Shown: positions 1 to 64,000 of the stretch, piece by piece
Numbering within the stretch: position 1 is the stretch's first letter
How the letters are laid out: each line of letters opens with the position of its first letter
Origin: Progne subis subis
Lineage: Eukaryota; Chordata; Aves; Passeriformes; Hirundinidae
Length of the DNA: 64,000 nucleotides
Assembly: GCA_022316685.1 (NCBI GenBank)
Contig: JAKJHU010001669.1
Span: 1-64,000 of the forward strand
Reading direction: 5' to 3'
Position numbers and translations under genes: made by a program
Notes under the pieces: model-generated
The model's input: the letters and a program-made list of their open reading frames with translations, nothing else
What the model was told of the DNA's origin: nothing
Databases searched by the model: none

Positions 1-474
1 TTCATTTCTCTTGAATCAGTCTTAGGGCTTTTGATGAGATTTTCTGTTGGACCTTGAGATACTTTTGTTCTTTCCCTCCCCTTCTCTTTCCCCTGGGGGA
101 TGTGTCAATCCTGGAGTTAGCATGGCTATCTCTCCTGGCTCTGTGCTAACCTCCCTTTGCTTGCTTGGTAGGTGTCTAACTCAGGACACTTCCCTGCTAT
201 ATTCTGTTATAACTTCTAACATAATTCTCTCAGCTGACAAAAGTTTTGCGGCAATTTTATCTTTTCTTGTGGCATTATCATAAAGTTTTCTGTTCAATTC
301 CTGCCAAAACCCTGGCTCAAAAAGAGACTGGGTCTCACATTGTGAATAGTTACATTCGACCCATAACATTAGGGCTTGGAGCTCCTTATCTTTCAGCTCT
401 ATATTGTATTTTGATATTATTTCTTTTAACTGTTCTAATATAATAATTCTCTCTTGTGATGTTGTCCCTCCCAT
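1..474 (-). pseudogene. gag: ERV-1 gag, matrix N-terminus, partial (runs off window)
   Basis: Start of a retroviral gag on the minus strand. The ATG at 474 opens a 97-codon frame beginning MGG, a typical N-myristoylation start for a matrix protein. The residues that follow are charged, helical and rich in Leu, Glu and Lys, as in betaretrovirus-like matrix domains. The frame closes at 181 with a stop. Further left the sequence still reads as a proline-rich gag in another frame, so the gene looks frameshifted. It lies about 395 bases downstream of the LTR at 869-1513 in the same orientation, which fixes its place in the provirus. The rest of gag and pol would lie left of the window. Assignment to gag is firm from position and the MGG start; the exact genus is inference. 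Confidence 0.6.
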
Positions 475-868
475 GGGTGTGGTGTATTTCTGAATCTCAC
501 TGGTCTTACCAATCCAAAGGTTTGCTGCAGCTCTGGTCTAATTTGTCTCAGAGATGTCCCAATGTCTGTTCAGCAGATCTCAGGATGACGGGTTCCCGGG
601 CCCTGGAAAGCCGTCGTCTGGGACAAAGTGGAACGAGGTGTTCTTCTTTTGGCCAAACAGGTGTTTTTTTCTCCGGAGATGTCGGCCTGGCAGTTTGATG
701 TTCTGGGAGCTTTTGATCTTTCTGCAGAGGTTTTGTGACCCTTTTTCGGTGCTCCTTTTCAGGAGTGCGAGTCAGGGATGCCAGATGTTGTCCGGCCAGG
801 GACATTATGTTTCTGCCCACTCACTCAGAGAAGCCAGGTGTTTCTTTCGCCCACCCAGGGACGCCAGA

Positions 869-1513
869 TGTCGGGGGGCTTCCCAACATTCAGGTGGTTT
901 CAGGGTCTTTTTCCCTCCCTGCACAGCTCCGAGCCAAGCCGAAGGAAGAGACTGAGTTTTCAGGTGTAGATTTTTCAAGGTTGCATTTTTCGTTTATTGT
1001 TTCTTATCTTACAAATTTCTCACAGTCTAACATGATGTTTGCAGCTGCATGGACTTCTCACGTCTCCCCCCGAGCTGGGCAGTCTTTAATCTTTTATACT
1101 AATTACTACGTGTTCGTTATTTACTATTTCTTACTAATGTCTATCACTATTACTAAAAAGGTCATCTATACACTGACCCAATCCTCACTAACTACTTTGT
1201 GCCAACGTCATAGCAGAAATGGAGTGAGGGAAGGAGAAGGAAGAAGAAGGAGACAACGCCCCAGATTCTCCATCTTGTCCCCATTCACTCCAATGCTATG
1301 AACCTAAAATTACTATTTTTTCACTCTGTGATAAACTAAACTACTATTTTTCACACTCCCGTGGCCTGCAAACCCTCTCTCAGTTTAGGAAGTTTTTCCC
1401 ATGGACTGAGATCAAAGCCAGTGTTGCTCTGAGCTCTGGGCTGGGGTCTCAGAGCCCCCTGCCCAGGTCTCTGACCCTCCAGGGCAACCAAAGGAATGCC
1501 CTGGACTCTAACA
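869..1513 (-). mobile_element. ERV-1 5' LTR (minus strand)
   Basis: Bounded by TG...CA termini when read on the minus strand (starts TGTTAGAGTCC at 1513, ends CCCCGACA at 869). A second copy of the same family occurs at 31340-31979 on the plus strand, sharing the same start, the internal CTCAGTCCATGGGAAA block, the GGCGTTGTCTCCT block and the AATAAAC polyadenylation-type segment. A TGGCGTCCCTGGGTGG stretch at about 850-866, just after the LTR, is a plausible primer binding site, but I cannot assign the tRNA. The leader (475-868) holds no gene. The element points left, out of the window. Confidence 0.8.
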
Positions 1514-2634
1514 ATTCAGAACTTGTTTAACAGGAACACCCCTTTGGAGCCTTCACAATTTTAAAGGTTATGTGAAAAATGAGACAATGCTGAATTTTAC
1601 TGTGGCAAATGCCGCAGCGTGGACATCAGGTTTCACAGTTGCCCAGGCTGATGGAGGCTGGCAGTGTAAAATTATAGAGCAACCTGATGATACGCTTACT
1701 TCGCCATCTGAAGAATTAGACTTCCTTGGATGTATGAATGCCAGCTCTACGAATAGAAGTAAAGGAAGTTGGTGTCCTTTGAACCCCCAGAGAGCAGCGT
1801 CTAAATATACATAGCCAGAAATGGGTTGCAATAAATTCAGCTTGACTATCTAGTAGCAGTGTACACCAACAACTTTATTCCAAATGTAATTTGACAGGCA
1901 AACCAACGTGACACCTTCCACCAGGAATATTTTTAATATGTGGGGACCATGCTTGGAATGGAGTCCCAGCCAGCTCACATGGGGGCCCATGTTATTTAGG
2001 GAAGCTTGCCCTGTTTCACCCTAACATAAGCGCATTGATGACTTTAGCAAAAGTTACTTGGAGAAAACATGCCATACATGAGTTGGACTGTACAGACATA
2101 AAAGATCCTAAATTCTGGTCCCAAGCTAGGACAGTGTTAACATACATATTTATACCTGGAGGAACACCTGCTAGAGCAAAGACCACATTAAAGCAGATAG
2201 CATGCTGGAAAAATCAGAATTGAATTTAACTAGTCAAATTTTAGGTAAGCTATCAGTGGATGTTACCAGTGTTAATCATGCTGTTTTGCAAAACTGTGCT
2301 GTGATTGATTTTTGCTTTTAATACATAACCATGAGTGTGAAGAGTTTGAAGGAATGTGTTGCATGAACCTGTCTGACCATTCTGCATCTATTCACAAAAA
2401 AAATTGCAATTAATGAAAAACAAATTACATGATGTAAAAGAAAGTGATAATGTATTTAGAGATTAGTTAAGTAGCCTTAGGATTATAAGATAGCTGAAGT
2501 TTGTTATTAAACCAGGTTTGTTATATTATTACTTACATTAGTAGGATTATTAGTACTAAGCTGTGTAATGTCATGTAATATGTTGCGTAAGACAATATCT
2601 AATGCTCAGCTTGTGCAAAAGAAAAAGGGAGAAT
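1514..2634 (+). pseudogene. env: ERV-2 env remnant (SU end and TM)
   Basis: Decayed retroviral envelope on the plus strand. The open piece 1572-1814 resembles surface-subunit sequence with several N-glycosylation sequons. A second open piece at 2035-2223 covers the fusion-peptide end of the transmembrane subunit. Near 2280-2380 the frame carries a remnant of the immunosuppressive-type helix (LQN then a CX6CC cluster, CEEFEGMCC), the signature of an alpha/gamma-type transmembrane subunit. A hydrophobic membrane anchor follows at about 2520-2590. Stops and frameshifts are frequent, so it is not functional. It ends at a polypurine tract (2618-2634) directly before the LTR at 2635, as expected for env. 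Its left part is cut by ERV-1. Confidence 0.65.
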
Positions 2635-3018
2635 TGTAGCAGGATTTTTGGAGACAGACTCAGAGAGGCCTGACAATGCTGGGAAAGCTATGTTGTTTTA
2701 GTGCTGTCAAGGACATTGATCCTAAGAACCAGCACGAAGAGCCTGGGAACAAGCTGTTGGCCCCTCAACAAAGTGTAAACAGGTAACTGCAAAGGAATGC
2801 TTATGCAGATAACACTGGCCAATAGTATAGCCCCTTGGAGCTCATGGACACGGAGATAGCCAATGACGTAGTAAAATGCCGCATGAACAGCTTATGCACT
2901 AGAATGATATATATAGAAAAGAACCCTGTGTACCCTCAATAAACGAGCATGCACCATTGCTTCTGTGAAAAAGGTGTCTGACTCTGGCTGCTCCCAGTGT
3001 TTTTTTTTTTTTTAATCA
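2635..3018 (+). mobile_element. ERV-2 3' LTR
   Basis: Begins TGTAGCAGG immediately after a polypurine tract (AAAAGAAAAAGGGAGAAT) and ends AATCA. It has a TATA-like ATATATATAG at about 2908-2915 and AATAAA at 2938-2943. A second copy lies inverted at 53144-53529. A run of 13 T precedes the 3' end and is followed by satellite sequence without an obvious target duplication. Confidence 0.8.
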
Positions 3019-3710
3019 CCCCTTTACTCAGGTAAGAGATATGATGAGAAAGAGTGTGAATGAAAACAACCGAGGTAATTTGGAACTGGTGTGATTGAGA
3101 CCAAATTGACTGAGATGCAATGAGGGGCACTGAAAAGGACCAACACTTGCTAAATTACTCCGATTCAAAGGCTAACATTAGGCAAGAAATGAAAATAAAA
3201 GAAGGAGAGGAAAAGAAATTGAAGAAATGAAAGCTTAAAACGAAAATGGGTAAATTTTGAAAGCATGTGAAAAGTCAAAAGTGGATGGGTCGACAAGAAG
3301 TGCAGGGAAAGGGACGTAGGCTTGCCCAATTACTCTTCATTGAAATCGCAAGATTTCATTCCCATATCAAAAGGAAGTCTTCCTTTCAGAAAATGGTATG
3401 AAATCTTGAACACAAAGTCTAACAAACGCTCAGGAGAGGAGATATGATGAGAAACAAAGTCAAAGAAAACAAAACCAAGAAAATCTGGAACCAGATTTAT
3501 CGAGACCGAGTGGACTGAGATGAAAGGTGGGACAGTGAATTGAACAACACTTGTCATATGTACTCCAAATCAAAGGCTAACATCAGGCAATAAACATAAA
3601 TAAAAGTGGGTGAGATAAAAGAAATTGAAGAAATGCAAGCTTAAAATTAATAAACAAAATTTTGAAAGCTCGTGAAAAGCAAAAATGAATGGGATGACAA
3701 GACGTGGAGG
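3019..3710. repeat. ~410-bp satellite, block 1 (about 1.7 copies)
   Basis: The anchor GAGATATGATGAGAAA recurs about 400 bases apart (near 3038 and 3439), and the same monomers fill 58154-60212. Each full monomer contains a hairpin segment (here about 3345-3405) whose arms read AAGATTTCATTCC and its near complement. It is AT-rich and noncoding. It is bounded by LTRs on both sides (2635-3018 and 3711-4034). Confidence 0.85.
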
Positions 3711-4034
3711 TGTGGTATTTCTTCACAGACTAGACGACCGCCGATGGCAAAAAAGAAAGAGCCTGCTCTTTTTCTGGGAGGGAAAATATTGCTTTATTCT
3801 CCAGTCCTGCCCTAGCTTGGCTGGAGACCTTTCCCGATCAGTGCCAGAGTGCCAGGCCCCGCCCATGCTCGGGCTTTTTCCCCAGGGGGCAGGGCCCAGA
3901 GACAGGCACAAGACATCACCCAGTCAGGGAGGAGTGGCAGTGGAAGAGTTAGGTTACAGCTGAATAAGGACAAACCACATGACACAGATTACAAATCTGA
4001 TGAAACACAATATAAACCCAGTTAATGCATTACA
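3711..4034 (-). mobile_element. ERV-3 3' LTR
   Basis: TGTGG...TTACA on the plus strand, the same length as the 5' LTR at 10921-11244 and alignable end to end, sharing blocks such as TTTATTCTCCAGTCCTGCCCT and the terminal TAATGCATTACA. The polypurine tract abuts its right edge. Confidence 0.85.
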
Positions 4035-4291
4035 ACGTTTCCCCTTTTCTTATTAAATTAAGAAGGGAAGGCTCGGTTCATGGGAGATGCTCAGAGTTCA
4101 GACGTTGAGTACCTTTAAAGTTGCAGAAGAAAAATGACCTTAAATGCAAACAAACTGTTTAAAAAAACACTACTAGTGAATAATGATAATTAGAAGGAGA
4201 AGGTTTGGTGCTTTCTCCTCCTCCAGGCAGCACTGGCCACCTGTGGGGCCTCTGCAGGTGTTTTTGCAGTTTTTGGGATGAAAGTTTTCAC

Positions 4292-5026
4292 TCACTTGGC
4301 TGGCACCCACTTGGGACCTGAGGGAGTGGACACACAGGCGTACCCATGACCCCAGGTGATCAGATCATGAGGACCCTCTGTTTCCCTGGTTGCTGGATCC
4401 TTTACCATTACCAGTGGCTTTGCTTTCAGCTGCAGTTGGCAGTTCTCTCTGAAATGGCACACAATTGCTGGGTTAAGATTTTCAAATGTACAATTTAAAA
4501 AGTTCAGCATGAACAAGGCTTTGGACAACTGGATCTGGGGTGTTTCTAGTTTGAGACTGATGTTGTTTTTGAGGACCCTTTTGAGATTTTGGTGGGTCCT
4601 TTCCACGATGGCCTGACCTGTTGGGGAGTAGGGGATGCCTGTTTTGTGCTCTACTCCCCATTGCTGCAGGAAGCTTCTGAACTCCTTGGATGTGTATGTG
4701 GGTCCATTATCAGTTTTTATTGGTTTGGGGATGCCCAGGAAGGAGAAAGCCTGTATTAGGTGTTTCATGGCATCACTGGACTTCTCCCCTGCGTGGGCAG
4801 AGGTATAGACAGCTCCAGAAAAGGTGTCTACAGATACATGGACATATCTTTGCCTACCAAAGGACATGATGTGGGTCACGTCTGTCTGCCACACCTCACA
4901 GCTATTCAATCCCCTGGGGTTTGCTCCTGCACTCAGGGCTGGGAGTGCGTGTTGCTGGCACGAGGGACACATTGACACAATTGCCTGAGCCTGTTCCCGA
5001 GTTAGGTGGAACTGGCAGACTAGGCC
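4292..5026 (-). pseudogene. pol: ERV-3 integrase, catalytic core intact
   Basis: Minus-strand integrase part of pol. After the solo-LTR interruption the frame reads the end of the HHCC zinc domain (HLTREQ, then CPSC) and continues through the DDE core. The first Asp is in TDVTH, the second in TDNGP, and Glu is in VERTH, with exactly 35 residues between the second Asp and Glu. It then passes a C-terminal domain ending VPAK and a stop. This piece alone is an uninterrupted frame of about 245 codons. The whole gene is broken upstream by the inserted LTR at 5027-5730 and by frameshifts in reverse transcriptase, so no working enzyme is expected. The nearest relative in the window is the ERV-7 integrase (54660-55617). 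Confidence 0.9.
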
Positions 5027-5730
5027 TGTGTAGCGGTGCATGGTTTGTTTTATTCAGTTATGTGATTTTATATTGAACTTTTGTAATGGTTTGTTCCTTG
5101 TACCCCCCTATCTCTGTAATGGTTCATACTTGTTTACTCCAAAGTGGGTTCAGTTCGTTATGTGTCAATCATCCCGTCCCCCTTATTCCCAGTTGTCAAT
5201 CCCCTCTCTCTCCCTTTGGGCGCCCTGTCTATCACTCCAGGACCCTTCCCTGGCTTCCAGAAAGCTCCAGGGAAGGCGTCGAGTGGTAGGCTGGGGCCCA
5301 AGAGATCCCCTCCTACTGTTTTGTGGTTGGTTCCTAGTTCTAAGGTTTACACCCCCAGTTACACCCCCATGTGTTGTAATTGGCTGACGGGTTGTCGCCA
5401 CCCGTGTTTCCACCCCACTTTAAAACTTATGCTCAGCTGCTGTCGGGCTCTTCTGGGCAGCAGATCAGAGAGTGCTGAGCCTGTGCTCCCTCTCCCTCAA
5501 TAAATCCTCGTTAAACCCTGCTCAGGAGAGTCGCCTCTTCCTTCGGTCACCGCGGTCGTGCATTCCATCTTTCTGCCTGTCGCTGGTGTGGGGAATCAAG
5601 ACCCCACAGGGAGGAGGTGGCTTGTCCAGCCTGCCACCCGACCGCCACCTGACCTCGCCACGTTGCTGCAGTGCAAGAGGCTGAGCTAGCCTGTGGCTGC
5701 ACTGGTCAGCGCAAGGACAGCACTGCGACA
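5027..5730 (+). mobile_element. Solo LTR nested in ERV-3 pol, opposite orientation
   Basis: A 704-base plus-strand LTR starting TGTGTAG and ending GCGACA, with a TTTAAAA TATA-like box near 5419 and AATAAA at 5499-5504. It splits the minus-strand pol frame: RNase H ends at 5731 and the integrase zinc domain resumes at 5026. GGCC occurs on both sides (5023-5026 and 5731-5734), consistent with a 4-base target duplication of gammaretrovirus type. No internal genes remain, so it is a solo LTR formed by LTR-LTR recombination. Confidence 0.85.
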
Positions 5731-6663
5731 GGCCTGGTGCATTCTGGTGAAAAAGCTGATGGCTGATTTTGGCTTGTCCAAAGATGTCTGGGAGTGGGGC
5801 CATCTCCACAGGCACAGCATGAGCATCAGCCCTTCTGTTGCCCTCGGCTATGAATCCTGGTGAATTGGTGTGTGATCTGGTGTGCATCACGTAAAATTGT
5901 CGCTCTTGGTGGAAGATCAGATTTACTAGTTTTGAGAGCAAGTTGAAAAGTGCAGAATTGGAGACCTCACTCAGTACCACTTGTTCAGCTCTGGATACTA
6001 CACCTGCTACATAGGCCGAATCTGTGATCACACTGAAGGGTTCGGAAACTTTTCAAAATCTCTAACAACTGCAGCCAACTCAGCTACCTGAGGTGATCCT
6101 TCCACCTCGACAATATCTTTCTCCCTCTGCTGAGTTTGAGGATTTTTCCATGTTATTACTGATTTATGAGACGTTCCAGATGCATCTGTAAAAACGGTTA
6201 AAGCCTTTAAAGGCCTCCTGCTGTGAACACTTTTTAATGATAATTTGAACTGAATTTGTTCTCTAAAGAATTTGTGAGCAGGCCGATTAATTGAAATTTG
6301 ACCTGTGTTGCTATCCAGAACAAACTGCAAAGCTTTATTTTAATGAATCAGGTGCTCCAACATTGCTTTTGTGATTTGGCCCGAGTTTATCTCAATTGAG
6401 ATGTGAATACACTCAAAATCACATCCTGCCAGCTCCCTGATCTGGGTCATGGCTTTCCAGATCAATTCTGCTACCAGTTCCTGTGGCCTGGTCATTCTTT
6501 TGGACCGGTGATGACTGAGGAAAACCCACTCTATGATTAAGAGGGGATCCCTACAGTCTTTGTCCGTTGTTGATTTTTCCACTCTTTCCCACTGAAAAAT
6601 CATCCGTGTAAGTGTGGCAATTTGCCTAAAATGATGAATTTGAATGGCAAGTCTGATTTGCAC
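5731..6663 (-). pseudogene. pol: ERV-3 RT connection and RNase H
   Basis: Minus-strand continuation of pol between the polymerase thumb and integrase. It contains RNase H motifs: Asp in FTDAS, Glu in VAELAA, Asp in ITDSAY and the final Asp in NRRADA. The parts lie in three overlapping frames (6663-6340, 6330-6028, 6031-5731), so at least two frameshifts separate them. The same domain is less broken in ERV-7 (54197-54700) and aligns well. The frame is cut at 5731 by the nested LTR. Nonfunctional as it stands. Confidence 0.85.
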
Positions 6664-7829
6664 CTGTTGGCCTGTCTGGTGGCCATACAGTCCTGTACCT
6701 TTTCCAGGGCTGCTCTTGCCTCTTGGGTGAGGGTCCTTGGAGAACTGAGCTCTTCTCCCCCTTTTAAAAGATTAAAGAGGGGGTCTAGGTCTTCAGTGGT
6801 CAGACCTAGCCAACGTCTTACCCAATTTAAGGACCCACACAACTGCTGGACATCTGCTAAGGTCCTGATGTTATTTTTGACAACCAATTTTTGCAGCACA
6901 ATGGTCTGCTTACCAGTCTCCAGACCCAGGTACTTCCAATTTGGCATCCTTTGAATCTTTTCCTCCTGAAGCTCGAACCCTGCAGCAACCAAAGAATCGA
7001 TTGTCAGGTCAAGCGTGTGGGACAGTAAGCATCATTGGGGGCACACACGAGCACATCATCCATGTAGTGCAGGATGATGGCTTCTCCTACAGCTGCACGC
7101 ACTGGGGACAGCAGGGAAGAGAGGTACCACTGACAAACAGATGGTGAGTTTTTCATCCCTTGGGGAAGAAATTTCCAGTGATATCTTTTCCTCATGGCTT
7201 CTTGGTTGAGGGTAGGAACCGAGAAGGCGAAATGTCAGGGTGCAGAGGGATCTGGAAAAAACAATCTTTTATATCAGTAATTGCCAAATTCCAATTTTGG
7301 GGGAGCATTGCTGGGGATGGCATCCCTGGTTGGAGAGAACCCATGTCCTCAATGACATTATTAATTTGACGGAGATCGTGGAGGAGCCCCACTTGGCTTT
7401 GTTTGCCTTTTTTATAACAAAGACTAGGGAATTCCACAGAGATGAGGTTTCCACAATGTGGCCTTTAGCTAGCTGTTCATCCACTAGCTCCTGAAGCGCC
7501 TTCAATTTTTCTTTACTGAGCGGCCGCTGCTCTACCCAGACTGGTGAATCAGTTTTCCAATTGAGTTTCTGGGTAGGGCGCTCTTCAGTAGCCGCAGCCT
7601 GAAAAACCGGGGGGGCATCTGGAATGCCAATCGTGACCCCCCACTGGGCCATCAGGTCTCTCCCCCACAAGGGCTCTGAATAATCTAAAACAAATGGACA
7701 CAGTGTAGCTAATTGTCCATTTGGCCCCTTAATTTGCACAACATCTTTTGATTGTTTTGCCCATTTAATTCCCCCTATACCTTCTATGTGCCCAGACAAA
7801 TTTTGCAGTTCCCAATGTGAGGGCCACAT
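6600..7829 (-). pseudogene. pol: ERV-3 protease end and reverse transcriptase
   Basis: Minus-strand frame pieces 7829-7269, 7437-7192, 7195-7004 and 6992-6600. The first begins with the end of a retroviral protease ([10 protein letters not shown] flap and C-terminal segment) and runs into the RT fingers ([11 protein letters not shown], then a GHI-E motif). The palm holds the YMDD catalytic motif near 7065-7080. The thumb (QKLVVKNN, QQLCGSLNWVR) follows. Several frameshifts separate the pieces. Motif order and spacing match betaretrovirus-like pol. Not translatable as one protein. Confidence 0.88.
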
Positions 7830-8470
7830 CCTTTCTGCACAATCATTACATGCACGTCTGTGTCCAAAACCCCTTTGAGGTTTATTACTTCCCCACTGTG
7901 ATGGACCTCACACCCTATTATTATGTTTGTCCCTCCCAATAACTCGTGTGGGGCAATCATCAAGGTGTTTATTCCTTGTGCTGTTTTTTTCAGGGAACGG
8001 GTCAGGTGCTGGAGTTGCCTGAGCTATTATCTGCCCCTTAGGCAGAAACAAAGGTGGACAGACACAGTGCAGCCAGAGAACTCGTTGTTTAGGGTTCGAT
8101 GAGACGAGACCGGAAGGATCTCGATCTCTCTCGGTGTGTACTTGGCGTCCCCAAGGATGACATACTTACTGCCAACTTGCTGCCAGGAGCCTAGCACCTG
8201 TAGATCCAATGAACCTAAATGCCAGTCTGTGTCACTTAGGTTCAAGGACTCTGTCAGTTGCAACCTAAAAGTCTTTTGGAGACATTCTGTGGTTAGACAG
8301 GGTCTGCTTACGTCATGATCTGAAAGGGTCATATCTAGTGACTTCTGCTGAAAGGTAGAACTGATTATAACAGGATTATTTAACATTTGCATTTTTAGTT
8401 TTTTCTAACTGCACCCCTTCCCCCCCCCCCCCCGCCCAGGATTTGCCCTATTTATGTCGGCACGCTGCAC
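7830..8470 (-). pseudogene. pro: ERV-3 pro region (degenerate protease, possible dUTPase remnant)
   Basis: Between gag and pol on the minus strand. Around 7850-7905 one frame reads [10 protein letters not shown], where the retroviral aspartic protease active site DTG would be expected, so the catalytic Gly appears replaced by Asp; a frameshift follows before the protease C-terminus at 7829. The upstream frame 8392-8027 (121 codons) is unassigned. Its GSLDL segment and position could mark a betaretrovirus-type dUTPase remnant, but I cannot confirm this. Runs of C and T at 8420-8500 lie at the gag-pro junction, where a slip site would be. Confidence 0.55.
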
Positions 8471-8479
8471 AAGTAAGCG

Positions 8480-10125
8480 CTAACATTTTTTTTTTTTGAA
8501 AAATTCCCTTTGAACTCTTGAGACCTCCCCCCCATTGTCCTGAAAGTCCAGAAATTGCTTCTTTAAAGGGCATTGAGATGCCCAATGTCCAGCCTGATCA
8601 CAAAGGAGACACGTTGTTCTTCTTTTGGGCGGTGGCTGTGGCGCAGGCACAGGTGACATGGCATCTGCTGCGGCAGCTCTTTGCGGTGGTCTGAATGAAT
8701 CTCTGGAACTGTGATTAAGGTGTGCACTCATAATAGGGACCTTCTGGGTACACATGTGCAGCATGTCATCTAAGGTTGGAGCCGGTTTCATGGGCAGGCT
8801 GAGGATGGCTGCCTTGCACTGTTCGTTTGCATTGGTCAGTGCCATCTCCTCCAGGACCTGTTCTTGGGCTCCTTCATTCTTAACCTGTAACTCAATAGCT
8901 TGGGTTAATCGCTCCACAAATGTTACAAAAGGTTCTGATGGAAGCTGCTTTATTTTACTGTAAGGTTGGAAGGACCCATCGGCTGGATTGAAAAAATGCT
9001 TTGAAAGCAGTCTCTTTAATGCGTTCTAAAACAGCTAAAGGAATTTCTTGAGCTTGCTTGAGTGCTGCGACCCATTCACCATCACCACATAGATGTTCTA
9101 ATCGAATTGGCAAATTATTATTATCAACAGCTGTTTCAGGATTTTGCCAAAGCTCCGGGAGTAAATCTCTTAATCTTTTTTTCCATGTGGAGTCCCAAAG
9201 CCTAAACTGTGTGGATGAAAGGAGGGCAGAAAAAAGCTGCCGGAGGTCAAAGGGAACAATAGGATTCCCTGCTAGATTTGCTTTTAAAAGGCTGTGAAGG
9301 TATTCACTTTGCATCCAAATTTGGCCTGAGCTTTGCACAAATCCTGAATCGCTTGTTGGGAAGGGGTCCCAATTACTGTGGACAGCACCCCTCCTTTTTG
9401 ACCCTCGGTATGTGACAGGGGCGGCAGAAAAGCCGGATCACTTCCTGCTTCCGGGTTCCCAGCTCCCCCCCCATCCCCTCTGGGGCGTGGGAACTGGGAC
9501 TGTGGGAGGGGAAACCGTGGGAACCAGGGGCAGGGAGGGGCTGGAGGCTTGAGTCACACGGGGAGGAGTTGGAGGGCGGAGGTTTGAGGGTAGGGGGCAG
9601 AGTCAGAGGAGAGGGCGTGCCAGGGGTGGCACCAAGGGAAGGGGGGTCTGGGGAGAGGAAGGGATTGTGAAAGGGATTGCGGGAAGGAGGGACAGACAAA
9701 GAGAGAGGCTCCTTGTGACTCGAGAGCACATGGCTTCAGCCATTTTGGGGAACAAAGGAGTCCCCTCCATCTTGTGACCCCTCCTTCCTAACTAAGACTA
9801 ACTTGGGATTCACTAAGATGGGGGTTCTGTGTACTCAGACTGCTGCAAAAGCAAACCAAACCCGGGGTTTACAAACTGGGGAAGAAGGAGTTTTGGGGAA
9901 AGTTTAGGAGATTCTCGAGGAATATCCGATTTTGGGAAGGGATTTTGGGTCAGGATAGGGAGAAACTGAGTAAACTGGGGAAAGTCTGCAAGGAACCGGC
10001 TTTTTTTTCTTTTCATTTTGTTTTTGCATTGCAAATAAAATCTGCAAGCCCCAAAGAGCAAAATTTGCTTTTTCTTTATCATTAGGGGAGCTTGATTGAG
10101 ACAATTTTTTACAACAGTTTCCCAA
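8480..10125 (-). pseudogene. gag: ERV-3 gag
   Basis: Minus-strand gag in several frames. Matrix starts GNCCKK at 10125, a myristoylation-type start, but the first codon is TTG where ATG is expected. A proline-rich linker (about 9729-9373) follows. The capsid N-terminal part (9338-8955) contains WQNPETAVDN-like helices. The capsid C-terminal part (8917 onward) leads to one nucleocapsid zinc knuckle, CLLCDQAGHWASQC, matching CX2CX4HX4C. Frameshifts separate matrix, linker and capsid, and short homopolymers (C at 8420-8433, T at 8487-8497) mark decay near the end. Layout is betaretrovirus-like. No intact protein is expected. Confidence 0.85.
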
Positions 10126-10920
10126 AATTCTGGGGAGCTTATTTGCTCAGATGATGCATCTGGAAATTGAGCAAATAACCACCGAAGGAAATTTTTTAAT
10201 TGCTTCTTGGAAAAATGGGTTTTCCCTCCTCTGAGATACTTAAAATTTGATAATAGGCTCTTTGTTGAGACATAGACAGCCTAGCACCCATTTTTGGCTC
10301 AGATTGTAAGTTTCTGTGTCCCCTTTAACTGTGACTGAGAAACCGGAAGGAAAAAAAACCCCTGGAGAGAAAAAAAGCCAAAAAGGGGAAAGTTTCCTTT
10401 TCCACCTTCCCCCCCCCACCCCAGGTTGCTGAAAGAAAGCACCTTGAAGGTTTTTACTCTGAAAGCAAAAACCTTCCCTGAAAGGAAAAACCCTTTTCCC
10501 TGAGGTTCAATGCTCTTAAAAAGATTTTCCCTTACAAAACTGAAAGTGGTACTCACCAAAAATCAGCGTTCCTTTCCTTTCTTTCCCAATCACTCCTTTT
10601 GCCTGAGACTGACCCTTTTTGGTGCAAAAAGAGCTTCCAGTCTCTGATCCAGGATCAGTTTTCCACGAACCTGTGGTCACTCTCTCTGGGAGCAGCCTGC
10701 CGTTCCAGGGCTTCTTCGCAGCATTCCGATGGGATTTTCGAGTCCAAAGGAGAAAACTGCAGCCTTGGCCTGTAGTGTCCTGTGTTTTGGACACTCCACA
10801 GGGAACGCCAAGCCTGATGGTCTGTCTCTGCTTGGGATTCCTCGGCCATGTGCTCCCTGAGTGGTTCTTCCAGCTTTTTGGGAACCTTTTGTGGCTTTGA
10901 GCTGCACGTAAGGCGCCATT
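10126..10920 (-). other. ERV-3 leader with primer binding site
   Basis: Untranslated leader between the 5' LTR and gag. The primer binding site reads TGGCGCCTTACGTGCAGC on minus (about 10901-10918), two bases after the LTR end. It resembles a tRNA-Lys(1,2) site at about 14 of 18 positions. No other gene is seen; open frames here are GC- and homopolymer-driven. Confidence 0.7.
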
Positions 10921-11244
10921 TGTGGTAACTCTACACGAAACTAGACGATTGCTGATGGCAAAAGAAGAACCTGCTCCTTGTCCAAGGGGGAAAATTTTCT
11001 TTATTCTCCAGTCCTGCCCTGCTTGGCTGGAGATCTTCCCTGATTGCTTACCGGTGCCAGAGAGCCCAGCCCTGCCTGTCCAGGGGCTTTTCCCCAGAGG
11101 GCAGGGCCCAGAGGCAGGAGCAAGACATCACCCAATCAGGGAGAAGTGGGAGTGGAAGAATTAGGTTACAGATGAGTAAGGAAAAACCACAATACAGATT
11201 ACAAATCCAATAAAACACAATATAAACCCAATTAATGCATTACA
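10921..11244 (-). mobile_element. ERV-3 5' LTR
   Basis: 324 bases, plus-strand ends TGTGG and TTACA, paired with 3711-4034. Divergence from its partner is about 15 percent by eye, concentrated in the U5-side end and the middle. Confidence 0.85.
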
Positions 11245-12475
11245 TGACCATCAATGGCCATCAGTGGCCATGAATGACCATCAACTGCCGTCAATGACCA
11301 TCGATGACCATTGATGGCCATCAAGGACTATCATCAGCCATCAGCTGCCATCGATGGCCATTGATGGCCACCATCGGCTATCATGACCATCAACGGCCAT
11401 CAATGATCATCAATGACATTAATGGCCATCACCAACCATCAATGACCACCGATGGCCGTTATCAACCATCAGCAGCCATCAGCGGCCATCAATGACCATC
11501 GACAACTGTCAACAGCCATTAACAGCATCAATGACCATCAGCTGTCATTACTGGCCATGAGCAGCCATCAATGACCATCGACGGCCATCAAACAGCCATT
11601 AATGAACATCAATGACCATCAACACCCATCAATGACGTTAGACAGCCGTCAATGGCCATTAACAACCATCAACAACCACCAATGACCATGAATGACCATC
11701 AATGGCCATCAATGGCTAACAGCAGCCATCAACTACCATCAACAGCCATGAATGACCCTCATTGGCCATCGATGAACATCAACGACCATCAACAGCCATC
11801 AACAGCCATTGATGGTGATCAATGATCTTCAGTGGCTATCAATAACTTCAATGGCCTTTAACAGCTATCAATGCCTATCAATGGCCAACATTGACCATCA
11901 GTGACCATCTACACCCATTGATGACCGCCAACAGCCATCAGCAACTATGAATGGCCATTAAAACTATCAACGGCCACCAGCGAACATCATCAGCCATGGA
12001 TTACCATCAGCTGCAATCAATGACCATGGATGGGCACCAAAAGACATAGATGGGCCCAAAAGACATCAGCGGCCATCAATGACCATCAACAGCCAGCAAT
12101 GGTCATCAACGACACTCAACGGCCATCAGTGGCCATGAATGACCATCAATGACTATTGATGACCATTGATGACAACTGACGGCCATCAACAACCATTAAC
12201 GACCATCGACAGCCAACAACAGCTGCTGATGATCATCCATGGCCATCAGTGGCCGTGAATGACCATCAGTTGCCAGTGATGGCTATCAACAACCATCAAC
12301 AGCCATCAATGGCCATCAATGACCATTAACGACCATCAACGGCCATCAGTGTCCGTGAATGACCATCGATGTCCATCAATGACCATCAACTGCCATCGAT
12401 GACTATGGATGGCCATCAATGATCATCAGCCGCCATCGATGACCATGGATGATGTCCATCAAGGACCATTGATGA
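11245..12475. repeat. 10-bp minisatellite (ATGGCCATCA / ATGACCATCA)
   Basis: About 1.2 kb of degenerate tandem decamers, most often ATGACCATCA or ATGGCCATCA with substitutions such as CAGCC, GTGGCC and CTGCC. Roughly 120 copies. Open frames here are by-products of the repeat. It abuts the ERV-3 5' LTR directly. Confidence 0.9.
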
Positions 12476-12639
12476 AATGCTGAGTTTTCTCATAGGCTCG
12501 GATGGAGGAGAACGTTCGGAATGAGTTGAGTTTCCAGAGACTTTATTTAAAATCCTGCACCACGACCCCGCACTGAGCACGTGATGGAGAAGACAATTCT
12601 GAGGGGATTGTCCCATTCCCGTCTCTGCCTTCCACTTCT

Positions 12640-14110
12640 TCAGATTTGTTTTTATTAAATTATATTATTGTTCCAATAGTTACATTTATTGCTTTAATTT
12701 TATTGCTTTCTTATTTATTTATTAATTATTGTATTACATTTATTATATTATTTACATTATATTAATCATAATAATATTAAAAATTATAAGAGCCTCAAAT
12801 TTAAAAAAAATTAAAATTAAAATATTAAATTTTATTTATTATCTATTATTTATTAATTATTATCTATTATTGATTATTATTTATTATTATTAAATTATAA
12901 TTATTGTCATAATAGTTACATTTTATTTTAATGTTATGTTTTTCTTTTTAATTTCTTTATTATTGGATTACATTTATTATATTATTTACATTATATTCAT
13001 TATAATATATAAAATTTTATAAGAACCTCAAAGGCAGGGTAATATTTTTAAAATAAAAGGATAAAATATTCTTATTTATTGATTTATTATTTATTTTATT
13101 AAATACTATTTATTGTTATAATAGTTACACTTATTGATTTAATGCTTTGGGTTTATTATAAATTTGTTTCTTTTATTTGTATTACATTTATTATATTTTT
13201 AACATTATATTCATTATAATAATATTAAAAAATGTTACAATACCCTCAAAGGCAGGGTAATTTTTTTAAATAAAAATATTAAATTTTATTTATGTATTCA
13301 TTTAATAATTATTACTAATGTTATTTATTTATTTCTTTTTATATTTACTGATCTAATAGTTACATTTATTGATTTAATGTTATGATTTTCTTATTCATTC
13401 ATTTATTATTATTGCATTACATTTATTATCTTGTTACATTATATAATTTTAATAATATTTTAAAAATGTTATAAGAGCCTCAAAGTCAGGGTAATATTTA
13501 TAAATTTAAAAGATTAAATATTATTTATTTATTATTATTTATTTATTATATTATTTACATTCTAGTAATTGTAATCATATTAAAATATTATAATAGTCTC
13601 AAAGAAAGGGTAATATTTTTTAAATTAAAATATTAAATATTATTTAAGAAATTATTTATTTATGCATTTATGTATTTATTATTTATTTTTATTAAATTAT
13701 ATTTACGGTTCTAATAGTTACATTTATGATTTATTTTTATGGTTTTCTTATTAATTTGTTTATTATTAATGTATTACATTCATTATATTATTACATTCTA
13801 ATAATTATAATAATATTTAAAAATGTTACAAGAGCCTCAAAGGCAGGGTAATATTTTTTAAATGAGAAGATGAAATATTATCTTTTTATTTATTAATGTA
13901 TTGAATATTATTATTATTATTTTCTTAAATAATATTTATTGTTATGGTATTTAAACTTATTTTAATTTTATTGTTTCTTATTTATTTGCTTTTTAATAAT
14001 GATATTACATTTATTAGTTCTATTATATCCATAATAATAATAAAATAATAATGTTATATGAGCCTCAAAGTCAGCGTAACTTTAAAAAAATTAAAATATA
14101 AAATATAATT
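12640..14110. repeat. AT-rich satellite, ~230-bp period
   Basis: A very AT-rich block in which a less AT-rich box, close to AGAGCCTCAAAGGCAGGGTAAT, recurs near 12789, 13020, 13241, 13475, 13588, 13830 and 14058. Spacings are 221-242 bases except one half-length step of about 113. Between boxes the sequence is TTATTTATT-like with a recurring ATAGTTACATTTATT. Noncoding. The short stretch 12476-12639 before it is unassigned. Confidence 0.8.
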
Positions 14111-15080
14111 TATTCATTTGTTAATTATATTATTTAAGTTTATGAAATGATATTTACTGTTGCAACACTTATATGCAATGCTCACAGCTTTGAGGCGGCC
14201 ACAGCTCCAGGAGCCTTTGGACACCGCTCCCGGGAATGCCCAGGCTGCCACTCTTGGGCTGTCTGTGCAGGGCCAGGGCCTGGACTCCATGATCCCGCTG
14301 CCTCCCTCCCAGCTCAGCCCTTCTGCAGTTCCCACCCTTGGGCTCAGCCTTTGTGTCTCCTCCAGGTGCTGGCAGAGCTCTTGGGGCCGGGGCAGGAGCG
14401 GCACAGCCCCAGCGTTCCCCTCTCTGTGACACCATGGTGGGGACAGCTCCAACGTTCCCTGCCTGGGGACGCTCCAAGGGAAGCGTCCAGAGCCACAGCC
14501 AGACAGCAAAAACTGAGCGGGCACTGAGCACCCCCGGCCTGGGCTGATGTGCATTGCTGTGCACACAGCTCGGGGAAGGTCCCCCTGGCCACCTCCACAG
14601 TGCCACAGGCAAGTGTCACATAGAGGTACAGAGCTCTGCCCAGAGCTGACAGGGAAAGTTAAAAAAATAACAAAACCATAACCAAAACCAAACTAAACCA
14701 AACAACCCAAGAAAAAAATCAAAACCCAAATCAAACAAAGAAACCACCAAATAAAAACAATACCAAGAAAAAGACAACTCTGCCCCCAGCAGAGCTGCTG
14801 CCTCCTTCAGTGCTTTCAGCTGCCCTCACACACAGCACTGAGACTGCAAGCAATGACCATTCCTCAGGCATCTGCTGCAAAAGCAGCTTGAGGACAGCCC
14901 TGGAGCAGGACTCCTCTCATGCCAGTGAAAAAGGTCCCTTGCAGGCAGCTCTAGGGTGCTTGCAAAGAGCAAGGGCCAGAGCCTCAGGCCACTGGGGAGA
15001 AAAGGGCTCTCAATTGCCCCCCTGGCACATCAAGCTTGCTCTCAGGCTTCTTTCCACACACAATTCCTGTGGAAGACTGC
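14111..15080. other. No gene recognised; GC-rich then A-rich sequence
   Basis: 14150-14640 is GC-rich with overlapping open frames on both strands and no recognisable domain; the mirrored frames are what composition alone produces. 14650-14780 is an A/C-rich low-complexity stretch (AAACCAAA-like). 14780-15080 is unassigned. Confidence 0.5.
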
Positions 15081-15097
15081 AGAAAGCTGAGAGTCAG

Positions 15098-15160
15098 CTC
15101 TGCCTTTTCCTTTTTCCTTTTCCCTTTTCCTTTTCCTTTCTTTTCCTTTCCTTGAAAACT
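15098..15160. repeat. Polypyrimidine tract (TTTTCC)n
   Basis: About 60 bases of imperfect CTTTTCC repeats. Confidence 0.8.
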
Positions 15161-15362
15161 TGCCCTTACCCCCCAAACTCACAACCACTCCACCTCAGCC
15201 CTGCTACAAAATTCTAAAAGCACCAGCATCTGCCCTAAACTGCCTCTTGCCTTCCCTTCCCGTACTCCTCTACACCAAGAGCCCAACCCACCCCATGTTC
15301 CCATTTCAATCCCTATCCCTCCCAACTTTCCCACCACCCCACCCTGTAATCCCCACATTACA

Positions 15363-15462
15363 TCATCCCATCCCATCCCATCCCATCCCATCCCATCCCA
15401 TCCCATCCCATCCCATCCCATCCCATCCATCCATCCCATCCCATCCCATCCCATCCATCCGG
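15363..15462. repeat. (ATCCC)n pentanucleotide microsatellite
   Basis: About 20 copies of CATCC/ATCCC with a few 4-base variants (CATCCATCC). Its apparent repetitive proteins are translation artefacts. Confidence 0.95.
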
Positions 15463-15464
15463 GC

Positions 15465-16190
15465 ATGAAGTCCCCTACAGCCAGGCCTTGGACATTGAAA
15501 CATGACTTTAAAGAGTTAAGATTTTAGCTAAAGGTTAGAAGCAATTTATATTGATCAAAATGTAAGTTAGATTAGCAAAAGGTAGGTTAATAATTATTAG
15601 ATGCCCAAGCTAGAGCTAACTGTTATATTATGAGCTTGTTTATAGAAAAAGTGGAGTAAGTGAACCGTCATAAGAACAAATTGAAACCAGTAAGAACAAT
15701 GGCCAGCACCTGGACTTGGTATCAATCAGTCACAAAGCAGGGGACTTTGGATCGTGCCAGAGGGTCACAGAGACCTGATGAAGACTCTCCTGACTTCATC
15801 CTTTGAGACCACTGACCCAATTCGAGACCACCGACCCAGGTCAAGAGAAGAACTGCGCATGCGTGAAGGACTAACAGCCTCATTTTAATAGAGAGCGGGG
15901 ATGGGAGGTGCTGGGGTTATGCATATGTATTGTATGTAGGGTCTTGGAAAATAAATAGAGAGCAAAGAGCCTTGTTCAGGGCGGCCACGCCTTACAGAGA
16001 TGACTGCTGTGCCGCCCGCCGGTGATAAACATACCACTTTCTAACTCTGTTAGAGGTCTTTGTCCGTGACTATATCGTTTTCAATGACTCATTTGCAGTG
16101 CATATTATGGTAATCCCATGCAGCTGTCCGGCATTGCATATCACTTTCTAACTCTAACCTGTTAGAGAGGTCTTTTGTCCATCACAGTTG
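15465..16190 (+). mobile_element. LTR-like sequence, unclassified
   Basis: A plus-strand block with a promoter-like GAAAATAAATAGAG near 15948 that could serve as a polyadenylation signal, followed by a GC-rich R/U5-like stretch and a duplicated tail: CACTTTCTAACTCT plus GTTAGAG plus GGTCTTT at about 16034-16066 and again at 16141-16178. The organisation looks like an LTR end with a partial internal duplication. Boundaries are uncertain. Confidence 0.4.
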
Positions 16191-17931
16191 GGTATTTATT
16201 AGACCAATATCCACATATTAATAAATCACCCATCATCCTGCCCCTCCAGCCCTAGCACCCCTCGGGGTCTCAGCAATCCCAGGTGTCCTCCACTCTTGGG
16301 GTCCCTTTGGGGTTCTGGGGTCTCCTCTCTCAGGGGTCCTGCTTAGGGAAACTGCAGCTTTCCTGAGGCTCCCCAAACCTGGTGTCACTGCCCCCCACCA
16401 GTCCCGTGCGGTCTCCACATGGCACCGGCAGAGCTCGGAGGGCCCGGCCGGGGAAGCCCAACCCCCTGTGTGGGCACCCACATCCGCCCGCCCCCTGCCA
16501 CGGCTCTGCCACCACCGCCACTGGGACCCCCAAAAACACCCCCCAAGGACCCCCCATGTCCCCCCGAGGGGCATCTGCAGCTGGGCTTTGGAGCCCTGCA
16601 AACTCCAAATATCTCCCCTGAAACAAGCAGAAAAGAACTTTATAACAACAGTTGTTAGTAGTACGTATTTTTAATTGACGTTGAGGTGCATGGGGATTAA
16701 CTTCACTAAAGACATGCATGAACACTAGAGAGCTTGCCTCTCTTATTTTTCTTTGAGGTCTTACATATGCATGGCATTGCACAATCTGCCTTATACATAT
16801 TATTCTCTTGGCCTCACTCATCCTCACTTCCTATGGTAATTAACTCCTCTTGGTACATCCTCTTGGGGTGCTTAGTTCCCCATGGTGGTCTCCAAGGGTC
16901 TCTAGAAGATGAAAGAAATGGAGTCTTCCTCAGTGAACTCTTCACCTTGATTTTTCTTGTGTGTGCTTTGGTCCTTTTGGCATTTTTTCAAGGCAAGACA
17001 TCAGTTTCTGGTGCGAGTCTGTGCTTTTCTCTTTCTTTGCATTTTTTGCTTTATGTTGTTAGTTTTAATCTTTGTTATATTGTTATGTTCTTATCACTGA
17101 GGGATCCTGGATGTTTGTACTGCTTTAAAATATGTAAACATGCAAGCATCGATATTCACTAAATGCCTTCTAAAATGTACAATACATTCTAAAATACAGT
17201 GTATGCTCTTAAGTTTCTATAAGATTAGCTAGAATTTTCAAGCCTCTGTCTCATGTCCTCCCTTTTCTATAGACCCAGTAAATTCTTTACTACTACTGGG
17301 GCTTCTCTCTAGGTTTAACTCACTATCTTGATAATTCTCTTTTAACATTATCCTAGGTGTTTTAGATAATGAGGTTAAAATTGCAACTCGTTTTAACATC
17401 CTCTAGTTCTATATGAGTACTACAATAGACATTATTAAATTTATACTAAGTAATATCAGCAAAATAATGATGGGGGGACATAGGGTATTGAAGATTCTAG
17501 TTGCATTTAGTGACTATTGAAAGAGTGCATCCAACAAGAGTTGTGGCTTGTGTCTTGCTTTGCTTTTTGTAGAAATCTCCTTATTTCTTTTCTATCATGT
17601 TGGACGGTTACTACAGGTTTTTGTCTGTTCACTTGAACTTCTTTTACTATTTTGTTCAAATATTCATGCTTTATTAATTGCTTTACTAGCGTTAGGTTTA
17701 TTCTAATAGGAGTGGGTAACAATTAGTGATAGGTTTTATAATTAGACTTGATTAACTGGTGCAATATAACTGATGCTAAATATGAAAAGTTGTACCTGAC
17801 ATCTTAACAAAATTGTAGATACAGAAATTAGAATGATTTTTAGCAGGTAAGGATATATTTATTTCTACCTTGTCCTAGGTTACAGTGTAAGATGTGCCCA
17901 AAGTATGTATTCTATCACCATCTACATGAGC
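16191..17931. other. No gene recognised
   Basis: 16230-16620 is GC-rich; 16640-17930 is AT-rich. A 142-codon hydrophobic frame at 16734-17162 has no recognisable domain. A short minus-strand Lys/Gln-rich frame (17722-17507) could be an old retroviral fragment but cannot be assigned. Confidence 0.4.
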
Positions 17932-18423
17932 TGTTGAAGCTAGGCTGGGCAGTGTTTCCCTTGCCCCCTCCCTCCAGACTATCTTCTGTTAATGGCCCAT
18001 CAATGCCCTGCTGCATGACTCATAGATAACTCCCTCCAGGAGCTATCTCTGTTCAATGGGCAATCAAGGCCCCATTGCAAGACTGATAAATGATATCAGC
18101 CCATTGTGAGATGCTGTGCCCAGGGGGAGGAGCCAAGCATTCCCACCTGGATAGAATCTGGGATTTGGGACACCACAGGCAGCCTTACCCACTGGATTCC
18201 CAGAGGACAAGAGCTACCAGACCTTTCTAGGGGATCACTGCTTCAACCAGACCACTTCATCTGGACTGCTACCACCACCACAGGGAATCAGATTGTATTC
18301 TGACTCTGTCAGTGATCTTTTGTACTATTGCATTTATTGTATTTTACCTTTTATTTTCACCTCCTATTAAATTGTTTTTTTCTGACTTGGAGTCTCTCGT
18401 GGTTTTGCTTTCAAGCCAGCACA
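17932..18423 (+). mobile_element. ERVL-type LTR
   Basis: Starts TGTTGAAGC and ends AGCACA. The 3' part has the ERVL-style layout TATTGTATTTTACCTTTTATTTTCACCTCCTATTAAATTG (ATTAAA near 18366), then a T-rich stretch and GGAGTCTCTCGTGG. No matching target duplication was seen, so it may be part of a larger lost element. Confidence 0.6.
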
Positions 18424-19725
18424 TGTCGACATCTCTTTCACCTACTTTCTCTGTTAGAATTGACCAGTCCTTCCTCTCTTTGATCACTAATTTGGTCAAA
18501 TAGGACTAAAAAGCAATGATCCCTTGCAACATGGTGATCTGCTCAGTATATTTCACATTTTCCCATTTATTAGGTATCAAGACTTAATTCTGACATGTAA
18601 AAAATACAGTCTTTCAGCTTTAAGAGGCAGAGGACATGAATTCCATTGAAATTGTCCATTAATATTTATTTTCTTCAGAGTGGCTCATGAACTGTTTCAA
18701 GTTTGGGTAAGCAATTAATGCATCGGTGACTCTAAAAGATAGGGAAAAAATGATTGTGAGCAAGCAAATAATGGCTTGCTTAGGGACACAGCAGTCTCTG
18801 CATTTTTAGAAGAGAATTTCATTACATTTTTTGAGCTTTAAAGAAGCAAACAAAGAAAAAAAGCTTTATATGTTTAGAAATATCATATATAATTATGCAA
18901 GTGTTAATGTGAGAATCTACAGTGTCATGCCTAATGATACATGTAGTTGTGCAGTTTTTGCCAAACGTTTTGGCAAAAGATTGGACAGGTGGGATTGCAC
19001 CGCGTGCAATTTGTCCCACAGGATTAACTATGGAACACCAGATATATTTTATATAAATACAGCTATGATTGATTCTGATCAGGTTTAGACAGAAAGATTG
19101 ATTCACCCCAGAGTAAATAAAAAAGAGTTATTTGCTCCACAGTATAGAAGTTATAAAAATTATAGAATATAGTGCTCTAGGAAGCAATTTTGAAGTAAGG
19201 CCCATTGCAGGCAGAACCTCCTGCTCCAGCAGGAACTGCCCTTTCCTGTGCCAGGACCAGGGCAGATCCCGCTGCAGGAAAAGCCCCAGGCCAGCCCCAG
19301 CACAGTGAAGGCCTCGGGCACAAGTGCAGAGTGCCGTGCTGGGAGCTGTGCCAGGGAGAGCCTGAGGCACCAAAGGCACCTTGGCAGGCAGCAGCTGCTT
19401 CCAGGCCATGGCCAGAAGCCTCCCTTGGCAAGGCGGCCTGGTGGCCACCACTGCAGAGCTGCTGCTGCAGGGCTCATTTCTGGCTGGGCTCTGCCCCAGC
19501 CCACAGAGTGTGACCTCAGCCCTGACTCTGTCCCAGCCGCTGTGCCTGAGCTCTGCAAAGCCTAAAGGTCACCTGTGCCAGCCTGGCTCTGTCAGCCCCT
19601 GGGGCAGGGCAGGGAAAGGCCAGAGAAGGGGCTGGCTTTGGCTGCTGGCATGTGGGCTCCAGCAGAGACAAGGAGGGAGTCAAGGCAGTGGCTGGAGTCC
19701 AGTGAGCAGCCCCTTCTCCCCATGC
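18424..19725. other. No gene recognised
   Basis: AT-rich unassigned sequence to about 19190, then about 500 bases of GC-rich sequence with frames open on both strands and no domain. Confidence 0.4.
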
Positions 19726-20010
19726 AATCCTGGAATGCTTTGGATGGGAAGAGCTCTGCAGTTGCTCATCTCATCCCAACCCCTGCCATGAGCAGGGACA
19801 TCTTTCACCAGATCAGATTGTTCAGAGCCCTGTCCCAGCTAGACTTGAATGATTCCAGGGATGGGGTCATTGAGCACCTCCCAGGGAACCTGTCCTGCTG
19901 TATCACCCAACCTCATCATCAAAAATTCCTCCTTATCTCCCCTTATCTGAACCTCCCTTTCCATTAGTTTAAAATCACCATGCTTTGTCCTATTGTGACA
20001 GGCCCCTCTA
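19726..20010 (-). mobile_element. CR1 LINE 3' fragment
   Basis: Reads on the plus strand as the reverse of a CR1 3' end (GGAATGCTTTGGATGGGAAGAGC, then CCAGGGATGGGGTCATTGAGCACCTCCC, then CTCCTTATCTCC...AACCTCCCTTTCC). Truncated, as usual for CR1. Confidence 0.8.
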
Positions 20011-20462
20011 AAACCTTTGTCCAGCACTGCATTTCCAATTCAGCTGGGCTTTCCATGGCTAATTGCCATGACAGGTGACCCAGGGTGTGCTTTCCCAGAG
20101 AGAGGTTGTGGCAGAGACATGGGACATCATACAATGATCACCGAACAGCTTTTGTTTTCTTGGTTTTGCTGCCGCCCTTTCACACCTATGTCCTCCAAGG
20201 CCTTTGTAAAGATTAATTGCTGAGATGGCGATAGCAGGATGGAAGCAATTTGCACAATATCTTGTTCCAAAAGCATATTGCAGGTAAATAGATATTGCAA
20301 TAACTGGTAGGTGAACAGGGAATGCAGCCCATATTGTACTGCTCTTTGGGCTTTATCTAATTGTTTCCAGTCAACAGCTTCCTATTTTTGCCCACCACCT
20401 GGCTGCAGTATTGCAGGGAATGCTTGTGGAATAAGCTGTCCCTCAAACTAAGGCTTCACGTA

Positions 20463-21036
20463 TTACCCCTTTCCATCTCTCATTTGGATCTGTACGTGGT
20501 TACAGCAAATGCTGACAGCAGTGTAAATCCGAAACTGCTTTGCTGGTGCCGAGGCTCCAGCAGGGGACAGTGGAGGATCATGGATTTGTGGAGGGTCACA
20601 CAACGAATATGAAGAAGCTGATGGCACAACAGGGGATTGGGAATTCAGTGCATGGAGTTTTCCTAACACTTCCTGTAATAATGTTTTGATTGTAGTCATC
20701 ACTAGTTTTTTACTTCCTCATTTTTCTGTCAAAGAGACAGGAGAGGAGTCTGGCAATTGGGAGACATTTTGGACGAACATGCTGACTCTTCTGACTGAAC
20801 TGTCTGTTTTGTTTGTTGTCATTTTTTAGGCTCTGGAATTTATCTTGAGCCTCTGTTACATTGTTACACTTGTTATCAGAATTGTGAACGGTTTGTGCTT
20901 CAGGCAAGGGAGATGCAGTGGTTATGGGAACTGGAATACACATAGAAAAGGTAGATGTTGCTACAGGGCGGATAGATTCAGCGCTAGGTGTTAAAGCAAC
21001 AAAAGCAGAAGCAGCAGCTTGTCTTTCAGCCTTCAT
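20463..21036 (-). pseudogene. gag: ERV-4 gag remnant
   Basis: Two adjacent minus-strand frames (21036-20710 and 20702-20463) read as the matrix/linker part of a betaretrovirus-like gag: an Ala-rich KAERQAAAS segment, then Ser/Pro-rich sequence, ending PAGASAPAKQF. Upstream (about 21040-21400) stop-interrupted sequence still reads as gag matrix. It lies downstream of the ERV-4 leader and LTR in the same orientation. Frame breaks make it nonfunctional, and pol is absent. The 3' side ends near 20240; a roughly 30-base match to the LTR end (GGGACATCATACAATGATCA, near 20122) suggests a 3' LTR scrap. Confidence 0.55.
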
Positions 21037-21778
21037 AGATTACTAAATCTCTATGATTAGCTTCCAATGTGTTGAATATTTACTAGCTTCTTTAGCAGCT
21101 GCTCTCCCACTGCTTATTGCATCCCATCATGTTTTTCCAATGTCTCCCATACCGAGAGCTCCAAGGCTACATTTGCACCCGATATGAGTCCTTTTTCCCA
21201 AGCCCAGCATATAACATTCCATAAAATGGAGCCATCACATTTCATGCCTCTCATAGAGGTAATATATTGGAGGAGGTTTTAGGACTGCCCCTTGCTCTTT
21301 GTCCACCCCCTGTCACCGTAGATTTTCTGAATTTTTTTAAAGTCTTCTACTTATTCATAAGATAGAGTCAGTTTCTTTAGTTTCTGCATAATATTAGGAG
21401 CTATATTTTGCTTTTCTCATGCATGGGAACATAAACAAACCTTTTTCTTCATTCCCTGTCCTTTGTTTACATATTTCTAGCCTGAAAATAATGTTAATTA
21501 ACAGCTGGTCTGGCCAGTGGGGTGAAGGGTAGTAAAAAAGCCAATCTACAACCAGACTCACAAATGTATAAAAATGAAAATAATAAACAGGTTCTCTCAC
21601 TCTCGGCTTGGGGAGCAACTCTGCACTGCAGACCTCTTGTCTCTGTGTTATTGCTTTGCATGCCGCTACCACAACCCCCATCTCCGCCCTGACTGCTCAC
21701 TTGATCAAGGTGAGTTTCTTCATGAGCTTTAATAGGCGCACCTCATCGGCTCCTCTGCAGTCTCCTCCTCCCGCCGAC

Positions 21779-22163
21779 TTCTTGGTGAGGCTTCCTGCCG
21801 GCGCAGCAGGGATAGTTACCTCTCCTCCCATCGTATTCTTGGCGAGGCTTCCTGCCGGCGCAGCAGGGATAGTTACCTCTCCTCCCATCGTATTCTTGGC
21901 GAGGCTTCCTGCCAGGGCAGCAGGGATAGTTACCTCTCCTCCCACCGTATTCTTGGCGAGGCTTCCTGCCGGGGCAGCAGGGATAGTTACCTCTCCTCCC
22001 GTTGTATTCTTGGCGAGGCTTCCTTCCTGGGGCAGCAGGGATAGTTACCTCTCCTCCCATCGTATTCTTGGTGAGGCTTCCTGCCAGGGCAGCAGGGATA
22101 GTTACCTCTCCTCCCACCGTATTGTTGGTGAGGCTTCCTTCCTGGGGCAGCAGGGATAGTTTC
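21779..22163 (-). repeat. ERV-4 leader: seven 57-bp tandem repeats
   Basis: Units begin at about 21779, 21836, 21893, 21950, 22007, 22065 and 22122; six are 57 bases and one is 58. They sit between the primer binding site and gag of ERV-4. On the minus strand six units carry GAGAGGTAACTAT, a good match to a vertebrate 5' splice donor (AG|GTAACT). At 19 codons per unit, several frames stay open on both strands, so the apparent proteins are not evidence of coding. Confidence 0.9.
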
Positions 22164-22236
22164 AGTCAGCTTTCCTGCTTTCCCTCGATTCTTCTTTCCA
22201 CGGCTGCACAGTACATGAGAAATCTGAGGGTCTTGG

Positions 22237-22254
22237 TCCCTGTTTGGGCACCAC
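22237..22254 (-). promoter_or_regulatory. ERV-4 primer binding site (tRNA-Lys3-like)
   Basis: On the minus strand this reads TGGTGCCCAAACAGGGAC, two mismatches from the tRNA-Lys3 primer site, beginning two bases after the LTR end. Confidence 0.75.
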
Positions 22255-22255
22255 C

Positions 22256-22671
22256 TGCGGAAGAAAATGGGACATCACACAATGATCAATATGATCATAA
22301 TGAGCCATTTATTGTAAGATGACAGTCTCTTTTATGCAGTTTTTAGCTTTAATCACACGTTTCATGCTACTTTACAATTGGTTGCACCCTAAAAGCATGC
22401 GTTAGCCCTTTAATCCCTATTGGTTGATTGTTCTTACACATGCAGCAGATTACATAGTCCTTTTTTTTCTGGCTCTCATCTGGTTCTATCATCCCGGAGT
22501 AATTTACCAGCTTTTGTTCTTCTTTGTACATGACTTCTGCATCTTGTTTTGCTTGGTATGTGTCTTTGACATCCTTGAAATGGTTACAGGCCTATTCTTT
22601 CTCATAAGCTGGATTGCTCACATGTCCCCATTTTTGGAGGAACTCATCCTCCACAGGCTGGAAACATTTCA
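22256..22671 (-). mobile_element. ERV-4 5' LTR
   Basis: 416 bases, minus-strand start TGAAATGTTTCC (22671) and end TTCTTCCGCA (22256). A CATAAAAG TATA-like box and an AATAAA (near 22311-22316 on minus) sit in the expected order, followed by a primer binding site. Confidence 0.75.
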
Positions 22672-23519
22672 TGTGTGAGGGAGGAAGGGGCAGGTCCAGC
22701 CTTGCCCTGCCCTGAAACCCCAGCACTGCCCTGCCCTGTAACCCCAAATCCCCCCAGAGCCTCTATCCCAGCCCAGCAGTGTCTGCCAATGCCCTGGCAC
22801 ACCAAAGGCAATGCTCCACAGCCACCTCTGCAGCCCCCAGCCCAGCTCCTGAGAGACCAAGTGACCCAAAGTCCCTCCTGGGGGAAGGGCCCAGGAAGAC
22901 CATGGGGTATTCAAGGCTGACCACAAGGCAAGCACACATCTTGACCCCACCTCCTCTTGGAATTTCTGTCTGAAACACAACTGGAATCCAGGAGTTGGTA
23001 GCTCTGTGGGTGCTTCTCTATATCTTATTTGTCTTTCTCTCTTTCTGTGTTGTCTTCTTCAAATTCCCTCCTCTTGCTAATTTGGAGTAACTTAAATTGA
23101 ACAGGCTTAGAGTTTGCAAAGTTGAATGGGACAAGTTAATGCTTTCAGAAGTGTTTCTTGTTGATTGAATATTGTATTAAACCGTTTGCCAAAATTTCTC
23201 TGTTTTTTCTAAAGTTGTCAGTAAAGTCTGTTTTGTTGTTTTGAGCTCCTGAAAATCTCTTGTTGCTATTTCTCCAGTGCATCTACTCAGAGTACTCAAA
23301 CAATTGTAATTCCTTTGAAATGTTTAAGTGAGAGAGTTGTTTGGGGGATGGGGGTCAGGGTTTGTCTGTCCTGCTTGGCACAGCCCAGGCAGGGCTTTCA
23401 CAGCCACATTGCACACTCCATTTCCCACCTGCACCCGCTGGTGCCTCTGAGTTCTGCTTGCCCAGCCCCAGGGATGCTCCCCTTGTCTGCCCATTCCCCC
23501 ACGGTCTCTGGGCAGGGGT
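22672..23519. other. No gene recognised
   Basis: A C-rich stretch to about 22980, then T-rich noncoding sequence. Nothing identifiable. Confidence 0.4.
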
Positions 23520-23950
23520 GGCCTCAGTGGGGGCTGCTGACAGCCTCAGACACTTGGAGGCTGCTGCTGGATTTGACTTCTCCAGAGGCTTGTTCAGCCT
23601 TCAGCTGTTCAGTGTCCCAGGGCTCATTAACATTCAGAATACCTAACAGCCAAGCCTCTGGGAATAATTTGATTTAGGTTTTCAAATTTTGTGGTTAATT
23701 AATCGATTTCTGAAGTGTATTAGAAGTGAATATATATTTACAAAAGGCAGTGAGAAAAGATATTTTATGTCCGGTTCAAGTTTTGTTTCTGCAAATGCCT
23801 TGATATGTGCAATCTCCAGTTGACACTGAATCCAAGTATATTCTAATGCAGTTTGAATAGATACGAAAATCAAGATCCTTTATGTCTGACTTTCAATCAG
23901 ATTTTATCCCTACTCCCACCCCACCATTTCCCCATCCAAGCCCTGGGACT
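23520..23950 (+). repeat. Direct duplicate, copy 1 (partner 26400-26860)
   Basis: Shares with 26400-26860 an ordered series of blocks: CTCCAGAGGC, TCTGGGAAT, TGTGGTTAATTA, AGATACGAAAATCAAGATCCTT and TCAATCAGA...CCCACC. Identity is perhaps three quarters by eye. Noncoding. Confidence 0.65.
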
Positions 23951-25602
23951 CAGAGCAGCCTTGTGCAAATCTGAGCTCCCTCCACCCCAGGCTGGACCTG
24001 CAGGTTTCAGCTCCTTGGCTCCAACTCCCACCTGCTTCCCTTGGAGAAGAAGCTGCCCGAGACACAGAGGGATGTTCATTTATTGTCAGCAACAAACCCA
24101 AGGGGAGGCACAGCTCCATCAAATGCAAAAGTCATTCTTCTCCCTGGCTCTGCCCTGCACCTGATCCCCACAGCCTGTCCTGTTCCTTCATCCCTCCACT
24201 GCCAGGGACTTTCTGGGACAAGGGGAGCTCTGCTCTGGCTATGGAGGGAGGTGAAAGTGCAGCCACTGGAGGGAGTGAGAACCACAACTCATCAGGTTTG
24301 TGTCCTTGGAGGGACCAGGAACTGTGAGACTTGGAGGTACAGAAAGGTTTCTCTTCATGGCAAACATAAAATATGTGAACATGATAAAATTTAATAAACA
24401 TCAAAACACTTCCCTCAGCTCCTTGTGACATCCCAGCACCATCTGACATGTCCACAACCCACAAGTGAGTTCCATACAGGAAGAATTTTCAAGACACTAG
24501 AAGAGGTGATATGTAAGAAACAAATACAATTAAGACACTGATTAAGGTGTTTTTTAAAATTCTGAAAAATTGGACTCCTCTGGAAAGCTGAAAGCATGAA
24601 GCCAGTCAAGGGAGACACATTGAAATGACCAGAGAAGAGCTGCAGGAGGAAATCTGTGAGCAATAAAAAGGACATAGATCCAGCTTTTCTATATGAAGAA
24701 ATGCCCTTACACATGGCCATTTAAACAGGAGAGCTGGAAACACCTGAAGGAAGAGGGTCATGAAATATCAGACTGAATGTTGGTGGCAAAGATAGAAGGG
24801 AAGATCAGCGTTTCTTCCCCTGCCCTCTGCAGAAGAACCCAGTAGATCCAGGAAATTCTTGTTCCTGGTGGGAAAAGTTTGCCACTTTTTAAAAGTACTT
24901 AAATGACCAAGATAATAAAAATATGCTTGTATATTTTGAAATTTACAGGTGTTTAAACCTGTGCCCTTTTCCAGGCAGACATCAGTTGTGTGCCCATGCA
25001 CAGGCAGTGCCACTTGTGCCCTGAGGTGCTGAGCTGGCATTGGCATCTCTCAGAGAGGAGCTGAGGGAGAGCAGAGCACCTTGCAAGCTGCAGGTCCCTG
25101 ACAGCCCCAGAGGGCTCCTGTCCCATAAACATCTGCTCTGCTCCCGGCAGGAACAGGGACCAGCATTGTGCCGGGATCATCAGAGAACTGAGGTGTGTGC
25201 TGGAATTCAATCCCCTCCCCATCCCACAGCAGCCCTGCATTTCCCTCCTCCAGCCTTGGTCTCCAGAACAGCCATGGAGGCTCTTTGGGCTCTGCACTTT
25301 TCCTGCAGCCACCAAGGGCAGCTGAGCTCTGCCTTTGGCACAGTCAGCCCTGCCCAGCCCAGGCAATGCCCAGCAATTCCTTGTGTGTGTCTGGCCTTGC
25401 TGTCAGCCCCGGCAGCGGCTGCGTGGCCCCCTTTGTGCCGCGCTGGCCCAGCCATGGTGCCACAGCCCCTGTGCAGGCGCAGGGCAGGACAGGAGCATTG
25501 CGGGTGGGAACGGCCCCTGTGCCGTGGTGCCCACAGCAGCCTTGGGGCTCTGTGCCCCATGGCCTCCCTGCTGGGCAGCCTCTGCCAGCTCCTGCACAGC
25601 CC
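23951..25602. other. No gene recognised
   Basis: Mixed composition. A stretch at 24060-24760 contains AATAAA-like sites on both strands and could be untranslated flank of a lost gene. 25040-25600 is GC-rich with overlapping frames on both strands and no domain. Confidence 0.35.
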
Positions 25603-26369
25603 GTGGCACCTGTGGGGCTGCACAGACAGCCCTGCCCCGGGCTCTGCCGGGCTCTGGGCCAGCAGAGAGGCCGGGCAGGGCTGCCCATGGCCGGGAACAG
25701 GCCCTGAGCCCTGCAGGAGGATGGAGCTGGGCCACAGCCAAACTGCCCCGCAAACCTGGGCTGAGCAGCCAGGGCTGGCAATGGCTGGGGACAGAGGCTG
25801 GCGCTGACAAATGTCCTGGGCCGTGTTCCTGCTCTGTCCATGCCACCAAGGGCACAGAGCAGCCTCCTCTCTGGGCCACTTGCTTGTTTTCAATGCCTTC
25901 CACAGGCGCTGGCCATGCCCCACAAGGCCTGGGATGAGTCCTGCCCCTGCACGCTCACACAGGCTGAGATGGACACTGATGGTTTCTGTGGCAGGCTCTC
26001 TCAGCCCAGCCCAGCTCCCTCCAAGCTCTGCCAGCTGCCCTAAGCTCTCGGCAGCACCAAGGGCCTCTCCCCAGCACAGCCCAGCCGGCTCTGGCCCCAC
26101 AGCTCTGCTCAGGGCAGGCTGCTCTGGGCAGGGGCCCCACGGCCTCAGCCCCTCGAAGGGCACAGCAGCAGCTGCAGCTCAGACAGGACTCAGCCCCAGC
26201 CATGGGCAAGGTGCTGGGCCAAGGGAAAAGGAGGCTCCCTGTGTGCCCTGCTCCCCTCTCCCTGAGGTGCTGAGAGCTCTGCAGCCCCTGCTGCCATCCC
26301 ATCTGCCCAGGTCAGCACAACAGCCCCGGCCTTGGGGCCCTCAAGAGCTGCTCCTGCTCCAGGCCCAGG
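25603..26369 (+). repeat. Inverted duplicate, arm A (partner 40695-41461)
   Basis: Near-identical to the reverse complement of 40695-41461 over about 765 bases, from CACCTGTGGGGCTGCACAG to CTGCTCCAGGCC. Frames open on both strands reflect GC richness. It forms the outer end of the left arm of the palindrome around the receptor genes. Confidence 0.9.
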
Positions 26370-26399
26370 GCCCATCCCAAAGCTGGGGCAGCCAGAAAG

Positions 26400-26860
26400 C
26401 TGTGCCCATTTCTGTTCATTCCTGCTGTGATGAGAATGGATCCACAGCCCCTTGGAGGTTGCTGATGAATTTTACTGCTCCAGAGGCCTCTTCTTTCTTG
26501 AGCTCTTCAGTTCAGGAATTCAGTGACAAAGGCTAATGAATATTTGTTCAAAACAACCTAATAATAAAAGTCCCTGGGAATGATTTCAGTTTTCAATTCT
26601 TCTGTGGTTAATTAGACAGATTTCAGAAGCGTATTCAAAGTGGATATACTATACAGAAGACAACGCAGAGAGAACTGTTTTGTCCTGTTTTCTTTTCCTC
26701 ACTATCAATTGACATCAGCAATGTCTGATTCATATTGACCCCCATCACCTTCTAATGCAGTCTGAAAAGATATGAAAATCAAGATCCTTCATGGCTGTCA
26801 ATCAATCAGACTTTGTCCCCAACCCCTCCCCACCGTTTCCTTCATCCAACCCCTGGCACT
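26400..26860 (+). repeat. Direct duplicate, copy 2 (partner 23520-23950)
   Basis: See the partner: shared ordered blocks including AAAAGATATGAAAATCAAGATCCTTCATG. Inserted between inverted arm A and the CR1 at 26925, so the right palindrome arm lacks it. Confidence 0.65.
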
Positions 26861-26924
26861 CCTATGGATCAGGAATAGTGTGGCCAGCAGGAGCAGGGCA
26901 GTGATTCTTCCCCTGTTCTCTGTA

Positions 26925-27440
26925 CTGGTTGGGCAGCACTTCGAGTGCTGTGTCCAATTCAGGACCTCTCAATTTAGGATGAACATGGAGGGGCTGGAGC
27001 ATGTCCAGAGAAGGGCAACAAGGCTGGTGAGGGTTCTGGAGCACAATTCCTGTGAGGAATGGCTGAGGGATGTTGTTCATCCTGGAAAAGAGGAGGCTCA
27101 GGTGAGTCCTCATCACTCTCAACAACTCCCTGACAGGAGGGTGCAGCCAGGTGGGGGTCAGGCTCTTTTCTCATGGAACAGTGACAGGACAAGAGGACAC
27201 AGCTATTAGCTGAACCAAGGGATTTTTTGGCCTGGATGTTAGGAAATATTCTTCCCCAAAAGGTTGATTGGGCATTGAAATGGGCTGCCCAGGGAGGTGG
27301 GTGAGTCACCATCCCTAGAAGTGTTCAAGGAAAGACTGGACGTGGCACTCAGTGCCATGGTCTGGGTGACAAGGTGGTGTTGGCTCACAGGTTGGACTTG
27401 ATGCTCTCCAAGGTCTTTTCCAGCCTGGTTGATTCTCTGA
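26925..27440 (+). mobile_element. CR1 LINE 3' fragment
   Basis: Classic CR1 tail: GGGCAGCACTTCGAGTGCTG, GGGCAACAAGGCTGGTGA, GGAGAAGAGGAGGCTCAG-like, AGGAAATATTCTTCCCC, TTGGACTTGATGCTCTCCAAGG, ending GATTCTCTGATGATGG. Confidence 0.9.
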
Positions 27441-27445
27441 TGATG

Positions 27446-27785
27446 GTGACTGCAGGGCACTGGGGAAGCAAGGGGCCATTGTGACACTGCAGGGCCTGGT
27501 GGCACTAAGAGGATCAGAGTGACACTGTACGACATGGCACCATAGAGCCAAGGGGCCACTGTGACACTGTGGGGCTAAATGCAAGCAAGTAGTCCATGGT
27601 GACAGTCTGGAGCCTGATGGAAACACAGAGGCCTCTGTGACACTGCAGGGCCCAAGGATCCAAGGGACTTTGTGACACCAAGGGATCCCATGGGACCAAA
27701 GGAATATTGTGACACTGGGAAGCCTCATGCAATCATGGAAACCATTATGACACTCTAGGGCCTCATGGAACTGTGGTGACACCAA
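27446..27785. repeat. ~40-bp minisatellite, block 1 (TGTGACACTGCAGGGCC...)
   Basis: Repeats of 35-45 bases built on TGACACTGCAGGGCCTCATGG plus AACCAAGGGGCCATTG. The same family occurs at 32456-32940 (same orientation) and 40236-40690 (inverted). Confidence 0.85.
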
Positions 27786-27799
27786 GTTGGCTGGGGGTG

Positions 27800-28377
27800 T
27801 TGCTCTGCTGGAGAGTAGGAGGGCTGTGCACAGGTCCTGAACTTGCTGCATCCAGGGACCAAATCCAGCAATGTGAGGTTTAACTAGTCCGAGTGCCAGG
27901 TCCTGCACTTGGGACACAACAACCTCTGCAGCGCCACAGGCTGGGGACAGAGTGGCTGGACAGCAGGCAGGCAGAAAGGGAGCTGTGGGGACTGAGGGAC
28001 AGCAGGCTGGACATGAGCCAGCAGTGTGCCCACATGGCCAATGGCACCTGGCCTGGATCAGGAACAGGGTGGACATAGGAACAGGGCAGTGATTCTTCCC
28101 CTGTGACCAGCACTGGTTGGGCAGCACCTCAAGCGCTGTGTCCATTTCTGGGCCACCGATTAAGAAAGGACATGGAGGGGCTGGAGCGTGTCCAGAAAAG
28201 GGCAACAAGGCTGGTGAGGGGTCTGGAGCACAAGTCCTGTGAGGAATGGCTGAGGGAACTGGGGTTGTTTATCCTGGAGAAGAGGAGGCTCAGGGAAGAC
28301 CAGGCAGTGGCAGGGCACAGGTTGGACTTGATGATGTCCAAGGTCTTCTCCAACCTGGCTGATTCTGTGATTCTCTC
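27800..28377 (+). mobile_element. CR1 LINE 3' fragment (palindrome left arm)
   Basis: CR1 3' sequence ending CTGATTCTGTGATTCTCT. Its counterpart in the right arm is the inverted CR1 at 39690-40235, followed in both arms by the ~40-bp minisatellite. Confidence 0.9.
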
Positions 28378-28467
28378 AAACTACTCTTGCAGCAATTGCA
28401 GGATGAGCCCTGGGCCTCTTCTCTAGAAGGTCCAGCAGCCCAGATCCAGCAGCGTCTCCTCACAGCC

Positions 28468-28692
28468 TGTCATGGTTTAAGGCAAATTTGGGAGAAAACC
28501 CCTGAATGAGGTCCATCTGGGTAGCAAACCCAAACAGCCCCTCCTCCCAACCAGTCCAGTAAAGAACTTCCTCAGAGAAAGTGGAAAAAACTATTTTACC
28601 TAACAAAGTGCATACAAGTATAAAAAATGAATAATATGAAATAATAAAACCTCCCATTCTAGAGTAAGATGGCAAATTGAGAAAGTTCCAAA
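28468..28692 (-). mobile_element. ERVL LTR fragment (family of 49451-50114)
   Basis: The reverse complement of the LTR 3' half: TTCTCAATTTGCCATC, TTTTATACTTGTATGCACTTTG, AAATAGTTTTTTCCACTTT, ending CATGACA at 28468. Absent from the equivalent place in the right arm, so inserted after the arms formed or lost from one. Confidence 0.85.
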
Positions 28693-28958
28693 GCTCCAGA
28701 GAATGGAACAACAGGGGCATCTCTGAAGACAACTTGGCTGGGAGATCCTGTAGTTCCTTTAAAGCCACCAAGAGCTCAGCCCCTCACTGACACAGTCTGT
28801 GGACACAGGGGAGGTGCAGAGAAACAAAATGAGAAATGGCACAATGACATTTATTTGTGGAAAAGATTAATATGCAACAAAGGAAAAAAAAAATAAACCA
28901 AGAAGAAATATCAAAATTTACTTTTATTACAAGTGATTTGCAGAAATGGGTGAGAAGT

Positions 28959-29876
28959 TTAATGTTTCCAAAACCATCCAATCATCAGTCTCCACACTGC
29001 AGCCTTGAGCTCCTGATTCCTCAGGCTGTAGATGAGGGGGTTCAGGGCTGGAGGCACCACTGAGTACAGAACTGACAGGGCCAGATCCAGGGATGGGGAT
29101 GAGATGGAGGGGGGCTTCAGATGAGCAAATGTGCCAGTGGTGATGAACAGAGAGACCACAGCAAGGTGAGGGAGGCAGGTGGAAAAGTCTTTGTGCTGTC
29201 CCTGCTCAGAGGGGATCCTCAGCACAGCCCTGAAGATCTGCACATAGGAGAAAACTATGAACACAAAACAACCAAATACCAAACAGACACTAACTGCAAT
29301 GGGCCCAAGTTCTCTGAGGTGTGACTGTGAGCAGGAGAGCTTGAGGATCTGTGGGACTTCACAGAAGAACTGGCCCAGGGGCAGGGAAAATGTATTGGCC
29401 GTGTGCATGAGAGCATTGAGAAAGGCACTGGCCCAGGCAGCTGCTGCCATGTGGGCACAAGCTCTGCTGCCCAGAAGGGTCCCGTAGTGCAGGGGTTTGC
29501 AGATGGACACATAGTGGTCATAGCACATGATGGTCAGGAGAAAATACTCTGCTGAGATGAAAAACAGAAAGAAAAAGACCTGTGCAGCACATCCTTTGTA
29601 GGAGATGGTCCTGGTGTCCCAGAGGGAATTGTGCATGGCTTTGGGCACAGTGGTGAGGATGGAGCCCAGGTCGGTGAGGGCCAGGTTGAGCAGGAAGAAG
29701 AACATGGGCGTGTGCAGGAGGTGGCCGTAGGCTACGGTGCTGATGATGAGGCCGTTGGCCAGGAGGGCAGCCAGGGAGATGCCCAGGAAGAGGCAGAAGT
29801 GCAGGAGCTGCAGCTGCCGCGTGTCTGCCAATGGCAGCAGGAGGAAGTGGCTGATGGAGCTGCTGCTGTTGGACAT
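28959..29876 (-). CDS. Olfactory receptor, OR14-like, arm A (305 aa, altered motifs)
   Basis: A single-exon 7-transmembrane odorant receptor of the bird-expanded OR14-like (gamma-c) group, expected in the olfactory neuron membrane coupled to Golf. The ATG at 29876 is just downstream of a 3' splice-site-like sequence, as in OR genes with a noncoding 5' exon. Motifs: HTPMFFFLLNLALTDLG in TM2 (residues 55-71), the TM3 Cys (96), KDFSTCLPHL before TM6 and PPALNPLIYSLRN in TM7 (275-287). Two key features differ. The TM3 DRY reads DHY (120-122), removing the near-invariant Arg. The second extracellular loop lacks six residues found in the other copy, including one of three conserved Cys (LPLGQFFC versus LPLC...SQFFC). 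The frame is otherwise intact, so it may be a young pseudogene or a receptor with changed signalling. Confidence 0.9.
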   Translation of the reverse strand: MSNSSSSISHFLLLPLADTRQLQLLHFCLFLGISLAALLANGLIISTVAYGHLLHTPMFFFLLNLALTDLGSILTTVPKAMHNSLWDTRTISYKGCAAQVFFFLFFISAEYFLLTIMCYDHYVSICKPLHYGTLLGSRACAHMAAAAWASAFLNALMHTANTFSLPLGQFFCEVPQILKLSCSQSHLRELGPIAVSVCLVFGCFVFIVFSYVQIFRAVLRIPSEQGQHKDFSTCLPHLAVVSLFITTGTFAHLKPPSISSPSLDLALSVLYSVVPPALNPLIYSLRNQELKAAVWRLMIGWFWKH

Positions 29877-30919
29877 TTGCTGTGCCTGCCCATGGGGACC
29901 TGTTCATGGATAAAGGACAGTGGCAAGTCAGCAGAGGCTGCTTTGAGCCAAACCTGGGCCATTCCCTGTAGACTGTCACACTGTGACTCACCCACCCTTG
30001 TTCCTGCTCTGGGAAAACCATCACCCAGGTCCCTGCCTGAGCTCCAGTTGTGCTGTCTGAGTGTGCCAGGAGCAGCCAGGCCTGTGCGTGGGGGCTCTCC
30101 AGGAGCCATCCCTGCCCTGCTGCCCTGGGTTTGTGGCCATGTGGCAGAGGGACAAGGATGGATATTCAGGATTTGTCACTGACATCACTCCTAATGCAGA
30201 CAGGCTTGTTCCCATCTGCACTCCTAAGGAGCATGGAGATCAGGAAGGAATTTTAGCCATTGTTTTCCTGCACACACTTCATTCCTGGTTCTCTGTGGTC
30301 AGAAATCCCCAGCATTTCTGCTGCACTCAGAGTTTGCCACTGAGAGATGTGAGAGGCAAAGGATTCCCTGTGGCTTAGGGAAGGTCAGGGGCTGGATGGG
30401 ATTGTTCCCAACTGCCCTGGGTTTGCACCTTTGGCTGCAATCAGAGCACAATCACACTCCCGTGTCACCCTGGGATAAATCAGACCCTGTCCAGAGCAGA
30501 GGGATCCCTGAATGTCTCAGCCTCCCCAAAGGTCTCTGGGCAAGGGCTCAGCACCCCCTTCTGCCAAGGACACTCACGGCTCCCTTGGCAAACCCAACAG
30601 CATTTCCTCAGCTCTGGCATCTCTGCACTTCCCCGTGGCACATTCAGGGAACTCCCAGAGGCTCTGGCACAGATTTGCAGCCAGGAGGGCAGCTCAGAGC
30701 TTGGAAGGACACAGCAAGGAGATCCCCGGGTGTTCCCATGATGGGATGTCAGGGAGGGGGCTCAGCTCATTCCCCTTTCCCATGGACTCCTTTGCCCACA
30801 GCCCCACAGGTGACAGGCAAGCTTGGCCACCCCATTCCCATGGACACAGCTGCCTGGCAGCAATCCCAAGGGCAGTGCTTGGCTCAGCTGCTGCAAATGC
30901 CAGAACCTCCCTGAGAGCA
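29877..30919. other. 5' flank of the arm A receptor; no gene recognised
   Basis: Unassigned sequence. The flank does not match the 5' flank of the other receptor, so the palindromic similarity starts at the coding sequences. A splice-acceptor-like TTTATCCATGAACAG (minus strand) lies about 25 bases before the ATG. Confidence 0.4.
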
Positions 30920-31339
30920 CTAGGTGACAGCGACAAGATCAGAGGAGTGGCATACTCAGCCATAGATTGCAAGAGTTTATTAAGGTTGATTAATTAGTAT
31001 ATTTTACAGGAACATCCAATAGGAGATTCAGTTGCCCCGGTTACACAGCTGTGGGTAAATCCATTTGAATAGGACCATGGGCTTCTTTGCCCTGCTGGTT
31101 TTATGACTGATCACACTCTGGTTAAAAACCAAAATGTTCTTGCTGTGGGTTCTTTTCCTGATACTATGACTATAGAGTATTTCAGGAATGTATTTAGAAG
31201 CATATTGTTCTAAAATGTAAGAGGAAGGGTAGGAAACATACTACTGTTAATTAAGGATTATAATTATCTAGGTATGTAATAGTAGTCAAATGGAGTTAAT
31301 TAAGGATTATCGATTTATAAATATATAATTGTAGTTAAC
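30920..31339. other. Unassigned AT-rich sequence, possibly an old LTR fragment
   Basis: Contains a TTTATTAAGG-type signal on the minus strand and a CACTCTGG-rich core. No clear ends or internal genes. A low-certainty guess only. Confidence 0.25.
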
Positions 31340-31979
31340 TGTTGGAGTCCAGGGCATTCCTTTGGCTGCCCTGGAGGGTCAGGGACCTGGACAGGGTGGG
31401 TCTGGGACCCTGGCCCAGAGCCCAGAGGGACACTGGCTTTGATCTCAGTCCATGGGAAAGGCTTCCTGCACTGCGGGAAGGATTGCAAGCCACAAGAGTG
31501 TGAAAGATAGTAGTTTAGCTTATCACAGGGTGAGAAAACAGTAGATTTGGGGTTTTAGTATGGAAGTGAATGGGAGCAAGATGGAGGATTTGGGGCGTTG
31601 TCTCCTGCTTCTTCTTCTTCCCTCACTCCATTTTCTGCAGTGATGGTGGCACAAAGTAGTTTCAAGAGATTGGGTCAAAGTAGGCATGACCTGTTTAGTA
31701 TAAGTGATAGGTATTGTCAAATAATGATAAATAAAGAACACGTAGCAATTAGTATAAAAGATAATGACAGCCCAGTCCAGGAGGAGTCGAGGAGTCACCA
31801 GATGCCCGAGCAGCTGCGCAGACCTTTGTTGGGCACTGAGAAAATTGTAAGATAAGAAACAATAAACAAAGCATGCAACCTTGAAAAATCAGAACCTGAA
31901 GACTCCATCTCTTTCTTGCATCTGGCTCAGAGCTTTGCAGAAGGCAAAAAGACTCTAAAACCACCTGAATCTCAGAACA
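31340..31979 (+). mobile_element. Solo LTR, ERV-1 family
   Basis: Starts TGTTGGAGTCC and ends CTCAGAACA, and aligns along its length with the reverse complement of 869-1513. No retroviral genes adjoin it and no clear target duplication was seen. AATAAAC near 31861. Confidence 0.8.
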
Positions 31980-32455
31980 AAAACCGAGAGGTAGATGCCA
32001 TAAGAAACTGTGATCCAGTGAGAGACTTGAACAGAGAGAGAGGGCTCTCGCTCCCAGAGATAAAGAGGGCCTTTGCTTCGAAACTAGAGCAGCCTACCCT
32101 TGAAAGACTGCAGCCCACTGACAAGTGTCCCATGCCACAACAGTATTGGGAAGACTGTTTTGCCTGTGCGAGGGACTCATGACACAACAGAAAAAAATCT
32201 CCTCTTCCTGAGCAGAGAAAGATCTTGGGTAATGAACTGACAAAACCCCCCACTCTCTGTCTCCCTGTGCTATCGGTGGGAAAGAGGGAGGGGCTGGGGG
32301 GGCAAAAAAGTTGTTTTAAAGTCTCATTTCCCTTCTCATTATCTTCCTTTGACTAATAAATTTACTTTATACTTTAAATTTGAACCTCTTTTTCCTTTAG
32401 AGTGTTTTTCTCCCAGTCCTCATCTCAGCCCATGAGTCCAAACCACGACAGAGGC
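31980..32455 (+). mobile_element. LTR 3' part, ERVL-like
   Basis: The end portion has TGACTAATAAATTTACTTTATACTTTAAATT (AATAAA near 32355) and a tail with TTTTTCTCCCAGTCCTCATCTCAGCCCATGAG, an ERVL-style R/U5. The 5' part (31980-32250) contains no recognised gene. The left boundary is uncertain. Confidence 0.5.
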
Positions 32456-32940
32456 TGTGTGAATCAAGGGGCTCTGCAGGGCCTTGTGGAACCAAGGAGC
32501 AGCTGTGACACTGCAGGGCCTCATGGAAGCAGTGAGAGCATTCTGACACTGTGAGTCCCCATGGAACCAAAGGGTCATTGTGACACCACAGAACCAAGGC
32601 AACCACTGTGACACTGCCAGGTCTCATGGAAACAAGGGGTCATTGTGACACCAAGGGTCCCCATGGAAGCAAGGGGCCAGTGTGACACAGCCAGGCCTTG
32701 TGGAACCAAGGGGCCATTGTGATCCTGGGGAGCCCAATAGAACCAAGGGAACACTGTGACACTGCAGGAACTTATGGAGTCATGGAAATCATTGTGACAC
32801 TCTGAGATCTCGAGTAACCTAAGAGCCTTTGGGTTTATTTTTCATCCCCATGGAAATGACCAAACCATTTTGACCCTGCAAGGCCTCATGGAACCAAGGG
32901 GCAATTTTGATGCTGTAAGGCACCATGGATCCAAGGGAAC
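32456..32940. repeat. ~40-bp minisatellite, block 2
   Basis: Same family and orientation as 27446-27785: GTGACACTGCAGGGCCTCATGG units alternating with AACCAAGGGGCCATTG. Confidence 0.85.
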
Positions 32941-33860
32941 ATGGAACAGGTCTGGCTGGCTTGGCCTCCTGGGATATGCCGGACTGGTCCAGCTGACCTT
33001 GGCATGTTGAGGGTCACTTCTCATCTGCCCCTAAAACCCTGGAGTTGTGTGCTTTCCTTCCTGAGGAAAAGAACTGTCCTTCTCCTCCAGGTGCCCATGG
33101 CCAGAACTGAGATTCTACCTTTAAATTTGATTATATCCAAGGATTGTTCCCAGATGAAACCTGACAGAACAGACAGCTCTGGATGGTCTTGGCCTCTTTG
33201 GGGCCACCTCTTGCCTGCCTTCAAAACACTGCAGAGGCCTGCTTTTCTTGCCGTGGAAAGAACATCTTTCAAATCCAGGTGTGCATGGCCAAAATTGGGA
33301 ATCCGCCTCTGAAATTCCATATATCAAAAGAAATCTTCCAGATAAAAAGCTGCCAGGAATGTCCAGGTTCCTTGGCTTCTTGAGAGCCAGCTGTCATCTG
33401 CCTTTGAAACACTAGGGGTTCTTCCTATGGAAAAGAACTCTGCTTGTCCAGCCACCCATGGACAAAACTGGGATTTGGCCTCCCAAATTCTCTTTTACCC
33501 AAGGATTGCTAGCAGACAGAAGTAGACAAGACAAACAGATCTTGCTGGCATTGGCCTCAGCCTCTCTGGGGCCACCTCTAATCAGCCTTTGAAACACTGG
33601 GGCTCGGCCTTTTCCTTCCTGTGGAGGAGAATTGTCACTCTGGTACAGGCACTTATGGCTCAAATGGAAATCCACCTCCAAACTCTCCATATATCCAAAG
33701 GTTGCTCTCAGAAAAAAAGCTGCAAGGACAAACAGGTCTGGCTTGCCTTGGCCTCTGGTGAGTACCTCTCATCTGCCTTCAAAACAATGAGGTTCTGTGG
33801 TTTCCTTCCTCTAGAAAGGAACCGTCCTTCTTTTCCAGGTACCCATGGCCTCAAGCCCTT
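32941..33860. repeat. Degenerate ~190-bp tandem repeat, about five copies
   Basis: Recurring ordered blocks: CTTGGCCTCT...GCCACCTCTCATCTGCCTT, AAACACTGGGG, TTTCCTTCCT, CCATGGCCAAAAT, CATATATCCAAAGGATTGC and CAGACAG...GACAAACAG. The ATATCCAAGG anchor recurs near 33129, 33319, 33492 and 33692, giving steps of 173-200 bases. Short frames in it are not genes. Confidence 0.75.
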
Positions 33861-36800
33861 GACCACTGTATAGGGACAAAGGAGCTCTGTGCTCAGTGGA
33901 GTGGAGACGGAGGACAGGGGACGAGAGCCCTGGGAGTGCTTGAAGGGTGATTTCAGAGATGGGGGATCATTTTGACATGGCAGAAAAGAGAGAGAAAAAG
34001 AAAAAAATTATGCAGAGGGCAGCTGGAGAAGTCCAGACTGGAAACCAGGAGAAAGGAATTTCTCTCCCAGGGCAGGGCTGTGGTACAACACATCCCCCAG
34101 AAGGAGTCTGGAGCAGCCCAAGGCTCTGTGTGCCCAGGCAGAGGCAGGCAGGACACAGAGCTGTCAGCAGAGGAAGAGGCCAGCGAGGTGGGGCAGCCGG
34201 GGGATGACGACAGCCTGCAGGGACAGAGGCACAGGGCATGGACACCGTAGGACAGCCTGGGCTGGAGAGGGCACAGGGATGGGCAGCAGCTGAAAGGCCC
34301 TGACAGAGCCAACTCCTGCAGCACTTTGGCCATGGCTGCTGGCCCTGACACTGAGGCCAGGAGGGGACAAGTGACCCTTGCAGCCCTGGGGCCTCATTGC
34401 CTCCTTGTCCCTGCTCAGCAGCCTGGCAGGGGCCACCCCATGGTGCTGCCCTTGGCATTGCACATCCCCACATCCCAGTGCCCCAGGGAAGAGCCCTGAG
34501 CAATGAGGGAGGGACAGGATCTGCCTTGGCAGGGGCTGGGGCTCAGGCCTTGGCCCTTTGCATTCCTGAAACACATCCAGGTTTGCTCAGCACCCAAAGA
34601 CACCTTTTCCTTGTTTGTCCTCACCAGTCCACAGTGCTTGCAGTGTTCTGCTTAACTAGAACCTGAGGACACTTTCCTATGAGTTGTGTCCCTCAGTGGG
34701 ACCCATTAAAAGTTTAAGAAACTTTGGACTTTGAATCTGACTTTGAGTTCTTAAGGAGTTTTTTGAGCACACTCTCAGGGACTGAGTCTGATGTAATCAG
34801 CACCAAAGTCCCAAGAGGGTAATTAAAAGCTTTGTGCTGTGTCTGTGCTGCTGAGCTGGGCTGGGCTCCTGGCACAGAGGAAGCTCCTGGCAACCAAGAA
34901 GAGCTTGAAAAAGACACTTCTGAGGAGCAGCTCCTTTCCCAGCCCTGCTGGGCTGAGGGCACTGCCTGCAGGTACCTGAGAGCAGTGAAGCAGACAGAGG
35001 CTTAAAGCAGCTGGGAGGACAATTCTGAGATAATTCATGGAGGAATCTTCACAGCTTTTGACACAGTCAGTCCCTGGCTGCAGGCATCTCCTAGAGCTGA
35101 CCCCTGACAGGACTGACATGACTGTAAGGATGGCTCTGCTGCTGTTCCTGGTTTGGGGGAGGATGTGCTCCAGAGCGGGGCTGCCCTGGGCTCCATCAGA
35201 GGGACAGGGCAGGATGGCTCCTGCTGCCAGGGACAGCTGCAGGGGCTGAAGCTGGGGCTGCAGCCAGGGGTGCCCAGGGCTGTCCTGCAGAGCAGCTCCT
35301 GCAGCCCTGAGGGCTCTTGGGGATCTGCCCAAGGGGCAGGGCAGGGGATCTACCACCTGCCAGGGGCAGCTCTCAGCCTGCCTGGGAGCTCCCCATGGAT
35401 GGTGGAGGGGAGCTGTGGGTGCAAGGAGTGACTCCTGCCAGGGCAGGTCCTGCTGCTGTGGAGAGGGTGCTGTGTGGGCCAGGGCTGCTCACAGCTCCAG
35501 ATCATGCCCAGGTCATTCCCAAGGGGACTTTTCATGAGCTCATTCAGGGCAGGGGTTTCCTGCTTGGGTCTCTGCTTTCCTGAATCTGTGCTACCGCTTT
35601 TCCCTGGCTCAGCTTGTCTTCCTGTGGCAATGGAAACTCAGCTGTGCAAGGCAGAGCAGGGGCTGAGGCTCTTAAACCATCCCACTGAGATTTCCTGGGA
35701 TCCTCAGCAAGTGTCTCCAGCTCCCCAGCCTCCAGATCCATGCAGCATCCCCTTTCCATGGTGCCCAGGCCTGGGGGAGCTGTTCTTTAATCCCTGCAGT
35801 CCCGAGCAGCTGCAGGGCAGAGCTGGCCCAGGGGCTGGGCTGGGCTCCGGCAGCACTGGCAGGGAAGGAGCCCGGGGCCACAGGAACAGCTCGGGCTGGG
35901 ACAGCTCCAGCAGCAGAGGCGTGGGCAGGGAGGGAGGGAGGCAGCGCTGAGGGAAGCCCTGCTGCAGGAGAGATGTGGCACCTGCCGGCCCTGCCCTGCA
36001 GGGCACACACTGCCCTGAGCAGCACAGCTCTTGTGTCCCCTCGCAGCCAGCACAGCCCTCAGCCCGGGGGCTCGGGGCCCTCAGTCCCCTCCTGGGACAG
36101 CAGAGCAGCTCCAGAGATGAAAGGCATCTCCCTGCCATGTGCCCATTCCTGCTGACCAGGGCCTGAGGGCCACTGTCCTGCACTGCTGCTGCCTGGCAGG
36201 GGCTGTGCAGGGCTGGGCAGGGAAAGGCTTTTCCTCAGGGCCCCGCTCTCTCTCTCCTTGCCTTTCCCAGGTGCTCCTGGCATTGCTGATGGGCTCTCTG
36301 GGAATGGCAGCTCCAGCTGCAGGCTCAGGCCCAGCCCTTGGGCTCCTCCTGTGCAGGCTGAGCACAGCAATGGGGTGTCCCAGCTCCCTCTGTCCTGGGG
36401 AGCTCTGGGCAGGGCAGGCTGGATGCTGGGAATGAGCTGACTCTCCTCCAGCAGTGCCATGGACAGGACCCTGGGTGTGTCCCCGGGATGCCATCCAAGC
36501 TGTGAGCTGCCTCCAGGGGACACTGGGGGACAGGAGTGTCCTTGGCCAGGAGTGGGGCTGAGACTCTGAGAGAGACTGAGCCAGTTTGCTCTGCTGTGGC
36601 TGCCCCTGCTCTCAGCTGTGTCAGGCTGATTTTCAGGGGAACACAGGGACTGCCCTGGATCTCAGAAAGGGCAGCTGGGGACAGATGGAGCCACAGAGCA
36701 GCTCCCCTCAGCCTCCACTGAGTTACAGCCAATGCCCTTGCCTTGCACAGTTCTCTCTGATCTCCCTGGGCACAGTAGGAAACCCTCTCCAACTGCCTTT

Positions 36801-37176
36801 GGCCATCACCATTCCTTAGCACTGGCACAGGGGATGCTGCCAAGCTCCTCTGCCTCAGGAGCAGTTTGGGCTGATGAAGTCCAACCCCAGGACTGGCCCC
36901 TGTCCCTGTTCCCATGACCCCAGTGCTGCAGAGACGAGCTGACCCCTCGGTGTCCATGGGCAGAGCCCCTGCTCGTCACAGCAACGGGGCCAGATCCCAG
37001 CAGAGCTCCAGGCACAGGGCTGAAGGAAGGGCTCTGTGCCAGGAAAAAGGAAAATTGCGTGGCACAGAGCGTCAGCGGCAGGGCTGGGAAAAGGGACTTG
37101 GGCATTACTCAGCAGTATCTGCCCTGACTTGTCACTGTGTCCTCCTCCAACAGAACTCCATGGCCAGAGTGAAGAA
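33861..37176. other. No gene recognised; includes the 5' flank of the arm B receptor
   Basis: GC-rich, probably single-copy sequence with many overlapping frames on both strands and no domain I can name. A frame at 33972-34250 is rich in Arg, Lys, Gln and Glu but has no supporting signal. A good 3' splice site, GTGTCCTCCTCCAACAG, ends at about 37153, 23 bases before the receptor ATG, consistent with a spliced noncoding leader exon somewhere upstream. Confidence 0.4.
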
Positions 37177-38109
37177 ATGTCCAACAGCAGCTCCATCAGC
37201 CACTTCCTCCTGCTGCCATTGGCAGATATGCGGCAGCTGCAGCTCCTGCACTTCTGCCTCTTCCTGGGCATCTCCCTGGCTGCCCTCCTGGCCAACGGCC
37301 TCATCATCAGCGCCGTAGCCTGCGGCCACCTCCTGCACACGCCCATGTTCTTCTTCCTGCTCAACCTGGCCCTCACCGACCTGGGCTCCATCCTCACCAC
37401 TGTCCCCAAAGCCATGCACAATTCCCTCTGGGACAACAGGTACATCTCCTACACAGGATGTGCTGCCCAAGTTTTTCTACTTATCTTCTTTCTTGGATCA
37501 GAGCTTGCCCTCCTGACCATCATGAGCTACGACCGCTACGTGTCCATCTGCAAACCCCTGCACTACGGGACCCTCCTGGGCAGCAGAGCTTGTGCCCACA
37601 TGGCAGCAGCTGCCTGGGCCAGTGGCTTTCTCTATTCATTGCTGCACACGGCCAATACATTTTCCCTGCCCCTGTGCCATGGCAGTGCCCTGAGCCAGTT
37701 CTTCTGTGAAATGCCACAGATCCTCAAACTCTCCTGTTCCAAATCCTACGTCAGGAAACTTGGGCTCATTGCAGTTAGTGTCTGTTTGGTATTAGGTTGT
37801 TTTGTGTTCATTGTTTTCTCCTATGTGCAGATCTTCAGGGCTGTGCTGAGGATCCCCTCTGAGCAGGGACGGCACAAAGCCTTTTCCACCTGCCTCCCTC
37901 ACCTGGCTGTTGTCTCTCTGTTCCTCAGCACTGGCACATTTTCCTACCTGAAGCCCCCCTCCATCTCCTCCCCATCCCTGGATCTGGCCCTGTCAGTTCT
38001 GTACTCAGTGGTGCCTCCAGCCCTGAACCCCCTCATCTACAGCCTGAGGAACCAGGAGCTCAAGGCTGCAGTCTGGAGACAGATGACTGGATGGTTTCAG
38101 GAACATTAA
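37177..38109 (+). CDS. Olfactory receptor, OR14-like, arm B (310 aa, intact)
   Basis: An intact intronless odorant receptor. I place the start at the ATG at 37177 (MSNSSS), which aligns with the other copy; an in-frame ATG further upstream would lie beyond the splice-acceptor-like site. Motifs: N-terminal NSS glycosylation sequon, HTPMFFFLLNLALTDLG at 54-70, the TM3 Cys (95), MSYDRYVSICKPLHYG with a normal DRY (119-121), three loop-2 Cys (167, 177, 187), KAFSTCLPHL at TM6 and PPALNPLIYSLRN in TM7. Length is normal for the family. It is the outward-facing partner of the 28959-29876 gene across a spacer of about 7.3 kb. No stop or frameshift, so probably functional. Confidence 0.95.
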   Translation: MSNSSSISHFLLLPLADMRQLQLLHFCLFLGISLAALLANGLIISAVACGHLLHTPMFFFLLNLALTDLGSILTTVPKAMHNSLWDNRYISYTGCAAQVFLLIFFLGSELALLTIMSYDRYVSICKPLHYGTLLGSRACAHMAAAAWASGFLYSLLHTANTFSLPLCHGSALSQFFCEMPQILKLSCSKSYVRKLGLIAVSVCLVLGCFVFIVFSYVQIFRAVLRIPSEQGRHKAFSTCLPHLAVVSLFLSTGTFSYLKPPSISSPSLDLALSVLYSVVPPALNPLIYSLRNQELKAAVWRQMTGWFQEH

Positions 38110-39689
38110 ACTGCTGGCCAATTTCTGCAAATCACTTGTAGTAAAAGTCATCTTTGATACTTCTTGTTGGTTTCATTTTGATGGACCTAGTTATTTGTTT
38201 TACTTTTTATATGTCCACAAAGAAATGTCCTTGTCTGTGCCATTTCTCACTTTGTTTCTCTCCACCTTCCCTGTGGCCACAGACTGTGTCAATGAGGGGC
38301 TGCACTCTTGGTGGCTTTAAAGGAAATAAAGGATTTCTCAGCCAAGTTTTCTGTAGAGATCTCCCTTTTGTTCCCTTCTCTGGAGATGCAGCAGCAATGT
38401 CTGTGTGCAGAGCTGGGGCAGATCAGTGCTGGCACAGCAGCTGTGCCCAGGAGCAGCAGCACTTGGTGTTGCCAGTGCTGCTCCCGTGCCCCTGCCCCGC
38501 TGCCCTCCTGGCCCTGGTGCTGCTGTAGGGCCTGAGTGCTCTCGGGGCCGGGCACAGTGCTGGGGGTGGCAGTGCCAGGGCTGCAGCAGGGACAGGCCAT
38601 GGGCACTGCTGGGGCAGCGCTGCCGCCTCAGGGCAGGGCCTGGGGGCTCCAGGCTCCTTGCCCAGGCTCTCTCCAGAACACGCCCAGGCCAATGCTCAGC
38701 AGAGAAAAGTCCCGTGAGCAGCCCCAGGGTGGCCGTGGGCAGGCTGGGGGCAAACAGCATGGCTGGGGCTCTGCAAGGTGCCTGGGGGAGACGGGAAGGA
38801 GCTGCAGAGCAGGGGCTGATCCATCCCCACTGCGCTGGACACCCCAGGGCAGCGTCCCACAGCGTCCTCATGCACCTGCCAACAACATCCCCCCTCTGCA
38901 GCCCTGGCCTCTCCCCCAGCTCACACAGGTGCCGCATCCTTGCAGGCACAGCCACGGCAGCACTGGCTCAGGAGCCCCTGTTTGCACTGCCCAGAGCAGG
39001 TGTGAGCACCCCCATGGTGTTGGCGTGGGGAGATGAACCTGAGTGAGCACAAATGCCATCAGCCCCTGGGGCCAGGAAGGGCTGGGGCACAGCAGGGAAA
39101 CCACTCAGGTTTGTGGTGGCCTCTGAAGTCATCCAGAAAGTTTGTTCCCATGAGCTGTGAGTTTCCTGTGCCACTGTAGATGTTGTTGCTCAGAGCCAGG
39201 GCTGTCTGGCAGCCACTGCCCAAACTGCCCTCAGCATTTCCTTTGCTTAACCTGGGCTTTCTTTCCCCTTCCTGCTACAAATTTCTTTCTATTGCCCACC
39301 TCTTTTCCCTCCCCTGCAAACAGCCCGTCCCTGGTTGCCCATTCCTCTCTGGCCCCACTCCCCATTTCAGTTCCTGAGTTTCCAGCACCCTGGAAAGGTC
39401 TCCTGGGGAGCAGGATCATCCTCCAAGTGCTTCAGGAATTGTCTGCAGCCTCCTGCAGTGCCTCGTGCTGCTCCCTTGCCAGAGGCACCACAGGCCAGGG
39501 CAGCACATCTGGGCTGCTGTGTCTGGCTGTGGGGCTCCCTGTTCTGGGCAAGGAGGAGGAGCTGCAGAGGCTCTGCAGGACTGACAGGGTGGGCTTTGGG
39601 GCTGTGAGGAGAAGCTGAGGACCTGGGCTGCTGGACCTTCTGGAGAGGAGGCCCAGGGCTCATCCTGCAACTGCTGCAAGGATGGTTTC
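38110..39689. other. 3' flank of the receptor; no gene recognised
   Basis: 38300-38400 matches the reverse of the flank beyond the other receptor (GTGGCTTTAAAGGAA...TTCCCTTCTCTGGAG), and 39600-39690 matches 28380-28466 reversed. The 1.2 kb between (38400-39600) is GC-rich and has no counterpart in the left arm. Confidence 0.5.
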
Positions 39690-40235
39690 AGAGAATCACA
39701 GAATCAGCAAGCTTGGAAAAGACCTTGGACATCATCATGTTCAAGCTGTGCCCTGACACTGCCTGGTCTCCCCTGAGCCTCCTCTTCTCCAGGATAATCA
39801 TCCCCAGCTCCTTCAGCTGCTCCTCACAGGACTTGTGTTCCAGACCTGTCACCAGCTTGAGGTGCTGCCCAACCAGTGCTGAGCACAGGGGAAGAGTCAC
39901 TGCCTTGCTCCTGCTGGCCACACTGTTCCTGATCCAGGCCAAGTGTCATTGGCCTTCTTGGCCACCTGAGAACTCTGCTGGCTCATGTCCAGCCTGCTGT
40001 CCATCTGTCCCTGCAAGTTCCTTTCTGCCTGGCCACTGTCCAGCCACTCTGTGCCCAGCCTATAGCGCTGCAGGGGCGGTTGTGGGCAAAATGCAGGACC
40101 TGGCACTTGTACTTGTTAAACCTCATATTGTTGGATTTGGTCCCTGGATTCAGCCTGTCCAGGGCCCTGTGCAGAGCCCTCCAGCAGATCAGCACCCCTG
40201 CCCAATTTGTGCTGAGTTGGGTCCATCAGGCCCTA
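39690..40235 (-). mobile_element. CR1 LINE 3' fragment (palindrome right arm)
   Basis: Begins AGAGAATCACAGAATCA and continues GGAAAAGACCTTGGACATCATCATGTTCAA, then the reverse of CR1 domains to about GGACCTGGCACTTG...TTGGATTTGGTCCCTGGATTCAGCCTGTCC. The inverted counterpart of 27800-28377. Confidence 0.9.
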
Positions 40236-40690
40236 GAGTGACACAAAGGTCTCCATGATTTCATGAGGCCTCCCAGTGTCACAATGCCCCTTTCGTTGCA
40301 TGGGACTCCTTGGTGTCACTAAGTCCCATGGATCCTTGGGCCCTGCAGTATCAAAATGCTGATTTGGTCCCCCCAAGGCCCTGCAGTGTCACAATGGATC
40401 CTTTGTTCCATGAGATCTGGCAGTGCAGCAATGATCCCCTTGGTTCCACAGTGTCGCAATGGCCTCTTGGTCCCAAGGGGCACCATGGTGGCAAACATGT
40501 TTCCTTCATTCCCAGAGTCCTTGAGGAGCCACCCTCACTATTTGGTTCCATGAGGCCCTGCAGTGTCATAGTGGCACCATCATGACACAAGGTCCTGCTC
40601 TGTCCCAATGCTCTGCATGGTTCCACAAGGCCCTGCAGTGTCACAGTGGCCTCTTGGTTCCATCAGGCCTCAGAGGAACACCATGAATTC
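40236..40690. repeat. ~40-bp minisatellite, block 3 (inverted)
   Basis: CCCTGCAGTGTCACAATGGCCCCTTGGTTCCATGAGG units, the reverse complement of blocks 1 and 2. Confidence 0.85.
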
Positions 40691-40694
40691 CTTG

Positions 40695-41461
40695 GCCCTA
40701 GGCCTGGAGCAGGAACAGCTCTTGAGGGCCCCAAGGCCGGGGCTGTTGTGCTGGCCTGGGCAGATGGGATGGCAGCAGGGGCTGCAGAGCTCTCAGCACC
40801 TCAGGGAGAGGAGAGCAGGGTGCACAGGGAGCCTCCTTTTCCCTTGGCCCAGCACCTTGCCCATGGCTGGGGCTGAGTCCTGTCTGAGCTGCTGCTGCTG
40901 CTGTGCCCTTCCGAGGGGCTGAGGCCGTGGGGCCCCTGCCCAGAGCAGCCTGCCCTGAGCAGAGCTGTGGGGCCAGAGCCGGCTGGGCTGTGCTGGGGAG
41001 AGGCCCTTGGTGCTGCCGAGAGCTCAGGGCAGCTGGCAGAGCTTGGAGGGAGCTGGGCTGGGCTGAGAGAGCCTGCCACAGAAACCATCAGTGTCCATCT
41101 CAGCCTGTGTGAGCGTGCAGGGGCAGGACTCATCCCAGGCCTTGTGGGGCAGGGCCAGCGCCCCTGGAAGGCATTGAAAACAGGCAAGTGGCCCAGAGAG
41201 GAGACTGCTCTGTGCCCTTGGTGGCATGGACAGAGCAGGAACACGGCCCAGGACATTTGTCAGCGCCAGCCTCTGTCCCCAGCCATTGCCAGCCCTGGCT
41301 GCTCAGCCCAGGTTTGCGGGGCAGTTTGGCTGTGGCCCAGCTCCATCCTCCTGCGGGGCTCAGGGCCTGTTCCCGGCCATGGGCAGCCCTGCCCGGCCTC
41401 TCTGCTGGCCCAGAGCCCGGCAGAGCCCGGGGCAGGGCTGTCTGTGCAGCCCCACAGGTGC
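40695..41461 (-). repeat. Inverted duplicate, arm B (partner 25603-26369)
   Basis: The reverse complement of arm A with very few differences over about 765 bases. It overlaps the 3' part of the ORF at 41260-41982. Confidence 0.9.
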
Positions 41462-41982
41462 CTGGAAGGGCTGGAAGCTGTGCCAGCAATGGCCCCTCTG
41501 GCTGGGCAGAGCCTGCCGGAGGCATAGAAGCGCCCGGAGCAGCGGGAGGAGGCACAGCAGGGCAGGTGGCCTCGCTTGCCTAGCTGCTGCAGGTGCGCCC
41601 ACAGCGCCCGCCACATGGCAGGATGAAGCGGAGCCCATGTCCCACGGTGAGCCCGGAGCAGCAGCATCAGCCCCTGCAGCTCCTTGCCCACGCTGAGGCA
41701 GGGGCCGCAGCTGCCGGGTCCCTTGGGGCAAGTGGCGGGAGCATCGGGACGCTTCCGAGGGCTTGCGCCAGGCCCGGAGGCCCTGGCAGCCACAGGGGCT
41801 CCTGGGCTCCTGCCTGGGCCCCTGGCCCGGCCCCTGAGCTGCTTGTGCAGCCTCGGAGTCCCGGCCTGCCGGCCCTGCCGTGCCCGGTGGCCAGTGACCC
41901 AGCGGACAGCCACCGTGGCCAGCAGCAGGGCAAGTGCAGCCAGCAGGACGCTGACGTCGCTCACGGCTCCGACACATGCCAT
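41260..41982 (-). CDS. Hypothetical small membrane protein (TATA-driven ORF), uncertain
   Basis: Unrecognised. From the ATG at 41982 the frame runs 240 codons. Residues about 11-28 form a hydrophobic segment (VSVLLAALALLLATVAVRW) suited to a signal anchor, followed by a basic Arg/Gly/Pro-rich region and a Cys-containing middle (GPCLSVGKELQGLMLLL). A TATATAAGG box lies 36-44 bases upstream, so the leader would be very short. The last third lies inside the inverted duplicate and stays open in the other copy too (ending at 25807), but GC-rich DNA gives open frames by chance. Support comes from promoter plus hydrophobic start; against it, there is no homology and the other strand is also open. 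A spermatid-type gene is a guess based on the promoter. Confidence 0.3.
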   Translation of the reverse strand: MACVGAVSDVSVLLAALALLLATVAVRWVTGHRARQGRQAGTPRLHKQLRGRARGPGRSPGAPVAARASGPGASPRKRPDAPATCPKGPGSCGPCLSVGKELQGLMLLLRAHRGTWAPLHPAMWRALWAHLQQLGKRGHLPCCASSRCSGRFYASGRLCPARGAIAGTASSPSRHLWGCTDSPAPGSAGLWASREAGQGCPWPGTGPEPRRRMELGHSQTAPQTWAEQPGLAMAGDRGWR

Positions 41983-42015
41983 CGCCACTGCACTGGTGGC
42001 TGTGGGGCCGGCCCG

Positions 42016-42117
42016 CCTTATATAGGGATGGCCCGGTGACCTCACAATGCTGGGGCCGCCACACGGCGTGACATCACAGCCCAGCCTCAGGCCGCTGTCA
42101 CGCCATTTGTGACCTCA
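42016..42117 (-). promoter_or_regulatory. TATA box with three CRE-like sites
   Basis: On minus, CCTATATAAGG (42018-42026) sits just upstream of the ATG at 41982. On plus, TGACCTCA (42037-42044), TGACATCA (42069-42076) and TGACCTCA (42110-42117) each differ by one base from the cAMP-response element TGACGTCA. The orientation and compact spacing suggest a promoter for the minus-strand ORF. Confidence 0.5.
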
Positions 42118-43472
42118 CAGCACCGCCTGCCTCAGGGCCGGCAAGACCCACTCAGGCACCAGGGCGCTGATGGCCAGGAAAGGCCTGCCACTGAAAATGG
42201 GAGCCCAGGCCGTGGCAGCCAAGCGCTCCCAGGAGCCCGGGCCACACCAGGAAGAGGTCAGGTGCCACCAGTGCCCAGCCCATGGCTTCCCCAAGGCTGT
42301 GGAACTGCTGGCTGGGAACAGCCTCTGCCCTGTGCCGGAGAAGATCCTGCAGACACAAAGGCGACTGCAGTTCCCCAGGCCCTGGCAGCTCTCCCCACCC
42401 GCCTGACAGCTCCAACCCCTTAGCTTATCACTACAATTGCTGTCACAGAATGCCTCTGCAGCTCCCTACGAGCTCCTGGCAGACACTGCAAGGCACTGGG
42501 AGGCCTCCGCCCAACCTTCTCTTCTCCAGCCTGAGCAGCTCCAACTCTCTCTCAAGCTGTCTCCACAGGAGAGCTGCTCACCTTCGCAACCCGCTGGCCT
42601 CCTCTGCACTTGCTGCAACACTTGCATGGCCTGATGTGCTGGCCACAGCAGGAGTGGAATCCCTGATCCAGGTCTGGCCCTGTCTGAGCAGCTTCATTCC
42701 ACAGGCTCAGGTGACGTGTCTGCCTGCTCAGTCCCAGCTGCTGTAACTGGGCAGGATTAGTGCTGCCGCTGGATCACCAGAGTGATGGCCACAGCTCGCA
42801 TGGGCCCGGCCCCATCCCTTGGGCATCTCTGGTGAGGGCAAGCCCAGTCCTGCGTGGGCCACCTGCAGTCTGGCAAGAGGCTGCCCGTGCCAGCCTCTGC
42901 TGTCGCCAGGCAGGGGCAGCAGCCGGCCGTGCTAGCGCTGCTTCCAGCCTGCTGCGAGTCACACAGCGGGAGAGGGACAGCTTGGCTCCGGGCACTGGCA
43001 ACTCCCAACCCATTGCTGCAAGGCAGCAATGAAAGCGCACGCACCCTGGCAAGCAGCTCTGGCAGCTGTGCTCTCCTTCCCCTTGAGGGAAACAGGAACG
43101 GCGTGCCCTCAGAGCCCCTGGCTCTCATGGCAGCAGCTCACACAGTTGCCCACACAGCAACAGGCACAAGTTCTCTGGACGCATAAGGAGCTCTGCGTGT
43201 CTTTGTTCCCCATTGCTTCACGTGCTCAGGTTGCCCGTCCCTCTGAGGCACCGGCAAAAGGCCAGCACACACCTTCAGCCCCCACTCCTCATGTGCAACA
43301 AGTTCTTCTGCTCTCTTTGGCCTTTCGGCTGTCCTCAGCTGTTGCTTTCCACTGCCCCACTCGCAGCGTCCTGCGTCCCTTCACTCTGCCCGCTCTTCCC
43401 ACACAGCCTAGCCCTTCAGTGGAGGCCTGCCTTGTGTCCCCTCTGCTCCCCAAAGTGTGCTCCACAGCCCAC
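42118..43472. other. No gene recognised; contains a CR1 scrap at 42505-42620
   Basis: GC-rich with many overlapping frames. About 42505-42620 reads as a reversed CR1 fragment (CTTCTCTTCTCCAGCCTGAGCAGCTCCAACTCTCTC). A 78-codon plus-strand frame at 42170-42406 has a CX2C pair but no other support. Confidence 0.4.
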
Positions 43473-44158
43473 TGTTGAGGGTTAAGCTCTCCTGTATAAT
43501 TTTTCCCTCCCTCATGAGTTTCTAGGAGACTTTTAAGTACTGATAATTAAGGGGTGCTTAACGTGACTAAAGAAGTTGATCACTTGGTTTTGGGGGAGGG
43601 AGGAGGCTCCCGGGAGAGCTGAGGTGTGGGCTCACTGCTCTCAGTCTTCCGGGGAGCACGGATCTGGCAACTGCTGGCTGCCTGGAGTCCACCCTTAACG
43701 GAGGAGTTTGGTCCTGGGAATTCTACCGTCTGTTGGTGTGCCCAGGAATTCGGAGTTTCTTCGCTGTCCTGCTGGATTTTGGGTCAACCCTGGTCCAGCC
43801 GCTGCGGCTTCTCCGGCATTGCCCACCTTGCCTGCCAGGGCACCCCCCCGCCTGCCGAGGACAGTCCACCGCTTCCAGCTTCCAGCCATCAGCGCCGGAG
43901 CTTTCCACCGTTTTCCCTCGGGGTTCTTGGTTCTGTTTTACTGTTATTATAATTGCTGTTGTTGTTTGTCTGTCCTGTTATATTTACTAGTAAAGGACTG
44001 TTATTCCTTTTCCCCATAGCTCTGAACGAAAAGGTTTTTTTTTTTTTTTTTTAATCTTCCATATTATAATAACACGGAGGGAAGGATTTGAATTCTTCAT
44101 TTCCTAGAGAGGCCTGCCTCTCCTTAGCAGACACCTGTCTTTTTTTCAAACCAAGACA
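43473..44158 (+). mobile_element. ERV-5 5' LTR
   Basis: 686 bases, TGTTGAGGG to CAAGACA, followed by a primer binding site beginning TGGCGCCCAAAACTTGGGGC (44164-44183), close to the tRNA-Lys(1,2) site. It does not align with the LTR at the 3' end of the same provirus (49451-50114), apart from the general layout of a T-rich R/U5 and a ...CCAxGACA end. Confidence 0.8.
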
Positions 44159-44241
44159 GAATTTGGCGCCCAAAACTTGGGGCATTGAGAGAAAAAGGAA
44201 TAACAGTTCTTAAGTGCCTACATTGTTGTGTACTGGACATC

Positions 44242-45798
44242 ATGTGGTCTGCCTTTATCTGGTTCGGGTGGCATGTGGGTGTGGCTGTGTTCCTCCCATT
44301 TGCAGGGCCTTTTCTAAACATGGGCCCTGTAACTAAGGTTACTGTGGCTGTCATCCAGTTTGCTATATGGGTTAACGAAGTGAGGAAATCGTGGATTTTT
44401 AATTTTCTCTGGAAGGCAGGCACATGGATTCAGGGCTATCATACACTGACTGTGTGTTTTTGGGGATACTTTAACAACGGTACCTACTGTGAGGAAATGA
44501 CACCAGGGGAAACCTTTTCCCAACCCTTCACCCAGCTCTTTGGGCCTACCCCACCAGTCTTTGAAGGGTTCAAATCTCTGAATGTTAATGACATCATACA
44601 GTGGCTGGTGTTGCTGGTATGCCTGTTCTGTTTAGCATTTAGAGATAAAGGGAGACTGACCTGGATAACCACCCTGATACCTCCCCTAGAGAATAAGGAT
44701 ACTGCCCCACAGCCTGACCCCATCCCAAAGCTTGACCCGGTCCCACAGCCTGACCCCATCCCAAAGCTTGACCCGGCCCCACAGCCTGACCCTGCCCCAC
44801 AGCCTGCCTCAGGATTAAACCACCCAGATTTGGTGAAAGAGATAGGTGAGATGCTGAGGGAGTACCTTTCTCCTGTAGTAGCCTCATCAGCCCCAGCTGC
44901 TGGGAAACCCTCCCCTTGCCCCGACAAAGGAGAGTCTGATGGTGCAGCAGCAGAACCCACAGACGTCACAACCGTCAAGGTTCCAGCTGAACCACAGGGG
45001 CAGCCACAGCCAGCAGCAGTGGCCCCTGTAGAAACAAAGAAGTTTAAGGTGAAATCAGAGCGCCCAGGCAACAAGGATAAGAAAGGAGGGCCCTCACAAC
45101 CTGCAGGGGAGTCAGAGGTTGAGATCATCACCGAGTCCCTGACATATGAAAGTCTCCGTAATCTGCAAAAAGATCTTGCACGACGGGGACGTGAGGCTTA
45201 TACAGCCTGGTTAGTTCGGGTCTGGGACCTTATAGGTACAGGCGTGCAGCTAGATAGTAGTGAGGCAAGGAATTTGGGACCCTTGACCCAGGACTCAGGT
45301 GTGAATCAGGTATTCGTAAGGGAGCCAGGGCCCCTTTCCCTTTGGGAGCGGCTTTTAATGAGTGTATGGGAGAGGTTTGTCCACAGAGACAGAATGCAGG
45401 AGCACCATCACAGAATGCGCTGGAAGACCCTTGAGGAAGGGATCCAACAGCTGAGAGAAGTGGCGGTATTGGAGGTACTCTTTGGGAGGGGTGGACAGCA
45501 TGATAATGACCCCGACAAAGTCAGGTGCACAGGGCAAATGCTGTGGAATCTGGCAACTCTAGGACCATCTCAATACGCCACATTCATTGCAACAATTAAT
45601 GCCGATAACAACCCAGAGACAGTGGGTTCTGTGGCCAACAAGCTTAGAAATTATGAGAGCATGATCTGTGGCCCAATGCAGGCTCAGGTCTCTGCCATGG
45701 CTAAGGAACTCAGAGAGAAGATGGAGGAGGTGACAGAGGAGATAAGGGAGGTGAGGGAGGAGATGAGGAGCAACAGTTCCCAGGTGGCACCGGTGTGA
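44242..45798 (+). CDS. gag: ERV-5 gag (ERVL class), intact to a TGA
   Basis: The first ATG in the frame is at 44242, about 60 bases after the primer binding site, giving 518 codons; the open frame itself reaches back to 44185. The N-terminal part is strongly hydrophobic, with candidate membrane segments at about residues 3-25, 30-45 and 130-148. A PQPDPIPKLDP proline repeat follows at about 165-195, then a basic Lys-rich linker, then a capsid-like region (YTAWLVRVWDLIG, LRKYES-type end) and a C-terminal coiled coil rich in Glu and Arg. No Cys-His zinc knuckle is seen, as expected for ERVL. It ends in TGA, and the same frame continues beyond. Assigned from position and the pol that follows. 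Confidence 0.75.
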   Translation: MWSAFIWFGWHVGVAVFLPFAGPFLNMGPVTKVTVAVIQFAIWVNEVRKSWIFNFLWKAGTWIQGYHTLTVCFWGYFNNGTYCEEMTPGETFSQPFTQLFGPTPPVFEGFKSLNVNDIIQWLVLLVCLFCLAFRDKGRLTWITTLIPPLENKDTAPQPDPIPKLDPVPQPDPIPKLDPAPQPDPAPQPASGLNHPDLVKEIGEMLREYLSPVVASSAPAAGKPSPCPDKGESDGAAAEPTDVTTVKVPAEPQGQPQPAAVAPVETKKFKVKSERPGNKDKKGGPSQPAGESEVEIITESLTYESLRNLQKDLARRGREAYTAWLVRVWDLIGTGVQLDSSEARNLGPLTQDSGVNQVFVREPGPLSLWERLLMSVWERFVHRDRMQEHHHRMRWKTLEEGIQQLREVAVLEVLFGRGGQHDNDPDKVRCTGQMLWNLATLGPSQYATFIATINADNNPETVGSVANKLRNYESMICGPMQAQVSAMAKELREKMEEVTEEIREVREEMRSNSSQVAPV

Positions 45799-46128
45799 GT
45801 TACAGGCCCCAGAATCAGAGCTCAACGGCCCCCAGCTAGAGAGAAAGGGTACACCCCACGAGCTGACCTGTGGTTCTTTCTGAGTGACCATGGGGAAGAC
45901 ATGGGAAGGTGGCATGGGAAACCCACTTCTGCCCTGGCAGCACGGGTGCGTGAGCTCAAAGAGAGAAACACTAACCGAGGGGGTTCCACTAAGATGAAGG
46001 TAGCCTCAACCTCACATGACCAAGCTGCCAGGTATTATAGAAGTGAGGATATGTCAGATCCCTGTGAAGGAACCTCTACCATGTATGCCCAGGAAGGGAG
46101 TAATGACCAGTGCTAGAGGGGCCCTGCC
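45799..46128 (+). CDS. ERV-5 gag-pol junction, same-frame extension after TGA, ended by TAG
   Basis: After the gag TGA (45796-45798) the same frame stays open for 105 codons, including a basic stretch (ARVRELKERNTNRG), to a TAG at 46114-46116. It then stays open again into protease. Gag, junction and pol therefore lie in one frame separated by two stops, which fits stop-codon readthrough or two point mutations rather than a frameshift strategy. TAG is followed by AGGGGCCCTGCC, a GC-rich context. Confidence 0.55.
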
Positions 46129-49107
46129 TCTAGCCAGGGAGAGGCACGGGAAAACCGGGTCTATTGGACGGTGTGGATTCGATGGCCTGGCACATCAGAG
46201 CCACAGAAATACGAAGCTTTAGTTGATACTGGTTCGCAGTGTACACTGATACCATCGGAATATGTGGGGACAGAACCTATTTCCATTGCCGGGGTGACGG
46301 GGGGATCACAGGAATTGACTCTGTTAGAAGCTGAGGTGAGCCTGACCGGGAAGGAGTGGCAGAAACATCCAATTGTGACTGGCTCAGGGGCCCCGTGTAT
46401 TTTGGGCATAGACTTCCTCCGGAATGGCTATTACAAAGACTCTAAAGGACTCAGGTGGGCTTTTGGAATAGCAGCTGTGGAGGCAGAGGGCATTAAGAAA
46501 TTGAATAGCTTGCCTGGACTGTCGGAGAACCCATCTGCAGTAGGACTCCTAAAGGTAGAAGAGCAACGAGTTCCAGTTGCCACCTCGACGGTGCACCGCC
46601 GACAGTACCGGACAAATCGAGATGCCGTGATCCCCATCCACAAGATGATCCGTGAGCTGGAGAGCCAAGGGGTGGTCAGCAAAACCCACTCACCCTTCAA
46701 CAGCCCCATCTGGCCTGTGTGCAAGTCTGACGGAGAATGGAGATTGACTGTGGACTACCGTGCCTTGAACGAAGTGACTCCACCATTGAGCGCTGCTGTG
46801 CCGGACATGCTGGAACTCCAGTATGAGCTGGAGTCCAAGGCAGCAAAATGGTACGCCACCATTGACATTGCTAACGCATTTTTCTCCATTCCTCTGGCTG
46901 CAGAATGCAGGCCTCAGTTTGCTTTCACCTGGAGGGGCGTGCAGTACACCTGGAACCGACTGCCCCAGGGGTGGAAACACAGCCCCACCATCTGCCATGG
47001 ACTGATCCAGGCTGCACTGGAAAAGGGTGAGGCTCCGGAGCACCTACAGTATATCGATGACATCATTGTGTGGGGGAACACGGCAATGGAAGTGTTTGAG
47101 AAAGGAGAGAAGATCATCCAAATTCTCCTGAAAGCTGGTTTTGCCATCAAGCAGAGCAAGGTCAAGGGACCTGCCCGAGAGATCCAGTTCCTGGGAGTAA
47201 AGTGGCAAGATGGACGGCGGCAGATTCCCACTGAGGTCATCAATAAGATCACCGCAATGTCTCCACTGACCAGCAAGAAGGAAACACAAGCTTTCCTAGG
47301 CGCCATAGGTTTCTGGAGGATGCACATTCCTGAGTACAGCCAGATTGTGAGCCCTCTCTACCTGGTCACCCGCAAGAAGAACGATTTCCACTGGGGCCCT
47401 GAACAGCAACAAGCCTTTGCCCAGATCAAGCAGGAGATCGCTCATGCAGTGGCCCTTGGCCTAGTCAGGACGGGACCAGATGTGAAGAACGTGCTCTACT
47501 CAGCAGCCGGGAACAATGGCCTGTCCTGGAGCCTTTGGCAGAAGGTGCCCGGGGAGACTCGGGGCCAACCACTGGGATTCTGGAGCCGAAGCTACAGAGG
47601 GTCCGAAGCCAACTACACTCCAACAGAGAAGGAAATCTTGGCCACCTATGAAGGAGTTCAAGCTGCCTCAGAGATGATTGGCACAGAAGCACAACTCCTG
47701 CTGGCACCTCGACTACCGGTGCTGGGGTGGATGTTTAAAGGAAAGGTTCTCTCCACCTATCATGCCACCGACGCCACGTGGAGCAAATGGATTGCCCTCA
47801 TCACTCAGCGCGCCTGCATTGGAAACCCAAATCACCCTGGGATTCTGGAAATAATTACAAACTGGCCGGAAGGTGAAAACTTTGGTCTCATGGATGAAGA
47901 GGAGCAGGAACAAGTGACACGTGTTGAAGAAGCTCCACCATACAACCAACTGCCAGCAGAAGAAACTTGCTACGCTCTTTTCACTGACAGTTCCTGCCGC
48001 ATCGTTGGGATGAAACGAAAGTGGAAAGCAGCCGTATGGAGCCCCACACGACAGGTTGCAGAAGCCACTGAGGGAGAAGGTGGGTCAAGCCAACTTGCTG
48101 AACTCAAAGCTGTTCAACTGGCCCTGGACATTGCTGAAAGAGAGAAGTGGCCAAAGCTCTACCTCTACAATGATTCATGGATGGAGGCCAATGCTCTGTG
48201 GGGTTGGCTGGACAGGTGGAAAAAGGCCAATTGGCAGCGTAGGGGAAAGCCAATCTGGGCTGCAGATGAGTGGAAGGACATTGCCACTTGGGTAGAGAAG
48301 CTACCTGTCAAAGTCCGTCATGTAGATGCCCATGTCCCCAAGAGTCGGGCTAATGAGGAGCACCGAAACAACGAGCAGGTAAATCAAGCTGCAAAGATAG
48401 AGGTGTCAAAGATAGACTTAGATTGGCAACACAAGGAAGAGTTGTTCTTAGCTCGATGGGCCCATGATGCCTCAGGTCACCAGGGCAGAGATGCCACCTA
48501 TAAGTGGGCCCAAGACGGAGGGGTGGATCTAACCATGGACAGTATTTCTCAAGTTATCCATGACTGTGAGACGTGTGCTGCCATCAAGCAGGCCAAGCGA
48601 GTGAAGCCCCTATAGTATGGTGGGCGATGGTCCAAGTATAAGTATGGGGAAGCCTGGCAGATTGACTGCATCACCCTTCCCCAAACCCGCCAAGGCAAAT
48701 GCTACGTGCTGACCGTGGTGGAAGCCACCACTGGATGGTTGGAGACCTACCCTGTGCCTCACGCTACTGCCCGGAACACCATTCTAGGCCTTGAAAAGCA
48801 AGTTCTTTGGAGGCATGGTACCCCTGAGAGGATTGAGTCAGACAATAGAACTCATTTCAAGAACAGCCTCATCAACAACTGGGCTAGGGAACATGGCATT
48901 GAGTGGGTGTACCATATCCCCTATCATGCACCAGCTTCAGGGAAAGTAGAAAGATACAATGGACTGCTAAAAACCACCCTGAAAGCACTGGGTGGGGGAT
49001 CATTCAAAAATTGGGAGCAGCATCTAGCAAAGGCCACCTGGTTAATTAACACCCGAGGTTCCACCAACAGAGCAGGCCCTGCCCAATCTGCGCCCTACAT
49101 ACAGTAG
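46129..49107 (+). pseudogene. pol: ERV-5 pol (ERVL class), one internal TAG
   Basis: ERVL-class pol in one frame with gag. Protease has a perfect active site, LVDTGSQC (about 46222-46245). Reverse transcriptase has the YIDD motif at 47050-47061 in a long uninterrupted palm and thumb. RNase H follows from about 47960 (FTDSS with Asp, then LAELKAV, NDSW, VDAHV), with conservative changes around two of the four acidic sites. The integrase zinc domain ends CETCAAIKQAK. A TAG at 48613-48615 falls just before YGGRW, then integrase resumes: Asp (WQID, 48664), Asp (ESDN, 48841) and Glu (KVERY, 48949), with 35 residues between the last two. A stop follows at about 49105. There is no env, which is normal for ERVL. 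Confidence 0.92.
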
Positions 49108-49450
49108 ATGGAGAGAAAGTCCCAGTAGTACATGTAAGAGGTTTGTTAGGGAAGACAGTTTGGATCAATTCTACTTCAAGTACAGAGGATTCCATCTGTG
49201 GGATTGTCTTTGCTCAGGGACCAGGCTGCACATGGTGGGTAATGCAGAAAGATGGAACCACACGATGTGTACCTCAGGGAGATCTGATTGTTGGGTGAGA
49301 ACCGTGTGTAATTATCGCTGTGTGCTGAATGGTACTGCCACTGTATGTAGCTGTATATTGCATATTGTTTTTTATATAGATGTATGTGTGTGTAGAGCTA
49401 GAGTATGTATTAGTTTTAGTAGATTGACAATATGGGGATAAGGGGTGGAA
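49108..49450 (+). other. ERV-5 3' internal region and polypurine tract
   Basis: Remnant of the integrase C-terminus and untranslated sequence. The tract GGGGATAAGGGGTGGAA ends at 49450, exactly before the 3' LTR. Confidence 0.75.
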
Positions 49451-50114
49451 TGTCCTAGGGTAACTTTATGATGCTTGTATCCCCAATCGTCTGTTCTGTT
49501 TGTGCTGTATATTGAGTCCTGTGCCTTTAAGACTGGTTCTAAGAACAAGGAGAAGCGCGGAGTTTGTTTTGAGAAAACTGCCTGACTCCTCCACATTCTT
49601 CTGCGGACGGTGTGTTCGGCGGAGGCTTGGAGAGACTGCAGGACAGAGATCTTTTTGCTTTTAGTTAGTTTCAGCTAGCTAGGGCAGAGAAGTTCCCTGG
49701 ACTGTTTTTTTTTTCCTTTCTTTTTTCTTGGAACTGTTTAAACCTGCTCTGGACTGAAAACCCAGGGGAGCACTGGAGGCTGCACCTGCGGCCCACCGGG
49801 GCCTGGACCTCGGCATTTTCCAGCAGCGCCGGAGGGACTGGGACTGAGGAGAGACTGAGAGAGAGCCGAGCTCCACCCACGGCAAGGACTTTCTCAATTT
49901 GCCATCTCACTCCAGAACGAGAGGTTTTATTGTTTAATATTAATTCATTCTTTATACTTGTATGCACTTTATTTGTTTAGTAAAATAGTTTTTTCCACTT
50001 TCCTCCAAAGAGATTTTTTTTTCGGACTGGTTGAAGGGAGGGGCCACTTGAGTTTGCTTCCCAGAAGGATCCTATACAGGGGTTTTCCCCAAAATTTGTC
50101 TCCAAACCAGGACA
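49451..50114 (+). mobile_element. ERV-5 3' LTR (different family from its 5' LTR)
   Basis: 664 bases, TGTCCTAGGG to CAGGACA. The same family occurs at 57391-58153 and as a fragment at 28468-28692. It does not align with 43473-44158. Confidence 0.85.
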
Positions 50115-50845
50115 GACCAATTTGAGATCAGCTGCTCTGGCCAGAAATGTTCCTCTTATCTTGTCCGGAGCTGACCATCTGGCTTGTTATCTTCAGAGGG
50201 CTTGCGGTGTTCACTGCATGCAGAAGGCTTACTGTGACCCTGTTCAGCATGAAACCACTTTGTCAGCAATGCACGAGTGAAAACCACCCCAGCTTGGCTC
50301 TTACTTGGCAGCTGCTGCAGCCACACAACTTAGTAAGGTATCTTTGGGTTTTCACCAGCTTAAGTCTTTAGTAAATAAATTCCAAGTGGACACTAAACAA
50401 GTATTTCACTAAGAGATGATGAAATGTTAAAATTAAAAACAAGTCAGATTGCAGATGTAATTATACTACATTAGAAACTCCAGTTGGTGGGGATCCATTC
50501 ACTGTATAGAGAGAAATTAGTAATCAAGGTAATTACAAGGACAGAACATTTGTTTCCTGCATGCTTTTCCAGGCTTGGAACCAACAGAGTTGACTACATG
50601 GAGAGTTGACTAGGGTGAACTCGGAACTCACTCTCTCAGGCAGGAGACTAGTTAAGAAGTGTTACTGATAACAAAGAAGAAAAATTATACAACATTGATT
50701 ATTACAAATTTATTATTATTATTACTACTATAATTATTATTATTACTTTGTTCTCTTCTGCTTTTAGCATTTGTCTCTTACAAGTCTTCATCCATTCCTG
50801 TAGAAACCTAACTCTTTTTCCATTCCCCTGTGGCATCTCCCATCC
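50115..50845. other. No gene recognised; AT-rich at 50690-50760
   Basis: Unassigned flank. 50700-50755 is (TTA/ATT)n. The part next to 50845 reads as 3' untranslated sequence of the CEPT1-like copy. Confidence 0.4.
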
Positions 50846-51800
50846 CTAGTGATGGTTCGAGGGCATGGGGCAGCCCTTGATGCAGAACACGTGGATGTGC
50901 AGGTGGGCAGCAATTCTGGCTGCACACGCTGACACAGTATCGGAGCAGGTTAAACAGGGACAGGATCAGGGCAATCCAGTGGACAATATACTTATCAATA
51001 AAGCTGTTAAAATGCTTGGTCAAGGAACAGCAATGCTGGGCTTATGAATGCTGTGTCATATAAATACATTTCACTCTTGGTCACGTGGGCAACCACCAGT
51101 TGATTTGTGATCTTGGCAGACACAAAGCCAAAAGTCAGGATGTAGAGGCAGAGATGCCTCTCAAAGAGCTGCACAGCAGATTTCTTGTAGATCATTGCAG
51201 ACAAGACAATCACAGAGCCAATATGGAGAAAAGGTGAGAGGACACTTGTTCCTGCTGAAGTGGATCTATTTTTGCCAACTGCACCTGAATATTCAGTCTT
51301 GGAATCAGAGACTGCTAAAAAGATGTTCTTCCAATCACTGCCAGTAAATGCATGATTATTATGAAGATTTGTACTTCAGTCACATCAGTCATGCCAAAGT
51401 GCAGAGTTCTTGAGACGTACGTCTGTCAGTGTGCACAGTAAAACATGAATGCCACAGCAAAACAACAGAAGAACATCCCGTCAGGGTTGGTGTCCAGCTG
51501 CACAACAATACAAGTTCCCAAAACCACAAAGACTGTGGACAATGAATCACAGCTATGATTAAAAAGCTCTCCTAATGGAGTGCTGCTATTTGTCCTTATT
51601 GCTTGCTTTCCATCTATTGCATCCAGGAACTGGAATGCCACAGGCACAAGCAATGAATGTCCAGGAAGGCGCCTGCCCTCTATCTGTTGGGCAGTAACAT
51701 ACTAAAAACAGAATTGTAAATATATTTATTAACAATCTGATGATGGGGATCAGACGGGGGGCAGTCCAGGCTGGAGAACTGATATCTGCAGTATGAATCC
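50846..51800 (-). pseudogene. CEPT1: CEPT1-like processed pseudogene (choline/ethanolamine phosphotransferase)
   Basis: An intronless copy of a CDP-alcohol phosphotransferase, the final enzyme of phosphatidylcholine and phosphatidylethanolamine synthesis in ER/nuclear membranes. On minus it runs from [10 protein letters not shown] through [12 protein letters not shown] and [10 protein letters not shown], the catalytic region, [27 protein letters not shown] and [10 protein letters not shown], to the natural C-terminus ending PSNHH and a stop (50846-50848). The catalytic signature DGX2ARX8GX3DX3D is damaged: Arg is Ile and one Asp is Asn (LFNHSCD). Frameshifts and stops occur throughout. The parent's introns are absent, so it is a retrocopy; the N-terminal part of the parent is missing. 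It sits just downstream of the ERV-6 gag in the same orientation. Confidence 0.85.
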
Positions 51801-51859
51801 AATCTAACATTGTTTGAGCATTTTCAGATTTCAAGCCGTGCTCCTTTATTGTTGTTTGT

Positions 51860-51935
51860 GGGGGTTTTTTTTGGTTTTTTTTTTTTTTTTTTTGGTTTGT
51901 TTTTTGTTTTTTGTTTTTTGTTTTTTTGCTTGTTG
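51860..51935. repeat. Poly(T)/(TTTTTTG)n low-complexity tract
   Basis: Long T runs broken by GG and G. On the minus strand it is an A-rich stretch between gag and the CEPT1-like copy. Confidence 0.9.
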
Positions 51936-52050
51936 CAAAATTTTCCATTCATGCTGCTCACACACAGGATTGCCATCTCTGAACATGACAGGACACGCTA
52001 CAGGACATGCCATGTGTCCTGTGGGTTCCCACTGTCTTTCTAGTATAACA

Positions 52051-53075
52051 TCACGTATAATTCCAGACCATCGAGTCATGGCGGGGGACGGGCGAATGCA
52101 TTGCCTGGGGACTGCTTTGTGCAGTTTGTTCTAGCAATTGTTTCATTGGAGTTAACTGGGAGCTGAAAGATGTTGGCTTCTCCTGATTTTTAGCATTTAT
52201 TGTAGATAATTCTTGGGCTTTTTCTAGCAGCAGCTTACTTGCTGCTTGCGCTCGCTCCTTCAGGCGCTGCATCACTGCCTGAATTTGATCAGTCAATTCT
52301 TTTAAACCAGTCATGGGTTCTGCTGGGGGAAGCAGTACTCTGTCATCGGGGTCCTCCTCTAATTCGTCCGGCAGCGGAACTTTGTCAGGGGAAGGTGGTC
52401 GACAGTAGGGTTCACAGGTTCCCCTCTCTTGGTTGACTGGTGTCTCTTCGGGCACAGCCGGGAAAGCGGCACATGCGTTGTGGGAGTGGCAGCAGCGCGG
52501 GAGTGGAGACGCCGGGGCCGTGCAGACCCCCGGGGGTCTCTTCCTCCTCATCCTGACTTGCTGTGGGGCAGGGGGCGGGGGCGCTTAGGTGACGGGGGCG
52601 GTCCGTGTGCCGGGAGCGGCGAGCCAGGCATTGGCCAGTGACGGTGCCGGGGCGCTGGAGGCGGCAGGAGGGCACGGCAGGAGCCCTGCGGCGCCTCCTC
52701 AACTTCACAGCATCAGGGGTTGTTAAATGTCCATTTCCCTGCGCCCAGTTAATCAGATTTTGCAGTACTTTTTCTGCTACTGCTTTTCCTCTCTCAGAGT
52801 ATAATAATAAGCAACTTCAATGCGGCAGCAAATTCGCACTCCATGCTTGCCTCATCAATGGGGCAGGGAAGGGAGTACTCAGAGCTTTCCACCTTTTTTC
52901 AAGAAACTGCCCCCTGTTCCCCTTACCAGCTCAGCCTCGCACTCTTTGCAAGGACGGCGAGCTTCTGCCTCAATGCTGATGCATCTCTCCGCAGATCAGC
53001 GTCTGACTGCTGTTTTCTGGAGGTCTCACCTCAATGCAGCTGCATCTGTCGGTGAGTTCAGCATCCAACTGCTCA
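52051..53075 (-). pseudogene. gag: ERV-6 gag, matrix and linker
   Basis: Minus-strand gag remnant downstream of the LTR at 53144-53529. An interrupted matrix (about 52950-52730) contains RWKALSTPFPAP and KVLQNLINWAQGNG-type helices. The open frame 52551-52051 (166 codons) is a Pro/Glu-rich linker with a helical segment (LKELTDQIQAVMQRLKERAQAASKLL). Pol is absent; the frame ends about 250 bases before the CEPT1-like copy. Class cannot be fixed, though its LTR is the ERV-2 family. Confidence 0.6.
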
Positions 53076-53143
53076 GCGTCACACCGCTAATTTTCTCCTC
53101 CAGGTCGTCACCCCAAGGTCTGATGTTCAGTGCCAATTAAAGG

Positions 53144-53529
53144 TGATTTTGAAAAAAACCACGGGGAAGAGCCGGAGTCAAACACCTTCTTCACAGAAGT
53201 AGTGGTGAATGCTCATTTTATTGAGGGTACACAGGGTTCTTTTATACATACATCATTCTAGTGCATAAGCTGTTCATACGGCATTTTACTACATGTCATT
53301 GGCTGTCTCCTCATGTCCACAAGCTCCAGGCAGCTATACTATTGGTTAGTGTTACCTGCATAAGCATTCCTTTGCAGTTACCTGTTTACACTTTGTTGAG
53401 AGGCCATCAGCTTGTTCCCAGGCTCTTTGTCCTGGTTCTCAGGCTCAACATCCTTGACAGTGCTGAAACAACAGAACTTTCCAAGCACTGGAAGGCCTCT
53501 CTGTGTCTGTCTCCAAAAATCCTGCTACA
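53144..53529 (-). mobile_element. ERV-6 5' LTR (ERV-2 family)
   Basis: Reads TGTAGCAGGATTTTTGGAG on minus from 53529 and ends AAAATCA at 53144, with TATA-like TATAAAAG and AATAAA in the same order as in 2635-3018. It abuts, head to head, the interrupted pol of ERV-7 at 53530. Confidence 0.8.
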
Positions 53530-54195
53530 GTCAAGGAACAAACAATCGTGCTTCAGCTGATTGTCATCAAAAACAATCCCAAGACGCTCCACAAACTGCA
53601 ACAGCTCTGTGGTTCCATTAATTGGGTTCGACCCCTTCTTGGAATTTCCTCAGAAGACCTCGCTCCGCTTTTTAACCTTCTGTGAGGGAGCTGTGAAGTC
53701 AGTTCTCCTAGGAGCTTGACCCCTGAGGCAAGAAAGGCAATTACCTGCATCCAAGAGGTTCTGTCAGCCTGACAGGCTCACAGGTATGATCCATCTTTGC
53801 CATTTCTGTTTGCAGTGTTAAGTAGAGTCCCACATTGGAGTGGACTGATTTTTCAATGGGACCCGGACTTAAAAGACCAGTTGCTCATCCTCGAATAGGT
53901 TTTCCTTCAAGCACAACCAACTAAAACAGTAACCACACCGCAAGGAACCATGGCAGCAGTCATCTGTAAGGGCAGGGCTCACTTCTGCTCTCTTGTGGGG
54001 TGTGACCTTGCATGCATCTACATGCCATTGGCAACTACCGAGGAGCTAGAGTTTCTGCTCCAAAATAATGACAACCTTCAGTTCACCCTAGATATCTATC
54101 CAGGAAAAATTTCCATCCATATCCTGGCCACAAATTATTTAAAGCAGAACTTCATTTGGTTCCCAAATTCATTCAAGGTAGAACTCCTCTTGAGC
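53530..54195 (+). pseudogene. pol: ERV-7 reverse transcriptase thumb and connection (5' truncated)
   Basis: Starts inside RT at QTIVLQLIVIKNN and QQLCGSINWVRPLLG, the thumb region also seen in ERV-3, then a connection segment (WDPDLKDQLLIL-like, LGCDLACIYMPL) with frameshifts near 53690 and 53890. The fingers and palm with the catalytic motif are missing because ERV-6 adjoins at 53529. Confidence 0.8.
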
Positions 54196-54196
54196 T

Positions 54197-54700
54197 GTGA
54201 CAGTCTTTACAGACGGCTCAGGGTCTTCTCATAAGTCAGTCATGACTTGGAAAGACACTAGGACACAGAAGTGGGAGTCTGACGTCCGAGTAGTGGAAGG
54301 TTCTCCACAAATTGCTGAGATGGCAGCCGTTGTCAGGGCATTAGAGAAGTTCAAAGACCAACTGTTTAACCTAATCACAGATTCAGCATATGTAGCTGGT
54401 ATAGCTATGAGGGCTGAACATGCCTTTTTAAAGGAGGTGTCAAATAGAAACCTTTTGCTTTCTAAACTGGTTTATCTTATCTCCCACAGAAAGCAACCAT
54501 ATCATGTCATGCATGTGAGGTCGCACACTGACCTTCCCGGTGCTATCGTGGACGGCAACAAGAGAGCAGACGCACTGGCAATGGCGGCACAAACACCAGC
54601 CCTCCCAGACACGTTCCAACAAGCCAAGCTCTCCCATCAATTTTATCATCAGATTGTCCCAGCACTAGTGAGGATGTTTCACCTAACCAGGGAACACGCC
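54197..54700 (+). pseudogene. pol: ERV-7 RNase H
   Basis: One open frame holding all four acidic positions: Asp in FTDGSGSS, Glu in IAEMAA, Asp in ITDSAYVAG and Asp in NKRADALA. It continues into the integrase zinc domain (HQFYHQ, FHLTREHAKAVV, SCPQ). A frameshift near 54770 separates it from the integrase core. Closely related to ERV-3. Confidence 0.9.
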
Positions 54701-55617
54701 AAAGCTGTGGTAGGATCATGTCCACAATCATATCTGATGTGTTCATGTCTACCAATCATACCAGGTGCCCTTTTTAGACAAAGGCATCAACCCAGGAGGG
54801 CTCAATAGTAATGAACTGCGGGAGATGGACGTTACACATGTTCCATCTTTTGGTAGGCAGAAGTATATTCACATGTCAGTAGATACATTCTCAGGCGCAG
54901 TTTTCACCTCAGCACATGCAGGTGAAAGCATCTGCTTTGTTAAAAGACATTTCTTATTGGCCTTTGCAACTCTGGGAACTCCCCAGAAAATTAAAACAGA
55001 CAACGGCCCCGCCTACTCCTCAAAACAGCTAAAGGCATTCTTCCAAGACTGGGGCATCAAACATAACAAATGGATACTGTAGTCTCCCACAGGCCAATCA
55101 GTCGCTGAGAGGACACATCAGACTCTTAAGAGAGTCCTCCACCAACAGCGGGGAGGTACAGAGACACTTCCTCCCATTGAGAGGCTGCTGCAAGGCACTT
55201 GATGCAATTAACTTTCTAAATTGTTCAAGCACTGAGCCGAACGCCCCCGTCATCAGGCACTTCTCGAATTCAGCCCGAGCTAAGCTTGAAGAGAAGCCGC
55301 CTGTGTTGATCAAGGACCCAGAAACACATCAAATATCAGGCCCTCTTTGGTTGATTACCTGGGGTAGAGAGTACACATGCATATCCATGCCTACAGGCCC
55401 TAGGTGGCTTCCTGCAAAGAACATCAAACCTTACCTAGGACCCATAGACACTAATAAAGCCAATTCTGAGCAAAATACAGAGTCTGCTGCAAAGGTGCAG
55501 CAGACAGCCACTTGGAAGAGGAGGAGAAGATGGCCGGTCCCACAAAAGACAGCTCAGTGTCCTGTGACCAGACAACAGCCAAGACAAGCAAGGCCTACCG
55601 GATGTAACAAAAACTAA
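54660..55617 (+). pseudogene. pol: ERV-7 integrase, one in-frame stop and a frameshift
   Basis: The core frame has Asp in MDVTH and Asp in TDNGP. A TAG at 55080-55082 falls where ERV-3 has Tyr in IPYSP; the frame then continues to Glu in AERTH, giving 35 positions between Asp and Glu if the stop is counted. A second frameshift near 55170 leads to the C-terminal domain (INFLNCSS, LITWGREYTCISMPTGPRWLPAKN) and a basic tail ending CNKN at 55617. Inactive as it stands. Confidence 0.88.
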
Positions 55618-55742
55618 GAAAAGAAGTGATTTCTTTCCTTACCCTTTATTCCTTACCCTTATTTCCTTACCCTCTCCCACAAAATCCTTTTACCCAAGAT
55701 ATTTTGTTAACTTTATTTAAAAATATCTCTTCTATTTGTTAA

Positions 55743-55773
55743 ACTACTAAATTGTTGGGTTTTATTGATATAG
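55743..55773 (+). promoter_or_regulatory. Splice acceptor upstream of the cystatin-like ORF
   Basis: A branch-point-like CTACTAAAT (55744-55752) is followed by TTGTTGGGTTTTATTGATATAG, ending in AG at 55772-55773. It lies 36 bases before the ATG at 55810 and about 155 bases after the integrase stop, the place for a subgenomic-RNA acceptor. Confidence 0.5.
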
Positions 55774-55809
55774 AACACTGACCCACCGTCCTGCAAAAAG
55801 AGACAAAGT

Positions 55810-56460
55810 ATGGAGACAAGTCATATTCTCCTGCTGATTGTTTTTGTCATCACCACCCAGACCGTGGTCTGGGCAATAGAACACCCAGAAACAGATGCTG
55901 CAGTGCAGAAGATGCTGCGATACACTATTGCCCAGCATGACAAAAGTAATTACCATCTGCTCCCAAGCCAAATTGTAAAGGTCATAAAGGCAGAAAAGCA
56001 AGTTGCAGGAGGAATCAAATATAACATAGTGGTGAAATTAAAACAAGATAACAAGTATGAACTATGTAACTTAGTGGTATTTAATTCACCATGGAAGAAC
56101 TCAATACAAATACTAAAAGACCAATGCCAAAAGAGTGAGCCCCCAACCAACACTCCTGATCCGAAAAAGACTGATATAACCACTCAAAAACCTCTAAGAA
56201 CTGACTTTAGACATAAAAGTGAAGACCAAGTCACAGAACAGATAGCTGCTGAAAAAACTTATGAAACTCCTTATTTCTTTGTTATTACTGTAACCATTTC
56301 TTTACTGCCTTTATCCATCTATCTTTATCATTTATATCATCGCAAGCATGTTATTAACGCTGTCTTTTCAGTTTTTCAACAGGGAGGGGAGAACAAACTA
56401 GACAAAGACAGTAAAGGATCAGAGGACGATCCAAATAACCTGCCAAACACCCCCTCTTGA
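55810..56460 (+). CDS. ERV-encoded membrane-anchored cystatin-like protein (216 aa)
   Basis: An intact ORF between integrase and env. Residues 1-22 are a signal peptide. Residues about 26-108 have the order of a type-2 cystatin: a long amphipathic helix (AVQKMLRYTIAQHDKSNYH), a strand, the first hairpin EKQVAGGIKYNIVV, in which QVAGG fits the QxVxG motif except Ala for Val, a strand with Cys86, the second hairpin with Pro94-Trp95, and Cys106. The Cys86-Trp95-Cys106 spacing (9 and 11) equals that of the second disulfide and PW turn in cystatin C and egg-white cystatin. The loop holding the first cystatin disulfide is missing, as is the N-terminal Gly. Residues 109-152 are a hydrophilic linker, 154-177 a transmembrane segment and 178-216 a charged cytoplasmic tail. 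Inference: a captured host cysteine-protease inhibitor, displayed on cells or virions. Inhibitory activity is uncertain. Confidence 0.88.
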   Translation: METSHILLLIVFVITTQTVVWAIEHPETDAAVQKMLRYTIAQHDKSNYHLLPSQIVKVIKAEKQVAGGIKYNIVVKLKQDNKYELCNLVVFNSPWKNSIQILKDQCQKSEPPTNTPDPKKTDITTQKPLRTDFRHKSEDQVTEQIAAEKTYETPYFFVITVTISLLPLSIYLYHLYHRKHVINAVFSVFQQGGENKLDKDSKGSEDDPNNLPNTPS

Positions 56461-56577
56461 AGGGACAGCAGTTTAAATTTCTTTTATCTTACCCCCCTCA
56501 AAAACTTCCCCAGATACCTGTTTCCCATACCCCTTCTTTTCCTAAAGTTCCCTAGTGCCTAAATAATATCTTGATAG

Positions 56578-56600
56578 TTTAAACTGGTTTTTCTTTTTAG
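56578..56600 (+). promoter_or_regulatory. Splice acceptor upstream of env
   Basis: TTTAAACTGGTTTTTCTTTTTAG, a pyrimidine-rich acceptor ending 27 bases before the env ATG (56628). Separate from the acceptor at 55773. Confidence 0.55.
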
Positions 56601-56627
56601 AAGCAAACCCCAAAGGACCCCTCTGAG

Positions 56628-57390
56628 ATGAGAGGCAGTTACCATGTCACAGTGATGCGGATGCTCCTCACACTCCTCATGCTCCTCAACATCAAAGCAT
56701 GGAAGATCGGACAACCACCAGAAAATGTGTGGGTGACATTTGCCAAGACCCTCCAGCAAGACAGTTTGTGCCTGTTCATGGGCTCCGTCAGCAGTCCTCT
56801 GTCGTCGTGCCTGGTAGGAATCCCATTCGGAATCAACGAGCCATCACCTCTGCATCCCTTTGCAGGGAACTGGCCTGCCCTGCCCACTGCAGAGAAAGGA
56901 CCAGCCCGAGGAGCCTGGGAACAGTGGGTGAAGCTCATACCCAAAGCTACAACAGACGCTCACAAAGAAAACCCAGTAGCAAACTCCAAGTCCCAAGAGC
57001 TTGATCTGCTTGTCTCAGCAAAAGCTAGTCATTGTTTTAATTTTTACTTTCAAAATATGGCCTCTAGTTACAAAAATCAAAGTAAACCCCCTAAACGAAA
57101 TTTACAATTTAGACAACTGGTGCAACTACACAACAAAAATTCCATTTGACACTTCTGGCTTCCTTATTCCCAGGGCACTTCCCAAGGGCGTGTTCCGAAT
57201 TTGTGGCGATAGGGCGTGGGCAGGAATCCCTTCCCACATCCAAGGAGGTCCATGCACCTTTGGCCGACTTACAACACTCACCCCAAACATTACTCTCTTA
57301 CAAGAATGGAAACAAAAGAATAAATTTGCCCGTCCAAAAAGATCCTATACCAAATTTGACGAAAATTTTGATGCCACCCTTTTTGATTGG
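56628..57390 (+). pseudogene. env: ERV-7 env, surface subunit, truncated and frameshifted
   Basis: The ATG at 56628 gives a short charged start and a hydrophobic signal (MLLTLLMLLNIKAW), then NVWVTFAKTLQQDSLCLFMG, as in alpha/gamma-type avian ERV envelopes. The frame changes near 57080; the second frame continues NWCNYTTK, GFLIPRALPKGVFRICGDRAW and PCTFGRLTTLTPNITLLQEW, and reaches a furin-type site, RPKRS (about 57333-57347). The transmembrane subunit is missing: the ERVL LTR starts at 57391, about 40 bases beyond the cleavage site. Confidence 0.8.
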
Positions 57391-58153
57391 TGTCCTTGGG
57401 TGACTTTATGATGCTTGTATCCCCAGTCATCTGCTCTGTTTGTGCTGTATATTGAGTTCTGTGCCTTTAAGACTGGTTCTAAGAGAAAGGAGAAGCATGG
57501 AATTTGTTTTGAGAAAACTGCCTGACTCCTACACATTCTTCTCTGGACGGGGTGTTCAGCAGAGAATTTTTTTTGCTTTTAGTTAGTTTCAGCTAGCGAG
57601 GGCAGAGAAGTTCCCTGGACTGTGGTGGGGTTTTTTTGGTGGTTTTTTTTTTTTTTTTTTTTTTTGGTTTTTTTTTGTTTTTTTTTTTTTTGTTTTTTTT
57701 TTTTGTTTTTTTGTTTTTTTTTTTTTTGTTTTTTGTTTTTTGTTTTTTGTTTTTTTTTCCCTTTTTCTTGGAACTGTTTAAACCTGCTCTGGACTGAAAA
57801 AACCCAGGGGAGCACTGGGGGCTGCACCTGCAGCCCACCGGGGCCTGGAGCTCGGCATTTTCCAGCAGCGCCGGAGGGACTGGGACTGAGGAGAGACTGA
57901 GAGAGAGCCGAGCTCCACCCACGGCAAGGACTTTCTCAATTTGCCATCTCACTCCAGAACGAGAGGTTTTATTGTTTCATGTTATTCATTCTTTATACTT
58001 GTATGCACTTTGTTTGTTAAGTAAAATAGTTTTTTCCACTTTTCTCCAAAGAAGTTTTTTACTGGACTGGTTGGAGGAGGGGCCACTTGGGTTTGCTTCC
58101 CAGAGGGATCCTATACAGGGGTTATCTCCCAAATTTGTCCCTAAACCAGGACA
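57391..58153 (+). mobile_element. ERVL LTR (family of 49451-50114), with expanded poly(T)
   Basis: TGTCCTTGGG to CAGGACA. It matches the ERV-5 3' LTR along its length, but a run of T with scattered G at about 57628-57765 adds roughly 100 bases. The left flank is ERV-7 env and the right flank is satellite; no 5-base target duplication is visible. Confidence 0.85.
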
Positions 58154-60212
58154 GAGTGATTAAGACCAAATGGATGGAGATGAAATGAGGCACAATGAAA
58201 AGGACCAAAACTTGCCAAAAGTATTCCAATTGAAATGCTGCAATCAGGCAAGAAGTGGAAATAAAGGAAGGAAGGAGAGAAAATGAAATTGAGGAAATGC
58301 AAGCTTAAAATGAAAAAGCAAAAAATGTTTAAAGCATGTGAAAAGCAAAAAGTGAATTGGATGACAAGAAGTGCAGGGAAAGGGGTTGAAGCTTGCCCAA
58401 TTAATCTTCCTTGAAACATTGAAAACAGGGAACAAAGTTTAACAAACGCTCAGGAAAGGAGATATTGTGAGAAACAGTGCGAATGAAAACAACTGAGATA
58501 ATCTGGAACCAGAGTGATTGAGACCAAATAGACAAAGATGAAATGAAGGTTACTGAAAAGGGCCAACACGTTCCAAACGTACTCCAACTCAAATTCTGCA
58601 ATTAGTCAAGAAATGGAAATAAATGATGGAGAGGGAAAAAAATCTAAAAAATGAAAACTTAAAATGAAAAAGAGAAAATTTTGAAAGCATGTGAAAAAAA
58701 AAGTTGATGGTATGAGAAAAAGTGATGGAAAAGGGATGGAATCTATCTACATTAATCTTCATTGACTTTGCAAGATTTCATTCACTTTCCCAAAAGGAAC
58801 ACTTTCCTTTTGGGAAACGGAATGAAAACTTGAAAACAGGGAACAAAGTCTAACAAACAATGAGGAAAGGAGATATGAGGAGAAACAATGTGAATGAAAA
58901 CAACTGAGATAATTTGGAACCGGAGTTATTGAGATCAAATGGACTGAGCTGAAATGAGGGGCACTGAAAAAGGACCAACACTTGCCAAACATATGCCAAT
59001 TCAAATGCTGCAATCAGGCAAGAAATGGAAATAAATGAAGGAGAGGAAAATAAATTGAAGAAATGCAAGCTTAAAATGAAAATAGGAAAATTTTGAAAGC
59101 ACATGAAAAGCAAAAAGTGAATGGGATAATAGGAAGTGCAGGGTAAACAACTGAAGCTTGCCCAATTTATCTTCATGAAAATCTTGAAAACAGAGGAAAA
59201 AAATAACAAACACTCAGGAAAGGAGATATGGTGTGAAACAACCTGAATAAATACAAAAAGGAGAAATTTTGGAACCAGAGTGATTGTGGCCAAATGGACT
59301 GAGCTGAAATGAGGGGCACTGAAAAGGACCAACACTTGCCAAATGAACTCCAAGTCATGTGCTGAAATCCGTCAAGAAATGGAAATAAAAAAAGGAGATG
59401 AAAAGAAATCCAAGAAATGCAGGCTTAAAATGAAAAAGGGAAAAATTTGAAAGAATGTGTAATTACAAAATGAATGCGATGACAAGAAGTGCAGGGAAAG
59501 GGACAGAGGCTTACCAAATTAATCCTAATTGAAATTGCAATATTTCATTCCTTTCCCAAAAGGAAAGTCGTCCTTTTGGGAAAGGGAGTGCAATATTAAA
59601 ATCAGGGAACCAATAAGAAGAAATGCTCAGGAAAGGAGATATGATGAAAAAGAATGCAAATTAAATCAACTGAGATAATTTGGAACTGGAGTGATTGTGG
59701 CCAAATGGACTGAGATTAAATGAGGGGCACTGAAAAGGAAAAATATTTGGCAAACATACTCCAATTCAAATGCTGTAATTAGGCAAGAAATGGAAATAAA
59801 TGAAGGAGAGGAAAAGAAATGGAAGAAATGCAAACTTAAAACAAAAAAAGGAAAAATTTTGAAAGCACGTGAAAAGCACAAAATGGATGGTATGACAAGA
59901 AGTGCAGGGAAAGGGACAGAAACTTGCCCAATTAATCTTCATTGAAATGGCAAGATTTCATTCCCTTCAGAAAGTCTTCCTTTCGGGAAAGGGAATGAAA
60001 TCTTGAAAACAGGGAACAAAGTCGAACAAACGCTCAGGAAAGGAGATATGATGAGAAACATTGCGAATGAAACAACCGAGAATATTTGGAACCGGAATGA
60101 TTGAGACCAAATGGACTGAGCTGAAATGAGGGGCACTGAAAATGACCAACTTTTGCCAAAATACTCCAATTCAAATGCTAACATCAGGGAAGAAATAAAA
60201 ATAAAAGAAGGA
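58154..60212. repeat. ~410-bp satellite, block 2 (about five copies)
   Basis: The anchor GAAAGGAGATAT occurs at 58454, 58865, 59218, 59631 and 60038, giving steps of 411, 353, 413 and 407. Full-length monomers contain a hairpin (for example 59951-59982 region: CAAGATTTCATTCCCTT then AAGGGAATGAAATCTTG, ending near 60005). The 353-base monomer and the first partial monomer lack it. Frames here are repeat artefacts. Confidence 0.92.
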
Positions 60213-60853
60213 TGTTGCAGTTCCTTAAGCGTGGTCTCCACGCTCGCCCGGGCTAGCTCAGGCACCGTGGTGTGGAAAGGTACGGACAGCTGGCCGTGCC
60301 AGCTAACCCGATCCTCTGGGGCCTTGCATCCCACACGACCTCGGCAGCAGGCACAGGTGGTGCAAGGCAACGACGGTGGAGATAGAAATGCAGACTCTGC
60401 TGAACGGGTCACAAGATTTAATTGGAGCCCCGGTGTGGGACCTCCTGACCTCCAGGTAACTGCCTAGGCAGAGACCCCCAGGCTGCTTGCCAGCAGCTTT
60501 TATCTGGGGGTGGAACCAGAAGAAGAGGCAGTGGGTGAGCAAATCAGAGATCACTGGGGAGGGGTCACACGGATGAATGGTATTTTCATAAACCAAACAT
60601 AAATGATGAGGAGGGAACCCCTCTGGATCTGACCTATCACTTGATGCCCTTGGATGAACTTTCTAGCTCCAGGAGAAGGCCCCAGGATGACAGGCAGACC
60701 CCAGAGGAGAGGGGAGAGGGGGATTGACATATAATGGTTGGAGGGGAGAAGAGCAGGGAAAGATCATTAGGGGGAACAAACCGGGATACATAGAACGAAC
60801 CATAAATTAATAGCACATACAATAAAACCAAAAGCAAATCCCACACCACTACA
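60213..60853 (-). mobile_element. Inverted LTR, gammaretrovirus-like, with polypurine tract
   Basis: Minus-strand start TGTAGTGGTG (60853), end CTGCAACA (60213). It has a GATAAAAG TATA-like box (about 60497-60504), an ATTAAA signal (about 60417) and a G-rich polypurine-like GGTCAGGGGGGAGCTC just before its start. It is thus the 3' LTR of a minus-strand element, although the genes to its right (ERV-8 gag) lie on plus. Confidence 0.75.
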
Positions 60854-61609
60854 GAGCTCCCCCCTGACCTTTTAAGGTGGTTCCGAGGTTAGACCTGGCT
60901 CCCTTGGAGAAGGAGTTCCAATTACGGTAATGCATAAGAAAAAGAAGCCAGCAATAGGAGGCACTCATAAAAGCTCCCATTGGAGTGCCAGCTAAAGGTA
61001 AAGGTGCCTGTAAAATGTCTTGTGCACAAGAACTGTGTGGGAAAACAGACAGTGTAAGTACCATGGGGTTGGGACGGCAGGCAGCTGTATGTTTGTGTGT
61101 GCAGAATATCTAAAATGGGGGCTGGTAGCCCAGACCCCCAAAGTGAGTATGAACCTCCCAGTACCGCGTTATTGGCTCTCCGCAGGGAGACTGGCTGGGA
61201 AAGGAGGGAAGTGAAAAGAGAGAATGAGTGAGGTTCCCTGGGAGGGACTGGCAGGAAGGGTCCCAGCCCGAGAACCCAGGGGAAGGTCCTCGAGGAGAAG
61301 GAAGTGATCTGATCACTGGGCAAGGTGAATAAAGAGGGGAGCAATTGAGCCACGTTTAATTTTCTTTGAGAAGAAAATAGTTGGTAACTTTAGTACAAGA
61401 ATAAGAGGGATTGCAAGGGAAAGTGACTAGAAGGATATAGTCAGGGAAGACAGACTGGGAGAAAGATTGGAATTAGGCATGAGGCAAACACTTGGTAAAA
61501 GACAAGATAGTGCAACAGAATAATAAGTGAGAGGACTGAACCACACAATGAGGGAGGAAGACCAAGATTCTCCTGGTACTGGGGATTTCTTAGTTTGTTG
61601 CCGCCAAAA
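60854..61609. other. Junction region; no gene recognised
   Basis: Minus-strand frames at 61353-60849 end at the polypurine tract as an env C-terminus would (hydrophobic CLLLLASFSYALP, or CWLLFLMHYRNW in another frame), but I cannot confirm env. 61350-61609 is A/G-rich leader-like sequence before gag on the plus strand. Confidence 0.35.
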
Positions 61610-63202
61610 ATGGGTCCAAGGAAAAGTAAGTCCTTAGACCCAGGGGCTGTGAATTATGAAGGAAATTCACAAGAGCCTGGTATGCCTGGGAACTGTGAGG
61701 GGGGATCTCAGAAGGGGAGCATCCCTCAGGACAGTCCACTAAGGATGATGTTACGATTCTGAGATGCATGGAAATCCTGAAGAAGAAAAAATAAGCAGAA
61801 AATGATTAATTATTGTATGTTTGGATGGACAAAGGAAATGATCGGGAAACATAACTTATATCGGCCAAATTCCGGATCATTTGAAGATTTGATTTACCAG
61901 GCTTTGATTTTGTATGTGATTTCAAAAGAGCCATTTAATCAGGAAGAAAGTGATTATGCTGCTCTGTGGCTTCCCAGGGGAAAGGGTGAATTTGTTACTC
62001 GAAGGCAGGGAAGCAAAGGTCATCTGTTGTATGCTTTACAAACTAGAGGTTGAGCAGCCAAACAAAATAGACATGAGCCCTAGGATCCTTTAGACCACCT
62101 CCTACCCCCTTATAGGCAACCTAATCAGCCTGTTCAACCCCAAGCCCCCGAGGGTCCTCCTGTAAATGCAAACACATCCCCCTATTCAGGAGGGGCCAGT
62201 AGCACATAGAACTAGAGGTGGGGGACAGGGAGAAGTGATGATGGGGATGGGGAAGCAAAAATGGAAGATGGACTATACCCGCTTAGAAAAGTTCCAATGG
62301 CAAACTCAGAACAGAGACCTATTGGTGATGTGAGTGTTCCCCTGAACACAGGGGATGTTAGGGAGTTTAAGAAGGAGATGGGCAGGCTGCTAGAGGATCC
62401 TCTTGGAGGGGTAGAGAGATTAGATCAGTTCTTGGGGCCGAATATATACACCTGGGTGGAACTGCAGTCTATCTTAGGAATCTTGTTTACCATGGAAGAA
62501 AGAGAAATGATTAGACATTCAGGAATGAGGGTTTGGGATAGAGAATGTCAAGGGCCAGACCAGGGGAGATCAGAAATGGCCTATGCAAATCCAGGCTGGA
62601 ATAATCAGAATGAAAGACACAGGCAGAATATGAGTGATCTCTGGTGGATGATTATTTGAGGAATCCAGGAAGCAGTGCCCAAGGGGCAGAATATAGGAAA
62701 AGCTCTAAGTGAGCACCAAGGGAAGGATGAAGCCCTGGCAGACTGGTTAGAAAGACGAAGAAAAGCCTTGCAGTTATACTCAGGTGTAGACCCTGACACT
62801 GCAGCAGGACAGGTCCTTTTGAAAACACAATTTGTAGCTAAGGCCTGGGGGCACATTGGGAAGAAGCTGGAAAAAGTAGAAAATTGGCATGATAGGGGGC
62901 TTCATGAATTGTTAAGAGAAGCACAGAAAGTGTATGTGAGAAGAGATGAGGAGAGGCAAAAGACCAAACCACAGTTTTTAATGGCAGCAGTCAAGGCAAC
63001 ACAGACAACCATGAATACAGAGAAGTGCTCAGGAAAGAACAAACAACAGGAAAAGGCAGGTCCCACCTCTGGGGATATGAGACCCACGTGTTTTTCCTGT
63101 CACCAGAAAGGACACTTACAAACTTCTTGTCCTACCTCCAGGGGATACAGGACCCACTTCTTTTTATTTCCACAAAAAGGGACACCTACAAAAATTCTGT
63201 AG
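61610..63202 (+). pseudogene. gag: ERV-8 gag (gammaretrovirus-like)
   Basis: The ATG at 61610 has a strong context (GCCGCCAAAAATGG) and encodes MGPRKSK, a myristoylation start. One frame continues to 63202 but is broken by stops near 61760, 61776, 62051, several between 62060 and 62250, and 62657. The matrix ends near 62050. A proline-rich linker follows at 62090-62250. Capsid begins near 62290 (YPLRKVPMAN) and runs to LLREAQKVYVRRDEERQK, the C-terminal helix typical of gammaretroviral capsid. One zinc knuckle, CFSCHQKGHLQTSC, matches CX2CX4HX4C at about 63088-63130. Nonfunctional. Confidence 0.8.
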
Positions 63203-63263
63203 AAATAGGCAGCAAGATGAGGAAATGTTTCAAGAAGACTAGGGGGGTCAGGAGCTCTATTTA

Positions 63264-63548
63264 ATGAGGACTGAACACCTAGAAGAGCCCTTGATAAAAC
63301 TGAAAATAGGTCCTCAAAAGGAAGATATCACGTTTTTGGTGGACACAGAAGTTACTAGGTCCACAGTAAGGAAACTACTACAAGGGTGTGAAGTAAGTCG
63401 TGAACGTGTCCCTGTAATTTGGGTTAAAGGAGAAGATTTTCAGGTTCCTGTAATTAAAAACGTGCAGATAGAACGGATAAAAAAATTTAGACTGAATGAT
63501 TTGTTATTAATACCAGAGGCTGATAATAATTTATTAGGAAGAGACTGA
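63264..63548 (+). pseudogene. pro: ERV-8 protease
   Basis: A 94-codon frame. FLVDTEVTRSTV is a retroviral protease active site with Glu in place of the catalytic-loop Gly (DTG to DTE). It ends LLIPEADNNLLGRD, the normal C-terminal motif. In gammaretroviruses protease follows gag across a readthrough stop; here it lies in a different frame from gag, so a frameshift has occurred. Confidence 0.8.
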
Positions 63549-64000
63549 ATAATAACCTTGGGAATTAAAATAACACCCTGTAAAATAACACCTATTCTTT
63601 AACTGAAGAAGATAATTTTGAGATTAGTGACACTGTGTGGTATACTGGTGAAGTAGGAAAATTAAACATTCAGCCCATTAGTGCTGAAATACAGAACCCA
63701 GAAATCCCCACTTAGAGTAAAACAATATCCGATATCACTGGAAGGTCGGAAGGGATTGAAACCGGTCGTTGAGAATTGAGTACATCAGGGGGTGTTGGAG
63801 TCCTGTGTGTCACCACATCATACCCCCATCCTGCCGGTAAAGAAGCCTGATGGTAGCTACCGACTAGTGCAGGATCTCAGAGCGGTAAATCAAAGAACCA
63901 TTACCCGCTGTCCAGGAGTAGCTAAGCCAGATACCTCCTAATTACATTTGGTACAGTGTCGTGGATTTAAAGGATGCCTTTTGAACTTGCCCTCTGGATG
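63549..64000 (+). pseudogene. pol: ERV-8 reverse transcriptase N-terminus, partial (runs off window)
   Basis: Stop-interrupted sequence ends in RT fingers: KPDGSYRLVQDLRAVNQRT (about 63846-63902) followed by a palm start (VDLKDAF-like, 63960-63985) with frameshifts. Cut by the window end. Confidence 0.7.

Follow-up and report, generated by a model that had tools for sequence, protein, structure and literature searches.

The 64,000-nucleotide stretch of Progne subis subis DNA that we analyzed (the window) contains a 216-codon ORF that lies among retroviral gene pieces and resembles a cystatin. This raises the question of whether a retrovirus captured a host cystatin and, if it did, whether the product would still act as a protease inhibitor or would serve another purpose. 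The original prediction for this locus was host gene capture with gain of a membrane anchor, together with doubt about real inhibition. From the analysis described below, the ORF is almost certainly a cystatin-derived gene of an endogenous retrovirus (ERV), and our best explanation as a whole, a captured cystatin re-used as an anchored binding accessory protein, has in our judgment about an even chance of being right.

An open ORF between the integrase and env pieces of a broken provirus

As originally predicted, the ORF is intact from ATG to TGA and sits between integrase and env, with Pfam matches on both flanks, a position that fits a captured gene (Table 1). On its sequence we assign the surrounding provirus to class II, with an integrase closest to betaretroviral ones; the best PDB matches of the integrase core (E 9e-26) are ones that we take to be betaretroviral (MMTV), and a chain named RSV integrase was matched at E 2e-15. 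The first pol fragment (53500..53682) is presumably the RT thumb, and no gag, pro or remaining RT was recognized beside it. The piece with RNase H and the integrase zinc domain is in a reading frame that differs from those of both neighboring pieces, and the LTR at 57391 belongs to another family than the provirus, one that is also present at 49451.

Table 1. Features of the cystatin-bearing provirus and of its ORF, with positions in the window
Feature	Position	Strand	Evidence or remarks
pol fragment, RT end	53500..53682	+	5' edge of recognizable provirus; 49 aa 67% identical to second provirus (6911-6765)
pol fragment between RT and RNase H	53950..54234	+	70/76 aa identical to P0003, P0004
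RNase H and integrase zinc domain	54197..54808	+	PF00075 6.8e-14, PF02022 3.8e-8; 149/165 identical to P0002
Integrase core, betaretrovirus-like, stop at end	54765..55082	+	PF00665 3.1e-18
Integrase C-terminal domain	55177..55617	+	PF00552 E 2.2e-4, 20.9 bits, just below cut-off 21
Candidate splice acceptor of cystatin ORF	55744..55773	+	AG end, 60% pyrimidine in 20 bases; exon would begin 55774
Cystatin-like membrane protein ORF	55810..56460	+	216 aa, ATG to TGA, zero internal stops
Signal peptide, residues 1-22	55810..55875	+	hydropathy 2.16; V-W-A precedes predicted cut
Cystatin domain, residues 23-107	55876..56130	+	PF00031; AF2 pLDDT 89-95 (residues 21-110)
First inhibitory loop position, QVAGG replacing QxVxG	55999..56013	+	alignment with host cystatins
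Second loop, Pro94-Trp95	56089..56094	+	alignment with host cystatins
Hydrophilic linker, residues 108-154	56131..56271	+	low model confidence
Predicted transmembrane and juxtamembrane segment, residues 155-191	56272..56382	+	best conserved part; 29/37 identical to P0001
Variable tail with acidic stretch, residues 192-216	56383..56457	+	7/25 identical to P0001
Candidate env splice acceptor	56571..56600	+	75% pyrimidine in 20 bases and AG; used by P0002, P0003; exon would begin 56601
env, SU start	56628..57149	+	56601-57029: 132/143 residues identical to P0003
env SU continuation, other frame, alpharetroviral gp85 type	57001..57390	+	PF03708 5.9e-13; LTR cuts it; ORF extends to 57411
LTR, adjoins env and closes provirus	57391..58150	+	84-93% repeat pair with LTR at 49451; TG..CA ends by eye

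Across the pol and env pieces in ∼3.24 kb around the ORF, we counted four changes of reading frame, three among the pol pieces between the RT-RNase H connection, RNase H, the integrase core and the integrase C-terminal part and one in env, and a minimum of one stop, at the end of the integrase core, which corresponds to ∼1 lesion expected per 651 bases and a probability of ∼0.37 that the ORF would carry none. With that probability, we rejected the openness of the ORF as proof of selection, and at this locus it may be open by chance. The same counts favor a plain fossil, which would have had its function formerly in the virus and would be open here by luck; the prospects of this alternative being true or false seem to us equal, and it is compatible with an anchored accessory protein as the ancestral function. 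Set against the fossil is P0001, a diverged relative that is also an open frame, but its openness says little because protein databases contain open frames exclusively.

Other elements were also seen in the window. A second class II provirus lies on the minus strand (9338-4208) with gag (p24), protease, the RT end, RNase H and integrase; its shared pol pieces are 29-67% identical to those of the cystatin-bearing provirus, and its end lies close to the position expected for a cystatin ORF. Another ERV type at 46171-50116 has RT, RNase H and integrase, an H2C2 zinc domain (below cut-off) and, by eye, a purine-rich tract; its LTR at 49451 is of the family that cuts env at 57391. Long diverged tandem repeats (58152-60212 and 3027-3710) adjoin both class II proviruses.

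The ORF encodes a predicted cystatin fold with a membrane anchor

The family profile search proposed with the original prediction matched Pfam PF00031 to the ORF protein at E 5.4e-7 (30.2 bits, cut-off 22.2), and SQAPI, another cystatin-fold model, scored 30.1 bits, below its cut-off of 31. Among 177,635 PDB sequences, the best solved relative was chicken cystatin (E 5.3e-10), with 28/85 residues identical. In the structure comparison proposed alongside, an AF2 model with host cystatins in the alignment had a cystatin fold (pLDDT 89-95 over residues 21-110), and a model without the host cystatin rows had a cystatin fold at low confidence (pLDDT 51), for which Foldseek ranked chicken cystatin at the top with no match reaching E 0.001. 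We looked for the two contrary outcomes set beforehand, a structure without the cystatin fold and the lack of a significant homologue, and obtained neither.

An unrelated retroviral accessory protein with a chance likeness to cystatin could be argued from the pLDDT of 51, from the Foldseek matches short of E 0.001 and from P0001, which on its own gave no Pfam cystatin match. Against this stand the E values for PF00031 and chicken cystatin; the low-confidence model still ranked chicken cystatin first, and P0001 alone reached chicken cystatin in the PDB at E 0.006. We regard this alternative as exceedingly improbable.

In family profile and fold, the ORF protein agrees with type 2 cystatins, and in its signal peptide it does so by hydropathy alone. 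The hydropathy peaks (residues 5-23 and 155-173) coincide with the signal peptide and transmembrane segment that had been claimed, and the cut predicted after V-W-A relies on a cleavage rule that we assume. QVAGG (64-68), PW (94-95), Cys86 and Cys106 were found at the positions first given for them, and in the alignment with chicken cystatin the Cys-9-Trp-11-Cys spacing equals that of its last disulfide and PW turn. Cys86 and Cys106 are the sole cysteines of the protein and form one pair, whereas type 2 cystatins have two disulfides. A further departure from type 2 cystatins, which are secreted and anchor-free, is the predicted anchor, with hydrophobic residues 155-173 and a model helix at 155-201. 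Host cystatin genes have two introns, and the ORF runs unbroken through the cystatin domain; from the homology and this absence of introns, we infer capture of a cystatin mRNA. The homology, the fold models and the alignment uphold the part of the capture reading that concerns an ERV gene derived from an avian-type cystatin and provided with a membrane anchor.

Searching a viral structure library (BFVD) with the model gave no matches at E 0.001 or better. The top matches, at E 0.021, were B5SXF4 (probability 1.00) and A0A2K9R4X0 (0.98), and a protein of Catovirus with a cystatin domain came at rank 20; given these matches, Catovirus included, other viral proteins of the cystatin kind are already recorded. 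A0A2K9R4X0, a 190-residue viral protein matched nearly end to end (12% identity, poor rmsd), might, on the modeled structure, be another anchored viral cystatin fold.

The inhibitory site is altered in both ERV proteins

We compared the window protein and P0001 with 48 host rows, comprising human cystatin C and 47 avian cystatins hand-picked from the 119 rows besides P0001 in the best 120 of 206 matches, of which a few rows are synthetic. The Q, V and G of QxVxG and the P and W of the second loop are invariant in 48/48 host cystatins; the corresponding residues are QVAGG and PW in the window protein and QVKGN and LW in P0001. The N-terminal Gly, present in 47/47 avian cystatins, is aligned with a gap in each of the two ERV proteins, and in the alignment the first disulfide with its loop (∼20 residues) is absent from both. 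The window protein therefore has the PW of type 2 cystatins and lacks their N-terminal Gly and QxVxG. The S-N-D columns, identical in all 48 host rows and taken by us to be the host cystatin legumain site, read N-Y-H in the window protein and, as aligned, N-D-C in P0001, in which a one-residue shift of the alignment would return N-D to the host columns. Since both ERV proteins are without the first-disulfide stretch, its loss most simply predates the split between them. The doubt first expressed about inhibition is strengthened by these comparisons, with the N-terminal Gly absent, QxVxG altered, and QxVxG further altered in P0001 together with the LW; the missing first-disulfide stretch was not part of that prediction, and its absence, like that of the N-terminal Gly, from both ERV proteins is a new finding.

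These changes bear on the alternative of a working, membrane-tethered cysteine protease inhibitor, which would shield the virus or infected cell from endosomal cathepsins or weaken antigen processing. The predicted cystatin fold and the PW hairpin and first-loop Q..G kept by the window copy are in keeping with such an inhibitor, and bracovirus cystatins are described as inhibiting cysteine proteases and as probable virulence factors (PMC2553070). The missing N-terminal Gly, the V to A change in QxVxG, the QVKGN and LW of P0001, and the altered S-N-D columns (alignment-dependent in P0001) all argue against it, and we consider it rather unlikely. Judged by its residues, the ORF protein has most likely ceased to act as a standard cystatin. 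Cystatins tolerate changes in the inhibitory parts, and weak inhibition by the window copy, which keeps Q64, G68, PW and the predicted fold, is possible.

The membrane segment is the best conserved part of the protein

P0001, known from its protein sequence alone, is 42% identical to the window ORF and has the same architecture, with the missing stretch, the Cys pair and the anchor all common to both. Identities between the two were 6/22 in the signal peptide, 35/85 in the domain, 10/21 aligned residues in the linker, 29/37 in the transmembrane and juxtamembrane (TM/juxtamembrane) segment and 7/25 in the tail, and the TM/juxtamembrane segment differed from the domain with a Fisher p of 1.6e-4. 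The bounds of this segment were drawn after inspection; a column shuffle that takes the best 37-column stretch anywhere in the whole alignment gave a permutation p of 0.00045 (0.045% of shuffles match), the comparison covering two full-length sequences (n=2, the window ORF and P0001). Pfam searches over the segment gave no family above its cut-off, an AGTRAP match in P0001 being below. Plain anchoring requires hydrophobicity rather than identity, so the TM/juxtamembrane segment likely performs a specific role, as judged from this pattern of identity; its conservation could also reflect a constraint on DNA or RNA.

Beyond P0001-P0004, a two-row profile found no protein in the protein database at E 0.1 (1045 candidates). 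DNA pattern searches gave 8 and 103 matches in viral contigs and 164 in genome contigs, with no ORF relative among them. Phage records gave no match to the ORF, and tblastn of the ORF protein against the 64-kb window returned itself alone (limit E 1).

Related gene models in barn swallow and candidate splicing

Three barn swallow gene models (P0002-P0004) carry the first 57-58 residues of the ORF. P0002 consists of the RNase H piece, the ORF first exon and env; P0003 has another pol piece in front of the ORF first exon and env; and P0004 has the pol piece of P0003 and the ORF first exon followed by unrelated sequence, without env. The window is 81-92% identical to the gene models per piece, with the exon of P0003 at 67% as tblastn extended it. 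The order pol-exon(-env) recurs on three barn swallow contigs, each of another length, and is thus present in more than one copy. This recurrence speaks against a non-viral ORF, whether a host gene lying next to or within the provirus or one that the host has co-opted; such a gene would suit an ORF that is open amid a broken provirus, but we hold it to be highly unlikely.

All three models start the ORF exon exactly at the counterpart of 55774, a correspondence based on annotation. P0002 and P0003 share their exon boundary behind residue 57 as well as the acceptor used for env; this agreement therefore reflects either a splice form or a habit of the gene finder. Both fuse codons 1-57 in frame to env (55980 and 56601 in the window), and this fusion would give Env a cystatin leader. 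Separately, the idea that the env spacer is a duplicate of the spacer before the ORF was rejected, its score of 20 being equalled by 165/300 shuffles.

Donor lineage and source of the anchor

In the tree, the window ORF and P0001 were joined (95/93), both on very long branches. AU tests rejected neither the placement of all 47 birds in one clade with the ERV outside (p 0.39) nor that of the ERV with 19 passerines (p 0.48), a group defined after tree inspection whose rows we presume to be passerine from their species names. Mean BLOSUM scores were higher with passerines than with other Neoaves for both the window protein (185.5 versus 170.8; Mann-Whitney p 2.5e-5) and P0001 (133.5 versus 112.4; p 1.1e-6), the rows being non-independent, and mean identities were hardly different (28.0 versus 27.2 residues for the window and 24.5 versus 23.1 for P0001). 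We treat this BLOSUM preference for passerines as a lead only toward the donor.

When bases 1-9500 were searched permissively and without composition correction, residues 87-111 matched 3785-3859 (+) at E 0.018, which we took as chance, and residues 147-184 matched 2493-2606 (+) at E 0.70. A fragment at 1915-2040 (+) shares 52% identity with the gp85-type env piece, and the hydrophobic stretch at 2493-2606, which lies downstream of it, might be an env membrane anchor. For the part of this stretch after its stop, the score with the window segment was reached in 7/2000 shuffles and that with the P0001 segment in 194/2000, values to be read with the caveat that plain shuffling disrupts hydrophobic runs. 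An origin of the ORF anchor from env is a weak lead, which the window segment supports and that of P0001 hardly does.

Discussion

We propose that an ancestral class II bird retrovirus would have captured an mRNA of the avian egg-white (CYT) type of cystatin, placed between pol and env. The copy in the virus lineage lost the first-disulfide loop together with the N-terminal Gly and has a linker, a predicted transmembrane segment and a short tail, features seen in both the window protein and P0001. Its own spliced RNA, made with the candidate acceptor, would yield a type I membrane protein, whose altered loops would bind a host partner in the secretory or endolysosomal path or at the surface, and whose conserved TM/juxtamembrane part would position, retain or remove that partner in the manner of other retroviral accessory proteins. 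The window copy would now be part of a broken provirus. We favor an anchored accessory protein that re-uses the fold, rather than a functional inhibitor of cathepsins, because the inhibitory residues are changed and the TM/juxtamembrane segment is the best conserved part; with parts of the inhibitor site lost and a membrane anchor present, the cystatin was probably put to new use. The binding and trafficking mechanism, taken alone, could as readily be right as wrong. That a lineage of bird retroviruses turned a host cystatin into a genuine accessory gene, with loops re-cut for a new target and the TM/juxtamembrane part acting on that target, we put forward tentatively, at somewhat short of an even chance.

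The capture event would be of a known kind, since the crocodilian ERV CrocERV29 has KIT ligand between pol and env (PMC4299795). Common to both are an ORF from a host mRNA, putatively so here, that is placed between pol and env and is open amid broken viral genes, several copies, and viral coding regions retained beside the captured ORF; CrocERV29 differs in its cytokine gene (the entire soluble form), its ERV class and host, and the purifying selection tested there (PMC4299795). RSV and a walleye virus are given in the same report as the sole others documented by 2014 that keep their own genes beside a captured gene (PMC4299795).

Avian egg-white cystatin (CYT) resembles the ORF protein in fold, last Cys pair, PW turn and, for chicken, the identity given above, but it has the first disulfide and loop, the N-terminal Gly and QxVxG, and is without the membrane anchor and tail. 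Bracovirus cystatins are host cystatins acquired by a virus; unlike the ORF they belong to a wasp polydnavirus, are described as cysteine protease inhibitors with positive selection near the active site, and involve no vertebrate retrovirus (PMC2553070, PMC2784779). Bird ERVs that recombine avian and mammalian retrovirus types exist, and the provirus described here is like them in its mixed pol and env, with a betaretrovirus-like integrase and a gp85-type env; the available part of that report has no mention of a cystatin gene (PMC9967133). Among the matches listed for the open-licence literature (titles and abstract openings), we found no retroviral or membrane-anchored cystatin.

Retroviruses that retain their own genes together with a captured host gene are few. 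If our explanation is true, an anchored protease-inhibitor fold with altered loops would show how a captured gene is given a different function, and many copies of the ORF in which this change can be traced and tested may exist in bird genomes.
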